Shown here: positions 1 through 64,000 of the stretch, piece by piece
How the letters are laid out: each line of letters starts with the position of its first letter
Numbering within the stretch: position 1 is the first letter of the stretch
Source: Fragilaria crotonensis
Lineage: Eukaryota > Bacillariophyta > Fragilariophyceae > Fragilariales > Fragilariaceae
Assembly (NCBI GenBank): GCA_022925895.1
Contig: JAKSYS010000013.1
Coordinates: 1 to 64,000, forward strand
Direction of reading: 5' to 3'
DNA: 64,000 nucleotides
Position numbers and translations under genes: made by a program
Notes under the pieces: generated by a model
Told to the model about the DNA's origin: nothing
The model's input: only the letters and a program-made list of their open reading frames with translations
The model's database searches: none

Positions 1-149
1 AGATTTTCACACGTCGAGTTGGGCCTACCATTCAATACTGAATTTCAATGCTGGATTTTTTTAAGCTTATGATTTTTATTGTAATGCCTGTCACATGATA
101 CGTTTATATATTTCTCGAATATCTCATGTAATCGAGTTCAACAATTTTC

Positions 150-2300
150 ATGCCATTCTTGTTGCATGCATCTTGATGACAAGAACGGCACCAGGAGGCA
201 AGAAGGTGAAGGTTCAAAGAGACCTTCACCAACAAGTAAGAGAACCAGAAGCACCTCATACCACAAGAAGAGGCCTACCAATCTTGATCGCTATACATGT
301 GACATGGCACTTAATATTGTTGCAAGGAAGGTGGAGATCGCGAAAGCAACAATGGTGGTGTTGTCCCGTATGCTGCGATGACTGACATAGTAGAGAGCAT
401 GAAGCCAACCCTTCCATGGTTGACAAAAGGAATGTTGAGAAGCCACATCAACAAGCTGAACAAGGAAAAGATTCAGAAAGGTGCTGCGAGACCAGCATCC
501 GCAGATGAGGATGTTGACACTACTGCCAACAACGGCGGTGAATCCAGTAGTACCTCAACACTTTCAGCATTGACGTTCGACACCTCAGGCGGCAACAGCG
601 ACACGGCGGCTGCTACTGGCACCACTATGGGAGCTACTACAAGTGCTGAGGAGGATAACACTACTGGCGGACGCCCTAAAGGCAGTAGTGGAAAAAGCAA
701 ACGAGACGTGAAGCAACGCCAACGACTTGCACTGCTGGAGGCAACAAAACAGTACCAAGGGGCACTTAAGAAGACGAGGCAAGAAAATGGAGCAACAACT
801 CGATTAATGGCTGGTACACTAGCTACAATTATAGAGAACGCAAAGGCATTTCAAACGACGTCGAGAACTTTGTAATCCATCAATCACAACCTGGAAGCCG
901 ATGCAAGAGAAACAATATCAACCCAGTTGTATCGCAGGGAACCACATCACCAATGGCTGCCGTTGAGCCTTACTTGATTGCCATTATTCTCCAGCTTTCA
1001 CCTGAATGCGCAGTCCAATCAACGCTACGATGGGTCTTCTTCTTGCCAATTCCTTGATACTGGGCGGGACGACATAGCAAAAGGCATCATGGCGAAGCGG
1101 GCAAAGCAGAAGAAACAGCAGGCAACGGTCATGACAAGACAGGCTTCACTGTCGATACCAGGAGAGGAGCAATAACACAGACCAGACCATCATGCTTTTT
1201 AGGATCTGGATATTACGGATTCATGAGAAGGCATCGACACATAATTCGAAGCAAACGCCCAGAAATTTGAAGCAAAGGTGCTGAATGGTGTACTTACGAG
1301 AACTTCTCGACATGTACACCCACATTTATGAAGCGATGGTTGAGCATGGCATCGCATCAAAGTGTGCTACAAAGGTGGTTGACAAAGCAGGCGAAATCAT
1401 GGAGTTTCTGATGATGCATTCGGACTGCCAACACAATACCTAATGCAAAGACCAGACAAACTTATCTTTCGTCGCATGAAGTTGGTTCAAATACCTGGTA
1501 CAACAAAGGATGGACAGGTGAGAAATTCTGCGGCAGAAGCAAGACCACAAATAAAGGCGGCGACAAAGACTCACATTTCACAGTGCTAGGTTTACGGCGG
1601 CAACAGGTGAACCTGTTATGTGTGCAATTATATTTTCTGCAAAGGAAATGTGCCGGAGCTGGGTTTTAGGATTGAATGCATCTGCTCCATGGGAAGGTGA
1701 CGACAAGAACTTACGAGCAAACACTGGTGGTCTTGACAAACGACACCCGCAAGGACCAGTGTGTCACTTCAATGGAAAGACAATTCCCACTTTTTGTTGT
1801 TGCCCGAGAACGGCAGCATTACATCAGAGCTTCTGGTCGAGATGCTTCGTGCCATCGACATGCTGACGCTTTGACCGATCCGATGGCATACATCCCTTTC
1901 TTCTGTCGACGGCACGGCAGTCGCTGAATTGCCATTCTTGAGGTATATGTTAATGACGCTGAGGGGACCGGTAGAAAATGGAATGCATGCGTGGGTGTGC
2001 TGTACGGCACAAGCTACTGGCAAGTGGGAGACAGCAGCTAACAGAATGGCTGCTTTAAAATGGCGCTGACAAAGTACAAACGTGATTTGCTGAGAACCAA
2101 AGAGTTAGCAGGTGTCGAATTCGGAATCAATAAAGAGGATGTCACTTACATTGTTTCTCAGGCGTGGGCACATTCGTTCGCTCGCATTGTACAGAACAAA
2201 TCAGCCATCGCAGATCGTGGATGGAATCCACTCAATTACAACTGTTTGCTCCATCCTGAAATTGTCGCAACAAAGTATAGAGGAGGAGGAGGACTCGATG
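150..2300 (+). mobile_element. Decayed DDE-type DNA transposon (E0), interrupted by E1
   Basis: This is a degenerate transposase-like gene read in several plus-strand frames. Positions 378-875 encode an N-terminal part with a short conserved block (PTLPWLTKGML), a Ser/Thr-rich linker and a GGRPKGSSGKSKR motif followed by a basic helix. Around 930-1060 a further block can be read. Positions 2060-2300 encode the C-terminal block with AIADRGWNPLNYN. This N-block, RPKG motif and late RGW-PLNYN block match a transposon family I recall as abundant in diatom genomes, whose core is a DDE/rve-like nuclease. That assignment is from memory and the catalytic residues cannot be picked out here. At least four frame changes or stops separate the pieces, so it is dead. 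Coding similarity stops at 2300, exactly where the inverted repeat of E1 begins, so E1 probably landed in it. I did not find its continuation after 14125. Confidence 0.6.
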
Positions 2301-2324
2301 CATCTAAGGGTGCCAAAACTAAGT
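2301..2324 (+). repeat. E1 left terminal inverted repeat
   Basis: Begins CATCTAAGGGTGCCAAAAC and is the reverse complement of 14102-14125 with one mismatch over 24 bases. It starts exactly where similarity to the older transposon E0 stops. Confidence 0.75.
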
Positions 2325-2370
2325 ACCATAGTTGATACAAGAATTTTTTATCATATTTATTGGAAAAATT

Positions 2371-2520
2371 TCAGGATTCCCATATTTAGTTCAGGATTCC
2401 TGAAGTTTTTTTCTGGTTTATTTATTTAGTTCAGGATTCCGACATTTGCTGTTTCCTCATTTTTATGAAGAATTTTTTTTGCTCCTGAACTACTGCAGTA
2501 TTATTCCTGAGCTTTTTTCT
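2371..2520. repeat. E1 left subterminal repeats
   Basis: At least three copies of the word TTCAGGATTCC occur at about 2371, 2387 and 2430, followed by reversed versions (TCCTGAAC, TTCCTGAG) near 2483-2513. The same core recurs at the right end (13760-13980). Clustered subterminal words of this type are usual transposase-binding sites in large DNA transposons; binding itself is inferred. Confidence 0.6.
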
Positions 2521-3360
2521 TCATTATTTCGATGCACATAAAACACCGAGTACTGTACGTGTTTTGTACGAAATACTGGAGTAGCATGGTGTATCGTGGG
2601 TGGACTATTGGTTGTGCCGTACAGTGTACAGTATACAGCGGTTTTACAGTGCTGTCAGCTGGGATACTACCGTCGTACTAGCGCAATGGTTCGTTGTTGG
2701 TTATACGCTGTACATTGTACGTTGTACAAGTAGCTATGGGCGTGTCTGGTGCATGGTGCATGGTGTTCGGTGCCTGCTACAGTACGTTTAGTATGGTGCG
2801 GTGGTGTACAGTATGGTAGCTACGGCGTGGTCTGTGTGTATGGTAGTGTGGTACTGTGTACGGTACTTTCATTACTATAGCGCTGTGTTTTGTGTACTAC
2901 GGTATGGTGGTAGCGTATAATTTTAGTACAGTATTGTATCATGCGAGTACTCCTATGACACTATGCTACGTACTACGTGATCTTGTGTTTTCAACAACAA
3001 ACCGTAGAATTGTAGGCGATAGTATGTACTGATTAATTCTTTGGCACCAATACCAGTGCATGCTGTATATTTCTACAAGGAATTAATTCTTTTCAGCCAC
3101 AGTATTGTCTTTAGTAGAATCGTACGTGATTTTTTGCGGGAAGTGTCACATCTCACACTTCGTTCGTTGAGCACTCCACCACTTGGTGTCATGCCCGACA
3201 CCACATTGATGCTCCATTATTTGGCATCTTCGCTCCTTCTTCGTCCTTTCCCACCCACAAGACATTGCAGTCTTAAGTGGTAAGACTGCAAATGTGCTTT
3301 TTTCGTGTTGATTGTTGTGTTGATTGAATGTTTCCATCATGGTGATGGTCGAATGAGTTT

Positions 3361-4110
3361 TGAGGTACTCCTGTTGTGCCAGTACCGTTGTCTACGTACG
3401 GTGCTCAGGGTGCAGTCAAGTACTGGGACGAGTTCGCACGACAGTACCTTGAGGTTACGGTGATACACTACGTCGCGCCTGTACAGTCGTCTACCTACCG
3501 TACTTAGGGTGCTGCCAAGTACTGGGAGTACGACAGTACCTTGGAGGCTACGGTAATACACTACGTCGCGCCTGTACCGTGGTCTACGTACCGTACTTAT
3601 GGTACTGCCAAGTACTGGGAATACGACAGTACCTTGAGGCTACGGTACAACACTACCTTGTGCATGTACTGTTGTCTACGTACTGTACTCATGTTGCTAT
3701 CAAGTACTGGGAGTATGACAGTACCTTGGTGGACGCCACGGTTTATTACAATACTACCTTGTGCCTGCTGTACGGTTGTCGATGTCACAACTTGGTGTCA
3801 TGCCCAACACCGCATTGAATGTTTCATTCTGTGCTTGTCCCCTTGCCCTTTGCTTCTTCTTCCTTTCCACTAACAAGGGCACTTAACTGTCGTTCTTGTT
3901 CGTGAGTTTTTGATTGTTTTGTCCTATCAACACAAGAATGTTGTGTTGAATCGTCGTTTCCATCATTGTGAGCAACTGATTGATTTGTTGAGGTACTCCA
4001 GTTGTGCCTGTCAATGGTACTGTACTCATGGTACTGTCAAGTACTGGGACGAGTTCGCACCACGACAGTACCTTGGAGGCTTCCGTACAACATTGTGCTG
4101 GTACTGTACT
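3361..4110. repeat. Tandem repeat array of about 93-99 bp units in E1
   Basis: The word CAAGTACTGGGA recurs at 3417, 3516, 3609, 3701 and 4038, followed each time by ACAGTACCTTG and a TACGTACCGTACT-like stretch. The first four are in tandem. The fifth follows a second copy of a longer flanking block: 3170-3350 resembles 3785-3990, both with CTTGGTGTCATGCCC-ACACC and a pyrimidine-rich stretch. This suggests a higher-order duplication of roughly 0.6 kb. The rest of 2520-4350 is AT- and GTAC-rich and contains no gene that I can see. Confidence 0.75.
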
Positions 4111-4979
4111 CCAGTCTTTCTTGTTGACGTTGTGTCATTGCACATGATTGTATTTTCCAGCTTTCAATCTCACATCCTCCTCTTCTTCTCCTTTCATAAT
4201 TAGGATCCTTGTCGACAAGTGTTGTGCTTCTCATTTTGTTGTTAATTGAGGGAATAAGTACTTCGTCTTGTGTGCGTGCTTCGATTGAGTTTGTAAGGCA
4301 ATCTGTCATCTAGAATCCAATATTCGGTCATCTGCGAGAGATTCTCATTGATTTGAGTGAATCAAACCAGATTGATCTACCGGTATTGGTTCTTTTTGTC
4401 AGTTGTCTGTTCGCATGCTCAAGAGTTGTATACACGCACACCAGTTGGAGGATTATTCATATTTCAACCAACAAAATGGCAGAGGTTCCATCACTGTCCC
4501 CTGTCTCGTCAGCAAGGAGGAGTCCCTATGGATAAGGCGTACCTGTTCCGTGATGGTATGGATGAATTCACACCACCTCCAGGAACAAAGGTCAATAAAC
4601 AATTCAGATCGCAAGTTCGAGTCTTTTATCATCACCCGCCGTGCTGTTTCAGAGTTTCCACTACACATGTTCAGCTCTTGGTTTCAAGACCTCCCGTTGT
4701 CCAAGATTATGACTCAGAACGAAAGAGAGGACTCCAATGAAATTTGGCAATTCAAGGTAGTTACGTTGTACCCCACACGTGTCCAAACAAACAAAGCTGA
4801 GGCGACAAGGTTTAAGTGGGCGACAGAAGCTGCAAGGCAATTCTACAGCACATCATTCAATTCTACAGAAGCTGATTTGAGCTCTATCGATCGTGCTGTG
4901 AATTCTGATCCATCAATAATGATTGTGGGACGTCCTCTTGAAAAGAAGATGACCCCTTCAAGAAATCTGTCATAGGGTG

Positions 4980-5602
4980 CCAAGACTCTGTTGTTATTGC
5001 ATGCATTACATTTCAAGTGGAATTGGAGATGAAGTTGGTGCGCGTTGGTGCTTTGGCTGTTGATTGCAGAATCTGAATCACGGAAGCCATCCGGTCTTAC
5101 ATCCTGGAGACGGCAAGGGTTTGGACGTCTGATGTTAGTAATGCTCATCAAGCATTCAACTTTTTTATTATTGTCTCACCGTGAGCTGTCACAATGTCAG
5201 GAGAGCCTACATGGTGTGGACATCTACTTGCAGTGTCCCCATGACGAGCCAAAGGAATTCTACCAAGCCTGTGGGTTCCGTCAAATCAATCTCCAAGACA
5301 CAACTGGCATTGAGTTTCTTCCCAAGACAATTGCCGACACCTTAATGGACGAGACCACAGGTGGATTTGCATGGATTGTACCAGAGTCTGAGGAGCACTG
5401 CATTATCCCTCTGATGAAACTTTCTTCCGGTTCCCTTTTGAACAGTGCTGCTAACAGTGCTGCTGTCGAGGTTGTTGAAAGCAACAGTGATGTGATCAGT
5501 GCAACAAGAAATGATGGTTCCCCGCGTGCTGTTGTTGAGTCAGAGGAAGAAAGCAAGATCAATATAGTCGCAAAATCGAGTGGTGGTTCCCCTTCCTCGT
5601 GA
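4980..5602 (+). other. GNAT-like acetyltransferase segment of E1
   Basis: Two adjacent frames give the usual GNAT elements. A beta-strand pair (around ACITFQVE and MKLVRVGALAV, 4995-5060) is followed by the acetyl-CoA pyrophosphate-binding signature RRQGFGRLM (about 5110-5140, matching R/Q-x-x-G-x-G/A). A later strand then leads into FYQACGFRQIN (about 5255-5290), the typical C-terminal 'F-Y-x-x-x-G-F' motif. After it comes a Ser-rich acidic tail up to 5602. The substrate is unknown; GNAT proteins acetylate proteins, polyamines or small molecules. The segment sits directly before the Ulp1-like domain, and a GNAT fold in the same position occurs in E2 (31900-32160). The frame changes once near 5080. 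Confidence 0.6.
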
Positions 5603-6165
5603 GCAGTGATGTTTTGGAGATTGTGCAGAGCAACAATGAGACAGTCAGTGCACGGAATGATGGTAGCAACACCAGAAAAACATTTGTATGGTGCCAATAC
5701 CCTTCATCAACAATCGATCTCCAAGATGATGTTGCAAGTGGAGCATTGCTGACAAATGCAGATCTGGAAGAGGCATTTACCGGTCTGGACTATTTGAACA
5801 ACCTTCTTCCACCACCATTTGGTGACCTGGTTCTGCCTGACCAGTTGCGTGGTTTTGGAGAAATGGGATCACAGGAAAGGCTTGATCATAGCAAAAGTGG
5901 TGGGAAAACTTGATGGCCACCCGTGAGCTGCAAATGATGACTTCACTCCTCATGAGGGATGGTATCACACATCAGTTGCAATCCTGTCTTTGACGACATG
6001 CAGGTAATTCAAGGTTGCTTTGCACGTCTTCAACGTCATCTATCTGCAAAGAAGTACGAAACGACTTGATGGTAGCCAATGGAGCCGATCATGCAGAATG
6101 TCTTGCCCTTGTGAAAAAGGTATGGAAGTTCTAAGGAAGAACTTTACCAGAAGTATGATGACCAA

Positions 6166-6813
6166 ATGAATCGTGTTGTGAAGGAAGTCCTGTTGTTCTA
6201 TCCAGGGCTTCTGCAGAAAAGGTTGATTGTGTTTCCTACGAATCTCAGCAACGATCATTGGGGGCAACATTTGTTTTCAATGCTGGAGACGTTGTGGCTG
6301 CCACGGATGATGTATCATGCCTCCGGACATGTTTTTTCGCTATTGCAGTCTTCATCCCTCCGGCACGAAAAATTCCAAACAATGTCGGTGTTGTCTGGTT
6401 CCTGAACCTTGCCTTCAGTTACCAGGAGCAAAGGAAAACAGTGCAAATGATAGCAGCACTCCAAACAAGATGAAGTGGCTCAGTCCGTTCGGACGAACCT
6501 TTTTGGGCAAATGAAGGGCACCAATACATTCCCTGCATTGAGGGTGTTGGATAATGATGTTCTTCCCCTGCAAGAAGATGGCCATAGCTGTGGGATTGGG
6601 ATTATAGCTGCAATTGCAATAATTCTCCGAGATATCATTGGGACTCAAGATGGAGTTGCAGCGCACAACGAAATGTTTAGACGCGATCGCATGGAAATCC
6701 AGATGTCAACTGATGTGAAATCGAAGGAGCACATTTGCTGTTTTCCACAGGAATATTCACAAAACTGTTTAAAAGGGATGATTCGGCTTCCATTTCCTAC
6801 TTGCATGCGATGA
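6166..6813 (+). other. Ulp1-like (C48) cysteine protease segment of E1
   Basis: The block around 6230-6265 reads IVFPTNLSNDHWG, the typical Ulp1 histidine motif (N-x-x-HW). At 6560-6610 PLQEDGHSCGIGIIAA supplies the conserved Gln and the Cys nucleophile of the Q-x-D-x-x-x-CG motif. An acidic residue lies between them, but the frame changes near 6260 and again near 6475, so the Asp cannot be fixed. C48 proteases cleave SUMO or related ubiquitin-like tags, and Ulp1 domains are known passengers in several eukaryotic DNA transposons (for example KDZ elements and Kaonashi-type MULEs). Positions 6614-6813 continue with an unrecognised basic segment. Confidence 0.65.
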
Positions 6814-6892
6814 AAGCACAGTGGTTTTTGCTGTTTGATCGCATTGCAGAATTTCAACACGTCACAGTCCCAAACGTCAGAATTCAAATCAT

Positions 6893-7778
6893 TTGATGGA
6901 TCCCTGTTACGGAAGTCTGAAGTTGGAACTTCAGACTTTCACGTGGCCCTGGGTGCCAGTACCATCCAATGCCACAGAGGACGACAGTGTTACGTTGGAG
7001 GATGTTTCTTCCAGGGAGGATGTTTTGCCAAATGCCAATGAACGGAGTTTGCCATCAGAGGAGGATGTTGCCGATTTCAAACCATCTGGATCTGCTGATG
7101 GACCTGAACAACAGGAAGAAGATATTGATCTCAACGAAGCCTGGTGGAATGATCCTGCTAAGCTTCCCGAGCAAGCAGGGTATGGAAAGGTGGGCCTCGT
7201 ACGTATGGTTATGGAGACATTCATGTACCTGATGAATGCCCGAAATTACCTTTCGGAGAAAGTAGGTACAAAACATTGGTATCAGACAATGAAGTTGAGA
7301 AATTTAGAAAAAGTGGCGAAAGAAAGGAGATGACGGTGAAGATCGACCAGTGCTTCTTAGGGATGAAGCAGCAATGAACAAATTCGTGGAGGACAGATTT
7401 TTGTACTGGGGTTGGAGCTCTACCAAAGATCACATGAAGAATGTGGAAAAGAAGGGCCGAGATGCAAAGAAAATTGATGGATGTAAGAAGAAAAAGACAA
7501 AGGATGATTACAGAGAGCAGTACACGAAAGAAATAAAGTTTATGAAGAAGGAAAGGAAGAAATTCAAAAGGGCATTTGAATTGAATGGACATTTGGCACT
7601 GAGGCCATGGTGCATGGCCTCAAGTACAACCCACGTGAAGATACCTTTGTTGCACTTTTGGTTTACAATGTTAAGACAAAAGAAGGAAAGTTGGAAAAGA
7701 AGGAAGAAAAATTGCTGTTTCCAAAGACTGGATCAAGGATGCCGATTATGCAAAAGGGGTAATCCAACATGTCATTAA
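6893..7778 (+). other. Acidic linker and Lys-rich coiled segment of E1 cassette
   Basis: Positions 6893-7330 encode an acidic stretch (many Glu/Asp, ending LNEAWWNDP), followed by a basic end. Positions 7350-7780 encode a helix-forming, strongly Lys-rich segment. The same succession is seen in E2, with an Asp/Asn-rich acidic tract followed by an Arg/Gln-rich helical segment. No enzymatic motif is visible. These may be linkers or protein- or DNA-binding tails. Confidence 0.5.
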
Positions 7779-7943
7779 CGTTGGAAACACGGATGGATTT
7801 GTACCTGTTCCTGAAGGGGAAACCATCCTCATTCATACTAAAAGGTACATAAGCTGCGATACGTTCCCACAGACACAATGGGTGTTTGATCCTCAGTCGA
7901 AAAGGTCCTTAAGGAGCAACAGTGACTCACCAGGGGTAAACAT

Positions 7944-8567
7944 ATGAAGCAGATACAGGCCCCTGGTTACTGGGAGGTCATCTTTCATGGAGAAACACAG
8001 CCCATTCGAACTGATGAAGACTTTGTGAAACAATTTAAGACAGGATTCTTGGAGGAGGTCAAGCGTATGAGGTGTGGATTTGTTGACATACCAGTGGGCG
8101 ATTTCAAAGAATCACATTTGCATGAATATCCCAAGCTGCAGGTTCCTGAAGCACCCCAGGTCCACTTTGTACAATCCGAAGGTGAAGATCTTTGTGTTTC
8201 AAAGTCATTGGCCAGTGCTTTATATGCAATTGGATTTGATAATGCTGCCAAATCCATTAACCATTTTGGTGAAAGTCACCTAAGAGGAGGTACTGTTGAT
8301 GCCATTCGAAAGGTGGGACAGTTTGCTGAAACTCAGCTGCCTACATGGATCACCCGACAAGTTCTGAAGAGACCACACATGTTTGATTGGCAACTCCTTC
8401 AAGAACAAATGAAGGACACAATGGTATTGGCTGTGCTCAATGAATCCGATGGAAATGGTTCACATGCAGTTACCATTCACAGTGGGTATGTGTATGATGC
8501 AAATGAAGTGGTTGCAATTCCTCTCTGCAAGGAGGCCTTGATTATTGCTGCTCAACCTCAACTGTGA
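7944..8567 (+). CDS. Papain-fold-like cysteine protease domain of E1 cassette
   Basis: This is an uninterrupted reading frame of 207 residues. About residue 85-95 lies LCVSKSLASALYAIG, a Cys at the start of a helix as in papain-like and C39-like enzymes. Near residue 175-190, GSHAVTIH is followed by YVYDANE, placing a His and a D-A-N in adjacent strands as the expected partners. The same pattern recurs in E2 (about 35850-36170), where SHAITVH and IFDSNE are kept, which suggests the residues matter. I infer a protease or a related thiol-transfer fold; no named family can be fixed by eye. It starts 170 bases after the Lys-rich segment and ends four bases into the next short frame. Confidence 0.5.
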   Translation: MKQIQAPGYWEVIFHGETQPIRTDEDFVKQFKTGFLEEVKRMRCGFVDIPVGDFKESHLHEYPKLQVPEAPQVHFVQSEGEDLCVSKSLASALYAIGFDNAAKSINHFGESHLRGGTVDAIRKVGQFAETQLPTWITRQVLKRPHMFDWQLLQEQMKDTMVLAVLNESDGNGSHAVTIHSGYVYDANEVVAIPLCKEALIIAAQPQL

Positions 8568-8767
8568 AGAATGAGTTTGTGAGCTTTCGGAAGGCAACTC
8601 TCTTTTTTTATGATGGCCCAGACATCAACAGGAAGGCAAGTTTTACTCTTTGGGTAGATTCAAACAAGCGAAAGCGAGCCGATGGTGATGGTCCAAAGAT
8701 TGTGAGGGCTCGGACAGACGATGGCAACATGTTTCCTTTAGGTACTTTGATGCAACAAGCTAGCTAA
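8564..8767 (+). other. C-terminal tail segment of E1 cassette
   Basis: A 67-residue frame overlaps the stop of the papain-like domain by four bases. It has aromatic beta-rich sequence (ATLFFYDGP, SFTLWVD) followed by a basic KRKRADGDG stretch. It is probably the end of the same protein after a small shift. It stops at 8767, tail to tail with the minus-strand transposase gene. Confidence 0.4.
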
Positions 8768-11700
8768 GCGAATTTGGATGCCCACTCTGTATATGGTTTT
8801 GTCTCAAGAACTGTGGAACTGTTGTGTGAGATGGATATAACAAAACAAGGGGCCACGACAGTGTTTCCAGAGACAAGGTGGTATGTTGGAGACCACTTCC
8901 ACTCCCTCAACAGTGTTGACTCGTGTTCTTTAATTTCTTCTGTTGTTGATTGAACAACCAGTTGGTATCTCTCGTCCGGATCCGTGGGTGAGTCAACAAC
9001 AACTACAAGAGCCAAACGACAGGGAAACTTCCCATGTTCCCCAAAGTCAATTATCATCCAGTCATGTATGGGACCATCGGACTGATAGCAGGGATGACAT
9101 CGAAAGGTGTGGACATCTCGTTTGTATTCAGTACAAAATGTTATTGAGTCGGATTCCTTAAAGGAATCAAAAGAAACTCAATCAACTCCAGGGAAGAGCA
9201 AGTAAATCACGGTGAGTTCTGGTGTCCCATTCAATTTTGTACTGAATTTGTTTACTCGATTTGAATCGATAAACACAGCCAAATGTTGCTTGTCCGGTGC
9301 TCTGAAAGATTCCATTCCTTGTTGTTTCATCATCATGGTGGCTGTCGGGTACATCAGCATCACCATCTGGTTGCTCCCATATGCGCGTGTGTATGGTGTC
9401 GATCATGAAGGAGTACATTAAACGTTGGGCTGCCTGAAGTTCATATGCAGAACCCTCAATTCGCTTCTGTGCCCGTCTCCCAGGGTGCTTTGCAGCAGGA
9501 ATTAGAAGTGATTCTGGACGCTGTGCACAAAAGTTCACTGGAGAGCCAAACCGAGACATATCATCCACAATGTGTAACAACTCATGGAATTTCGGAAACT
9601 TCCATGCATCCTCGGCATTGCTTTTCTGTCCTTCCTTCCTTATGATGGTTCCCTTTTTCTTACCCTTTTTCTTGTCATCCTCCTTTCCTCAACTTTCAAG
9701 GGAATGGACTGTTTGCACATATCCATGAAATTGCGAATGGAATCCTGATGTTTCTTCATTTCATTTGCAACATGTGCTGGATTTGTAGTCTCCCAGTAAT
9801 GACTCTGGTTTAGCCAAGCATCGAAACAAAGGAGAGATTCAAGTACTTCAAGGACCTCAGGAACCTTCTTAGTTGTTCTTTCTCAAGACATGTTTGATCA
9901 TTTGCCATCCTGCTTCATATTGGAAGAGGATGACAAACAAAAACGAGGCCAACGCGTTCTGATGCAGTTATCTTTGTCAAATTTGTTACCCCATTGCTGA
10001 AATCTGTTGATGGATACTCCTTTCGGTAGGTTTGGCGATGAGACTTGTGAAATGCTATTGCAAGGTCATCAAAGGCAGCCTTCTTGGATGCTGGAAGACT
10101 GTCCAATATAAGTTTTGTTACTTTCTCGATGACACCTTTCCGAAATGCATGCATTGTCTCCACAGGAGTGGCCCCAAAGATTCCACGCTCAGGGTCAGCA
10201 AAGGCAATGTGTTCAAATGCATTTTCAAGTTTATGTTGAGACCATCGTTTCCTGAGATCATCATCATTACTCCTGGCAATGAAACCCATATCCGAGGCTA
10301 CCAGGTATTTGCAATGGACATCACAGTTCTTCAGATCATCATAATTGACATCACAGCACCGATGAGGGCGTTGATTCCACTGGTGTGAACACCATACCGA
10401 CCACACAGCATATCTCCTTCTTGCATATCTTGAATGATGAACAACACACATGTGACAATGTCGACACAGATTCTACCCTTTGGACCAATTGGCAAATGAA
10501 CACCACACAGTTGTGGTGAACATTTCCGAAAGGTCTCCAATACAGCATCCAGCTCCTTATGATAGATACGAATGGCATCGCCCATACGAAGTGTCTGCTT
10601 CTGAGCTGATGAGGACTTCCTCTTGGGAGAAAGCCATGATAGCCCCATGCCTTGATACTCCTTCTGAATTTTTCTGTAAAATGGCTGGAGTGAACATGTA
10701 GGGTTTAAGTGAAAAGCGATCATTCCCTGTTACAGAGGTACGATCAATCCATTGGATGATTGGAACAAACAATTGCTTCTGAGGATCTGTGATTAATCGA
10801 TCATACGCCTTGCGATAGACACTCCGGACAGTGCCTCACCCAAAACATTGCTGCCTTTCAATTTGTGGTAGGGCTTCAGGGGATCATTGATATCGATGGC
10901 AAGGTTTTCTGCAGTCATAATGCTTGGATTTTGCAGCAAACTTAGCAACTGTGAAGCGAAGTCAAAACAAATCACATCTGATGGAGAGCCATGATGTACA
11001 TCCACTCTTCGTACAAAGGGAAGCAGTCTTTTCCCATTACGAACTGAGTTGATCAGGGCATCAACATTTTGGCACGCGAGAGTCCACCCACTGGGTTGTA
11101 AGAATAATTATCAGCAGATGCAGAGCGTGCCCACTCCAGGACTTGACCAAAAGTGTAGTCGGGTGCATTGGCATGGTCCAGGATTTTGAGGAGAGAAACA
11201 GTCCACTTCTGATCGGTAGTATACATGAAGTTTGAACGAAATGATGGGGCTTCCACATCTTCATCAAGTGCAGAATTCGTACAGGTAAGAATGTTTGGGT
11301 CATCACTTAACATGGACAAATCATCACTTTTGTTGCAGTCCTCGATGTCCTCACAAGAAGTGCTTTCAACTTCCACACCATTGCCAGCCGGAAACTGCAG
11401 AAGGTTGTCTGTGCCATCAAAATCCATGTGGGGATCATTCACCATATGTCGCCTTAAAAGGGCAGGCCTCTTGTTACTTGTGCATGTGATATTCCCATCC
11501 TCATGAAGACGGCGACGGTGTGAAGCAGAAGCCCCATGTGTTGCTGCATGGTGTGATTTCTTCACAATGAAATTATAACACCCGATGTTTCTATCAATAT
11601 GCTGTGTATATGCTGCTTGATTGGAAAAGGGTTTCTTGTTGAAATTCAGGCAGAAGGGGTTTTGACAGAAGAGCAGGGGTGCCTTTGAGGAAGCAGACGA

Positions 11701-11796
11701 GGACAACATTTTGAAGAGAAGGTTTTGAAGAAAGGGTTTTGAAGAGGACGAGTGAAGTGAAAATGAGGTGTTGAAATTGACAGGACACAGATTCAC
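8764..11796 (-). pseudogene. Zinc-finger transposase-like gene of E1 (Plavaka/KDZ-like)
   Basis: This minus-strand gene is read in about five pieces. The first (11796-11053, 247 residues; a second Met at 11709) contains a C2H2-like finger: two Cys around CQNPFC and a His-x-Cys end in YTQHIDRNIGCYNF. An acidic linker and FTFGQVLEWARS-like helices follow. The middle pieces (10723-9915) contain GATPVETMHAFRKGV, which resembles the D-x-x-H-x-x-x-x-G block after the second catalytic acid of Plavaka, CACTA and KDZ transposases. They also contain a FHKSHRQTYRKEYP-DF-NGVTNLT block that I recall from many diatom repeats. The piece at 9580-9182 has MLHIVDDMSRFGSP and CAQRPESLLIPAAKHPGRRA, like the C-terminal 'H-x-x-x-D-x-x-FGSP...E...K' part of these enzymes. 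It likely mobilised E1. Several frame breaks are visible; some could be introns. Confidence 0.6.
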
Positions 11797-11893
11797 TAAA
11801 CAGAAGTTCGAAAGCGTGCATTCAAATTGTACATTTACTTTACATTTTTGGTGTATGTAAAGAATGAAGGGGGGTGTGGTATGAATTCAAAAT

Positions 11894-13566
11894 TTGAAAA
11901 CCCTGCATGAATGTGTAGAACCTACATACCAACTCGGTACTTGGTATGAAATTCAAATGGTGGCAAAAAAGACTATCCCACAAACAGGATTTTCAGTGTT
12001 CAAAATTTGGCGCACAATCGGAAAGTTTTTCACACAACAAGGAAGCACCACAAATACAACCATGGCATCAATGGCACACCAAACAGCAGCAGGCATGACT
12101 GCCTTAAAGCCCAGCTCTAGGAAACAAAGGAGAGACTTCATAAGAGGCGTGAAACGAGTGACCACAGATCCCAATGATCTGATTCAAAGTGACAACGAGG
12201 AGGAGGAGGAGGAAGAAGTGCCACGGAAAATGGATGCAAAACTAGGACAGAAGCATGCATACGGAAATCCACCATCCCTACCTTCAACTATTAAAGTCGG
12301 GAAATCAAGTGACAGCCAACTAACATCATCGGTTCCAGGGCTAAGCAGCATAGTGGACATGAGCATGACGGAAAATACAGAAGAGAATCAAATCAGTGTG
12401 ATCAAGACTTGCATCAAAAACACGTGTTCTCTATTTGGAAGTTCTATCAAAAGACTATCATTCTCATTTCAGTGAAGATGAGAAAACACTTTGTGGCTTT
12501 ATCATGAAGCACACAAACATTCGAGGAACCGAAAACTGGTGGCTTGGGATGCGGAGAATAGTTGTAAAACACACACTGATCTTCGAACAATGCAATAAAA
12601 ACATGCAAACGAAATTCAAAGGTGAGGAATTGAAGTGAGTGTACTTTGCCAAAGCCCGAGCATACTCACACTCACTTGCATTCAACATCAAACACCTTGC
12701 ATCCAGAGGGATTCACTTCCAATTTAGGAACGTATGAACACAGCCTATACAGTGGAAGCGAGGAAGAAACCAGTTACCTCCTCAAGATGAGGGATAATAT
12801 CTGCTACTATGCCCAAATCATAGACACCTATGCCCCATGCATTGTCGGCAGCAGCAAGTGGAATAACACTATCAACATGGAGAACCACTGTGCAACAACT
12901 GACAGAAAAGTATGGAGCAAGAAAATCCTGTCCATAAGTGATGAAGCATTCATTTTGCTGTGCCTGATCAACTATGGGAAGAGGTGGTTCGCGGAATTAG
13001 TTAAGACAGAGAAAATGGTAAGTTTATCCGAATGGTTTGTCACAGAACAAACAACAAGAAACTGACTTGTTTTGTTATCACTTGTTGGAAACAGCGAATT
13101 GGTACATGGACTGATGAGGACAACAACAACCTACCCGTAAGTTACACTATGATACTAAATGAAATGAAAAACCACATCCTAACTTCTGACCAATCTTTGC
13201 AATACCATGTTCGCAGCCACCACTTTACACATTCTCCAGGAACAAGGGTGCTCATGATAATGGGGAGGCTGTGGTTGGTCACAGGTGGGAATGAGGAAAT
13301 ACGATGAATTATACATGGCCATCAAGAATGATAGAAAGAAATCAACCACCCCAACATTCAACCAGGAACTACTTAAAATGTTTCTGTCCAGAAGGAAAAA
13401 GGAGTCTGGCCGGGGGGTCAGGAAACAATTTGATGACAAGGGTAAGAAACGCCCACACAAGTGCATTGATGTATTTGACGAGGACTCTGATGAGGAGGAT
13501 GATAACTACTCCAGTCATCTTGCTCCTGAACTTGTCTACAGTGAATTGAAAGTGGAGGCAGTTTAG
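11894..13566 (+). CDS. Spliced accessory gene of E1
   Basis: This plus-strand gene diverges from the transposase gene, with about 100 bases between them. The N-terminal part (11894-12475) carries an acidic run (about residues 95-105). The later part encodes ...YGKRWFAELVKTEKM, RIGTWTDEDNNNLP and GMRKYDELYMAIKND, ending in a basic segment and an acidic tail. Two canonical introns join these in frame: 13018-13094 (GTAAGT...ACAG) and 13137-13284 (GTAAGT...ACAG). A third, 12622-12706 (GTGAGG...CCAG), would also keep the frame. The join before 12480 is unresolved: a weak splice or a frameshift. WTDEDNNNLP is reminiscent of a SANT/Myb-type start ('W-T-x-E-D/E') but the rest of the fold is not evident. 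I do not recognise the family; a DNA-binding partner of the transposase is a reasonable guess. Confidence 0.55.
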
Positions 13567-13759
13567 AATAGATCAGACACTTAGTAATGAATAGTAGAAT
13601 GGTTCATCAAAGCCACACGAATAGGCACAATTAAAACTAATCTCCAACAAAAGTTAAAATGAGCGACAATAACATCTATTATATGAACAATGTCAGCTCA
13701 GAACTACTGAGGTGATTACTTCATACACACTACACAGCAAACTTCTTCTTTTCGAATAT

Positions 13760-13990
13760 CTAATTCAGGAATTGAAATTCATGATCACAAATGAAGAAGT
13801 GGTATAGTTCATATATTTAGAGTCCAAGAGTTCAGGAATCCCACCCGAGTGTTAGTAAAATGAGTCAGTGAAATTCAGGAATTGAAATTTTGGAGCTCAG
13901 GAATGCAAAGTATGAGCTCCTATGCAAGAGATGAAAAGTTCAGGAAACATAAATTTCAGAGTTCAGGAATACGAGGAAACCCGCTTCATA
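13760..13990. repeat. E1 right subterminal repeats
   Basis: The word TTCAGGAAT or TTCAGGAA recurs at about 13765, 13829, 13873, 13899 (as CTCAGGAAT), 13938 and 13959. It matches the core of the left-end words at 2371-2440. Between this cluster and the right inverted repeat there is only AT-rich sequence. Confidence 0.6.
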
Positions 13991-14101
13991 CACATGATGT
14001 ACAAGCTCTTTAGTCCTAAGTTTTTACCTATATTTTAGGTAAAAATTATGAACAAAAAATTCTCATATCAAAGATAATTGGTTTTTCATATCCAAGAGCC
14101 G

Positions 14102-14125
14102 ACTTGGTTTTGGCACCCTTAGATG
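14102..14125 (-). repeat. E1 right terminal inverted repeat
   Basis: This is the reverse complement of 2301-2324 apart from one base. The 260 bases from here to 14386 hold nothing that I can recognise. Confidence 0.75.
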
Positions 14126-14386
14126 TAGATTTCTACTGAAAAATTTGTACCATGTACTTTTCTACCGCAAATGCTACGTCAGTACGAGGATTAAAAAATA
14201 AATATATACGATTACTTTTGAAAATACAGTACGACAATATCTGAGTTATTTTAGGTATATATAATAATGTTAAAAGCATTACAGATCGCACTTTTCACAA
14301 TTTTTTAGGTGTTGTTTTTTGTTCTGATATGGCGTCTCAACATTTTGTCGTCTTTTTTGTCGCACGGAATTTTCACACCGGGGTTA

Positions 14387-14447
14387 GGGCGTGTCCATAC
14401 AAACCAACTTCGATCCAAGTTTCGAAGTTTCCAAGGGCACATAACCA
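14387..14447 (+). repeat. Harbinger left terminal inverted repeat (first element)
   Basis: About 61 bases starting GGGCGTGTCCATACAAACC and ending CACATAACCA. They pair with 18122-18182 on the other strand; the differences cluster in the middle third. Confidence 0.9.
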
Positions 14448-14946
14448 AATCGTTCGTGATTCAACTTCGATTTCTGAGTTAGTGGGACTCGTCTTTCGCG
14501 GCCTTGGCAATCCAAGTTAACGAGACTTTTTTAGCCAAGTTAACAAATCCAAGTTTCATATCCTGTTCAACCTCTTGAGTTTTGACCACTCATTCTGGAA
14601 GATTCAACTTGATTCAAAAAGATCTTTGCATACGCATGCAAGAACAGTGTTCTGCTTCCGAGAATTAGCAACTCGTATGCATACATAATTTCGCAGAACT
14701 TGTGGCACTCTAGCATAGCAGCAGAATGCTGGGTGCCGAGAGACAATGAGTTCTGAACATTCCTCAGCATCAGCAGATGCTGACGACGCAACGTTCTTGG
14801 CCGCTCCTCAGCACGACAACGATGAAGCAACCCCTGAAGGACAGCACCGCAACGATGGCTGCTCTCTCAGTCAACAGCTCTACATCGAGTCGGGCAACAA
14901 CAAAAGGTACTGTACTTACTAAGTATTGGAGTGCGAGACAGCAACA

Positions 14947-16447
14947 ATGAACCTCTTCTCTTTTGAACGAGAGCCATGGTCCCTGCTCCCAAAGACTTCA
15001 ATCATGCGTCCTCGCAACACTGACTATGTGAATGAAATTGTGCGTCGTGCCAACTTGTTTGAAATTGTTCCAGTGCCACGTCCAAGTAACTGGACTCGTT
15101 TACAGACGTCAGAATGGCTTCATCGAAACCCAGTTCGAGATGAAAAGGACATTGAATTTTTAACGATGGAAGTACTGAGGCTTCGCAACGTGCTAGAAAG
15201 GAGGACAGACGAACAGCAGCAGGTGCCGACGAATGCTCCTGCTGGTGGTGTTCAGCGTGGTACAAGTAGCGGAGGGCGGGGTCACTGGCGCGGCAGTGTT
15301 CCATACCTTCGCATTATTATGTGTCTAACGCAGGACAATGTCAAGTGTCTTTTCCTCACGAGAGCGAACAGCCGATCGCGTCAGCAATTAGATGCACGTA
15401 ACTGTGATAATAGGTAAGTGATGTTGTGTGGTTCTCATTTCAGCACTGCTGCAATGCACTTACTAACACGTGTCGTCTTTGTTTTTGCAGACCCCCAACT
15501 GTCTTCGAAGTTATTGCTGAGCTTTGGAACAACCCTTCATTCAACCCTGTAGCTCCGCCTTCGGAATGTCATTTAGATTTCCAACTGGCAACCGATTGTT
15601 CGTATGACCTCGTCTCCGGATTAGTTCCAGCGACACCGCAGAAAGTTGAAGACTGTTTCACTTCAATGAGGTCAGAATTGCTTCGCATTATAACTCGCTG
15701 GGAGCAAAGTGGACAAGGCGAAGGCGGCAGGGACCAAGAGGAAGAAGGGGATACTGGTACTGGTGCTGACCAGGAGGAGGTCAACAGTGAAGTCGAATCG
15801 TTATCAGATGACGACTTGTCTCCTACCAGTCACAGCAGCACCACAATCGGTTCTCTCAAGAGTCGACCACCACGTGCACTCCAAAGCCGAGCGGCATTCC
15901 TCAACGGTAGGCCATCCTACCTGTTATACTTCTGGGAAGTAGCGGATACTCACCAACTACTTCAATCGTCTCTACAACGTCTCACCAATAATACAGGTGC
16001 AGCGGATGCATCAATGGCACCAAGTGTCACGAGCACAAGCAGTGGTGGCAGTCGCAGTCAGCGAGGACGGCACCGCCATGCAGGACTGCAAGAAGGGGAC
16101 CAACAAGAACATCAACGCCTTTTTACTCCTCTCATTGAATCAGTGAGAGACCTGGCCGAGTGTCAGCGACAAATGCGAATCGATCGGGAACGAGATCGGA
16201 CTCACGAACGAGAGTTGGAAGCGAAAAGGCTTCGATCAGAACAAGAAGAACAGTCTCGCAAACGTCTTTTCAACGTCGAACGGAATTGCTTGACCTCGCA
16301 CGACAATATCGTAGGATGAATGCAGAATTGGATATGAGTGACGAACGAAGTAAAAGACTTTCAGAGTTTTATGTCAATGAAGGTCGCCTCTTGGAAGAGG
16401 AGCTTCGTTTATTGGACGAGGAGGATAGCAATGATACTACTAGCTAG
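14947..16447 (+). CDS. Harbinger accessory protein, one intron
   Basis: From the Met at 14947, exon 1 runs to 15413. A 77-base intron follows (15414-15490, GTAAGT...TTTTTGCAG), and exon 2 continues in frame as R-PPTVFEVIAELW. The protein starts with a helix-rich block (PRNTDYVNEIVRRANLFEIVPVPRPSNWTR split at W), then a Gln/Gly-rich linker, an acidic Glu/Asp-rich middle and a charged coiled-coil C-terminus. It shares no motif with the E1 genes. In Harbinger elements the second gene encodes a Myb/SANT-like protein that brings the transposase into the nucleus and onto the ends. Here a tryptophan-spaced Myb pattern is not evident, so the role rests on position. Near 16270 the frame changes once and the coiled coil continues to 16447 (ending DSNDTTS), so it is slightly decayed. 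Confidence 0.65.
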
Positions 16448-16579
16448 TGTTGTGGAGCCACGTTTGTAATGAAGAAGATAGCACTGTCGTATGCCATTAA
16501 TTGTATAGTAGTCGCTTGAAGTACGATAGCATCACGCTTGCTCTTAGTAATTACTGCTCGTACTTAAATACTACGAGGA

Positions 16580-17990
16580 TCATCGCACAGGTAGAGGTGT
16601 CGGTCGCGTCACACCAATTGATGCAATGTAGGAGTGTAACTGATCTCTCGGAAGTGGTACTCCAGCATTTTCACTGACGTAGTTGTAACGTCGCTGCCTA
16701 TTGTACCGACCAGTGACGCCACCAATGTCGTCAAAATGGTTGCCACCATCCAGCAATTGTTCGGGTATGACGTCGTTGGGACTGGAGGATGGATCCCCTG
16801 TTGCAACCAAGGGTACACCACCATTGACTTCAGTCAGCCACTCATCACTCGCTGTGTGAGTCAGATCAGAATTGCCATCCTCGGCATCAATACAGTAGTT
16901 ATGGAGCTTTGCGAGTGCGAGTACTAGCGCAACAGTCTTGTGTACCGTAACATTCATCGGTATCGCACTTCGTAAGATTGCCCATCTATGTGTCAACATA
17001 CCAAATGTGCATTCAATACGAATTCGCAATTGGGAGTGATAAAAGTTGTATGAATCCTTTGTTCCACCAGAAACAGCTGCATACGGTGTTGCCATGTACG
17101 GTGTGTTCAAGTATGCATTGTCTCCAAACAGGCACAGTCCCGGAGCTAAAATGCCATCTTCAAGTTTGTTGAACAGTGACATTCCTTCGAATGCAAGACA
17201 ATCTGATGTCGATCCCGGGTACTGGATTGATATGTCCAGAATCCGTCCCCGAACATCACAGACTGCTTGACAATTCAGTCCAAACTTCTTCTTCCTTGTA
17301 CAGTGAAATTTGCCGGGCTACACCCAGAGCGTTCGCAATCTCTTGGTGATGGCTTGTGCGTCCAAATTAGAATACCATCTACTGCCCCTGCACAGCACCT
17401 GAAACCCGCACTTGAAACGTCGTAGAAGCCTTGGGCTATTGCTCGCTGCTCATCATGATTGTCGGGGTACACAATCTTAAACTTTGGATGTCTGTTGATG
17501 GCATCCACAACATACCACCAGCTGTTAGTTGTGTCGGTGTGACCAATACCGTAGGTGGTCATTATATCATAGACGGAGCCACCAGCAAACCAACGAATGG
17601 CACAAGCAAGTCGGACATCTGGCGAAATTGGTCCATTAGGAATGTATCAGGCTCCACCTTCTGACCAGATGCCTGGATGATGTAGGGACGAAGCTCATTT
17701 GCGAGACTCGTGAACGTTCGGTACTTCATTCTATATGCCCTCCTGAAGTAGACTTTTCCAAGCTCTTTGTAAATGTCTCGAACTGACCTGCGCTTGCGTT
17801 GCTGAAATACACGTCCAGGGACAGATCCCTTTTTTGTCCTTCGTGTCCGCAATCGACGCCGTCGAATCGCAACATCAACGACGACAGCAGCCACATTCGC
17901 AACGACGTTTGCGACAGACGACAAATACTCTAAATCATTTGCATACGACATTTGCTGTCTCCGCCGGGGGCTGGCAGTCATCATCGTCAT
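16580..17990 (-). pseudogene. Harbinger DDE_4-type transposase, frameshifted
   Basis: Three consecutive minus-strand frames add up to a full transposase. The N-terminal part (17990-17562) is basic and contains FRRAYRMKYRTFTSLANEL, the helix-turn-helix-like region. The middle (17562-17275) has AVDGILIWT with the first catalytic Asp, then the start of the Cys/Lys block (FHCTRKKKFGLN across the next shift). The last part (17182-16580) has GDNAYLNTPY with the second Asp and RIECTFGMLTHRWAIL with the catalytic Glu. All three acids of the DDE triad are therefore still present, but frames shift near 17630 and near 17310, so no full-length enzyme can be made. It faces the accessory gene tail to tail. 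Confidence 0.88.
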
Positions 17991-18121
17991 CGAATCTTGC
18001 TACCTTATCAAATGTGATTTCTGGAAGGTGGGCAATCGGAACTTGGATACCAGGTCCTTGGATTTCCATTTTGTTGTATGGACACTACTTCGGGGGAACA
18101 AAATCGAACCTAAAATGAATT

Positions 18122-18182
18122 GGTTATGTGCCCTTGGAAAACCTGGAAACTTGGATCGAAGTTGGTTTGTATGGACACGCCC
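18122..18182 (-). repeat. Harbinger right terminal inverted repeat (first element)
   Basis: Reverse complement of the left end. It is followed at 18183-18185 by the TTA duplication and then by the upstream region of the Mpv17-like gene. Confidence 0.9.
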
Positions 18183-18425
18183 TTAGGGTTCAACATGGGT
18201 TTGTGACCAAGAAGAAAACCCCACTACTCGTACCTCTAGGAACTCGTACAACTGTACACCTATACTACAGTCGCCAACGACAGTGCACAGTGACGTATCA
18301 AAACTGAGGTGTTGTCCACGGTTCGCATTGAGTGTGATGGCCATGATGCTTCCGGCCCCCCGCCCCTTCCCATGCGGATGTTCACAAACAAACCGTACTA
18401 CATCCCATAACACCGATTGCCTACC

Positions 18426-19130
18426 ATGAAAGTTGCTTCCAGAAATTTCATCGTCCTTGCCTTCCTGGCTGTAGCGCATTCATTCTCCCCTGCGACAACA
18501 CGTCCAACGAGATTGCCTCCATCCCCTTCGCTTAGGGCAGTCGAGTTCACTGAGGGCATTTCCGACGCATGGAACGCCTACAATGGAGCTCTGGAGGCAA
18601 ATCCATTGCTTGTCAAGTCGGTGACAGCGGGTATCATTTTAGGGGCTGCCGACCTGACTGGCCAGGCGTTTGAGAATTCACAGTCCCATGGAGCGAAGGC
18701 GATTGACGTGGCTCGCGTCGCCCGATTCGCGTTCTTCGGTCTTGTATTGCAAGCACCGTGGAATCATTTTTACTATCTTTTGTTGGATGGAGCATTGCCT
18801 CCAACCCCAGAGCCTTTCACGGCAACTACGGGAATCAAGGTCTTCATTGATCAGTTTGTTCAGGCACCCATTTTTACTGTCCTGATCTTTCTGTTTCTGG
18901 GAATTCTGGAGGGAAAGAGTGTTGACGAAGTCAAGAAACAGCTCGATTCTGACTACAAGGACACCATGGTTGCGAACTGGAAGTTGTGGGTTCCGGCTAC
19001 AGCGGTCAACATTGCATTCTGCCCTCCGGCCTTGCGAGTGTTATTCCTGAACGGAGTCTTTTCTTTGGTCCATCTTTTGTCGTTGAAGCTTAACGGATCT
19101 TCCGAAGAAGACGTGGCCGACGAATCATAG
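18426..19130 (+). CDS. Mpv17/PMP22 family membrane protein, probably plastid-targeted
   Basis: The chosen start at 18426 (234 residues; another Met lies three codons upstream at 18417) gives a signal peptide, MKVASRNFIVLAFLAVA. It is followed by HSFSPATTRPTRLPP, a diatom-type plastid cleavage motif (Phe at the cut) and a basic Ser/Pro-rich transit stretch. The mature part has the Mpv17 order: WNAYNGALEANPLLVKSVTA split at the first helix, GAADLTGQ, a conserved Arg-rich RVARFAFFG, the helix APWNHFYYLLLDG, an FIDQFVQAP motif, and the family signature NWKLWVPATAVNIAFCP-LRVLFLN near the C-terminus. Mpv17 relatives are four-helix membrane proteins of mitochondria, peroxisomes and, in plants, plastids, and probably form channels or metabolite pores. 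No intron is needed. The gene converges on the subtilase with about 105 bases between stops. Confidence 0.88.
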   Translation: MKVASRNFIVLAFLAVAHSFSPATTRPTRLPPSPSLRAVEFTEGISDAWNAYNGALEANPLLVKSVTAGIILGAADLTGQAFENSQSHGAKAIDVARVARFAFFGLVLQAPWNHFYYLLLDGALPPTPEPFTATTGIKVFIDQFVQAPIFTVLIFLFLGILEGKSVDEVKKQLDSDYKDTMVANWKLWVPATAVNIAFCPPALRVLFLNGVFSLVHLLSLKLNGSSEEDVADES

Positions 19131-19235
19131 GTCATTTCCTTCCCCTACGCTATAGCTTTATCAGCTCACGTGGCTTACTTCCTAAAGTTGATGTATGTAT
19201 CTTACGTCTAATCACAGGAAACAGGTTGAAATCAC

Positions 19236-20884
19236 CTAATGCTTGATCGGCTTGGACTCGCTTGAATTATCTCCCGTGCACTCTCCAAATGCCATGGTAT
19301 CCTCCCAGTCAAATTCGCCACCGTTCCTCACGATTACATCACCGTCAACCATGAGACTGAACGCACCATTACCGTGTGAGCAACACAACCCATCGCCAAA
19401 ACTATCCCGCACTGTGAACATGTAGCAGTTCCTTGGGATGCATTGTTCAAATGCCACAGCAGTGTTGTCGGCGTAACCAGCACCCGAGAGTTGTACAACA
19501 TTATCTGTAATGCGGCGGAGTTCCCAATTAGTTTCGCTGGCACGATCGTCCGTGAGCAACTTCAAGTCGAACAACATTTCGTCTTCACCACAATCTGATG
19601 ACGTGCTTGGTTGCTCCAGGTAGCTAAATGGCAGAGACCCTCCGTTCATGTAGAGTGCAGCTGCGTAAGCCTGTGCCAAACCATTGCCATAACTATTATC
19701 CTTTCCAGATTCGCCGAGATCTTCCGCTGATGACAAAAGAGCATCAACCAACTCAGCTGGAGTAGCAGTTGGCTTGAAGGATTTGAGTAGTGCAAGCACT
19801 CCTGCGATATGAGGAGTGGCCATCGACGTTCCAGAAATTGTCCCGTAGTCGTAGCCTTCCCTATCACAGATCAAGCACGGAGCTTTCATAGGAAAGGTAG
19901 AAAGGATATCCACACCAGGAGCTGCAATGTCAACCTGACGGTTGTACTGTGAGAAAGGAGCAATCGCTTTGTTTTGGTCGAGGGCACCCACAGATATAAC
20001 ACTTGGGTAGCTCGCCGGAAAGGACCAGACACCATTGCCAGCGTTTCCGGCAGCGGCGACGGTAAGCACGTTATCTTCCTCCAGAATTTGTCTAAAACCC
20101 CAAACTTCAAAGATGTTCGGGAGAGGTCCTCCAAGTGACATGGAAATGACGCTAGCGCCATTGGATACGCATTGTTGAGCCGCAGCGAGAATACCAGAGG
20201 AATACGCATACCCCCCACTGTCAGTGAACACTTTTACTGAGAAAATGTTCGCATCTGGGGCGACACCAACAACACCCTTTCCGTTTCCTTCCTCTGCGGC
20301 AATGATCCCTGCACAGTGGGTTCCATGGCCGACTCCATCATCATCCCACGGCATTTCACTGCTGTCTAAGCCAGATACACGCGGCAGGTCCTCGTGAGTA
20401 CCGTAAACACCGGTATCGACAACACAGACAGTAACATTTTGTCCCCGAGCACCAATTTTCCAGACTTCTCTCGCCTGAACCATATCGATACCATAGGGGG
20501 TGACCTCCTCATCGGTTTGCAACCTATGGCGCTTGGCGCTCTCCGGGATGTACTGAGGATAACGCGGCACGTCGTCACGGACAACCACTACATCTGGATT
20601 CGCTTTCAAGGACTCCACTTCGCTTTCAGGGAGTGTCATGACGAAGGTGTCCAGTCCTTTGAAGTCATAGTGTACTCTAGTTTGACTGGAACGCTGCTGA
20701 AGTTCAGCCTGAAGGCGCTGCGTCGATTGCGACGATATTTGACAAAAACTCGGCGAGTTGGTTCTTGAAGCTGTTGCTCATTCGGCACTGTGTACACAGA
20801 ACGACGGAGATTGATGACCTCGTCCTTAGTAGCGGAGACAGTGGCGCACACGGCAGCAAAAATGATAATCTTGAAGGCACGCAT
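19236..20884 (-). CDS. Secreted subtilisin-like serine protease (S8) with apparent frameshift in the propeptide
   Basis: The Met at 20884 gives a signal peptide (MRAFKIIIFAAVCATVSA) and the start of an I9-type propeptide with RRVFVKYRRNRR. The reading then has to move by one base near 20720-20740 to continue as LQAELQQRSS, YDFKGLDTFVMTLPE and the mature enzyme. The mature part has the full triad: VVDTGVYGTHEDL (Asp), GHGTHCAGIIAA (His) and GTISGTSMATPHIAGV (Ser), plus AAAGNAGNG carrying the oxyanion Asn. After the catalytic domain is a Cys-rich tail with YMFTVRDSFGDGLCC, a small beta domain frequent in secreted stramenopile proteins. It should act outside the cell or in the vacuole. The frame break could be a sequencing error, a mutation or allelic decay; no GT-AG intron fits without removing the conserved propeptide strand. 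Confidence 0.85.
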
Positions 20885-21454
20885 AGTTTGCAAATTTGTG
20901 ACCATTTGGGCGGCGGTTGTCAGAGTGAAACAGGGTACACGCCCAAGGAATAACACCCGACTTGAAACCGTGTTCCAAATAAGTGACCCAGGGAAGAACA
21001 CCCAAACTTGCAAAATTGGAATTGAGGGACGAGATTCAAAAGGCATAGTCGTGCAAACATGATAGTGCGTCCTCATCATTGAAGCCTAGATCTCCTAGTG
21101 CAGATGCAGGTTCAGACAGGGTTGCTTGTCTTGATACCTGTCGTCACCTAAAACTAGGATCCACGACTCGGGCACGAAACGCGAACGAGTCTTGAATCAT
21201 TTCGTCTACCCGGTAGCGCATGCGGGAGTTCATCAGACAGTTTCTTAAGTAGGCGATCGAGTTTGTGCAATGATTCCACAGGGGAGCATCAATTAACCAA
21301 CCGTGTATGGCCCTACAAGAATCGCTACGCCTCCGAACAGAGGATTCCTCTCCTGGCGAGCCTGGTCGAATGCCACCTAACCAGCGCGGTATCGAACATT
21401 GAAGTTAATGATCAACAGCTGCGCTTGGGCGTTGGCTCGTTGAATCGCTTCGTA

Positions 21455-22555
21455 TTAAATGTCCTGGCTCTCCGTTGCGATCTTTCGCCACTCATCCATG
21501 TACTTGAATCCCAAGTGACGACACAAGTCGCTACCGTTGAATTCCTCCTCCGTCAGGTCTCGATAGGACTCTATGCGAGCTGGAACCCCTGAGACGCGTG
21601 CAAGGAATGGTACTGGCTTGGTCACAATTGACTTGGGTGCGACAACTGCGCCGTCGCCAACGGATATGTTTCCTAGTACTGTTGCTCCGGGGTGCAGTAT
21701 GACACCATTTCCTATCTTTGGGTGACGATCACCGTTTTCCTTTCCAGTACCACCCAACGTGACTCCTTGCAGGATGCTAGTATCTTGACCCACCACTGCA
21801 GTCTCCCCGATGACAACACCGCCTCCTGTACTGAGGTATGTACCAGGCCCTATTACGGCGGCGGGATGAATGTCTGCAGAGAATTTCCGCGAGACAGTAG
21901 ATTGCATATAATATGCCAGTCCTGACCTACCCGCTTCCCACAGCCGATGGCCGACTCGGTAGCAAACCAAGGCATGAAAGCCTTTATGGAATAGAATTGT
22001 GGTCATAATGTTGCCTGCGCTTGGACTGCGCATCGCCACGGCCATGATATCGCGCTCAATAGCCTTTTCGTCGTCTGGCGTCAGCGCGTCAAGGAAGAGA
22101 TTTTTGATGGCAGTGGCGGGCATAAGCTCCGTCTCAATCTCATGCGAAATGTTGGTTACAATGGCTTCTAGAAGGGATTTGTGAAACAGAATCCCTTGAT
22201 ATAGCTGTGCCCCAGCATCCGGTTCTACAGTCAAAGCGTGTTGGGCCTCTTCTTTGGCTTGCTCCCAAAGGAGGTTGGAACGAGTTGTTGATTGAATCGA
22301 CTCAAGTAGGGCATTCCATCGAAGCCGTGAGTCAAAGAGAGATGACACAGAGTCAAGCGTCAGGCTTGACTCCAATGTGACATCCTCGTCAACACCATTT
22401 GTCTCACTTGTCAAATCGGACCAGGTGTTGCGGGTGCCATCGTGGATTGCAGGAAGCGCACGATTATACACCTTGAAACGTACTGGGCAAACGGGCACAA
22501 ACGCATGCAACTGAGCCAGCCAAGCCAAGGAGAGAATCGGCGGAAAGCGCCTCAT
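21455..22555 (-). CDS. Serine O-acetyltransferase, plastid-targeted
   Basis: The enzyme makes O-acetylserine from serine and acetyl-CoA, the step before cysteine synthase. I chose the Met at 22555 (366 residues) because it opens a signal peptide, MRRFPPILSLAWLAQL, followed by HAFVPVCP, a diatom plastid cleavage motif; 45 further in-frame codons upstream would bury it. After a transit and linker region come the N-terminal helical domain (WEQAKEEA, ERDIMAVAMRSPSAGN, FHKGFHALVCYRVGHRLW) and the left-handed beta-helix (about residues 226-320). This contains SADIHPAA with the first active-site His and GGTGKENGDRHPKIG with the second. The C-terminal tail (SYRDLTEEEFNG) is longer than in bacteria. 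It lies in tandem with the aldolase and subtilase genes, all on the minus strand, with no sign of joint transcription. Confidence 0.93.
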   Translation of the reverse strand: MRRFPPILSLAWLAQLHAFVPVCPVRFKVYNRALPAIHDGTRNTWSDLTSETNGVDEDVTLESSLTLDSVSSLFDSRLRWNALLESIQSTTRSNLLWEQAKEEAQHALTVEPDAGAQLYQGILFHKSLLEAIVTNISHEIETELMPATAIKNLFLDALTPDDEKAIERDIMAVAMRSPSAGNIMTTILFHKGFHALVCYRVGHRLWEAGRSGLAYYMQSTVSRKFSADIHPAAVIGPGTYLSTGGGVVIGETAVVGQDTSILQGVTLGGTGKENGDRHPKIGNGVILHPGATVLGNISVGDGAVVAPKSIVTKPVPFLARVSGVPARIESYRDLTEEEFNGSDLCRHLGFKYMDEWRKIATESQDI

Positions 22556-23214
22556 CAATGCTGTTTGAGGTCGTAACTCGTTAGATTGTGGCCTTCGCAT
22601 CGAAATACGAGTTCTGGACAGTCGGTGAAAGAGATGACCTGGCCGAATGCTGTCGCTGTATGAGTGCCAGTGTATAAAGGTAGACGTCAAGCTGAAAATT
22701 CACAGATTGTCTATGGCCTATCTTTCACCACAGCGCTGATCGTCGTTCGCAATTCGTTGGGACTTCGACATCGGGTGCTCTCTTGAACCTCAGCATTCGA
22801 ATCGGCCTGGAGCCTGGAGGAGTGCCGAGAAACTTCCCTCGTTCCACCACAATGAAAAGTGGTACTAGTACGGTGAAAGGACAGGCGACGAAACCAGAAA
22901 ATGTCACTCGGATGTCCGAAAACCGATGACGCCCTTGGACGCTTATGCGGTACCTGTTCCTGTACGTCAACCCTACACAGTACTCAGTAATTTGCACACT
23001 TGGCCGCCACCCACCGCCTACAACACCAACCATCATAAGATGCCCGCTGCCCGCCACGCCCATGTATGCCGAAGGCAGAATTAGAGCGTTTTCATTCCTA
23101 CGAGTACATGCAACAGGAAAGATTAGGCAAATGAGGGCGTTAGCTCTCTTCACTACATAGGAAATTCGTTATCCACTGGACATTCCAAACCTAAGACGAC
23201 ACTAATGGAATACT

Positions 23215-24108
23215 TCATGTCTTGGACGCCTCAAAGATGCTGCCAATCGATTCATCCAACATGTTGTTGAAATCTTCGTCGCTCAGCTGATGAGTCAACC
23301 CTTCCGTCAAGGCGCGTGAGAAGCTGGCGACCATGCCGTGTTGTTTTGCCAAGAGCTCATTGGCGTGTTGCCGGGTGTAACCACCAGAGAGAGCCACGAC
23401 GCGCAGGCATTTCGGATGAGCGATCAGCTCCTTGTAGAAGTCGGGGATTTCTGGGAGAGTCAGTTTCAGCATGATGACTTCGCCCTGACCCAACTGGTAC
23501 ATATGTTCCAGGATCGATTTCTTCAAGAGATTCTCAATCATGGCCTTGTCAGTAGCCTTAATATCAACTTCTGGCTCCAAGATTGGGACGAGTCCTGCGG
23601 CAATGATGCGCTTCCCAAGCCTGAACTGCTGTTCGACGATGTCGGCAATGCCTGCTGGGTTCGCATGGTAAATGACGGAACGCATCTTTGTACCAAAGAC
23701 GCCAGCTTCCTTGGCGCGCTTGAGAAGATCGTCGAGTTGCGGAATTGGCTTCATGAGCTGAACGCCCAGTCGCTCAGGTTCCAATCCCTTGTCGACCTTA
23801 AGGAAGGGCACAATCCTTTTGCTTTCCCATAAGTATTGGGCTGTTGGAACTCCATTGACCTGTCGATCCATGGTGTCTTCGAACAAGATACTCCCCAAGA
23901 TTCGATCACCATCGAAGACAGGGGAAGTCATGATGCGCGCTCGCATCTGATGAATGATGTCGAACATTGCTTTTTCGTCCTCCTCGTATTCTTTCTTGTC
24001 AATACCGTAGAGCTTAAGGGCCTTCGGGGTGGACCCGCCCGATTGATCCAAAGCGGCCAGAAAGCCATCTTTAGTGCGTACCTTCTCAAATTGCTGTTCG
24101 AATGACAT
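23215..24108 (-). CDS. Class I fructose-bisphosphate aldolase, bacterial-type, cytosolic
   Basis: This reads as a full 297-residue enzyme in a single exon. The N-terminus (MSFEQQFEKVRTKDGFLAA) is directly the mature start with no signal or transit peptide, so it should act in the cytosol. Recognisable blocks are ALDQSGGSTPKAL, ILFEDTMDRQVNG, FLKVDKGLE, TKMRSVI, LVPILEPEVDI and EVIMLKLTLPEIPDFY, whose Lys is the expected Schiff base, then ALSGGYTR for phosphate binding. This is the form found in some bacteria and, as a cytosolic isoform usually called Fba4, in diatoms. It splits fructose 1,6-bisphosphate to triose phosphates, or runs in reverse in gluconeogenesis, without a metal ion. The 5' region (24109-24507) shows no clear promoter element. 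Between it and the acetyltransferase gene (22556-23214) I see no further gene. Confidence 0.95.
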   Translation of the reverse strand: MSFEQQFEKVRTKDGFLAALDQSGGSTPKALKLYGIDKKEYEEDEKAMFDIIHQMRARIMTSPVFDGDRILGSILFEDTMDRQVNGVPTAQYLWESKRIVPFLKVDKGLEPERLGVQLMKPIPQLDDLLKRAKEAGVFGTKMRSVIYHANPAGIADIVEQQFRLGKRIIAAGLVPILEPEVDIKATDKAMIENLLKKSILEHMYQLGQGEVIMLKLTLPEIPDFYKELIAHPKCLRVVALSGGYTRQHANELLAKQHGMVASFSRALTEGLTHQLSDEDFNNMLDESIGSIFEASKT

Positions 24109-24507
24109 AGTGTAAACTTTATGAGAGGATTGATGGTGGGATTCTCTTCTCTGTTACTTTTTTTACTTGTGTCGTGCCTGCAGAAAAATGTGAGCTCCTC
24201 CGAGGATGTGCATTGACATTCAGGGTTCTCATTTGAAAGGGACACGTTCAGTTCGGTACTGAAATCTACGTGAATCGATGATGGTGACGCAGCCAAGAGG
24301 TCGTGTTCCTATTGGTGATGCGTGATGCATGACGCCTGGTGTCGTGAAAGATCGACGGCGAAATGTGGGCAAAACACAGCAAAACCGCATAAGTTCTGCA
24401 TTTGTTCGCATCTCTCGCCCTGTTTTCATTCTATGTTTCAGAGTTCAGACAGACAGTACTTTGAGTACCAGGTACCAGGTACTGTACAGGACAGAGTACA
24501 TGCACAC

Positions 24508-24568
24508 CAGAGACGGGAATTTCAAACCCAGCCCACCCAAACCCACGGCCCACCCAAACCCATTGGGT
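24508..24568 (+). repeat. End of a hAT-type MITE truncated at the Harbinger insertion
   Basis: Begins CAGAGACGGGAATTTC, the same end as the MITE at 62335-62978, and continues with the same CCCACCCAAACCC-type repeats up to CCATTGGGT, directly before the TAA duplication of the Harbinger element. The sequence beyond the Harbinger right end does not continue the MITE, so the rest is lost. Confidence 0.65.
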
Positions 24569-24571
24569 TAA

Positions 24572-24633
24572 GGCCCTTCCTTATGGTAGACAAAAACTCG
24601 ATATGAAAGTTGAGCCCCAACTTTATTTTTCGA
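24572..24633 (+). repeat. Harbinger left terminal inverted repeat (second element)
   Basis: About 62 bases pairing with 28605-28666 with few differences, mostly in the stretch after position 20. It contains its own small palindrome AAGTTGAGCCCCAACTT. Confidence 0.9.
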
Positions 24634-24780
24634 TAATGCGTACGCACCGACCTTACGGTGAAACACTTAAGAGTTGGCTTTTCCGGGTGCTTTGTATCCA
24701 GATTTTTGAGTGAAGAACTCTGGAGTCTGCTGAAGTACCTTGTTTGGTACTACAATTGTTGATATACATCGTCATCGACC

Positions 24781-26043
24781 ATGTTGCCCTCCTCTTCCAA
24801 GAAGACTGCTTCCAAGAAGCTGGAGACTCTAAGATTTGTTGGTTCCTCCAAGTTCATGAAGGAACTACAGAAGACTGTGTTTTTTGCGGCCTACGATTCT
24901 GTCATATTTTCCTCTGGAAGGAGCATGACCGACAGGGAGCAGAAAGAGTTACTTCGTGCCAGCATTATCGGATGTGGTGAACCCGATGTAATGACCCTCC
25001 CACAACAGATGGTTGCTGGGGTGAATCAATTCTCTCACCTTTATGACGATGTTGAAATCGACATAAATGACGACCGGAATGCTGCATCGTCCGCAAGTGT
25101 CGTTGCTGGTAACACTCCTAGTACCAGAGGCAACATGGTGTTGCCACCACTATGTGACAAAAAGCTTAAGGACTGCTTCTTTCCACAAAAGAGTTCTGGT
25201 GGGAAACTTGCAATCTTTGCTGACAAGCCTGACGGGATAACCAACGCCATGTTGATTGCGAAGAATCTGAGCAACCCAGTACATGTTTCTACTGATACAA
25301 TTATGAGGGGTGCGAAGGAAGTACTGAGGAATGGTAGGAAGGCACTTGCATGTGCCAAGGATGCCAATAGTGACTATAGAGATGGAACTCTTCCATCTGG
25401 AAGAACAATTGCCGATTACTACAGGTACATACGTGAAAGCATGTACCAAAAACTGAAAGGTGGAACTGGGGCGTCGAGTATTGATGATGGCGATGACGAT
25501 GCTTTCGGAACTTCTGACAACGAGAAAGAGGATTGTGATGAATCCAATGTTGCTGACACTGAGATGCCAGAGGATTATGTTTTTACTGGCATGATCGCTT
25601 TCTTTCTTTGGGGATTCATCGTTGAGTCTCCAGAGCAGGAGGTGTATCGTTCTAAGCAATTTCAAGTAAATGACAGTGCTCGTGAGGAGCGAGCACTTAA
25701 TTCAAGAAAAGCGGTGAAGAAAGAGGCTGCTACGGTTGCACCAAAGGAGCGCAATGGCAGTATTCCCTTGGTAGAGTCGCCGTTTCGACGTGGAGTGATG
25801 TTGGACCAGCAGAAGATCGAGATTGCCAAATTGACGGCATTCTCGTCCTCTGAAGAGAGGCGCTCAGCCAATGATGACTACACTTCACAATTGACTCACC
25901 TTCAGACCGAAATTGACAACAGATTCGAATTGGCAAAAATATTGAAGGTGTCTGAAAGTGATCATCCACTTGTCCTGGAAATACAGTCACTCATGGCCGA
26001 GAAGAGCGTGCTGGCGGAAGAATACAAGAAAACGCAAATCTAA
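24781..26043 (+). CDS. Harbinger accessory protein (second element)
   Basis: A single open frame of 420 residues from the Met at 24781, about 150 bases inside the left inverted repeat. The N-terminus is basic and Ser/Lys-rich. The middle contains YRYIRESMYQKLKGG and an acidic DDGDDDAFGTSDNEKED stretch. The segment at about residues 270-285, FTGMIAFFLWGFIVESP, is hydrophobic. The C-terminal third is a charged helix (DQQKIEIAKLTAFSS, then ELAKILKVSESDHPLVLEI) suited to a coiled coil. I see no clear Myb/SANT signature, and no sequence similarity to the accessory protein of the element at 14387, so the two belong to different Harbinger lineages. A Ser/Thr-rich open stretch (26044-26353, another frame) follows and could be the original C-terminus. 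Confidence 0.7.
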   Translation: MLPSSSKKTASKKLETLRFVGSSKFMKELQKTVFFAAYDSVIFSSGRSMTDREQKELLRASIIGCGEPDVMTLPQQMVAGVNQFSHLYDDVEIDINDDRNAASSASVVAGNTPSTRGNMVLPPLCDKKLKDCFFPQKSSGGKLAIFADKPDGITNAMLIAKNLSNPVHVSTDTIMRGAKEVLRNGRKALACAKDANSDYRDGTLPSGRTIADYYRYIRESMYQKLKGGTGASSIDDGDDDAFGTSDNEKEDCDESNVADTEMPEDYVFTGMIAFFLWGFIVESPEQEVYRSKQFQVNDSAREERALNSRKAVKKEAATVAPKERNGSIPLVESPFRRGVMLDQQKIEIAKLTAFSSSEERRSANDDYTSQLTHLQTEIDNRFELAKILKVSESDHPLVLEIQSLMAEKSVLAEEYKKTQI

Positions 26044-26495
26044 GTTGAACTCAAAGCGTCGTCATACCGATGTCATGTTTGAGGAAGCCTTTGGTTCTCG
26101 TCGCCGAGGAAATCCAACTCTGTTATCTGAAAATAGCTGTGACGGCAGTAGTACTGCCATGACGCATATGAGCTCGACACCGCCAACATTGTCTGTTTCC
26201 TTTCCTTCAGTGACAGAAGCGCACCGTTCCATGTCGTTTACTAGTCCTTCTGCTGTGCTGCCAAGTACTACTACCACGCAGGATGCAACACATCCTCCTT
26301 ATGAAGAAATGACAACTCCTGACCGTGATTTCACGTCAGACGTCCATGACTAAGTGTGAAGAATACTACTGCTCTCATCATTCTAAAGAGTCAATGTCAA
26401 GTTGTAATATGATTATAAAGATGAGCCGTGATAAGTGTACCTACACTAGTACTCCTAGTGAAGGAGACGCCAACGTATGTGCAATTCCAATTTTC

Positions 26496-27899
26496 TCACA
26501 CGTTTGGTGGGTGTTGTCGATTTCGCGTCCCTGGCCATTGCACTTCTGATTTTGAAAAGGCAATGTCAAAATGCTGAACGAGCTTGCTTCGGAAGTAGGA
26601 TAACGAAAGGTTCTTGACAACCCTTACCCTTGAGCGACCATCACTTTCATAAATCCGTTCTTGCCTTGACCGCTGCTGGTTTCCGTGCCGGTCAGAATTA
26701 TTGATAAAGCTATTGTTGTGCACATGTTCGTTGTATGTAGGAGTAGGTAGTACTACATGTGATGAGGCATCGTACCTTCGAAGTTCACTTGGTGTAAACA
26801 GTCGCCTGATCCCTTCTGGCAAATGATCATTCACATCATTCATGTCATGAAGACCAAGATTTCCTTCCCAGATGGATGAGGCGCCATTTTCCCATCCTCT
26901 ATCAAGGCCATCTACCTCAAGGAGCATGTTGTGTAGTGCACAACAGGTCAAAAATATCTTGTCGCCCGCTTCCTGTCTACCTAAGCGAATACCAGTCTTC
27001 AACACTCGAAATCGGCCTTTGAGGATTCCAAAAGTGCATTCTACGTCCTTTCTGACTGATTCTAACCACTTAGAAAACCGAATCTCGGTGCGACGGCATG
27101 ATGTCTTTATGGGCGGTACCGTTGTTGGCCAGTTTAGATAGCCATTGTCTACTATTACCCATGCTCCCTTGTATTTGACTCTCACAATGGTGCCATCGGC
27201 AGCCCTTTCATACAGTTCAAACTCAGCATCATCCAATACAGTACCTTCCGACAAGGCGACGACAAAGCTGTCAAACAAGACAAGGGTCTTGTCGTTCCAC
27301 CTTGCTGGGTGACCTGTTGTTGTGGCAAGGATCCGTCGTCGGTTGTTCACTGTGATGTTGTATGTTCTTGCAGTGTGCGAAGTTTTGAAGCCGAGGTGAC
27401 TCTGCCTCAGTCGGTATTCTATCTTCTCAAACACAATGTGAGTGGCATCACAAGAGCCAACACAACCAGGAAGTCCCACCCTTGAGTACTCCTCTGTGTG
27501 AATTGCAGCATCGTCGGCAGTTCTCGGAGCAATTACATACAGTTGGTACAGCTTGGTACTACCGTAAGTGATGAAGGCATGAAAGAACACACGAATAACT
27601 TCTTCGCTAATTCCTGTATTCTCGGACAGGTCGTCAAAGGTCCAACCGCGACCAAGATAACGTAGAGCACATAGGATGAGGAGGGGGAGAGGAGTTGCCG
27701 GTTGGCGGGCAACATCAATGGCACCCGCTTTCCACCTCTTGAACAAAGGTTCGTCTTCGGCAAGGGCAGCCAATGCCTTGAAGCTTCCGTAAGGCATTCG
27801 AAAGCGGCGGCGAAAGACTTTGTTAAATCTTGGATTGTCAAGATGAGGATTCTCGACGTACATGTTATACCTGGTAGGAGTACGTACATCATGTGTCAC
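26496..27899 (-). CDS. Harbinger DDE_4-type transposase, full length
   Basis: This is a 467-residue open frame. The N-terminal part (VFRRRFRMPYGSFKALAAL) is the helical DNA-binding region. LPLLILCALRYLGRG and FDDLSENTGISEEVIRVFF form the helix-turn-helix block. The catalytic part has VGSCDATHIVF (first Asp), VIVDNGYLNWPTT (second Asp) and RKDVECTFGILKGRFRVLK (Glu), the usual PIF/Harbinger triad, and then CCALHNMLLEVDG. All three acids are present and no stop interrupts them. The Met at 27899 sits just after a possible 3' splice site, and an upstream open stretch (28380-28015) may be a first exon ending at GTAAGA (28017-28012), but the splice I tried does not keep frame. It cuts and pastes the element together with the accessory protein. 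Confidence 0.92.
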   Translation of the reverse strand: MTHDVRTPTRYNMYVENPHLDNPRFNKVFRRRFRMPYGSFKALAALAEDEPLFKRWKAGAIDVARQPATPLPLLILCALRYLGRGWTFDDLSENTGISEEVIRVFFHAFITYGSTKLYQLYVIAPRTADDAAIHTEEYSRVGLPGCVGSCDATHIVFEKIEYRLRQSHLGFKTSHTARTYNITVNNRRRILATTTGHPARWNDKTLVLFDSFVVALSEGTVLDDAEFELYERAADGTIVRVKYKGAWVIVDNGYLNWPTTVPPIKTSCRRTEIRFSKWLESVRKDVECTFGILKGRFRVLKTGIRLGRQEAGDKIFLTCCALHNMLLEVDGLDRGWENGASSIWEGNLGLHDMNDVNDHLPEGIRRLFTPSELRRYDASSHVVLPTPTYNEHVHNNSFINNSDRHGNQQRSRQERIYESDGRSRVRVVKNLSLSYFRSKLVQHFDIAFSKSEVQWPGTRNRQHPPNV

Positions 27900-28014
27900 C
27901 GTGGGCAGGTGTCGAGGACAAGACAGCAGACAAGTACATGCAGAGAAAGGATGACAACAAGAAGAAATGAGATCACATCAAAAGTTAGGGATGCAATGAT
28001 GTTGAAGACGAATT

Positions 28015-28380
28015 TCATTTTCTTACCATAATGACATGCGAGGTAACAGCGCGTTTGCCTTCCAGTAACTGGATCAGTAAACATGACAACTTGTTTTCTT
28101 TCCTTCTCTTTTGGATGACGTGCTGTTGTAACATGGCTAAGAAATCCTGATCCTCATGCGGCTCGTTGTCTTCACGTGTTTGCAGGAGTGAGTTGCCGAA
28201 CAGGAATTCCGCAGCCACACCGTCAAATTCTTCATTCGATCTTGTATTCACAAAGTCTCTTCGCATTAAGCTTGCCACTAACAATGCCCTGGGCGAAGGT
28301 TTGGGGGCGACGATCGAATGTGTCTCTCTCTTCAGAAGTGCGGGAGAAGGGTGTCCCATCACGGTGTTGATATGGGACAA
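28015..28380 (-). other. Possible N-terminal exon of the Harbinger transposase
   Basis: An open stretch of 121 residues upstream of the transposase (MSHINTVMGHPSPALLK start, then basic RRKENKLSCLLIQLLEGKR). It ends at a good 5' splice site, ATG|GTAAGA, on the minus strand. The available acceptor (CTACCAG near 27866) does not join in frame, so this may be a separate small gene or an exon whose true acceptor I missed. Confidence 0.35.
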
Positions 28381-28604
28381 TCACAGTGTTGACGCCCGTG
28401 ATGATGGTCTCGATTTGTGTGACGATTGTACAATCGGAGAAGATTCGTTTCCTGATTCACTCGACTCGAATTCGTCAAACTTTTCACAGGAAAGTTGGTT
28501 GTGAAAGTTCGGGCCCAACTTTGAGGAACAACTTTCATGAAAAAAGTTGAGGCTCGAGGAACTTTGTTTTTCGATCAACTTTTCTAGCGTAAGGACGGTA
28601 AAGT

Positions 28605-28666
28605 TGAAAAATAAAGTTGGGGCTCAACTTTCACGTCCAATTTTTTTTCTACCATAAGGAAGGGCC
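28605..28666 (-). repeat. Harbinger right terminal inverted repeat (second element)
   Basis: Mirrors 24572-24633 and is followed by the TAA duplication at 28667-28669. Just inside (28495-28600) are further AAAGTTG words in both directions that can fold into a long imperfect hairpin. Confidence 0.9.
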
Positions 28667-28669
28667 TAA

Positions 28670-31503
28670 CTGTCACAAGGCATGCATGCAGGGCCATGTA
28701 GAAGTTGAGGTACGTCACTTGTTAGTTGTTGCATGGTACCAGTAGCAGCAGGTACTACAGTGCGAAAACGAGAACCGGGATGCGGGATCCAAGATCCAAT
28801 TCTGCCATGTGTGTTTGTGTGAGTGGTACCAGTAGGCAAAACGGTGGGCACACACGCCCCACAGACGGCACGACGACGGTTTGTCACAACTACCACACTT
28901 CCTGCGTCTGCAGGCGTGCGACTTTTCTTCGCTTCCCAAGGTGCGTTTCAAGGGCCGGATCCGAATAGAATGTAATCGGAGTATGCATGTTCTTGCACTA
29001 CATGCATACTCCACTCCATCAAGGATGAACAAAGCCGTGTCGAGAGAGCGATGCATGCTATTTGTCACAGCAACGTCGCAGTTTCGGGGGGCTGACACAG
29101 TTATCGCCAACGCTTGCACTTCCGACTCCGACGGCTGACAAAAGAAATTGTCTCGAGACGAGACCAGAGAGTTGGGGCAGCTGACACCAAGACACTCTTG
29201 TGAATGCTGTAGCATGAACTCGGAGTACACGGGAACGCATGGCCTCAGTCACAACGGACAAACAACTGTTCCAGTGTCAACATTGAAGCCATTCTTTAAG
29301 GTTTACCATTGAAAGGATTGATGTCAAGTACGAAACAATAAAAAGTTCAGTGAGTAAAATGGATTGGAAACGCAATCATCACATTAATTCGGCGTTGACA
29401 TCGTCATAAGATCATGAGGGATGTTGTCTCGTTTTATACCGCCCGTGTCGATGAAAGTCACACGGCCAGCTCAAACTAAAGAGCATTACTTTGGCATAGA
29501 TTAAATAAATAGGAGGTTTTCCAACAGTAGAAGGTCGATTGGAAACCGCTGCGTCTTGCGTTTGCAGTAGTATTGCGAGTACATGTGTTGTTTCGCCGGA
29601 TGTTCACATGCTCGTTATCGGTGTCCATCACTCACCTCTAAAACACAGCCTTCATCTTTCGTCTATCGTTCGTGCTCATCTGAATGCAATTCGATACAGT
29701 ACTTGTCGTCGTTGTAGTCAACAACATGGGGTTCGGATGTCGTCCAATCACAAGTACTGAAGTATAAGATTGCCCCGACGTCCCAGCTGCGAAATGATGC
29801 TGTAGGGCTGATGTCGATTGAAGATACGCACGGTACTCGAGTACCAGGGACATGGGGTAATCTTTCTTAACCCTAGTGAGAGGTCGGTTTTCGGGTTTTA
29901 TTGGCGATATGTAACGGTTTTATCATCGTTAAGTCATAACGTCATTTGGGTCGTGTTCCTTACAGAATCCTCTCGAGCCAGCCAGCTACAAACCAAAAAT
30001 TTACCTTGAGACAAAATTTCGAACATGCTTCCAGCGAAGAAGGCTTTGCAAAGATTCTTCGCACGAAGAAGGTTGATCACATGCAAACTTGAAGAAGGTT
30101 TTCCAGTGACGATCGAAATCATTCAACGAGCAAATTGTAGGAGTTGTACAGGTTCAAAAGTTACGCTGAATCTTACGTAGAAATTGTAGGGGTGTAGTCT
30201 ATTCTGGATGTGTAATTTCGTACACAATTACACAAATCGCAGCTTCTACACATACGCATCTCAATCCTCAAACGACGATGCTGTTCAATACCTCAAGTCT
30301 CATTCTTACTGACTCCTTGCGGCAGTCGAATCAACACACCAGATGATCGTTAACTGCTTCAACAACCAGTCTGGATGGGTTTGAGGTATTGTGCTGTCTT
30401 GTCGTTAGAAGTTTCGAGAACAAATGTTCGAACCTACACTTCTTGAACTGGCGGTAAGTGGGGACATGTTGTAGTGTTTGTTCGTTTTTTCTTGAGGTAT
30501 TCATCTAATGGTGTTCGTAGATTTCCTTATTAAATCCCTTCTAGTATCCAAGGCCCGCCTGATGATGAGAACCCAAACGTCACCATCATCCTCGGATTTG
30601 GCTGTTTTGTAAATAGCAGGCGATCACTTTGTGGATGAAGTTCATCAAAGCGCAGCCCCAGCATGCTGGCATGGCAACAATGTTGGCGACGACGAGTTTG
30701 TTGGCGTGTGTTTTGATCATTCTTCTCCACGACAGGAACGACATCTTGATTGCTTTCGTAGTCTTTCCCCCGGTTGTTAATTCTACGTTAGTCACCGAGA
30801 ACGTTACTGGCATTCCTTTGGACTTGAAGGACCTCAATTGCGGCGACTCGGGCGCGATGACGGTCTTGTTCCTACAACAAGGCACCGGGGGTCACTCAAC
30901 AGGCTATGACTTCGTGGACAAGAAGCAAGTACCGCAAGGTCATGGGTTCCGTGAAGCAAAGTCTGGAAAATTAACACACCGGTGACACCCCAGCCTCTCA
31001 AGGTACGCAGCATGCTGGCAAACGGCACTGTTGTGTGCTTTGTGAACATGATCAAGATGGAAGATGGATGGCAAGTAGTTTTTGTTGAATACATCCAACT
31101 GTAGCATCTTGAAGTAGGTGAAATGTCAATACAAGCAATAGCACACGACATTTCCACCAGTTGTTTTGTTCATGAGAGAGGGAGCTCTACTAGTACAGTA
31201 GTGCTACTGGGAGAAGAAAGCACTGTACCACAAGGATAGAGACTCTGAATGTACAATAAACTCGTGGAGCGTGTCAAGACCTCACAGTAGCACAGTAGAC
31301 CAATGGAGTCGTACTCCAGTGCGTCGTAGGTCAATGAAGTGACGTACGCTAGCACATGCATGTACTCAGTTTCGGGGTCAATAGCAATTGAATGCCAGCA
31401 GCGCATTCTCTGAAAACAAACGTAAAACTTGGTTTTAAGCTCAGGGTTTTCATCAATCTACTGCTCAAATTCAACCAAAGAGAATTATGAAGTCGTTTAT
31501 TGA
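28670..31503. other. Stretch without recognisable genes
   Basis: Only short open stretches occur here. The longest (29230-28715 on the minus strand, 171 residues, Cys- and His-rich in its C-terminal half; and 30629-30985 on the plus strand, 118 residues with one hydrophobic helix) show no family motif and no clear gene context. A palindromic ATGCATGT/ACATGCAT pair lies around 28983-29010. AT-rich sequence with an inverted pair TGTGTAATT/AATTACACA lies at 30211-30232. The last 400 bases lead into the E2 cassette and may include its promoter or its left end, but I find no inverted repeat. Confidence 0.5.
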
Positions 31504-33492
31504 GTGCCTACCCTTGAAGACATGACGCGTCTATTGAGAGCCACCTTGGAAGACATGTCAACTACTGATGAACTGCGCCAGACAGTGACAAACTTCTTCG
31601 ACTGCACTGATGGTTTAGCCAAATTGCCATATAAACTGTGGCGCATCTGGCATCCTTGTAGCGATGCATTGCCGGCTTGGCTGCACAGTTGCGATGTCTA
31701 TCACATTGCCAAGCAAAGATTTCCACCATTGCACCATGTGCTGCACGTGCCAGCAAGCAATGCAATCGAAACCTCACTGATCTCTTCTGTGCATGCATTG
31801 TATCATTCCATTGCCGCCGAATGTGCTGACGACAGCTTGGTATGTTCCAAACTGCTTTCAACGTGTCACACGTTAGTTGTGGCATATCCAGATGACACAG
31901 CAACAACACGCAAAGCTGTGGCAGCCATATCGTTTGTTCTGCACCATCCTACCGTTGTGATCATGTATGTTGGTGTTGACGAGGAGTTCCGCGCTGGTGG
32001 TTTAGGCATATTGCTATTACTCCTTGCCGGCAAATGTTGCATTCCTCCCCTGCAAAAGGTTGTCACTTGTGCAATGATGGTCCGGGTGCATACAGAAGGC
32101 CACACAGAAGCCCGCCGCTTCTTTGAAAATCGCGGATTCAAACTAAGCACAGTTACCTCTGCCAACAGAGGCATGCCCCGGTCCGTCGCAGAAATTGTCA
32201 ATAGCACCCCATGGATGAAGCCACATGTCATGAATGACACTAACGACAACGCTGCTGATGCTGATGCTGATGCTGATGCTGCTGATGTCGATGCTGACGT
32301 CAATGCACCATCCGAATGGTTGTGGTTGGAGTTGCCGGCGTATTGCAAACTCCGCCAGGGAGCAGCGCTGTCCAACTCATATGCTTTGTTGCCGCCAGGG
32401 TGCGTCAAAGCATTCATTCCTTCAAACCAAATTGACCAAGCATGTTTCTGTGCCTTGGTATCACATACAATGACTAATGCTCAAGTCAATTGGTGTGTAA
32501 ACGGGCTTTTGTTGTGGGATCAAGACTGCTTCAAGGACAGTTTGGCATCATCGCAGGATGCACCTGTTTGTTGGCATTACCCATGTCAATTGTCGTGGCG
32601 TGAACGCCTGCAATTGCGGGGACAGTGTCCATTAACGCCAGCCGTTATGATGCTACTGCTTAGCTGCATGATGCGCAATGCCACAATGCCTCTGGCAGGA
32701 ACACATGTTTATTGTTTCACCAATTGTTTTGCGGCATGCACACCGCATGCAAACATTGTTTCAACAGTATTACAAACTACCGCTGCTTTGCAACGTGACG
32801 ACAACACAGCACCTCACTTTCATGCAGTATTGGACACAGATAAGTTTTTAAGCGCTGCTGTTGTCATGGCGTACATTCGCGAGCAGGCAGCATTTTTGGC
32901 CCGTCCATCGGTGTGTGCAGTTTGTCAAGAAGTGGATGGTAACTGGACATGTCTGATGATGCTCAACACATCACATTATCAGTCTAAAACACAACCACAG
33001 CACGGTGCGCCTGTGTGTGGTTTTGTATATTTTGATCCATGTGCGGAGGGTGCGGAATATGATGCTGCATCCATTCATCCATCCAATCCAACTTTGTTCA
33101 TTATGACCATGGCCAAAGCATTGCAAAGCACCACAACGGCTTCCTCAAATCTTGATATGCCTTTCAACGACATGAAATCATTTCAAACTTGGTATGCTTC
33201 CAGCCCGCATAAATTTGGAAATGGGATTTCCTCACACGCAACTTCGTGGTTTAATGGTAATGACTCATTCGTGCAAATCCAACTTCCGGTTAATTATCCA
33301 TTGCGGTGTGATGTTGTGAACGCAGCATTTCAGTCGGGATGGATGTGTCTTTTGTTTGTTGTTGATTGGTGTGTCATGGTTGGCACGCAGCGTTTTGAAT
33401 GGCAACACAAAGGCAATGTTAAACCCGTTATGCCAAAAGATGGCTTGTGGCGTTTTCCAATACCAAAGACATTTGGCATGGGACAATTTTAA
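31504..33492 (+). CDS. E2 cassette protein: GNAT-like domain plus protease-like domain
   Basis: This is an uninterrupted frame of about 662 residues. Residues 125-230 look like a GNAT fold: strand VVIMYVGVD, then EEFRAGGLGILLLLL (the R-x-x-G-x-G acetyl-CoA motif), a strand VTCAMMVRVHTEG and EARRFFENRGFKLS. A run of Asp-Ala repeats (residues 250-266) acts as a hinge. The C-terminal half has the layout of a Ulp1-like protease (GNWTCLMMLNTS, then VYFDPC, then PLRCDVVNAAF), but the usual HW is NW and the Gln is not evident, so activity is doubtful. The same succession GNAT then Ulp1-like then acidic then papain-like occurs in E1 (4403-8767), and this copy is the better preserved for the first two domains. 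The start at 31504 is a TTG; the first ATG is at 31522 (ATGACGCGT). Confidence 0.6.
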   Translation: MPTLEDMTRLLRATLEDMSTTDELRQTVTNFFDCTDGLAKLPYKLWRIWHPCSDALPAWLHSCDVYHIAKQRFPPLHHVLHVPASNAIETSLISSVHALYHSIAAECADDSLVCSKLLSTCHTLVVAYPDDTATTRKAVAAISFVLHHPTVVIMYVGVDEEFRAGGLGILLLLLAGKCCIPPLQKVVTCAMMVRVHTEGHTEARRFFENRGFKLSTVTSANRGMPRSVAEIVNSTPWMKPHVMNDTNDNAADADADADAADVDADVNAPSEWLWLELPAYCKLRQGAALSNSYALLPPGCVKAFIPSNQIDQACFCALVSHTMTNAQVNWCVNGLLLWDQDCFKDSLASSQDAPVCWHYPCQLSWRERLQLRGQCPLTPAVMMLLLSCMMRNATMPLAGTHVYCFTNCFAACTPHANIVSTVLQTTAALQRDDNTAPHFHAVLDTDKFLSAAVVMAYIREQAAFLARPSVCAVCQEVDGNWTCLMMLNTSHYQSKTQPQHGAPVCGFVYFDPCAEGAEYDAASIHPSNPTLFIMTMAKALQSTTTASSNLDMPFNDMKSFQTWYASSPHKFGNGISSHATSWFNGNDSFVQIQLPVNYPLRCDVVNAAFQSGWMCLLFVVDWCVMVGTQRFEWQHKGNVKPVMPKDGLWRFPIPKTFGMGQF

Positions 33493-33494
33493 GC

Positions 33495-36345
33495 AAAAAG
33501 GTAGGCTTACAACTGCGTCGCAGTCCGGCAAGTCGCAAAACAACCAGCAGTACAACTGCATACCTACCGATCGCGTCGGATGTGGAAGCCTTATGTGTGC
33601 AATCAATCATTGCGCTCTGTGATCGCCTGATGTTTTTTTCAGGACGCAGCACAGAATGTGTTCGACAACAGCCTTACTATACCAAGTATCTGAAGCCGCC
33701 TGCGCATGCAACAAATAACTTCGTTAACAAAATGAAAGAAAATACAATCATTGTCGATCAGTCTGGTTTTGGCAACTGGACATCACAGTTGCAAACAAAG
33801 TAATGCGGACAACGCTGCAAACATGTTGTTGTCGTTAAGCATGAAACCAAAGTGCAGAGACTATTTCCGAACATGACGATGCAAAGCCACCGGCAATCAC
33901 AATCATTGCGGTTGAACAGTCAGGGACAACTGATCTAAAAAGCAAAGATAACAAGCAACACAAAGCTAAGCGGAGCAAAAGCAGCAACAGTGTTCAGGAC
34001 AACAGAAATGCAGCGGAACATCAACATGCAGTTGAGAGTGAAAATGATGTCAACAACGATGGCAAGAACAATAATGATGATGAGAACGTCGACGATAGCA
34101 ATGCAGAGGACGGTAAGCATGACAACAACAGGGATGCTGAGAACAGTGACGCGTATGATCAAGATGCAAAGAACAGCGCCAAAGCCAACAGCGATGCAGA
34201 AGGCAGTAACGACGACGACAGCAATACTGCGAACAGTGATGAAGACAACCGAAATGCAGCAAACGACAACGATGGCACAAACAATGATGATGATATCATC
34301 GACGACAGCGATGTAGAGGACAGTAACGACGACAACAACCGAGATGAGGCAAGCAGTGACGTGTATGACCAAGAAGCAGAGAACAGCGACAAACACAACA
34401 GCGATGCAGATGATAGTTTTGACGATGACAGCAAAGCCAAAGACTGAGGGTAGCAGAGGACATGCAAATGTCAGTGACAATGACGACAGCAAGAAAGAAG
34501 AGAATGCTGAATACAACAGCGATGCCGAGAAGAGTGATGACGACGATGAACATTCAGAAGACAGTAATGATGCAAATAACAATAGCGGGAGCAGTGTTGA
34601 CACAAACAACGATGCAACTACGGACTTTGCAGAGGAGGTGCCAGCGGTAAACATGGGTCAATTGGCACCAATAACAGGAGCCATTGGCATGCAACGCAAG
34701 CGTCGACGTGGTGCGACGCGCTTGCCGGCCAGCAAGTCCATCAAACTCACCCCAGAAGAACTGGAGTATCATGCACAAAGCTACGCGAACTTCAGCGACA
34801 AGAAACGTTGCGCAAAATGACAAATCATGACTGTTGCGCAGCCAACAAATGTCGACGGCCTGGTGGTTCAACAAAGCTTGATCCGGACGATGTAGCACGT
34901 GGATGCGACCAGTCATGTAGTCGCTGTGAGATGCTTGGGCATTACATATGCATGCAAAGGCGCAGCAAGAAGCTGTACTGTTTGCTTTGTCTTAGAGTGT
35001 CAAACTGGAGCACCACAGCCGCGGGCGCCTCCGAAAGCTGTAACAGCAGGTCTGAAATCCCGCATGCTTCGATCGCATGTTCTCAATCACCAATTGCCAT
35101 GGAATTCCACATTGCAAAGATGAAATGAATCATGTTATTGCTCACGCCATGCAACGGCTCAATTATAAGTCATGGGCGGAAATGCGGACTATGGTAGCTA
35201 AGCAAAATCGTGCCAATGCCACTGCGCGCCGCCTGTGGCAGACATGGACGGAGGAACGTCGTGCCCAACATAAGCAAAACCGAAACCAAGTGGCCGCAGA
35301 ACGACTTGAGTATGTCAAGGCATACCGTGCATTGCAAAGGAGTATTACGAACTACGCCAAGTGTTATTCCTGATCTTCGTTACGACAAGGTTAAAAAACT
35401 ATTCATTGGACGACAGAATGGAAGTCGGATGATAATGGCCGCACGCTGATTAAACAGGAGGTGGATTATCTGCACGCTTTGTGCAACGTCATTTTCCTTT
35501 GCGTGTTGTTAAGTATGTGCGACGAGTGTCGTTAATGTCAAGAAGCAACTTTGTTCCTGTGCCAAAGCTTGACTTTATCTTTGGATGTGCGTGTCATTAC
35601 ACATGCAAATGGCAACCTGTCACACAGTCGGACGTACCTGAATGTGTTTTGGTAAATATTCAGATCAAACGCAGGATCAATGACTCCGACAGAGGTCCAA
35701 TCAATGTTTGGTGCAAAATATGTTGCGATTTTGCGACAATCAGCTGGACATGGATTCATCCACATCCCACCAGGTCAAGCAAAATGCGAAAGTTTGGAAG
35801 AGGCTCCGTACATACAGAATGGTGCAAGCAGCTCGCTATACGTTACCCACAAGGACATTTGGCCACTTGTGTTTTCTCTGGATTTGCCTCGGCATTGTGG
35901 GCAGTGGGTTTGGAGGAATGCAATGCTGGTCAAGGCAGCGGCACCGTGCACTATGGATGATCCATCAGTGTTAGCACAGCTGGCAAGTTAATTTCCAGTA
36001 CGCCAGGTTGGCTGCTGCCACACAAAATCAAACACGCAGCAACGTTTGATCTGTTACGCGCAAATTTGACTGGGGCATTGGCAGTTGTAATTCTCAAAGC
36101 CTCCGATGGCACATCAAGTCACGCTATTACAGTGCATGACAATGTGATCTTTGACAGCAACGAAAAAACAGCATTGTCCATTGTGTCAAGCAAACTTGAA
36201 TTATTTGTGCTCTACGCAAACACGGCAAGCCAATTACCATGGTGTCGATGGCTGGATATTTGTTTTCGAACATGGCGTGAAAGTTGAAGGAAAGCCACTT
36301 GAGAAGGTCCTTCAACACTTCAACACCCTTCTGGCTGTGTATTAA
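33495..36345 (+). pseudogene. E2 cassette, downstream part: acidic repeats, Cys cluster, helical segment, papain-like domain
   Basis: This reads on from the previous gene in several frames. Positions 33970-34620 encode an Asp/Asn/Ser-rich acidic tract that contains two diverged copies of the same roughly 70-residue unit (each with YDQ-A-NS). Positions 34650-34990 give a basic block (KRRRGATRLPASKS) and a Cys cluster (CCAANKC, CDQSCSRCEMLGHYIC, CLLC) that could bind zinc. Positions 35130-35373 give an Arg/Gln-rich helix. Positions 35690-36190 give the papain-like domain: ATCVFSGFASALWAVG with the Cys, then TSSHAITVH and IFDSNEKTAL with the His and Asn. This matches E1 (LCVSKSLASALYAIG, GSHAVTIH, VYDANE). 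About five frame changes are visible. The DIRS-like element begins 45 bases after the last frame. Confidence 0.55.
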
Positions 36346-36390
36346 CTATTAACTGATGTTGCTGCGAGCTCTTTATCGCGGGCTTTCAAT

Positions 36391-36546
36391 GGCATGTCCG
36401 AAGATCGGGAAAGGACGGGCAGTCGCCATCAGACAGACGAACACGAGACACAGACAGACGAACACCACGACACAACACAACACAAGATACGAATTGCTCA
36501 CAATCCGAACGAACTCGAATCGACAAAGACACTACTCTAGTTAATC
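36391..36546 (+). repeat. Split direct repeat A1 of the YR retroelement
   Basis: 156 bases starting GGCATGTCCGAAGATCGGG, repeated without visible change at 42742-42897. It marks the left end of the element. Confidence 0.9.
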
Positions 36547-39500
36547 TGGCCTCTCCCCCGACCCGACTTGAACCACAGACGCAATGGAGGGGTCAGACGA
36601 CGCTCGCTCACCGATGACGATGACCTTGACGTGGTTGGACGTTTTCAGGAAGCTCGACCAGTGGGAGGTCGTCGAAAAGCTCAGCGCTTTGAATTCGAAG
36701 ACGAACTCGGTCAGTACAAATTCTACAGGATTCGTACACTTGTGCTCTCCGGAAGTCGCCCACCTTATGGTAAACACGCACGGAGTCATCCGACTCTTTC
36801 ACCACTTCCACCACGACGCTGACGATGGACTCAACGACGGGACGAACGCCCTTTGGGCACTGATGGGGGCTGGCGGCTTCGCCGCCGCCATGGCGGTCGA
36901 CACGAAACAGGTCGTAGAGCGACACATCGGAACGCCTTTTGATTGGTCGAGGATGCTCTCGTGGAATTCTACGTCGGACGTACTGGCGGCGATCAATGAA
37001 TCTCTGACGACACGTGACCAGGTGCCAGGCGTCAGCACCGGAGCCACGCGCGAAGCCGAGCCAGCCGGCACCCTGCCGACTGCAACCAGAGGACGACCGA
37101 AGAAAGGAAGCGGAACGAAGCACCGGGCGAAGCCAAGCAAGCCAGTCGACGCGAGCGAGGACGACACAGACGACGTCACGGTCGTCGGGTTCACGATGAA
37201 GCCCACCGTCCCGGTGCCGGCCTTCATCGCAGCCGCCATCATGGACACTTACGTCACCGCGCCAGAGGAGCTCGCCCTACTGATCGTCAACGCCATTAAA
37301 CAGAGAGCGAGCGAGGACCCAGACCCGTCCAGAGCAACCATCCGCGCGGAGGCAGCCTCTTACATCCCGCGGTGGGTCCTCAGCGTAGCGGTAAACTCGA
37401 GGAGGACCCCGGGACCGACAAAGCGAGGGGTGGCGGCATCAAACGCATACTCCAAACGATCGGACGAATGGGCGAAATCGCTACACCTCAAGCATCTGGC
37501 GGTCAGAGCTAGGAGCCTCATTCGGACGGACGACCATGCCAGCACGCCAGGACGCACAGAGGACGCCATTCGAAACCTGTCAACGTTACTGGAGCGACAG
37601 GCAGCAAACGCAGCGACCTCGTCCCCCCCAAACGTCGAAGACAGGCTTTGACTCTTTCCCGCCGTCGACGAAACGAATGGTCCTTTTCGTGTCCGAAAGG
37701 GACGCCGACAGGATGATTCGCAGCCGCCCGGTCCAGTCTTTCTCGGACATCCTGACGCTTAGCAACGTGGCCTACGTACAAAACCACATCCACCACTTCT
37801 TGAGGAACACCAAAGGTCGAGACGCGTTCATTCCCATGGGCTTCTGCGCCGCAATCCGCACCGCTTCTTTCACGGCCGACACACCTGACCGGCCAGGGGC
37901 CTTCAGCCTCTTCTGTTGCGGTCCCCAGACGTTCGCCCGAGCAGCAGCGATCGGGCGAGAAGCCTCTGATCACGCCAGCACCCTTGTGCAAATGCAACTC
38001 AAGACGACCGACACGACCACGGGCTTCTCGGAGAAGGACATCAAGAGCATGACAAAACTCAACTTCACGGTGCCGAAAGATTTTCACGAACTCGCGCGGC
38101 TTATCGAGAACATGAGCGGAGTGCTGGAGCTCCTTTTCGGAGCCAATTCCCGCTCACACATGTTGGACGAGTGGAGCCGTTTCCTGACCAGGGCGGTCGG
38201 CTCCACACTGGCGACGCTCCGCCAGCTAGCGCACGCTGACCCTCAGCCGCGTGCAGGTTAGGTTGGTTCATCGAAAACGCATGCAACAATACCTAGTTCT
38301 CTGCGCTGGAGTCGAACACGAGGACGAGATCAACCCAGCACTCCTAGAATTCAGGTCCACCCGGCAGCAGTTGGAGGACGGCGCCTTTGTCTTCCCGGCC
38401 TGCGACTTCCTCAAGGAGCGGCTGGGACGTGGAGTCGACCAAAAGGGCGACTCGCAGCCTGTAGCCGCCGCCGGGAGCGCTCGAGCCGGACGTCGCGGGC
38501 AACCCGCGGACGCAGTCACAAACCCACAGCAGGACCTTTTCCCGAGAGACGCGAACGACACTTGGCAGGTGTTCCTCGATCACGTCCGAAGTGGACCGAT
38601 CCCGAACATGTGCTGCAGGTGGCACCTAAACGGGAAGTGCGTCAAGAGCTGTTTCTTGAGCGCCTCGCACGTCGCCCTCACGACCGAACAGACGACCGCC
38701 GTACGAGCGTGGATAGAGCAGTGCCGGGCGCGCATGCGCCGCCCTCGTCCGACGCGACGCCGCCCAGCAAGAAAACAAAATTAGGACCCTCTGCATCTGC
38801 TTACTTCCAGCCCGCCTTCGTCGCACAGCCGTCGCAATGGGCGTTCGACCAGGAACGGTCGACGGCCGAGTTCCACAACAGACGCCACGTAGGACGCCCC
38901 GGACTTTATCGGAATCTGCCGCCCGAGACAGTCCCGCGGGAACCCACGCGCACGAACCTTCTCGCCCCCGCCACGTCGCCGACGCCCCGCATCTCTCGCC
39001 AGCCCGCGACGACCCGTCACGAAACGAAGTCGGGCCTGGAGCGCTACGCTCCCGCCCTCGACTCGCCACCGACCGACCACTCCGTGGCGCGCGCATTGTC
39101 GCCCGGAGACGCCCACGACGCGCCGACATCAGCCCTCGCAGACACGCCACGCCCGCTTCCCGGTAAGTTCCCATCGTTGGTGCCATTGCCGACGATCCCG
39201 CTCCCGAACGTCGACTCGCCGTTCCCACGACTCCCCGAACCACGCCTGGCCGATGCCCTTGCCACTATTTTGCACTCCGGCCAACCGCGCACCCACGCGA
39301 CGGAGTTTCGCTTCGACTGGACGCACGACGCCGCCCGCCACAACCTCGCGGTGCTCAAACGGTACGCCCTCGACCTCGACGCCGCCCTTCGGGCCCAGCC
39401 GTTCAGCGCCCTGACGCCGGGATCCGAGTTTCGCCCCACCGAACTTCTCGCCCCGCTCCTGTCCGCCCACCCCTCTGGCCGCGTTTTCAGGAGCGCATCT

Positions 39501-42443
39501 CGAAGGGCCGAGTTCCGCTTCGCGAGATCTCGGATTCTGACCGCCTCGCGGACGTGCGCGCCAACTTAGCTCGCGGCAATCACAAATCGGCCCGAGGCCA
39601 CGAGGCAAAGTTGATATCCATGCTGAAGGACGAAGCCTCAAGGGGTTGGCAGCTACCACTGCCGCGAGAAGCCGCCTTAGAGATCAAGGGATGCGAGGTC
39701 GCGCCTCTGGGGATGGTCGCGCAGACGTCGATCGACGAAAGGAAATTCAATAGAAACTCCGACTGACACATGACCAGTCATTCAGCCCGAGCGGAGTGGC
39801 AGGACGAAGCGTAAATGAACGCGTGGACACATCCCAACTGACAGAAGCACGTTTCGAAAAGCATTCAGCAGACTCATGTACCACATCTCGTTCCTGCGCC
39901 AACTATGGCCAGACGAGCCTATCTGGATGACGAAGGTCGACTGCAAATCCGCCTACAGACGAATCCATCTCAAAGCAGCCACAGCCATGAAGTCCTGCAC
40001 GAGTATCGACGACCTGCTGTTAGTGGCGCTGAGGATGACGTTCGGTGGAGCGCCAAACCCATCGCAATGGAGCGACGTGTCGGAGATGATCACGGACTTG
40101 GCAAACGACCTTGTCCGCAGGGACGACTGGGATCCGAGCGTCTACCACTCGCCGCACCAGCACCTCCTGGACACCGAAGGGGCAGTGGACAATGACAAAG
40201 GGTCGGTCGACAAAATGAGTGTTTTCGGCAAGGCGGACTACTTCGCAGTGAACTATCCACCCTACGACGACCTCCCTCGCTTCGACTGCTACCTGGACGA
40301 CATTTTGGGGCCTTCAACCCCGCGACGCAGAAAGAGCGCTGCCGCGATCCCGCTGGCGCTCCACCTGGTCGGGAGGCCTTGCGACCCCGAGGTTAGGAGA
40401 CTTTTCCCAGAGACGATATCCTTGCGATCCCAAAGTTCCTGGCCGAGGCCAAACCATCCGAGAGGAAGATGATCCTCGGATGGATCGTGGACACACGCCG
40501 CTTCGTCGTCGCACTGCCTCACGATAAGCACATGAGCTGGACGCAAGCCGTTGACAGGATGCTGACGCACAGACATGCCTTCGTGACGACGAGAGACCTA
40601 GAGACGACCCTCGGACGTTTTAGCCACGCCGCCTACGTCATCCCTTACGCAAGACACTTTATGGGAAGGCTATACAAGGCCTGCGAGCGTTCGAAGCAGG
40701 CCGGGAAGGCGAGACTGACCAAACCCCAACTGGACGACCTGATTCTGTGGAAGGCTTTCCTTCAGAAGGCGTCGCGAGGTATCTCGATCAACAGGCTGGT
40801 TTGCCGGTGGCCGACGCGCATAGTGAGGGTGGACGCATGCCCACAAGGCATCGGAGGCTACTGCCTCAAGAGCGGCCTGGCGTGGCGATATCAGCTACCA
40901 GAGCACCTGCTGGGGCGAGCGACCCTAAACACTCTCGAGTTCCTTGCTGCCTTTGTGGGGATGATCGTGGAATTCCACGAAGGGGCCGCGTGGACGGACG
41001 AAGACGTTCTGCTCAGTCAGGAGACAGCACCTCAGCAGCGGGATGGCTTGCTAAGTCGAACTTCAACGACGATTGTCCGCTTCACCTGACGATAGCCCGA
41101 GCGTTCGCTGATTTCTGCCTCACGCACGAGATAGACCACTACACGCAGTGGTTCCCGGGAAAGAGAACAAGGTGGCGGACATGCTCTCGAGATTTCGCTC
41201 TAGACGACGCGGCACTGACAGACTTGATCACGAAAAACTGCTCACCGTTTGTTCCACAGAACTTCAGGATCATCCCTTTGCGGCCAGCCCTTATTTCGCA
41301 GATTGGAGGCTGGCTGCAGCTGCTACCCAAACGCAGCTCTTGCCGACTCAACCCGTGCCAAGCGCGATAGCAGCTGGCGCTGTTACGAAAGATTCCTCGG
41401 ACGAATCGACGGAGTCGGGAGAGCCTTTTCTCAAGGACTCGGACGAAAGCGAAAGCAGAAACGTTCGCCTGCTTCGCCGCCGCCCTTCGGGACGGACGGC
41501 TTCGCTCCCGACAACCTCAGGAAGCTGGCAATGGACCCTTGTCCGGTTCCATTCGTGCCACCCTCGACGGTGTGGCTCAGGCCTTCAGGCTTAACAAATT
41601 TGAGAGCCCAATCCACGACGCCGCCGGACGACTCGACCCCCTTCTGGCTTTACAACTGAAACGTTACGCCGACGAGGACCCAGGACCTACCCCACAGCAG
41701 GCGCTGCCGTTAGAGGTGATTCGAAAGGTTCGATCCTGGGCAAGAAACGAGACGGACATCGCTATTGGACAACTTGTGGTGGTCGCGTTCTTTTTCGCCA
41801 TGAGGTCGTGCGAATATTCCGATGTCGGAAGCCGACGGACGACATCAGTGATCAGAGTGGACGACGTTCGTTTCCGACAGAAGGGACAGGACCTGCAGAC
41901 AACCGACCGAGGACAACTGGAGAATGCCGACACCGTGTCGATCACCTTCCGGCGACAAAGAACGGGGACAAAGGCGCGACAGTGACTCAGCATCGAAACG
42001 ACAGGCAGGGACAAACGGACATCTGCCCCGTCCGCGTGCTAGCGGACCTGACGACGAGTACGGAGTTACGATTGCCATTCACGGACGAACCCGAAGATTA
42101 ACGCCGTCAGGACGCAGGACTCAGACGAACCCCAACACATCTCTTCCAAGTCCATACTGAGGCAGCTCAGGATGGCGACGACTCGCAGGGGAGGAGAGGC
42201 TTGGCCTCCAGGCGAGTGGCATCGGCACTCACTCGATCAGATCAGGCGCCGCGATGGCCATGCACCTCGCCGGAGTTCCAAGTGAGACGATTCAGATGGT
42301 GGGGAGGTGGCGAAGCCAGACGTTCATGAGATACCTCCAATTCAAGTGCCGGACTCGACACTCGAGTAGCCGCACGCATGACGAGTCGACAATCTTTCTA
42401 CACGATCGCCCCAGATTCTGCGGACGAACGACAACCGGAAAAT

Positions 42444-42741
42444 GGCGGAAACCAGGTCGACTCACAATCGCGCGACGGACCCCCGCTAGATAACTATCAC
42501 GGGACCGACACCGCGAGACGAACCAGGAGAGAGAGACAAAACTATTAGGACCAGATTCCGATGCCATCTATTTATTTCTACTAGTCTCACGAGCACAAAA
42601 GAGAAACGAGAATGACCACAGACAACACACGAATCGACGCGACAGTGCGCGAGACAACGGTACGACGAAACCACGAAGCAGACGACTCATCCGACTAAAC
42701 GGACTTAGAGAAATTTGGACAAGACTCGGAATTTATTTCGT
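42444..42741 (+). repeat. Split direct repeat B1 of the YR retroelement
   Basis: 298 bases starting GGCGGAAACCAGGTCG, repeated at 42986-43283 with one visible difference. It overlaps the end of the recombinase region and abuts A2. Confidence 0.9.
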
Positions 42742-42897
42742 GGCATGTCCGAAGATCGGGAAAGGACGGGCAGTCGCCATCAGACAGACGAACACGAGAC
42801 ACAGACAGACGAACACCACGACACAACACAACACAAGATACGAATTGCTCACAATCCGAACGAACTCGAATCGACAAAGACACTACTCTAGTTAATC
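42742..42897 (+). repeat. Split direct repeat A2 of the YR retroelement
   Basis: Second copy of the 156-base A repeat, joined directly to B1. An 88-base spacer (42898-42985), which contains the palindrome GGCGCCCCTGGCGCC, separates it from B2. Confidence 0.9.
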
Positions 42898-42985
42898 CCA
42901 CCCACCCACACCTCCTCTCCTGGCCCGATGCCTAGGTTCATCGGCGCCCCTGGCGCCGGTTACCTCCTGGCCATGCTCTGCATGG

Positions 42986-43283
42986 GGCGGAAACCAGGTC
43001 GACTCACAATCGCGCGACGGACCCCCGCTAGATAACTATCACGGGACCGACACCGCGAGACGAACCAGGAGAGAGAGACAAAACTATTAGGACCAGATTC
43101 CGATGCCATCTATTTATTTCTACTAGTCTCACGAGCGCAAAAGAGAAACGAGAATGACCACAGACAACACACGAATCGACGCGACAGTGCGCGAGACAAC
43201 GGTACGACGAAACCACGAAGCAGACGACTCATCCGACTAAACGGACTTAGAGAAATTTGGACAAGACTCGGAATTTATTTCGT
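42986..43283 (+). repeat. Split direct repeat B2 of the YR retroelement
   Basis: Second copy of the 298-base B repeat and the right end of the element. The last bases are TTTATTTCGT. Confidence 0.9.
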
Positions 43284-44271
43284 AACTTCTCGACCTTATG
43301 TCGACCGACATAAAAATAAGTGAAAACGGTTAAGACGAGTTTAGTGATTTTCCAACGGAATTTCGCATTTGACATAAAATACAATTCTTCTTATCCAATA
43401 TGTATACACCTATCTAAATTCTCCGAACGAATGGAATAGTAGAAATGTACGAAGGACAAATTTGCCTTGATATAAATGAAAGAAGGCTTCGAAAAATACA
43501 AAGGTAAGGTCTGGTATGACAATCCGATGAATGAATTCTTCACGTTTGATTCTTATGGATTTACTTGAGATACTCCGACACATTCGAATGGAATCTTTTA
43601 ATTAGGAATCGTCAAGATACATATGTTTTCGAGCAGTTTCTTATATTTTCTTAAGGTTTCTCAAACTTTCTTCAGAAACTTTAAGAAGATTTGAGTTGCT
43701 TATAAAATCTTAAATAATCCACGTGAACCTGGTAATAAAATCGCAGCTTTTTAAATTTTCTTAAATAATCTCGAACTTTCTCCATCGGACATGAGAAAAA
43801 AGAAGTTTCTCGTATTTTCTTAAACTTTCTCATTCTTTCTCAAACCTACTTAATGAAAGATTCCTATCTGTAACTCTTGTTCGAAAACAATTTATCCGAA
43901 CTATGGTCTGCCAACTAGGACAAAATGAAATCACTATATTGTAGAACAAGCTCGTATGTTGGAAAGTTATGCTGACTTTTGGTAGGACACAAGTATTTAA
44001 TTGCCCATCAGAATAAATGAGGTGCGTCACGTTTTGAAATGAGATCTGATCGTGAATTACAGAATTTCGTCGTTGAGGCATTTTCAATATGCACGGACAC
44101 ATTCTGCCAACCCTGTACGGAGTTCGAAACACGATTTAGAAGGAATTCCTGAACCTCCTGGCCCAAGCACGTTTCGGCGGATCCACATGCAGAATATGAA
44201 CATAGAGGGAGATAGCGAGGGTGGGTGGTGCTGTACTGTACCGTATTTCACAGTACGATGTCCACGGAGGA
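43284..44271. other. AT-rich stretch without genes
   Basis: No open frame of note. Positions 43620-43860 are a degenerate repeat of TTTCTTAAACTTTCTC-like words. The rest is AT-rich and unstructured to my eye. Confidence 0.5.
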
Positions 44272-44279
44272 CATGCCAC

Positions 44280-44635
44280 CAGGCTGTGTTATTTCGGGGT
44301 TTCTCCCCACGATCCCCAAATAGTTTATTTGGGGATATTTTTAAAAGTTTATTCGGGAACTTTAATGGGGAACCATACAGTACACTGTACACTGCACGTT
44401 CTACGTAATTTCTACGTAGATATTCAGTACATCAATGTCTGATACAGTACTGAAACATCAGTATGACAGTACGGGTCGACAGTTTGAAGGTTCGAGTCTG
44501 CGGAGAAGTCGATTAAACTAGACTCGGAGTACTGAATTCTACATGTTTTACGAATCTTATTTCGGGAACTTTTGAAAAGTTTAATCGGGAGAAATCTCCC
44601 CAAATAAGGAAAAGTTCCCCAAATAACACAGCCTG
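44280..44635. mobile_element. hAT-type MITE, 356 bp, 8-bp target duplication
   Basis: The ends are CAGGCTGTGTTATTT and its reverse complement, and the inner sequence repeats CCCCAAATA-type words in inverted order. Exact 8-base duplications CATGCCAC flank it at 44272-44279 and 44636-44643. An 8-bp duplication and ends that start with CAG are typical of hAT. There is no coding capacity and no hAT transposase in the window. Confidence 0.88.
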
Positions 44636-44643
44636 CATGCCAC

Positions 44644-45069
44644 GAACGACGTTTCTCATCACATTTTGTTGATGAGAAGGGTTAGAAGGTCAAAAACATA
44701 AATGCTGCTTCCTTATCCTAAGAGCATCTCTTATGGAGGGGATAACTCAATCATGTTTCAAAAAAAATTGATTTGATCCCGTCGGAAGCATGCGAAATCA
44801 TGTCGAGGTACAGTACACTGTACAGTACTGAACGGTACGAGTCTGCGAAGGCTCACAATTTTACTTTCATCTAAGTCCAACCATTACATGCCGACTACAC
44901 ATTGTCATTAGACCGGTTAGCACTACATTACAAGATTCTCAGTGCTCTCGGATGGCTTAAATCAGTTTATCAGACCCAGTATGCTGACGAGCTACGGCGA
45001 TGGCATCCATCTAAGGGCACAGGGATGAGGTTCAACCTTATTAACTTAAGTTTTTATTCATTTAAACAA
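44644..45069. other. Stretch leading into the LINE nest
   Basis: Mostly non-coding. A short open stretch at 44902-45090 (DELRRWHPSKGTGMRF) shows no match to the LINE copies. At 45012-45026 there is CATCTAAGGGCAC, similar to the first bases of the E1 inverted repeat but with no partner in this area. Confidence 0.4.
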
Positions 45070-45073
45070 CAAT

Positions 45074-46530
45074 ATGTCAATAACTGTCTCTGATGTTCAC
45101 GTGGACAGTCTGCACGGGCCAGAGGACGAATACATAATGAATGCGGACCATTTAAAGCGATGCAGTCGGACACAACAAACGGACCTAAACCTGGTGAGAC
45201 TATGGCTTCAAGCGACGACACTCGCCAATCTTGCTGATCCCGACCGGCCAAACAGAATCTTGCTTGACAATCTAGGCGCCAAGCGCTCGGCCTCTTTTGT
45301 CCCATCAGATACATGGCCTCGTCAATCACAACCGACAAAAGCGCAAATTCGTCTCTGGAAACGCTTTATTACGTCGTCATATCTCCGCTACATCCCTTAC
45401 TGGAAGACAACACAATCTAGGCGCCAAGCGCTCGGCCTCTTTTGTCCCATCAGATACATGGCCTCGTCAATCACAACCGACAAAAGCGCAAATTCGTCTC
45501 TGGAAACGCTTTATTACGTCGTCATATCTCCGCTACATCCCTTACTGGATGACAACACCAGTATCAAAACAGTCAACGGTTCCGGTCGTGCCACCACAAA
45601 CAAGTCAAATGACAAATTTTCTGGAATATATCTCCCACCGTCTCCGACGCACAGAGCGGAGATTACTTGATGGCTTGAAACAAATCGCAACCGACCTAAA
45701 GATTTGGAGGGCGTTCCGTTCAAAATCGCGTCTCCACCTAGCATCTTTCGGAGGGCTCGGAGACAACTTGGCAACTCATGGTTGGATATTAAGCACGGGA
45801 ATGGAGATTTTGTTTCAGTGCTCAGGGCTCGTTGACGGCCCGATCGACACCAACTCATCGACAAGAAGCGAACTAGGAGGTTGCGCATCTTCCCTCCTAC
45901 TTCTATCTACTCTATCAGATTTTTGGGGACTACGTCACCGATGCTCTTTCCGTTGGTATACGGATAGTAAGTCCGCCATTAGTCGCTTAAAAAATTCGGA
46001 AGTCAGAGAACACGTCAAAGCCAAATGCCCCAAGACGCTGATCTTCTCGCAATTATTGCCTTGAGTCGCGACAAATTGAGACGACCATTCAAACCTCAGT
46101 GGGTACGATCCCACCAGGACCATAAGACTGCCTACAACCGACTTCCACTGGCTGCACGTCTCAGTATCGATGCTGACTTTCTCGCAACCCGCTATCGACA
46201 GCATGGCCGTCTCCGAGCCATCGCTTCCATAGATCATCACTACGATCAACAGGTATCCATCTACATTAACGGTACACCTATCACTGGACAATATGACGAA
46301 TGCATACGATTCCATGTGAATGGGTAACACCACCGAAACTATGTCCAACAGCACAATGGTTGGAGCAATAAGACATGGGATGCCGTCAACTTTCATACTT
46401 TTGGGCTCCACTTCAAACGGATGCCACATTTTCAACGGAGTCAACACTTCAAATTTGTTCATGACTACCTTCCACTCGGTGCACGCAGGTTTCGCGAGGC
46501 CACAGTAAAAGATGAATAAATAAAACTGTG
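45074..46530 (+). mobile_element. LINE copy B: 5'-truncated, RNase H and C-terminal part
   Basis: Reads in three or four plus-strand frames that align with the last part of LINE copy A. TDLNLVRLWLQATTLA matches TDINLVRLYLQIITLS. RNase H follows with TNSSTRSELGG and FRWYTDSKSAI carrying acidic catalytic residues, then PQWVRSHQDHKTAY. Reverse transcriptase is absent, so the copy begins well inside the original gene, as expected for incomplete reverse transcription. It ends near AATAAATAAAACTGTGTT (46513-46530), the same 3' tail as copy A (54705-54719). A 145-base tandem duplication lies inside (45268-45557). The frames are broken, so it is dead. Confidence 0.8.
45268..45557 (+). repeat. 145-bp tandem duplication inside LINE copy B
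   Basis: Two nearly identical 145-base units start CAATCTAGGCGCCAAGCG at 45268 and at 45413, running to CTTACTGGA-GACAACAC. The only differences that I see are at the end. 145 is not a multiple of three, so the duplication also shifts the frame. Confidence 0.9.
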
Positions 46531-46608
46531 TTGTACACAATTTCATACTAAATAATTCGAGAATAACGAACCGTCCGTCAACCGTTCTTACGTAGCGACT
46601 GTAAGAAG

Positions 46609-47286
46609 TTGTCACGTACCACCATGTCCATTGGAACGGGACCTCCACCGCCCCTTGGCAGCCATCCAAATGGCATTGACATCACCGACCCTAAGTACGC
46701 GTTCAACACTGAAGACTGGATCGACACCCCGAGACAATTCCCCGAAACATTCATAAATGGCACATCTATGACTATCAGGAAGGAAAATGACTCGGCATAC
46801 CAGAAGGTCGGCAACGCATCAACATGGGAAAGATACATTACCTTTGGATACCATGCCTACGATCACTGCTTCCAGTTTGAGACCCAATGGGAGAAAATGA
46901 AGGAAAATGAGACAGATGCACTCATATTTATCTGGAACGTGTACTCGTATCACCTGAACAGAGCTCTGGACATGCCAAGGAAACTCGAACGGTGGGCAAT
47001 CGACATTGCAAGACCATACCTGCTAAACAACCTTCCATCGGCTCTCACACCAGATACTACTGATCCTCGCACCGCCCGACTGCACTACGAAGAGCCTGAC
47101 TTCATGGACTTCGAAGACTCTAAACTCCCAGCGGTTGATTGGCAACTAGTAGGAGGAAAACGAACAACCAAAGACGCAACCCAGACTCCACTCCCTGTTT
47201 CCCCGGAACGCCCTCCACCAGCCATCACTCGGACAAACGACACATCACAACCATCAGCAACAACAGGGGATCTCCACCACTGGTAG
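46609..47286 (+). CDS. LINE copy A, first open region
   Basis: This is an open frame of 225 residues; the first ATG is at 46624 (MSIGTGPPPPLGSHPNG). Middle residues are WERYITFGYHAYDHCFQ and a helical ALIFIWNVYSYHLNRALD. The end is Pro/Thr-rich. No RNA-binding or nuclease motif is evident. Because the next open region overlaps it in another frame (47139 on) and reads on smoothly from the Pro-rich end, the two may once have been one protein, or this may be the separate first ORF usual in LINEs. Confidence 0.5.
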   Translation: MSRTTMSIGTGPPPPLGSHPNGIDITDPKYAFNTEDWIDTPRQFPETFINGTSMTIRKENDSAYQKVGNASTWERYITFGYHAYDHCFQFETQWEKMKENETDALIFIWNVYSYHLNRALDMPRKLERWAIDIARPYLLNNLPSALTPDTTDPRTARLHYEEPDFMDFEDSKLPAVDWQLVGGKRTTKDATQTPLPVSPERPPPAITRTNDTSQPSATTGDLHHW

Positions 47287-47299
47287 CGGAAATCGATCC

Positions 47300-49085
47300 C
47301 ACACCACTAGACAACGGCTTCGTTCAGATAAACGACGGAACGCTAAGGATCACAGTAAAATGGCGACCAACAAACTTTGATGAACTCTCAGATGCACCCG
47401 ATAAATGGAACTACGAAGCGACAGACCTGATTCACTACATTCTAGGCACAGCACACGGAGCAGTTATCTACCCATGGAAGACCGCACCAGGGGCCGCAAC
47501 AGCAATTCCATACATCGACCTGACACCAGACAACCTACCTGACTACCTTGGACAACGCACTCTTCCAATCAGCTCCTCGAAAATGTTTATCTTCAGTTTC
47601 CGACTATGTCTTACCGCAGGACCTCGCATGTGGCTCAACAACCCGGAAACAAAACGAAATTTTGAACATCATCATGTGGAACTCAGTCTATCGAATGCCT
47701 CAAGTGACAGCGGTAATATTACGACGGCGGGATATATCTTCTTCAAACACCCAACTCTTACTCACAGATTCTTCTACCTGAAAGAGCTCCGACGAAAACT
47801 GCCACCGGCCACTCCGTTCTTTGACATAGTATCCCTTATGAGGAAAACTCCAACAGGAAAAACAGCTCCCCACCTGACAGTGAAATGCGGCGAAAATCAT
47901 GTCGGAGCCCTAACGGAAATCCTCTCAACATATCTCAATGGCAAAGACACTTCTGTATTTCTCGGACGCCTATTACTCTCTAAAATGGACACATCTGAAG
48001 TTGATGCCATCTTCCAAACACACGTTGACTTTGTGACGACTCTCAGATGCCTATCTCTCTCACCGGTAGTACAAAATATTGATCGCGTCAGAACAGAATA
48101 CCGACAAGAGGGGAACATACTCCGAACGGCGAGGTTGTGGGCAAAAACATTAATCGACGAGGAAGGGAACAGTTTGAAATGCGACGTAGAGAACGGAGGA
48201 GACAACCAACGTGTGCACAACTTCTGGTCCCAGTTTCCAACTTGAACATGGCTCGGAAAGCACTCATCGACTACAAAGAAAGCATCGCACCGTACAGCAT
48301 GCGGGAGAACAAATTCGTGGAAAGAGTCACACAAGCTCACCCCGCAGAGATCTATGTCCCTACCGAAGCTGCACACCACAACCTCGACCTCATTAAAGGA
48401 TTGAGTCCAACCACAGCCTGGGTCAATGCACCAGCGTCGCTCAAGCAGCCTCCACATCAGTCATCTCCAACTACAAATTACCGACCACCAAACAGTACCA
48501 CCAACGACAAACATCAACTTGCCAACGCACGCATAGTGAGAACAACCATTCGATCAGAGCAATGCCGAACCATGTTCCAAAACCTAAGGAAAGTGGTCAA
48601 ACCGACAGAGCGAAGTAGTCTAGACAAACTTCTGCTCCCACGACACAAAGACACTCCAACATATCCAAGTGATTTCCAGTCATTCCTTCTTACTACCGAT
48701 CCGGAGGATATCATATGGGACACGGTATTGGACAAAGAAACAATTGAACACAATCTACTACGCTACAACCGCAACTCATTTCGCGCAGCAGCAGCCTCAC
48801 CATGCGGACACGGACCAATATTCAACGGCCTATCATTCAACAGCCTGTCGGTGGAATCGGAGGCACTTCTGGCAGGGTAACATACCGGCAAATTGGCATG
48901 GCAACGACCACATATTGAGGGAATTTTTGACCTCATTTGCTATTCCGGAGGCGGTTAAGACAATGCCAGGGATATCGACGGACATAAATGAGGAAAATGT
49001 CCGATATGGATTCAAAAAATGGAAGGAAACCACCTCTACATCACCATCAGGGCGACATCTGGGACATTACAAGGCAATTATACAA
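47300..49085 (+). pseudogene. LINE copy A, N-terminal part of the polymerase protein
   Basis: Three frames cover it. 47300-48245 encodes GFVQINDGTLRITVKW, TAGPRMWLNNPETKR, FLGRLLLSKMDTSEVD and related segments. 48140-48880 encodes a basic start and later LLRYNRNSFRAAAASPCGHGP. 48880-49085 encodes ILREFLTSFAIPEAVK and the reverse-transcriptase entry block WKETTSTSPSGRHLGHYKAI. No endonuclease motif could be recognised. The reading stops at the 17-base duplication at 49069-49085 because another element landed there, and the same protein resumes at 51456. Confidence 0.65.
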
Positions 49086-49629
49086 TTAATTAATAAAACC
49101 TAATTATTGGGTTGTCATCGCCTCCGGTCTTTTGTCAAGACCAGAGCATGTACCCTGTCCTGGCAGTACCATATTTCAGGCTGCGAGGACTTATCTAACC
49201 TTACAAGAACATGCAAACATAGAAAGTGTACAAAGCCATGAGAATGAGGTAGGGCGGATGGCTGTAGTGTGGAAAGAACTGGAGGATAAAAGGCAGTGTA
49301 GCAGTAGTCAGTAGACCAGTAGATGATAGAACAGTAATCGGTAGAATGGTTGTCAGGATGGTAGTCAGTAGGGCAGTAGTCAGTAGGGCGGTGGTCGGAG
49401 GATCAGTAGATGGTAGAACATCTGTCGGTAGTACAGTAGACGGTAGAACGGTGATCCGGAGATCAGTGGACGGTAGAAAATCTGTCGGTAGAACAAAAAA
49501 AAAAACCTAAAACTCTATTTTACGTGCTGTTGCGTTGTCCGATGAAAAAACAATCAACCCGCACGGCCCGACAGGATCTTAAACAGACAACGTCGAGCAT
49601 ACAATACCCCGCTCACTCTTTTCGTCACT

Positions 49630-50090
49630 AATTACCGAATCGGAGTGAAAAAAGTTCGAATAGATCTGGTACCCTTGATTGCCAAGTCTCTCACTCTCTT
49701 GATGCTTTCCTGCATGGTCGGACCATGAATTCGCAACCAGTTCTTGTTGTGTCTCGTAGGCTGCGATAAATGTAAGTTCATATCTTCGGTAGCAACTCCT
49801 GGACGCGTGGTTCCATTTGAAGTCTGAGATCGTGGAATTTTCTGACTCGCTCGAGACCAGGTCGCGCTGATTTGTCGCCGAAGTCGCTTGTCGGCGCCGT
49901 GAATGTCTTGATTCCTCATGGACCAGAGTAGGAACCATTGGTTCCAGACGAATTTAATCAGATTAATTTGCCACCGCTGCCCTGTCATGACCTTGGTTCT
50001 GACAGCTGAACCTAGTTGAGAATACCACCTTTCCTGATATTGGCTCCACTTGATTCCGAACCGGCCGTTAAATATTTGCCTCCAACCGAT
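49630..50090 (-). pseudogene. Reversed LINE C-terminal fragment
   Basis: On the minus strand this reads SIGWRQIFNGRFGIKWSQYQ, WNQWFLLWSMRNQDIHG and later TRHNKNWLRIHGP. It aligns with the C-terminal tail of copy A (LIGWHQLLLGYLSKRWRLL, then LWLGQNETLHAQ). It is therefore a diverged relative. It lies between the two minisatellite parts and is open in frame with the minisatellite on its 5' side. Confidence 0.7.
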
Positions 50091-51060
50091 GGATCCGGAG
50101 ATCAGTAGACGGTAGAAAATCTGTCGGTAGAACAGTAGACGGTAGAACGGTGATCGGAGGATCAGTAGACGGTAGAAAATCAGTCGGTAGAACAGTAGAC
50201 GGTAGAACGGTGATCCGGAGATCAGTAGACGGTAGAAAATCTGTCGGTAGAACAGTAGACGGGAGAACGGTGATCCGGAGATCAGTAGACGGTAGAAAAT
50301 CTGTCGGTAGAACAGTAGACGGTAGAACGGTGATCGGAGGATCAGTAGACGGTAGAAAATCAGTCGGTAGAACAGTAGACGGTAGAACGGTGATCCGGAG
50401 ATCAGTAGACGGTAGAAAATCTGTCGGTAGAACAGTAGACGGTAGAACGGTGATCCGGAGATCAGTAGACGGTAGAAAATCTGTCGGTAGAACAGTAGAC
50501 GGTAGAACGGTGATCCGGAGATCAGTAGACGGTAGAACATCAGTCGGTAGAACAGTAGACGGGAGAACGGTGATCAGGAGATCAGTAGACGGTAGAACAT
50601 CTGTCGGTAGAACAGTAGACGGTAGAACGGTGATCGGAGGATCAGTAGGCGGTAGAGCATCTGTCGGTAGAACAGTAGACGGTAGAACGGTGATCCGGAG
50701 ATCAGTAGACGGTAGAACATCTGTCGGTAGAACAGTAGACGGTAGAACGGTGATCAGGAGATCAGTAGACAGTAGAACATCTGTTGATAGAACAGTAGAC
50801 GGTAGAACGGTGATCGGAGGATCAGTAGGCGGTAGAGCATCTGTCGGTAGAACAGTAGACGGTAGAACGGTGATCGGAGCATCAGTAGACGGTAGAACAT
50901 CTGTCGGTAGAACAGTAGACGGTAGAACGGTGATCAGGAGATCAGTAGACAGTAGAACATCTGTTGATAGAACAGTAGACGGTAGAACGGTGATCGGAGG
51001 ATCAGTAGACGGTAGGAAATCAGTCAGTAGAACAATAGACAGTAGGACGGTGATCGGAGA
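50086..51060. repeat. 60-bp minisatellite, about 16 units
   Basis: The unit is about ATCAGTAGACGGTAGAA[A/C]AT then CTGTCGGTAGAACAGTAGAC then GGTAGAACGGTGATC[C]GGAG. It repeats with an exact 60-base period and scattered variants that form sub-families: AAAATC versus AACATC, GTAGGC versus GTAGAC. Each unit itself holds two copies of AGTAGACGGTAGAA. Because 60 is a multiple of three, both strands stay open for 300 codons or more, but these frames are a by-product. An older, degenerate stretch of the same unit lies at 49305-49495. Confidence 0.95.
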
Positions 51061-51455
51061 TGGTTCATGGGTCGGAGCACGGAAATTTGTTTGATTGAGT
51101 TGTCGGCAACGCAGAAACATACCAGGTGCGATGTAGAAATGTAATATTTGAGGGAAAAGTGAAATCAATGTGGTTTGTTTTCTCTTCACCCTGTTGCTCT
51201 GTCGAATATGGCTTTGCAGGAACATCATTGCCTTTATCAGGTGGATATGGGACAATGGTCGAATCGAAACGAGGGGGGTTCGGGGAACCTCCCTTTCATG
51301 ACTGTTAGTGTGCTCTTAGAGTGTGTAGAAACGATACTAGAAAAACACGTAGGAGAAGGAACGGTGACAAAATTTACGGGACAACTTCCTATTCGGTGTA
51401 CGCAGATACGGTCGGCGGACAGAACGTATTGTGCGAAACTGAACTAGAAAATTGT

Positions 51456-52500
51456 ACAAGGCAATTATACAAGACGACACGCTGCTCACATGTTTGACAC
51501 ACTTCATGCACATCACAGTGAAAAGCGGTTTGACAATACGACGCTGGTGCAATGCAGTGAATATTCTTGTTGAAAAAGATCCGGGGCAACCAAAACTCAC
51601 AAGACTGCGAATCATCCACTTATTTGAAGCCGACTTCAACCTGTTTCTAAAAATGATTTGGGGCTCCAGACTCGTGAAACGGGCAGTCCAACTAAAACTG
51701 CTAAATGACGGACAACACGGATCAATCCCACAAAGAAAGGCGACCGACCCGATCATGTTGACACAACTCACTACAGACCTGTGCCGCATTCTAAAACATA
51801 ATCTGGCACGATTTGATAACGACGCAAGTGCATGCTACGACAGAATCATCGTGGCCCTTGGAATGCTTGCGGCGAGACGATGCGGAATGCCAGACACGGC
51901 GATTCAAACACACGCTGACTCTCTCCGCCTAATGAAGTATACAATCAAAACTGTACACGGAGTCTCGGAGAGCAACTATCACGGGACAACGTTTGAACCC
52001 CTTTTTGGTACCGGACAGGGTAGTGGCGCCTCACCATCGGTGTGGCTCACACTCGTAGTGGTCCTCATGAACACGCTTGACAAGATAGTCCCTGAACGCA
52101 TGAAATTCCAGTCCCCTGATTCAACTATGCGCCACAATCGATTAATTGATGCATTTGTTGATGACACCTCACTCGGATTCACGGATCCAGGACTCATCAC
52201 ACTGGAAACTATGATCGGGAAATTGAATCACATCGCACAGACCTGGGAAAAGCTCTTGTTCTACTCGGGCGGGGCCTTAAATCTATCAAAATGCTCCTGG
52301 TATACAATGTACTGGGACTGGAAACAAGGAAGACCGATCCTCCGGCCGATGGAAACGGACGACCCGCGCTTAACTCTGTATACACAAGGGAAAACAAACG
52401 ACCCAATTCCAATCAAACGCAACTCAGTACACCAGTCGAGTCGAATCCTCGGTGTATACCTTGCGCCCGATGGCAACTTTGCAGATCAACTTAGATCCTG
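51456..52500 (+). CDS. LINE copy A, reverse transcriptase domain
   Basis: Open for about 349 residues after the insertion. Palm motif A reads FDNDASACYDRI, motif B-like GTGQGSGASPSVW, and motif C AFVDDTSLGF with the paired Asp residues. NLSKCSWYT follows as in motif D/E. The polymerase core is therefore intact at the residue level, although its N-terminal entry block is separated by the insertion. It ends in a one-base shift near 52500, after which the thumb region continues in the next frame. Confidence 0.8.
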
Positions 52501-53829
52501 AAAACTAAGGCGGATGGATTTGCCATCAGGCTCCGCTCCCCCAAGTTGACACCGCGAGACGTGAAAACTTTTCACAAGACAATGTACGCACCAGCTATGC
52601 AATACGTACTCCCATGCCTTGCGCTCGACGAAGAAGAAATGGCTCCCGTTCAGACCCAAGTGATCACCTCGATCCTGCAAAAACTGGGATACTCATCAAA
52701 ACTCCCGACAGAGATACGCTACGGACCCTCGGAACTCGGGGGGCTTGACCTTATGGATCTTCGCACAGAATTGGGTATATCAACAATAAAATATATGAGA
52801 GACTCAATCTACTCAGGAACGGAGGCAGGAAAGCTAATGCTGCTCAACTTGAAGTACTCCCAAATTGAGTCAGGTATCGCTCGCCCACTTCTGGAATACC
52901 CTGGTCTTGGAATTCCATACTTGACGCCCACATGGATAACATCAGTCCGCCAATTTCTGTTTCAACACAATCTCACGATCTCCTTAACAGATACGATCGA
53001 GATCCTTCTTAGAGGAAGTTTTGATAAATGCATCATGGACAATGACGCACTATCCAGATACACTACAAGACAACGAACCGACATCAACCTCGTCCGCCTG
53101 TATCTCCAAATTATTACTCTATCGGATATGTCTCACAAGGATGGAACAACGGCATGTGAATACCACATACGCGGAGAACGACGTCCAAACCAAAGCATTC
53201 GGATCCACACATGGCCAAGACAGGAGACTCCGACAAAACAGCAAGTGCGTCTGTGGCGACGGTACATATCATCCAACTTCCTAAGGTACTCCATCAAAGA
53301 TCTGACTAGAGAACTGCGACGCCCAATAAAAAAGCAATGGATAAAAAGTCACCAGGACGGAAAAACACCATATGCCAAACTGACACCGGACGCACAACTC
53401 AATGTCGACGTGGATGCCTTGGCAACAAAATGCCATCACAACAAAAAGTCAAAACCAAGAAGAACGACCGACCATCTCCCAGGGGTACAAATGAGTATAT
53501 CTATTCTCAAAACACGGTACTATGGAAATGTCGACGCACACATTAGATATCACATCAATGGCAGCTACCTCCAAGGCTACACTCAAGCCCGACACCACTG
53601 GACAGACGCAGTATGGAACATGATCGATTTGGAGGCGTTTGGAAAGTATTTCAAAGCAGTATCTCTCAAGCACCAACCAGCACACGTAGAATTCATCCAC
53701 AATCAGCTTCCCCTCGGCGACCGTCTATTTCAACGATCGGCAGTCAAGGATGAGAATCTCACACGCTGCCCGCAATGCAAAACTACGGACGAAGATATCC
53801 CCACTTTCTTCACTGTTCGTACAACATAA
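52501..53829 (+). pseudogene. LINE copy A, thumb region and RNase H remnant
   Basis: Open from about 52502 in the second frame (KADGFAIRLRSPKLTPRD on). It contains MYAPAMQYVLPCLALDEEE, YGPSELGGLDLMDLRTELG and QRTDINLVRLYLQ. At about 53290, FLRYSIKDL jumps straight to LRRPIKKQWIKSHQDGK. In copy B about 500 bases, including the RNase H acidic motifs, lie between the equivalent positions, so the RNase H core has been deleted here. It ends with CPQCKTTDEDIP, the first half of a zinc knuckle that continues in the next frame. Confidence 0.7.
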
Positions 53830-54620
53830 ACCGCACCAAAAGCATCACCACAATGCTCAAAACAATTCTCAAGGACAGCCACCCCAGCAACCCGGCACTC
53901 GCGTCATGTATTGAGCAGTACCTTCACAACCCAGGAACTCCCATCACATACCGCAATGACAAATTTCCCATCTCCATGGACGAAACTCTGCAACGGGCGA
54001 TCGAGGAGCAAACTCTCATCGGTTGGCACCAACTTCTACTTGGCTATCTATCAAAGCGGTGGCGACTACTCGCATCAATGGACCCTACGAATAAAGACAA
54101 CCCGAATGTGCAAGCGGGACGACATAAAATACACACAGTGCTAACAGCCATGACTCTCATGATACGGGAGCTATGGCTCGGACAAAATGAAACTCTACAC
54201 GCACAAAAAGACGAGCAAGCCCAGACGGTATACTCGATGGAATCAGCGGAACTCAGGCACTATCACTCGAACCCATCACTCATTCCAACCGCGGACCAAC
54301 ACTACTGCCGCAACATCACGCTCAATCGGCTCCTTCAAAGCCGCCCATCGGTACGACGCAGGTGGCTAACGAGGGTTAAGACGGCACGCGCAGCATATCT
54401 GAAAGACGGACAAAACCAACAAACACTACCACAATACTTTCTGAACAACCCCGCAACAAGGCCCCCACATCCACGGGAGCCTCGCCGCCCACACGAACGC
54501 ACAACTAACAATGCACGATCCACCACTACACAACAACGAATGACAGCCTTTTTCCCAGGACGCCCCCCAGACACACACATCGCCACCACTACTGTAAATC
54601 CTTCGCCCATTCTCCCCTAG
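53775..54620 (+). CDS. LINE copy A, C-terminal segment
   Basis: Open for 281 residues. It completes the knuckle (PHFLHCSYN), then gives TLIGWHQLLLGYLSKRW, IRELWLGQNETLHAQ, SNPSLIPTADQHYCRN and RRRWLTRVKTARAAYLKDG, ending Pro/Thr-rich (RMTAFFPGRPP). Relatives of this tail appear twice more in the window (reversed at 49630-50090, and copy C at 54725-55310). The 3' untranslated part (54621-54719) is short and ends in AAATAAAACTGTGTT. Confidence 0.65.
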   Translation: MQNYGRRYPHFLHCSYNINRTKSITTMLKTILKDSHPSNPALASCIEQYLHNPGTPITYRNDKFPISMDETLQRAIEEQTLIGWHQLLLGYLSKRWRLLASMDPTNKDNPNVQAGRHKIHTVLTAMTLMIRELWLGQNETLHAQKDEQAQTVYSMESAELRHYHSNPSLIPTADQHYCRNITLNRLLQSRPSVRRRWLTRVKTARAAYLKDGQNQQTLPQYFLNNPATRPPHPREPRRPHERTTNNARSTTTQQRMTAFFPGRPPDTHIATTTVNPSPILP

Positions 54621-54724
54621 AGTGATGCCAAGGTTGGGTACCGTGTGAGTCCATGCAAACGTTCCTACTAGAGGTAAACCTATATAATTCGCTTTACATT
54701 TTTAAATAAAACTGTGTTCATGTT

Positions 54725-55310
54725 GCCGGGAGACAGACGAAACTCCACAACATTTTCTTCGGTGCCAAAGAAGTAATGCAGCGCTCGACTCCAGTCTTGA
54801 CACATTAAGATCCGACATCCTCAACAACAACACCCACCCCATTAGATACCTACTGGCAGATGGCTTTCGCCACGTCACTCTGAACGATACACCGTTCGCA
54901 CCAACAACGACGCAATTTCCTGGCCACTTCCACCAAGCAATAGGCGAAGCCATTGAAAGTCAATCGTCAATTGGTTGGATGAATTCTCTCAAAGGCTTCC
55001 TGGCAAAAAAGTGGGGCGACATGGCAAAACTTGAGATGCACAGCCAAGCTAGCGACCAGAGGACGGGCGAACAACGAATGAAACATAGTCACCGCCCTTT
55101 GCGCCCATACTCGAAGGCTATGGCTAGCGAGGAACGCCGCACTTCATACTACAAACGCCAACGATCCGGTCACGTTCCAATCGGCAGAAGCAGCGGAAAT
55201 ATCATATTATCACAGCCGACCGCATCTACTGAGAATAGGTGACCAACACTATTGTCATCAACCTCTATCAAAGCTATTGGCTACACCGAGTACAGATATG
55301 GGAATGTTTG
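54725..55310 (+). mobile_element. LINE copy C: 3' fragment
   Basis: Begins directly behind the tail of copy A. Two or three frames give SSIGWMNSLKGFLAKKWGDM (as in IGWHQLLLGYLSKRW of copy A), then SYYHSRPHLLRIGDQHYC, matching HYHSNPSLIPTADQHYC. It ends about 55300. Only the C-terminal part survives, with several stops. Confidence 0.7.
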
Positions 55311-55909
55311 TCGGAGTGGCATGCTGTGTGGATACTATGTCAATCTGTAAGGGCTATGATTATGCAGCCGATGCGGGAGACAGCTTCCTTGACAACATGT
55401 CCAATTCAGTGGCTTTTGGCGAGGAAGATGACACTTTGTTTGGTCATTTGATCCCGGGCGGTGGTACTTGTCCTAACAACGATACTAAAACTGCACGCAT
55501 TGAGGACACTGCTGCGGCGAGTGAACCATTTGCCATTGAGGTTGAGTTGGTTGAAGAACAGGAATCCAAATGTGACTTGGACGTTCTTGCAACTGACATG
55601 AACACCCCTATCATGGCTACCCTTGAAACTACAGACGAAAGTGATAATGTCATTGTCATACCAAGCGCTTTGGTCGGATCAGCAGTTACGCTGGGACTTG
55701 TGGAGGAAATGCTACTTGATGATAGCGGCGCCACTGGTGGTGTCGCATACGACAACAAGCATACAACAGATCCGACGGATTCGAATCGTGAAGTCACTAT
55801 CGGAAATAGTGGAAAAGTTGCAGCATGGGGAGTTGACGCAATCAAGTTGAAGGACCTACCGGATGACAATGTACCTTTGGATGTGCCTGGACCTGTTTCG
55901 ATCGCGTAG
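55277..55909 (+). CDS. Acidic hypothetical protein downstream of LINE copy C
   Basis: Open for 210 residues from an ATG at 55277, but the first dozen codons still belong to the LINE C tail (LLATPSTDM reads on from it), so the true start may be the Met at 55301 or later. It is strongly acidic (EEDDTLFG, EVELVEEQES, TTDESDN, LLDDSGATGG) and rich in Val/Ala/Thr, with no signal peptide, no membrane helix and no known motif. The 3' side (to 55960) has more Asp/Val-rich sequence in frame-broken form. It could be a young or transposon-derived ORF, or a remnant. I cannot name a function. Confidence 0.35.
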   Translation: MATPSTDMGMFVGVACCVDTMSICKGYDYAADAGDSFLDNMSNSVAFGEEDDTLFGHLIPGGGTCPNNDTKTARIEDTAAASEPFAIEVELVEEQESKCDLDVLATDMNTPIMATLETTDESDNVIVIPSALVGSAVTLGLVEEMLLDDSGATGGVAYDNKHTTDPTDSNREVTIGNSGKVAAWGVDAIKLKDLPDDNVPLDVPGPVSIA

Positions 55910-57218
55910 GACATTCCTGTTACTATGGTCGCTACTGATGCTGCACCGGTGTCGCACCGATGGAGTCATTTTCGAAAATTCTGAAGTCAATCGGGCTTTT
56001 TAAATGCAAGACCGACCCATGCCTTTTCTACCTACGGTATTTGACAGGTACGGAAATTTAGAGGCAATCGTGGTCTCGTGCTGCGATGACTGCACTGCTA
56101 CTACTGGTCGTGAGTGGTAGGTCACGAGACTCAAGATTGGAATATCAGGAAGAAAGGCCATGCCGGAAGGAACTTTGGGCATTTTGTAGGATCCTCAGAA
56201 CACGGAGGACGTCAAGATCTACAGTGCTACTGTACCGTACAACGGGAACGGTACTGTCGTGTCAGCTTGTCCGTGCTCGGACTACGACGCTACAGTAGAT
56301 GTCTGTTCTGCCTATCATACCTTTGATGGTAATGGCTGGATAACTGTCCATACCAAGAAGAAGAAAGAAGGAGATCCTTTGGGCAACAATGGAATGAGTC
56401 AGGGGCCTAGGATGGTGCACCAGTATGATCCGCCCACAGGTGGATCTCACTCTCAGTTGACAAACTTGAATTGTAGTACATAAGTGCGCTGTCCCTTGTT
56501 CAAGACACGTAACTTCGTTCGTGTGGTCATGACACGTGCTGTGGAAGCAGATCATGCCCGAGGTAAAGAAACACGGCGTTGACATTCACGCATACTGCTA
56601 TTTGCGAATCGCGCACCTATTTTATGGTACGTACTGTACCCATTCGCCACACTATCGGAAGCTCATTGCTGAAATCTGTATCGAGTCAATGGATTGCTGA
56701 TTAGCCCTTCAATCCTCGCCCGAAGGCAAGGAATCCGAGCTTGCACAGGTAGCATCATTTTGTTACGGAACGCGGACGAATCCAATTACTGCCAAGCAGA
56801 CTGGACAACCCTTACGCTAGGTGTCAGGGGGGAAGTTAGCGGAATCATTTGGTGTTTAAGCAAAAAAAAACTGGAACTCTATTTCAACGTAGTGCCGTGA
56901 AGTTCATACCAAGGACACTCGACCCACACGACGAGACCGTGCCTTACGCAGACAAGCCCTCGCACCCCTACACTGACCACCTGCCGTACCCATTACTACC
57001 TCCAAGATCTCAAGTACTGGCAGATGGATCTTGTGCCTGCTCTTATCCTCGTCAACACCCGCTTTGGGTCCTCCCTTATAAGGGGCTCGCAATCCAGTTT
57101 TTGTTGACCCAACATCCTCGTGCAGTAATGTTTGCACCTCGTGGTGTTGAAGCTACAAGCACCCGGGACACAGTGAAGATAATTACAAATAAGATTGCGT
57201 TCTACCTAAGCAGAGTGA
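55910..57218. other. Stretch without recognisable genes
   Basis: Short plus-strand frames occur (for example 56259-56483 with NGWITVHTKKKKEG, and 56849-57271), none with a family motif or supporting context. Inverted GTACTGT/ACAGTAC words are frequent around 56240-56300 and 56630. The last part overlaps the 3' side of the ShK-repeat gene. Confidence 0.4.
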
Positions 57219-58376
57219 TCAACAATCGCCGCATGTCGCTGGACATTTATCCCTGTGGAAAACGCACCTGATGCCTTTCAATTCACCGACCCAAGCACAA
57301 TCTCTCTGGCGCCGACCAGGATCGACAAGAAATGTCCCGGACCGATCGCTGCAAGTTGGTGGTGGCACGGTGGGTGTGGGCGGCGTGGGTGTGGGTTGAC
57401 ACTTGCCGCATGTTACTGGACATTTGTCCATGTGGAAAACGCACCTGATGCGTTTCAATTGACCGACCCAAGCACAATCTTTCTGGCGTCGACCGGGATC
57501 GACAGGAAATGTCCCGGTTCGGTCGGTGCACCCCGCAGTGGTGGGCTGGTTGGGAGAGGGACAATAGTTGCATGTTACTGGACATTTATCCTTGTGGAAA
57601 ATGCACCTGGGGCCTTTCAATTCACCGACCCAAGCACAATTTCTTTTGCGACCGAGCCCGACATCAAATGTCCCGGACCGGTCGTAGCAAGGATTCCATG
57701 GTGTGGTGGGTGTGGGAGGAGTTGGCGGGAAGGGCCAGGAAGCAACTGGCACGTTGGAGTGGAGCATGGAGCGGCATGCTCCAGAGCACGATGTGTCGTC
57801 GTCACACTCAAAAATGCCATTCTCGCAGGTACAAATGTACGCAGGGAACTCGGTTCCGCAGCATTTCTGCTTTCCAATGGGACAGATGAGGCCTTCCACG
57901 CATGTCAATGGAGGATTGAAGGTGATCGGGTGTTGCTTGGGGCAAGTCGTCACCGGAGGAGTGGTTTCGCAAGGTTTGTACTCCGCGCAAGACCAGACTC
58001 CTTTGCTCACGTCGCAGCGACACGTGACCTTTGGATAGCTCAACTCATCAGGGCAAATTTGTTCTCCAAAGGCACAATTATAGTCGCCAGAAATGGCTTT
58101 CATCTTGGGGCATCGGCTTCCGTCGACTGGAGCAGTGTTCTCCTGAAACTTGCAACGCTTGAAGGCTTTGCCTGAGTTCCCCTTGTAGAAATCAAACCAG
58201 ACGGGGTCAGTGTAGTTTCTCAACTTTCTGAGGATGCGATTTTGTCCCGTATCTTCAACGTCTTGGACGTTAGCGCTTTCATCGCGTCCAAGCAGATGCT
58301 TCGCGGCAACCTCTTGAGAGAAAGCGACAACTAGGATGAGAACGAGAATCATTGTGCTCGTTTTGCAGCGAAACAT
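57219..58376 (-). CDS. Secreted Cys-rich protein with three ShK-like repeats
   Basis: The Met at 58376 (385 residues) opens a signal peptide (MFRCKTSTMILVLILVVAFS); 41 in-frame codons upstream have no such property. After an acidic pro-like stretch comes a Cys-rich domain (about residues 60-215: FDFYKGNSGKAFKRC, CPDELSYPKVTCRCD, CPIGKQKCCGTEFPAYICTC). Three ShK-like repeats follow at about 230-272, 283-326 and 342-385. Each has the form C-DR-GTF-V--GR-R-CAWVG-LK--RC-FH-DKCP-TC--C with six cysteines, and they are separated by Pro/Thr-rich linkers. ShK-type modules are common in secreted diatom proteins, where they probably help attachment or assembly in the extracellular matrix; the role here is inferred. 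The repeats are alike at DNA level too, so they spread by tandem duplication. Single exon. Confidence 0.85.
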   Translation of the reverse strand: MFRCKTSTMILVLILVVAFSQEVAAKHLLGRDESANVQDVEDTGQNRILRKLRNYTDPVWFDFYKGNSGKAFKRCKFQENTAPVDGSRCPKMKAISGDYNCAFGEQICPDELSYPKVTCRCDVSKGVWSCAEYKPCETTPPVTTCPKQHPITFNPPLTCVEGLICPIGKQKCCGTEFPAYICTCENGIFECDDDTSCSGACRSMLHSNVPVASWPFPPTPPTPTTPWNPCYDRSGTFDVGLGRKRNCAWVGELKGPRCIFHKDKCPVTCNYCPSPNQPTTAGCTDRTGTFPVDPGRRQKDCAWVGQLKRIRCVFHMDKCPVTCGKCQPTPTPPTPTVPPPTCSDRSGTFLVDPGRRQRDCAWVGELKGIRCVFHRDKCPATCGDC

Positions 58377-58590
58377 CTTGCCCGTTTGTTCTCCTGTTGG
58401 TATGTTCATCCGAATGATGAACAATATTGTAATGAACCTTGTCCTGAATCCTTGCTGTGAAATACTATGATACGTCGTCGGAATGGACAACTGAGCCACA
58501 ACGCAAAACGAACTTACTGCTGCCTGTAGTCACAGATCCTCGTGAATGAGTATGGAGGAAGAGTGCCAGTTACTTATGCCTTTAGATGCC

Positions 58591-59253
58591 GTTCGAGATT
58601 GCTGAGATCTCGGAGTAGTTCTACTCGGGACTCTGTGAAGTTGCCTTGAACTGATACATCGGAAAAATCTAATAAATGTTTCTAGATTTTCAAGTAACTT
58701 TGTACAACTGCACACCACGTTTTGAGCAAGATCTGACAAAGGGTTTACGGGAACATCAACCATTCAAGACCTTTTCCAGCCACCCCAATGGCCTTTTGTA
58801 CATTTAATCGCGTTCGAGATTGCTGAGATCTCGGAGTAGTTCTACTCGGGACTCTGTGAAGTTGCCTTGAACTGATACATCGGAAAAATCTAATAAATGT
58901 TTCTAGATTTTCAAGTAACTTTGTACAACTGCACACCACGTTTTGAGCAAGATCTGACAAAGGGTTTACGGGAACATCAACCATTCAAGACCTTTTCCAG
59001 CCACCCCAATGGCCTTTTGTACATTTAATCGCGTTCGAGATTGCTGAGATCTCGGAGTAGTTCTACTCGGGACTCTGTGAAGTTGCCTTGAACTGATACA
59101 TCGGAAAAATCTAATAAATGTTTCTAGATTTTCAAGTAACTTTGTACAACTGCACACCACGTTTTGAGCAAGATCTGACAAAGGGTTTACGGGAACATCA
59201 ACCATTCAAGACCTTTTCCAGCCACCCCAATGGCCTTTTGTACATTTAATCGT
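58591..59253. repeat. Three tandem 221-bp repeats upstream of the ShK-repeat gene
   Basis: Units begin GTTCGAGATTGCTGAGATCT at 58591, 58812 and 59033 and end CATTTAATCG. I see no difference between the three copies, so the expansion is recent or homogenised. A diverged half copy with its own flank lies at 59310-59425. Each copy is open on the minus strand for about 79 codons, but this repeats with the unit and looks incidental. Confidence 0.93.
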
Positions 59254-59309
59254 AGTGGCACGGCATATATCAGAAATGCCCCCTGCAAGCTGCAAGGAGT
59301 CAAATCCAG

Positions 59310-59515
59310 CAACTTTTCAGATCCTGGTGAATGAATATGGAGGAGGAGTGCGTGTCACTTATGCCTTTAAATGCCGTTCGAGATTGCTCAGAACTCGGAG
59401 TAGTTGTGTTCGGGAATTGGGACTCGCTGAAGTTGTGAAATTGTGAAGTTGTGAAATTGTGAAGTTGTGAAATTGTGAAGTTGTGAAGTTGTGAAGTTGT
59501 GAAATTGTGTAGACT
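59310..59515. repeat. Diverged unit and GTGAA(A/G)TT microsatellite
   Basis: Positions 59310-59425 resemble 58540-58640 (CCTGGTGAATGAATATGGAGG, then the GTTCGAGATTGCT start) with many changes. This runs into a simple repeat of GTGAAGTT/GTGAAATT, about ten units, at 59430-59515. Confidence 0.8.
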
Positions 59516-60174
59516 AGTAGTTTTTTTCAGATTGTTCTTAGCAGTTGTTAACTTGTGTACAGAGCGAGGGTAGGACTTCAGTACCCGTTCTTCTAATTTC
59601 GAATGGTAAATCCTACCTGGGATGGACGATGGTTAAGCGAGCAAACCCGTCACACAAAGGACACAGAATTGGCCCATGCATGCAACCAATATCATAGTAG
59701 TATCGTAATGATCAAACATGAGGCAAACGTGCACGATCGGTGACAAATGACTAAAGTTCGCCATACTGAACTACTCCTATCGGGGGAACACCCTTGCGAA
59801 CGATTCCCAGCACAACAAAATGTTGGGCATCTCCATGGCACACGAACACCGGTAGAAACTATGCTCATGCTATGTAACAAATCTCGATCTGCATTTGATT
59901 CAGTCACCTGTGGTTACGTCGTCGTCTCTTCACAACGTGGTGTTTATCACGCGTGAGACCGACAGGAAAATTCGTGGTTTCATCGTGACCCAAAACTTCC
60001 ATTTTCCTCATGCAGTAATCCTTACTGGATTAAGTCTAAATACACCATAGAATCATGATAGCTTTAGGCGTGAATTTAAATTGCACAATACTACTACAGC
60101 TTAATCCAGACTAATTAATTTATGGCGACTGGCTTGCATTTCATGGATTGAGTGCTTTAACATTTTGTGCATGA
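59516..60174. other. Intergenic stretch
   Basis: No gene seen. It contains the 3' side of the aspartic protease gene. Confidence 0.4.
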
Positions 60175-61918
60175 TTACTTCTTTGCCACAGCGAAGCCAA
60201 CTGTTTGATCGACGTAGTTGAAGACAGTGTAATATTTTCGCTAAAGAAGAAAACATTGATGTGAGAAATGCACTGAAGCATCATCACACACTGTGAATAT
60301 TAAATCAAGCAACTTACCATAAAGACATCACCCAAAATCCAGGACGGACCTCCGGATGGGAAGTCCATGCCCATAAACGCAAAGAGACACGTGCCCTGTG
60401 CCTGGATAACAAGATCTTTTCCGGGGATCGTATATTCCTTGCCAGCAATAGTCATGGAGAGATCTGGCAAGTCTTCAACGAGTTTGCAGTCAATAGTATA
60501 CTCTCCCACGATGTTGGCCTGGGCACCAATGGCCTTGGCAATCTTAGCAACCTCAGATTTGGGGCCAACCATCAAGGACGTACCTGAATCAACAATGGCA
60601 GTCAAGCCGACGTCATCTTGGTTCTTGTAGCGATCACCAATGGCAACACTGTCCAGCAAAATTTGCCAATAGGTGGCAGCATTCAATTTGACGAACGTCA
60701 AGTCACCTTCAAACTTGCTCGGATCGTAGCCTCCAAAAGTCAATTCTCCAGGACCGTTGTCGCCCAGGTAAAAGGAAAAGACGGGCTGGTCGACAACGTT
60801 CTGCTTAATGGCGTTCTCGAATACCGTCGGGGTACGGTCGATCGAAATGGATGAAAAGCCCAATCCGAGAATGCCATCAAATTTGCCCAAAGCGTATGCA
60901 AAACCAAGACCGCCAGCATCGCTGACTTCTGCGAAACGCTGTCCAGAAACGACCAAGTCATCGGCAAGAGTAATACTGTCGACTGAGAAGTATCCAGACA
61001 CAGAGCCACTTCCGTACATGATTTCAAAGTCTGCCCCGTCTTCCGAGTACGTGGTGGATGTTGCGTGGTCATACTTGTGTTTCTTTCCGAAGAATGGGTT
61101 TCCACAGTGGGTACATCCAACCTTGGGTACCCAAAGATTGGCAGATCCAGTGTCAAAGATAACTTGAAAGGATTGAGGAGGGTTCCCTAGTGAAATGGCT
61201 CCGTAATACTGAGCATTCGCATAGTCTTTGATTTGTTCGGATTCGCCCTTGACAGAGCCACGTAGCGAACGCATTTCAGATGCGGTCGCTGGTTCCATTT
61301 GGACTAATCCAAGAAGCGCATTCCGTTCACGCGTGAGATGAGCCAGGATCATGTCTTCGTCAGATCGTTTCATGAGGGGGATCTTTGTCATGGCGGAGGC
61401 AGCGCCAACGCTGATCATGACGGCCCATAGAGAGAATGCTGAAGAAAATGAGAGAACATGATTGTGAGGATACTTTGTGATCGTGACAGCGAAAGGTCAA
61501 TGTGGATGGTGACTTTGAAACAAGCAATTCGACATGGATACGGCAAGAATTGATGACCATGGACCAGAACATGCATTCGCAATACGAAACACGAACCAAA
61601 AGATCACGCACGTTTAAGAGGTCTTATAAACGGAACAAAAAGAGTGTGTAGCACTACAGTGGAAGTGCGTACACAAAGTACTGGCCAACTGAATTCTCGG
61701 AGTTCTAGATTGAGCAAATACCACCGGTAGTATACAAACGAACTTCTCGTACACCATGTACTGTACTCGCACGAGACTCAACGGCTCGATTAAATCGAGA
61801 ATCGAGCACGAAGATGACTGCGTTTCGTTTCGCGATGGGATAAACAATTATTCATGCAACCCAAGGCCTTGCAGGGAACAAGAGGCAACAGCACGCGTGT
61901 CTCACCTTGAAACTTCAT
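60175..61918 (-). CDS. Pepsin-type aspartic protease, secreted or vacuolar, three exons
   Basis: Three exons give 399 residues in one frame: 61918-61906 (ATG AAG TTT CAA G, only 13 bases), 61438-60318 and 60240-60175. The introns are 61905-61439 (GTGAGA...TTTTCTTCAG) and 60317-60241 (GTAAGT...TCTTCTTTAG). Exon 1 joined to exon 2 yields a clean signal peptide, MKFQAFSLWAVMISVGAASA; without it the protein would lack one. A basic propeptide follows. The two catalytic motifs are VIFDTGSANLWVP and AIVDSGTSLMVGP, with the flap Tyr in IMYGSGSVSGY. A CTHCGNPFF loop and YTIDCKLVEDLPD as in cathepsin D/saposin-free plant-type enzymes are present. The last exon gives RKYYTVFNYVDQTVGFAVA, the usual C-terminal strand. 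It should work in vacuole, lysosome or outside the cell. Confidence 0.93.
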
Positions 61919-62326
61919 CGTTGCAGTAAGAGATAGAATCCAAGTAGAATAGTGGGTTGATGGAGGTTTGAGGAATCCAGTGTCGCTCTGCGATCATACT
62001 TTTCTATCATAGGAACGAGAGAGAAAATTTTTGACACGGATCATACATCATAACATCATGCATGGTACAGTGTATGAGTTACGAGTACATCTTTACGTGA
62101 TACCGAGTTGCACCCAGACACGATTCGTTATTCTTGTCGTCTGCTGCTTGATGCATGATTGTACGTGTACTCCGTTACCACGGCGTACGGAGTACAGTAT
62201 TACTGTCTTTATCAATACTGTGTTCAGGTACAACTGACATAGGAACTGCTACGAAAGGACAGAGTTGCACAGTAGCTGGTACAACGGTAAGGTAGTATCT
62301 GAGCCGTTAGAGCTGCCATCCGGTGC
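61919..62326. other. 5' region of the aspartic protease gene
   Basis: No gene. The protease start is at 61918 and is transcribed leftwards, so this stretch should hold its promoter. GTAC-rich words (TACGGAGTACAGTA, 62185-62200) occur, but no element that I can name. Confidence 0.35.
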
Positions 62327-62334
62327 CATCACAT

Positions 62335-62978
62335 CAGAGACGGGAATTTCTGAAAACATGCAACCCATGGGTGCCCACGTAAATCTGTACTCACGGAATT
62401 ACCAGCCCAAACCCACCCAGAACCCACACCCTATTGCAGTTCGACCCAAGCCCACCCAAGCCCAATAGACAGTAGCAGTACCATTGCTTCGTGGTACTCC
62501 CGTAGATATTACCTACAGTCGTGTTCTTGTCAAGATGTGTCGGCCCACCCAGGCCCAACCATGAAATCCTGAGCTCACCCAAAACCCACCCTTAACCCAA
62601 TGGGTTTGGGTGGGCCGTGGTTTGGGTGGGCTGCAGAGAGGAATTCAAACCCAGCCCACCCAAACCCGGCCCACCCAAACCCATTGGGTTAAGGGTGGGT
62701 TTTGGGTGAGCTCAGGACTTCATGGGTGGGTCTGGGTGGGCCGGCAAATCATAGCAAAAAATGACAGTAGATGTTTGCTACCGGTAGTAGTAGAAACATA
62801 TACTCCAGTACTAACTACTGGGTTTGGGTGGGTTTGGGTAGGTCTTGGTAGATCGTATGGGTTCTGGGTGGGTTTGGGCTGGTACTTCCGTGAGCGTAGC
62901 TTTACGTGGGTACCCATGGGTTTGATATTTTCAGAAATTCCCGTCTCTGGTGGGCTGGGTCCGAAATTCCCGTCTCTG
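62335..62978. mobile_element. Foldback hAT-type MITE, 644 bp, 8-bp target duplication
   Basis: The ends are CAGAGACGGGAATTTC and its reverse complement (62963-62978, and once more at 62934-62949). Exact CATCACAT duplications lie at 62327-62334 and 62979-62986. Long inverted arms made of CCCACCC/GGGTGGG words make almost the whole element self-complementary. A second, inner palindrome lies around 62570-62715. No coding. The same end is seen at 24508-24568. Confidence 0.88.
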
Positions 62979-63020
62979 CATCACATAGCATACACCAATG
63001 ACCCATGATATCAATCGACA

Positions 63021-64000
63021 ATGACAAGAATCATAACTCCGATTGCCCTCCTGTTGTGTCTTCCTTCAAAAATTCAGCCTGTAGATACGGATCTAAACTG
63101 TACACTCTGTTCTGATGGTAAGTCTAGACACACAATAAGCGGGGCTCTTTATATTTAACAATACTCGAGTAATTCCAAACTACCAACTACCGGTAGTACA
63201 GGTAGGTCCAACGACCCTTCATGTGATGAAGTGCTGACTTTGTTCTTAAAGACCAAGTGCTGCGACCGGTTGCGACTTGGTCTCTGGACTGTCCATTGAG
63301 TTTTGATTGAGTCATGCTCGCTCGGACAAGTAGATTCACATGTGATACGTGGGTTGACAAACTCCAGTGCGAAATCAATCTTGCCCTGCACCTCATGCCT
63401 AACGCTATTCCACTTCCCACACCAGGATCAATCCCTAACAATCCTAATGGTAGAAGTAGATTTGGTGATGAAACGATTACTTGTCAAGAGGCCTATGACT
63501 TGGGGCCTATCTTGCTACCGGAGGACAATTGTACGTTCTTCCAAGACATTGGCACCAAGATTTGTTACTGTGGTGTAGAACTCCCGACCAATAATTATTC
63601 GTGTCCTCTCTGCGAAGATGGTACTGCACTACCAGATGGTCTGTTGGAGGCATTTCCCGGTGAAACATGTGCCGAGATGCAAGTGGATGCCAAGCGCGAC
63701 AGTGCAATTACGAATTCCTCCTCCACGAATCAATCCAGGTGCGTGTATTACCAAGGTGTGGTGGGCACTACTGTGGTTGCAACAATCCAATGTCCTCCGC
63801 GGATGTCTGTCGCATTTGTGGTGATGGCGTGGATCTGCCAAACCCTCAACAAGAAATACCAGAAGCGACATCTTCGTCGTCATTGTCGTCGTGCATAGAA
63901 TTTGAGTTTAACGCTTCGGTCAGTGGTACATGCAGTGCTGCTCGTGATTCATACCAAAAGGAGTGTTGTTCGAATACGCCCAGTCCGACACCAACCAGCA
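63021..64000 (+). CDS. Secreted Cys-rich protein, partial, with apparent frameshift
   Basis: Exon 1 (63021-63117) encodes MTRIITPIALLLCLPSKIQP, a signal peptide, then DLNCTLCSDG. It ends at a good donor site (G|GTAAGT, 63118). The acceptor is not certain; ATTGAG|TC near 63311 keeps frame and leads into TCDTWVDKLQC. Then come DETITCQEAYDLG, CTFFQDIGTKICYCGVELP, YSCPLCEDGTALPDG and SRCVYYQG, repeated C-x2-C-x-DG modules. At about 63755 the frame must shift by one base to continue as GGHYCGCNNPMSS, VCRICGDGVDLPNPQQ and SGTCSAARDSYQKECC to the window end. The original frame runs on only to 63898 with unrelated sequence. The repeated C-x-C-G/C-x2-C-x-DG layout is common in extracellular diatom proteins; I infer cell-surface location, with function unknown. 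The window cuts the gene. Confidence 0.65.

Follow-up and report, generated by a model that had tools for sequence, protein, structure and literature searches.

A young Plavaka-type transposon of Fragilaria crotonensis and its putative multi-domain helper

A stretch of 64,000 nucleotides from the diatom Fragilaria crotonensis (contig JAKSYS010000013.1, positions 1 to 64,000; hereafter the window) contains an 11.8-kb unit in which a transposase-like gene lies beside regions resembling an acetyltransferase and two thiol proteases. What kind of element is this, and what might such a set of domains do for it? An earlier note, made from the letters alone, had proposed a single mobile unit with 24-bp inverted repeats, matching subterminal words and three gene blocks, all of which are present (Table 1). 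The two ends are 96% complementary and have no further match in the window with up to 3 mismatches; a chance inverted repeat is ruled out by shuffles (0.00) and by 120 genome matches (55 forward, 65 reverse) against 0 for a reversed control. TTCAGGA occurs 8 times on the plus and 2 times on the minus strand in both outer 400-bp stretches combined, whereas the inner 11.0 kb has 0 and 4, and 49.8 kb of the window outside the element has 5 and 6; the 11-base subterminal word runs in one direction at the left and right end alike. The 11.8-12.0 kb size class comprises 13 copies besides that of the window, with 98.3-99.3% identity to it (for C69 and C347, over the last 10 kb only), and the substitution difference among these 14 copies is 0.2-0.5%. 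All 26 copies that were read, which were selected by these same ends, carry the terminal motif CATCT..AGATG; they are the window copy and 25 of 35 other inverted pairs, paired by eye among the matches listed. With many further copies having the same ends and gene order, the single mobile unit is borne out: it belongs, as one copy, to a young family of cut-and-paste DNA transposons of Plavaka type (PlavakaB-like).

Table 1. Features of the transposon copy, in window coordinates
Feature	Position	Strand	Basis or remark
Whole transposon copy	2301..14125	.	11,825 bp; 24-bp inverted ends and 13 further copies
Left terminal inverted repeat, CATCTAAGGG...	2301..2324	+	24-bp end
Subterminal words TTCAGGAWTCC, three sites	2370..2440	+	Element positions 70, 90, 130
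ORF1, broken in window copy	4310..8767	+	Probably a single frame (about 1,480 aa); open frames from 14 copies
Region with GNAT-like domain	4661..5446	+	28% match to L050 ORF1, E 1.4e-19; two stops inside
Ulp1-like region, two frames in window copy	6115..6813	+	L050 match; H, N, Q, C pattern
Papain-like region, open in window copy	7926..8564	+	95 genome matches; invariant Q, C, H, D, N
Further C-terminal transposase part, other frame	8764-9177	-	Other frame than 9185..11811
Plavaka-type transposase gene, broken in window copy	9185..11811	-	PF18759 in intact C361 frame; matches in window copy
Gene 3, three frames common to several copies	11885..13566	+	Kept in 7/7 6.7-kb copies examined
Subterminal words TTCAGGAWTCC, two sites	13831..13972	+	Element positions 11531, 11662; same direction as left
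Right terminal inverted repeat	14102..14125	-	24-bp end

A 2-bp target duplication flanks 23 of the 26 copies read, compared with 91 of 650 mismatched pairings, and a 3-bp duplication flanks none of the 26. The shared duplication anticipated in the earlier note holds for the family but not for the window copy, which has TG at its left and TA at its right flank and whose reading frames are broken; C69 and C402 likewise lack a duplication. When the 26 joined flanks were searched against the sequence at hand, C427 alone yielded an empty site, which lies inside the window (36583-36979; 398 aligned positions, 99.7%). A flank match of C136 was rejected as an empty site, being that copy's own flank.

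Profile matches identify the gene on the minus strand as a Plavaka transposase, in keeping with the transposase-like gene first proposed. The intact 765-aa frame of copy C361 matches PF18759 (E 3.2e-10; 40.2 bits, cut-off 26.3), as do the relatives L050 (46.9 bits) and L049 (36.1 bits), and a PF18759 transposase has been used to define Plavaka (PMC8290104). DDE-type landmarks are conserved, the placement of D, D and E being our own assignment, and FHExxH precedes QRPES in all three transposase rows that extend there. The CMCT clade is described as having C(2)C and H(3-4)H between the second D and the last E (PMC12730594); here, L049 and L051 have C(2)C, and it is replaced by other residues in L050 and the family of the window. 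L051 is the sole transposase relative found outside this genome; its contig looks phage-like, by eye, from the point where the match ends, and nothing on ORF1 follows from this.

Among described groups Plavaka comes closest, rather than the KDZ and MULE elements with which the unit had been compared. KDZ (Zisupton) elements make 8-bp target duplications (PMC12730594), and membership is ruled out by the 2-bp duplication and the PF18759 transposase, which also rule out a MULE. The CATC..GATG ends and the 2-bp duplication do not fit CACTA/EnSpm elements, the EnSpm families of one study having CAC..GTG ends and 3-bp duplications (PMC12730594). A viral or polinton-like element is ruled out as well, with no viral family above its Pfam cut-off and weak PHROGs matches, the best being an acetyltransferase at E 0.0011. 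Fungal PlavakaB elements of the CMCT clade have 2- or 3-bp duplications and CATCA..TGATG ends; they share with the present family the PF18759 transposase, the 2-bp duplication seen here and, in some elements, an accessory enzyme gene (PMC12730594). Four of five terminal bases agree and the fifth differs, and the accessory gene is a TET/JBP dioxygenase in PlavakaB (PMC12730594), whereas the present family carries ORF1, with its GNAT and two protease-like parts, as well as gene 3.

Many of the frame breaks look like assembly errors. Sites of 1-bp indels fall in runs of three or more in 102 of 155 cases, compared with 18% of bases, and single-copy indels in ORF1 outnumber single-copy substitutions by 60 to 26 (C548, C703 and C713 were excluded from these counts and from the pooled frames described below). 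Both counts argue against true decay as the main cause, and some true decay is possible.

When open frames of 120 aa or more are pooled from 14 copies, they cover all points tested between about 4310 and 8740, and in the family the plus-strand cassette probably forms a single reading frame of about 1,480 aa. ORF1 is open over its full length in no copy read, nor in the fetched relatives L049 and L050; the longest frame within a single copy of the 11.8-12.0 kb class has 907 aa (C347), and at C449 the GNAT and Ulp1-like parts share one 1,414-aa frame. The 95 papain-like matches across the genome reduce to 72 places once second pieces of one papain-like copy are removed (positions compiled by hand). 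All four parts are found at 40 of these places, and at each of the 40 GNAT comes first, followed by the Ulp1-like part, the papain-like part and the transposase; the remaining 32 lack one or more of the parts other than the papain-like one. Half of the complete places (20 of 40) belong to divergent families, which carry the same set and order at 27-57% identity; the ends of sister families were not found within the fetched stretches. Compared with C548, whose ORF1 contains in-frame stops, dN/dS is 0.20 for the transposase, 0.26 for the papain-like, 0.44 for the Ulp1-like and 0.48 for the GNAT part, and 0.76 for a low-constraint stretch of ORF1. By these ratios, the transposase and the three ORF1 domains are under purifying selection.

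The earlier note had read the cassette as a GNAT-like fold, a Ulp1-like protease and a papain-like domain. The GNAT-like domain is supported through the relative L050, whose ORF1 alone exceeds the cut-off of a Pfam GNAT model (PF13673, 25.7 bits, E 1.2e-5; cut-off 23.6). C347, of the window's family, reaches 13.1 bits with PF13508 (cut-off 27), and a single-sequence structure model of the sister GNAT part was too low for use (pLDDT 37.7). The other two domains stand as residue patterns of thiol-protease type but found no C48 or papain-clan profile match. Catalytic residues of Ulp1 (peptidase C48) follow the order His, Asp or Asn, Gln, Cys, and H, N, Q and C occur in this order in C347 and L050, the two rows covering the domain. 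Positions 6502-6753 match L050 at 40% (E 6.9e-12), the L049 row reaches only Q and C, and a sister relic in the window has an Asn aligned at the His position. PF02902 (C48) was found at 63 places genome-wide, none on these transposon copies, and no Pfam or PDB profile matched the Ulp1-like part. In papain-like (clan CA) enzymes the order is Gln, Cys, His, Asn or Asp, which the papain-like region fits: of 210 alignment columns, 28 do not vary among five lineages that share 26-47% identity with the window's row, and these include the sole conserved Cys and the only Gln and Asn, as well as two His and three Asp. This part, too, had no Pfam or PDB profile match; its single-sequence structure model (pLDDT 32.5) was too low for use, and a search for relatives in viral contigs, GTDB genomes and phages led nowhere. 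Both regions are described here as thiol-protease-like by residue pattern, their fold being unproven.

Gene 3, whose three frames are probably exons, has no Pfam match. Seven copies of a 6.7-kb class were examined; they retain the ends and gene 3 but lack most of ORF1 as well as the core of the transposase. This class is probably non-autonomous, and because it retains gene 3, that gene probably acts as a partner that binds DNA or is needed in cis. Autonomous and internally deleted copies with common ends are likewise known in En/Spm and dSpm; here, however, the deleted class keeps an entire extra gene.

In our best reading, the transposon is of a type already known but carries a multi-domain helper whose role we infer; we found no description of a helper of this type. 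The chances seem to us evenly balanced that this young PlavakaB-like transposon is moved by its own transposase while ORF1 serves as a helper with a GNAT and two thiol-protease-like domains. The transposase would bind the ends and subterminal words, then cut and paste the element, and would mobilise the 6.7-kb class in trans. ORF1, less surely, may be a helper with long linkers between its three domains, retained since it raises the element's success. It might most plausibly strip the transposase, or silencing proteins located at the element, of tags of ubiquitin or SUMO type, while the GNAT domain could acetylate targets there.

The residue patterns could also mislead. The protease-like domains may be look-alikes or inactive, with ORF1 a structural or DNA-binding accessory protein carrying a GNAT domain; the missing profile matches and the sister relic without the Ulp1-like His are in line with this, but the invariant, catalytic-type residues in papain order over five lineages and the complete Ulp1 order in both rows covering that domain make it rather improbable. 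Somewhat less credit goes to ORF1 as a polyprotein whose papain-like protease, at the C-terminus, would cleave it into GNAT, Ulp1-like and coiled subunits of a transposition complex that leave host tags alone. Long frames with several domains, such as that at C449, and the fixed domain order would suit such a protein, yet no cleavage sites are known and ubiquitin-like tags are the usual targets of Ulp1-type enzymes. That ORF1 is captured cargo with no role for the element is highly unlikely given its recurrence in divergent families and dN/dS values below 1, even though copies of the 6.7-kb class spread with most of it missing, presumably on proteins of other copies.

For an ORF1 helper acting on tags, partial precedents exist. 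Ulp1 or OTU domains have been described in Ginger1, MULE and Helitron elements (PMC2836005), and a C48 peptidase in Cryptons of oomycetes and in some of the CryptonS elements, which occur in oomycetes and a diatom (PMC3212892). All these elements are transposons with a thiol protease of ubiquitin or SUMO kind; their transposases or recombinases differ from the one here, their proteases are C48 or OTU by profile whereas ours are recognised by motif only, and, unlike ORF1, they come with no mention of GNAT in the portions available of these sources (PMC2836005, PMC3212892). A model for the proposed role is given by VANDAL elements, which encode VANC anti-silencing proteins; VANC binds DNA repeats, with no enzyme domains claimed in the text at hand, and is likened to ORF1 by role, not by sequence (PMC10398659).

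More tentatively, and with doubt outweighing confidence, ORF1 may be an old, dedicated multi-enzyme helper of the Plavaka-like elements in this genome. It would unite, in a single polypeptide, an acetyltransferase and two thiol proteases that remove tags, one of them from an unlisted family, and would let the element escape silencing by editing acetyl and ubiquitin-/SUMO-type marks there, also in trans for deleted copies. Demethylating enzymes on fungal transposons and the anti-silencing proteins of plant VANDALs are precedents, and the young family with its matching deleted copies makes the idea testable. If it is true, acetylation and tag removal in one helper, kept through deep divergence, would be another way in which DNA transposons handle host control.

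The element at 2301-14125 was shown to be a mobile unit, of a family that makes a 2-bp target duplication and has a transposase of a known family. Its 24-bp inverted ends are real and constitute the only matching pair within the window. In the genome searched (62 Mb, 881 contigs), 120 places match the 24-bp end with at most three mismatches, compared with none for a reversed control. Including the window copy, 26 copies were read (25 of the 35 other inverted pairs among the places listed). All of these copies, which were selected by their ends, carry CATCTAAGGG at both ends, and a 2-bp direct duplication surrounds 23 of them; mismatched pairings show one in 91 of 650. None of the 26 has 3-bp flank identity. 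These counts bear out the proposal of the earlier note that the unit is mobile. The 2-bp duplication is absent in three copies: the window copy and those on contigs C69 and C402. The left and right flanks of the window copy were not found joined elsewhere among the 40 of 108 candidates scored, so that one of the two sides was probably rearranged later. Gene-like relatives of its left flank occur elsewhere. The copy on contig C427 and a site in the window form a filled/empty pair, the latter matching the joined C427 flanks at 99.7% over 398 aligned positions; CG stands once in the empty site and twice in the filled one.

Features of the window, with coordinates and observations
Feature	Position	Strand	Observation
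24-bp inverted ends	2301-2324; 14102-14125		
5' part of element	3438-3732		~92-bp tandem units
ORF1, tested points	~4310-8740	plus	for each, one or more copies have an open frame of 120 aa or more running across it
Right flank	14126-14375		begins with a ~145-bp repeat present at many places
Transposase-like gene	16580-17317	minus	PF13359 (DDE_Tnp_4) match
Transposase-like gene	26496-27977	minus	PF13359 (DDE_Tnp_4) match
Sister relic	31504-36345		further relic, diverged, with a gene set of this kind
Papain-like part of sister relic	~35640-36236		broken
C427 empty site	36583-36979		sits within a repeated ORF
Short repeats	49632-51315		several frames open on both strands (by eye)

The 11.8-12.0-kb copies represent a young burst: 13 others share 98.3-99.3% identity with the window copy, indels counted, and substitution-only mean divergence is 0.16-0.54% (14 copies, from element base 1910 onward). 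The C548 copy is 90-93% identical, and two of the 13, C69 and C347, match over the last 10 kb only, their 5' part being different. Together with C703 and C327, the latter two form a subfamily in which the first 1.9 kb differs and the remainder is the same. The positions of frame breaks vary between copies, and many 1-bp indels are probably assembly errors, since homopolymer runs (18% of bases) hold 102 of the 155 1-bp indel sites. As on the plus strand, the minus-strand transposase is covered at every tested point by an open frame of 120 aa or more from one copy or another; we infer that the frames join into one protein. The plus-strand cassette is probably one ORF (ORF1) of ~1,480 aa. Among the copies read, no single one is open over more than 907 aa of it.

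The transposase gene anticipated in the unit was confirmed by profile. A 765-aa frame in C361 matches PF18759 (Plavaka; E 3.2e-10, 40.2 bits; cut-off 26.3), and the relatives L050 (46.9 bits) and L049 (36.1 bits) also pass. In the alignment, a Cys/His cluster close to the N-terminus is followed by WIDRT, QDMQEGD, FHExxH, and QRPES, which in our own reading would be, respectively, the CMCT scheme's first and second D, its H(3)H, and its last E (PMC12730594). A C(2)C motif is retained in L049 and L051, the latter a transposase relative from outside the genome; L050 and the window's family do not keep it. In the same paper, PlavakaB elements duplicate 2 or 3 bp and have CATCA..TGATG termini, to which the CATCT..AGATG ends of the element are close (PMC12730594). 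The L051 match (IMG/VR contig, 5756-7381) is ~50% identical and, by eye, phage-like sequence begins where it ends; this contig is probably a chimaeric assembly. Further Plavaka-type and C48-type matches occur in the genome (e.g., contigs C873 and C40), both on some contigs, and may belong to separate transposon families that carry a genuine C48 gene.

The multi-domain ORF1 was shown to be conserved. Its papain-like domain has 95 genome matches, with identity down to 27%, at 72 places once second pieces are dropped. At 40 of these, GNAT, Ulp1-like part, and transposase are all found no more than 9 kb away from it; 20 of the 40 are in divergent families (of 47 divergent places). The order of the four parts is identical in all 40. 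The remaining 32 places comprise GNAT plus Ulp1-like without a scored transposase (13), Ulp1-like plus transposase (5), Ulp1-like only (3), transposase only (3), GNAT only (1), and none (7); absence of the transposase at a place is weak evidence, as its search scored 59 of 551 candidates. Four of the last seven (C317, C687, C312, and window 35865) belong to the sister family, in which a GNAT-bearing ORF was found with another query. In C449, one 1,414-aa frame spans the GNAT and Ulp1-like parts, the papain-like part lying further along in a different frame. Against C548, which has three in-frame stops in the compared ORF1 parts, dN/dS is 0.20 for the transposase, 0.26 for the papain-like, 0.44 for the Ulp1-like, and 0.48 for the GNAT part, with 0.76 for linker 131-360 and 0.39 for 601-907.

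Of the three domains originally assigned to ORF1, GNAT is supported by a profile match (PF13673 in L050: E 1.2e-5, 25.7 bits, cut-off 23.6; in C347 the GNAT match, to PF13508, stays below its own cut-off at 13.1 bits). The other two have residue motifs and no profile match, and are therefore proposed as protease-like candidates at motif level. The Ulp1-like part shows HW, FLN, and LPxQEDGxxCG in C347 and L050; PF02902 matches 63 genome places, none on element copies. In the papain-like part, 28 of 210 columns are invariant across five lineages, including Q, C, H, D, and N, and no Pfam or PDB profile matches. Structure models of this part (pLDDT 32.5) and of the GNAT part in the sister relic (37.7) are not usable. 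The sister relic, of one family with C317, C687, and C312, has a 662-aa ORF whose GNAT match (PF13508) stays below cut-off at 18 bits, and an Asn aligned to the Ulp1-like His. ORF1 would be a helper, editing tags carried by the transposase or by silencing proteins; alternatively, its protease-like parts may be inactive look-alikes, or it may be a polyprotein cleaving itself, or cargo.

The element would move by cut-and-paste, and the internally deleted 6.7-kb class would be mobilised in trans. In all seven such copies examined, both ends remain, together with ~100 aa from the N-terminal part of ORF1, some 285 aa from the start of the transposase, and sequence matching each of the three gene 3 frames; nothing further of ORF1 or transposase is matched. 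Non-autonomous elements that are mobilised in trans have this make-up. Between classes, gene 3 dN/dS is 0.29-0.31 in the middle part and 0.64-0.97 in the outer parts (six of the seven copies).

Ulp1 or OTU domains are known in Ginger1, MULEs, Helitrons, and Cryptons, and TET/JBP is carried by some fungal Plavaka (PMC2836005, PMC3212892; PMC12730594). In the literature searched, which covered few subscription papers, no element was found that combines GNAT with two thiol-protease-like domains.
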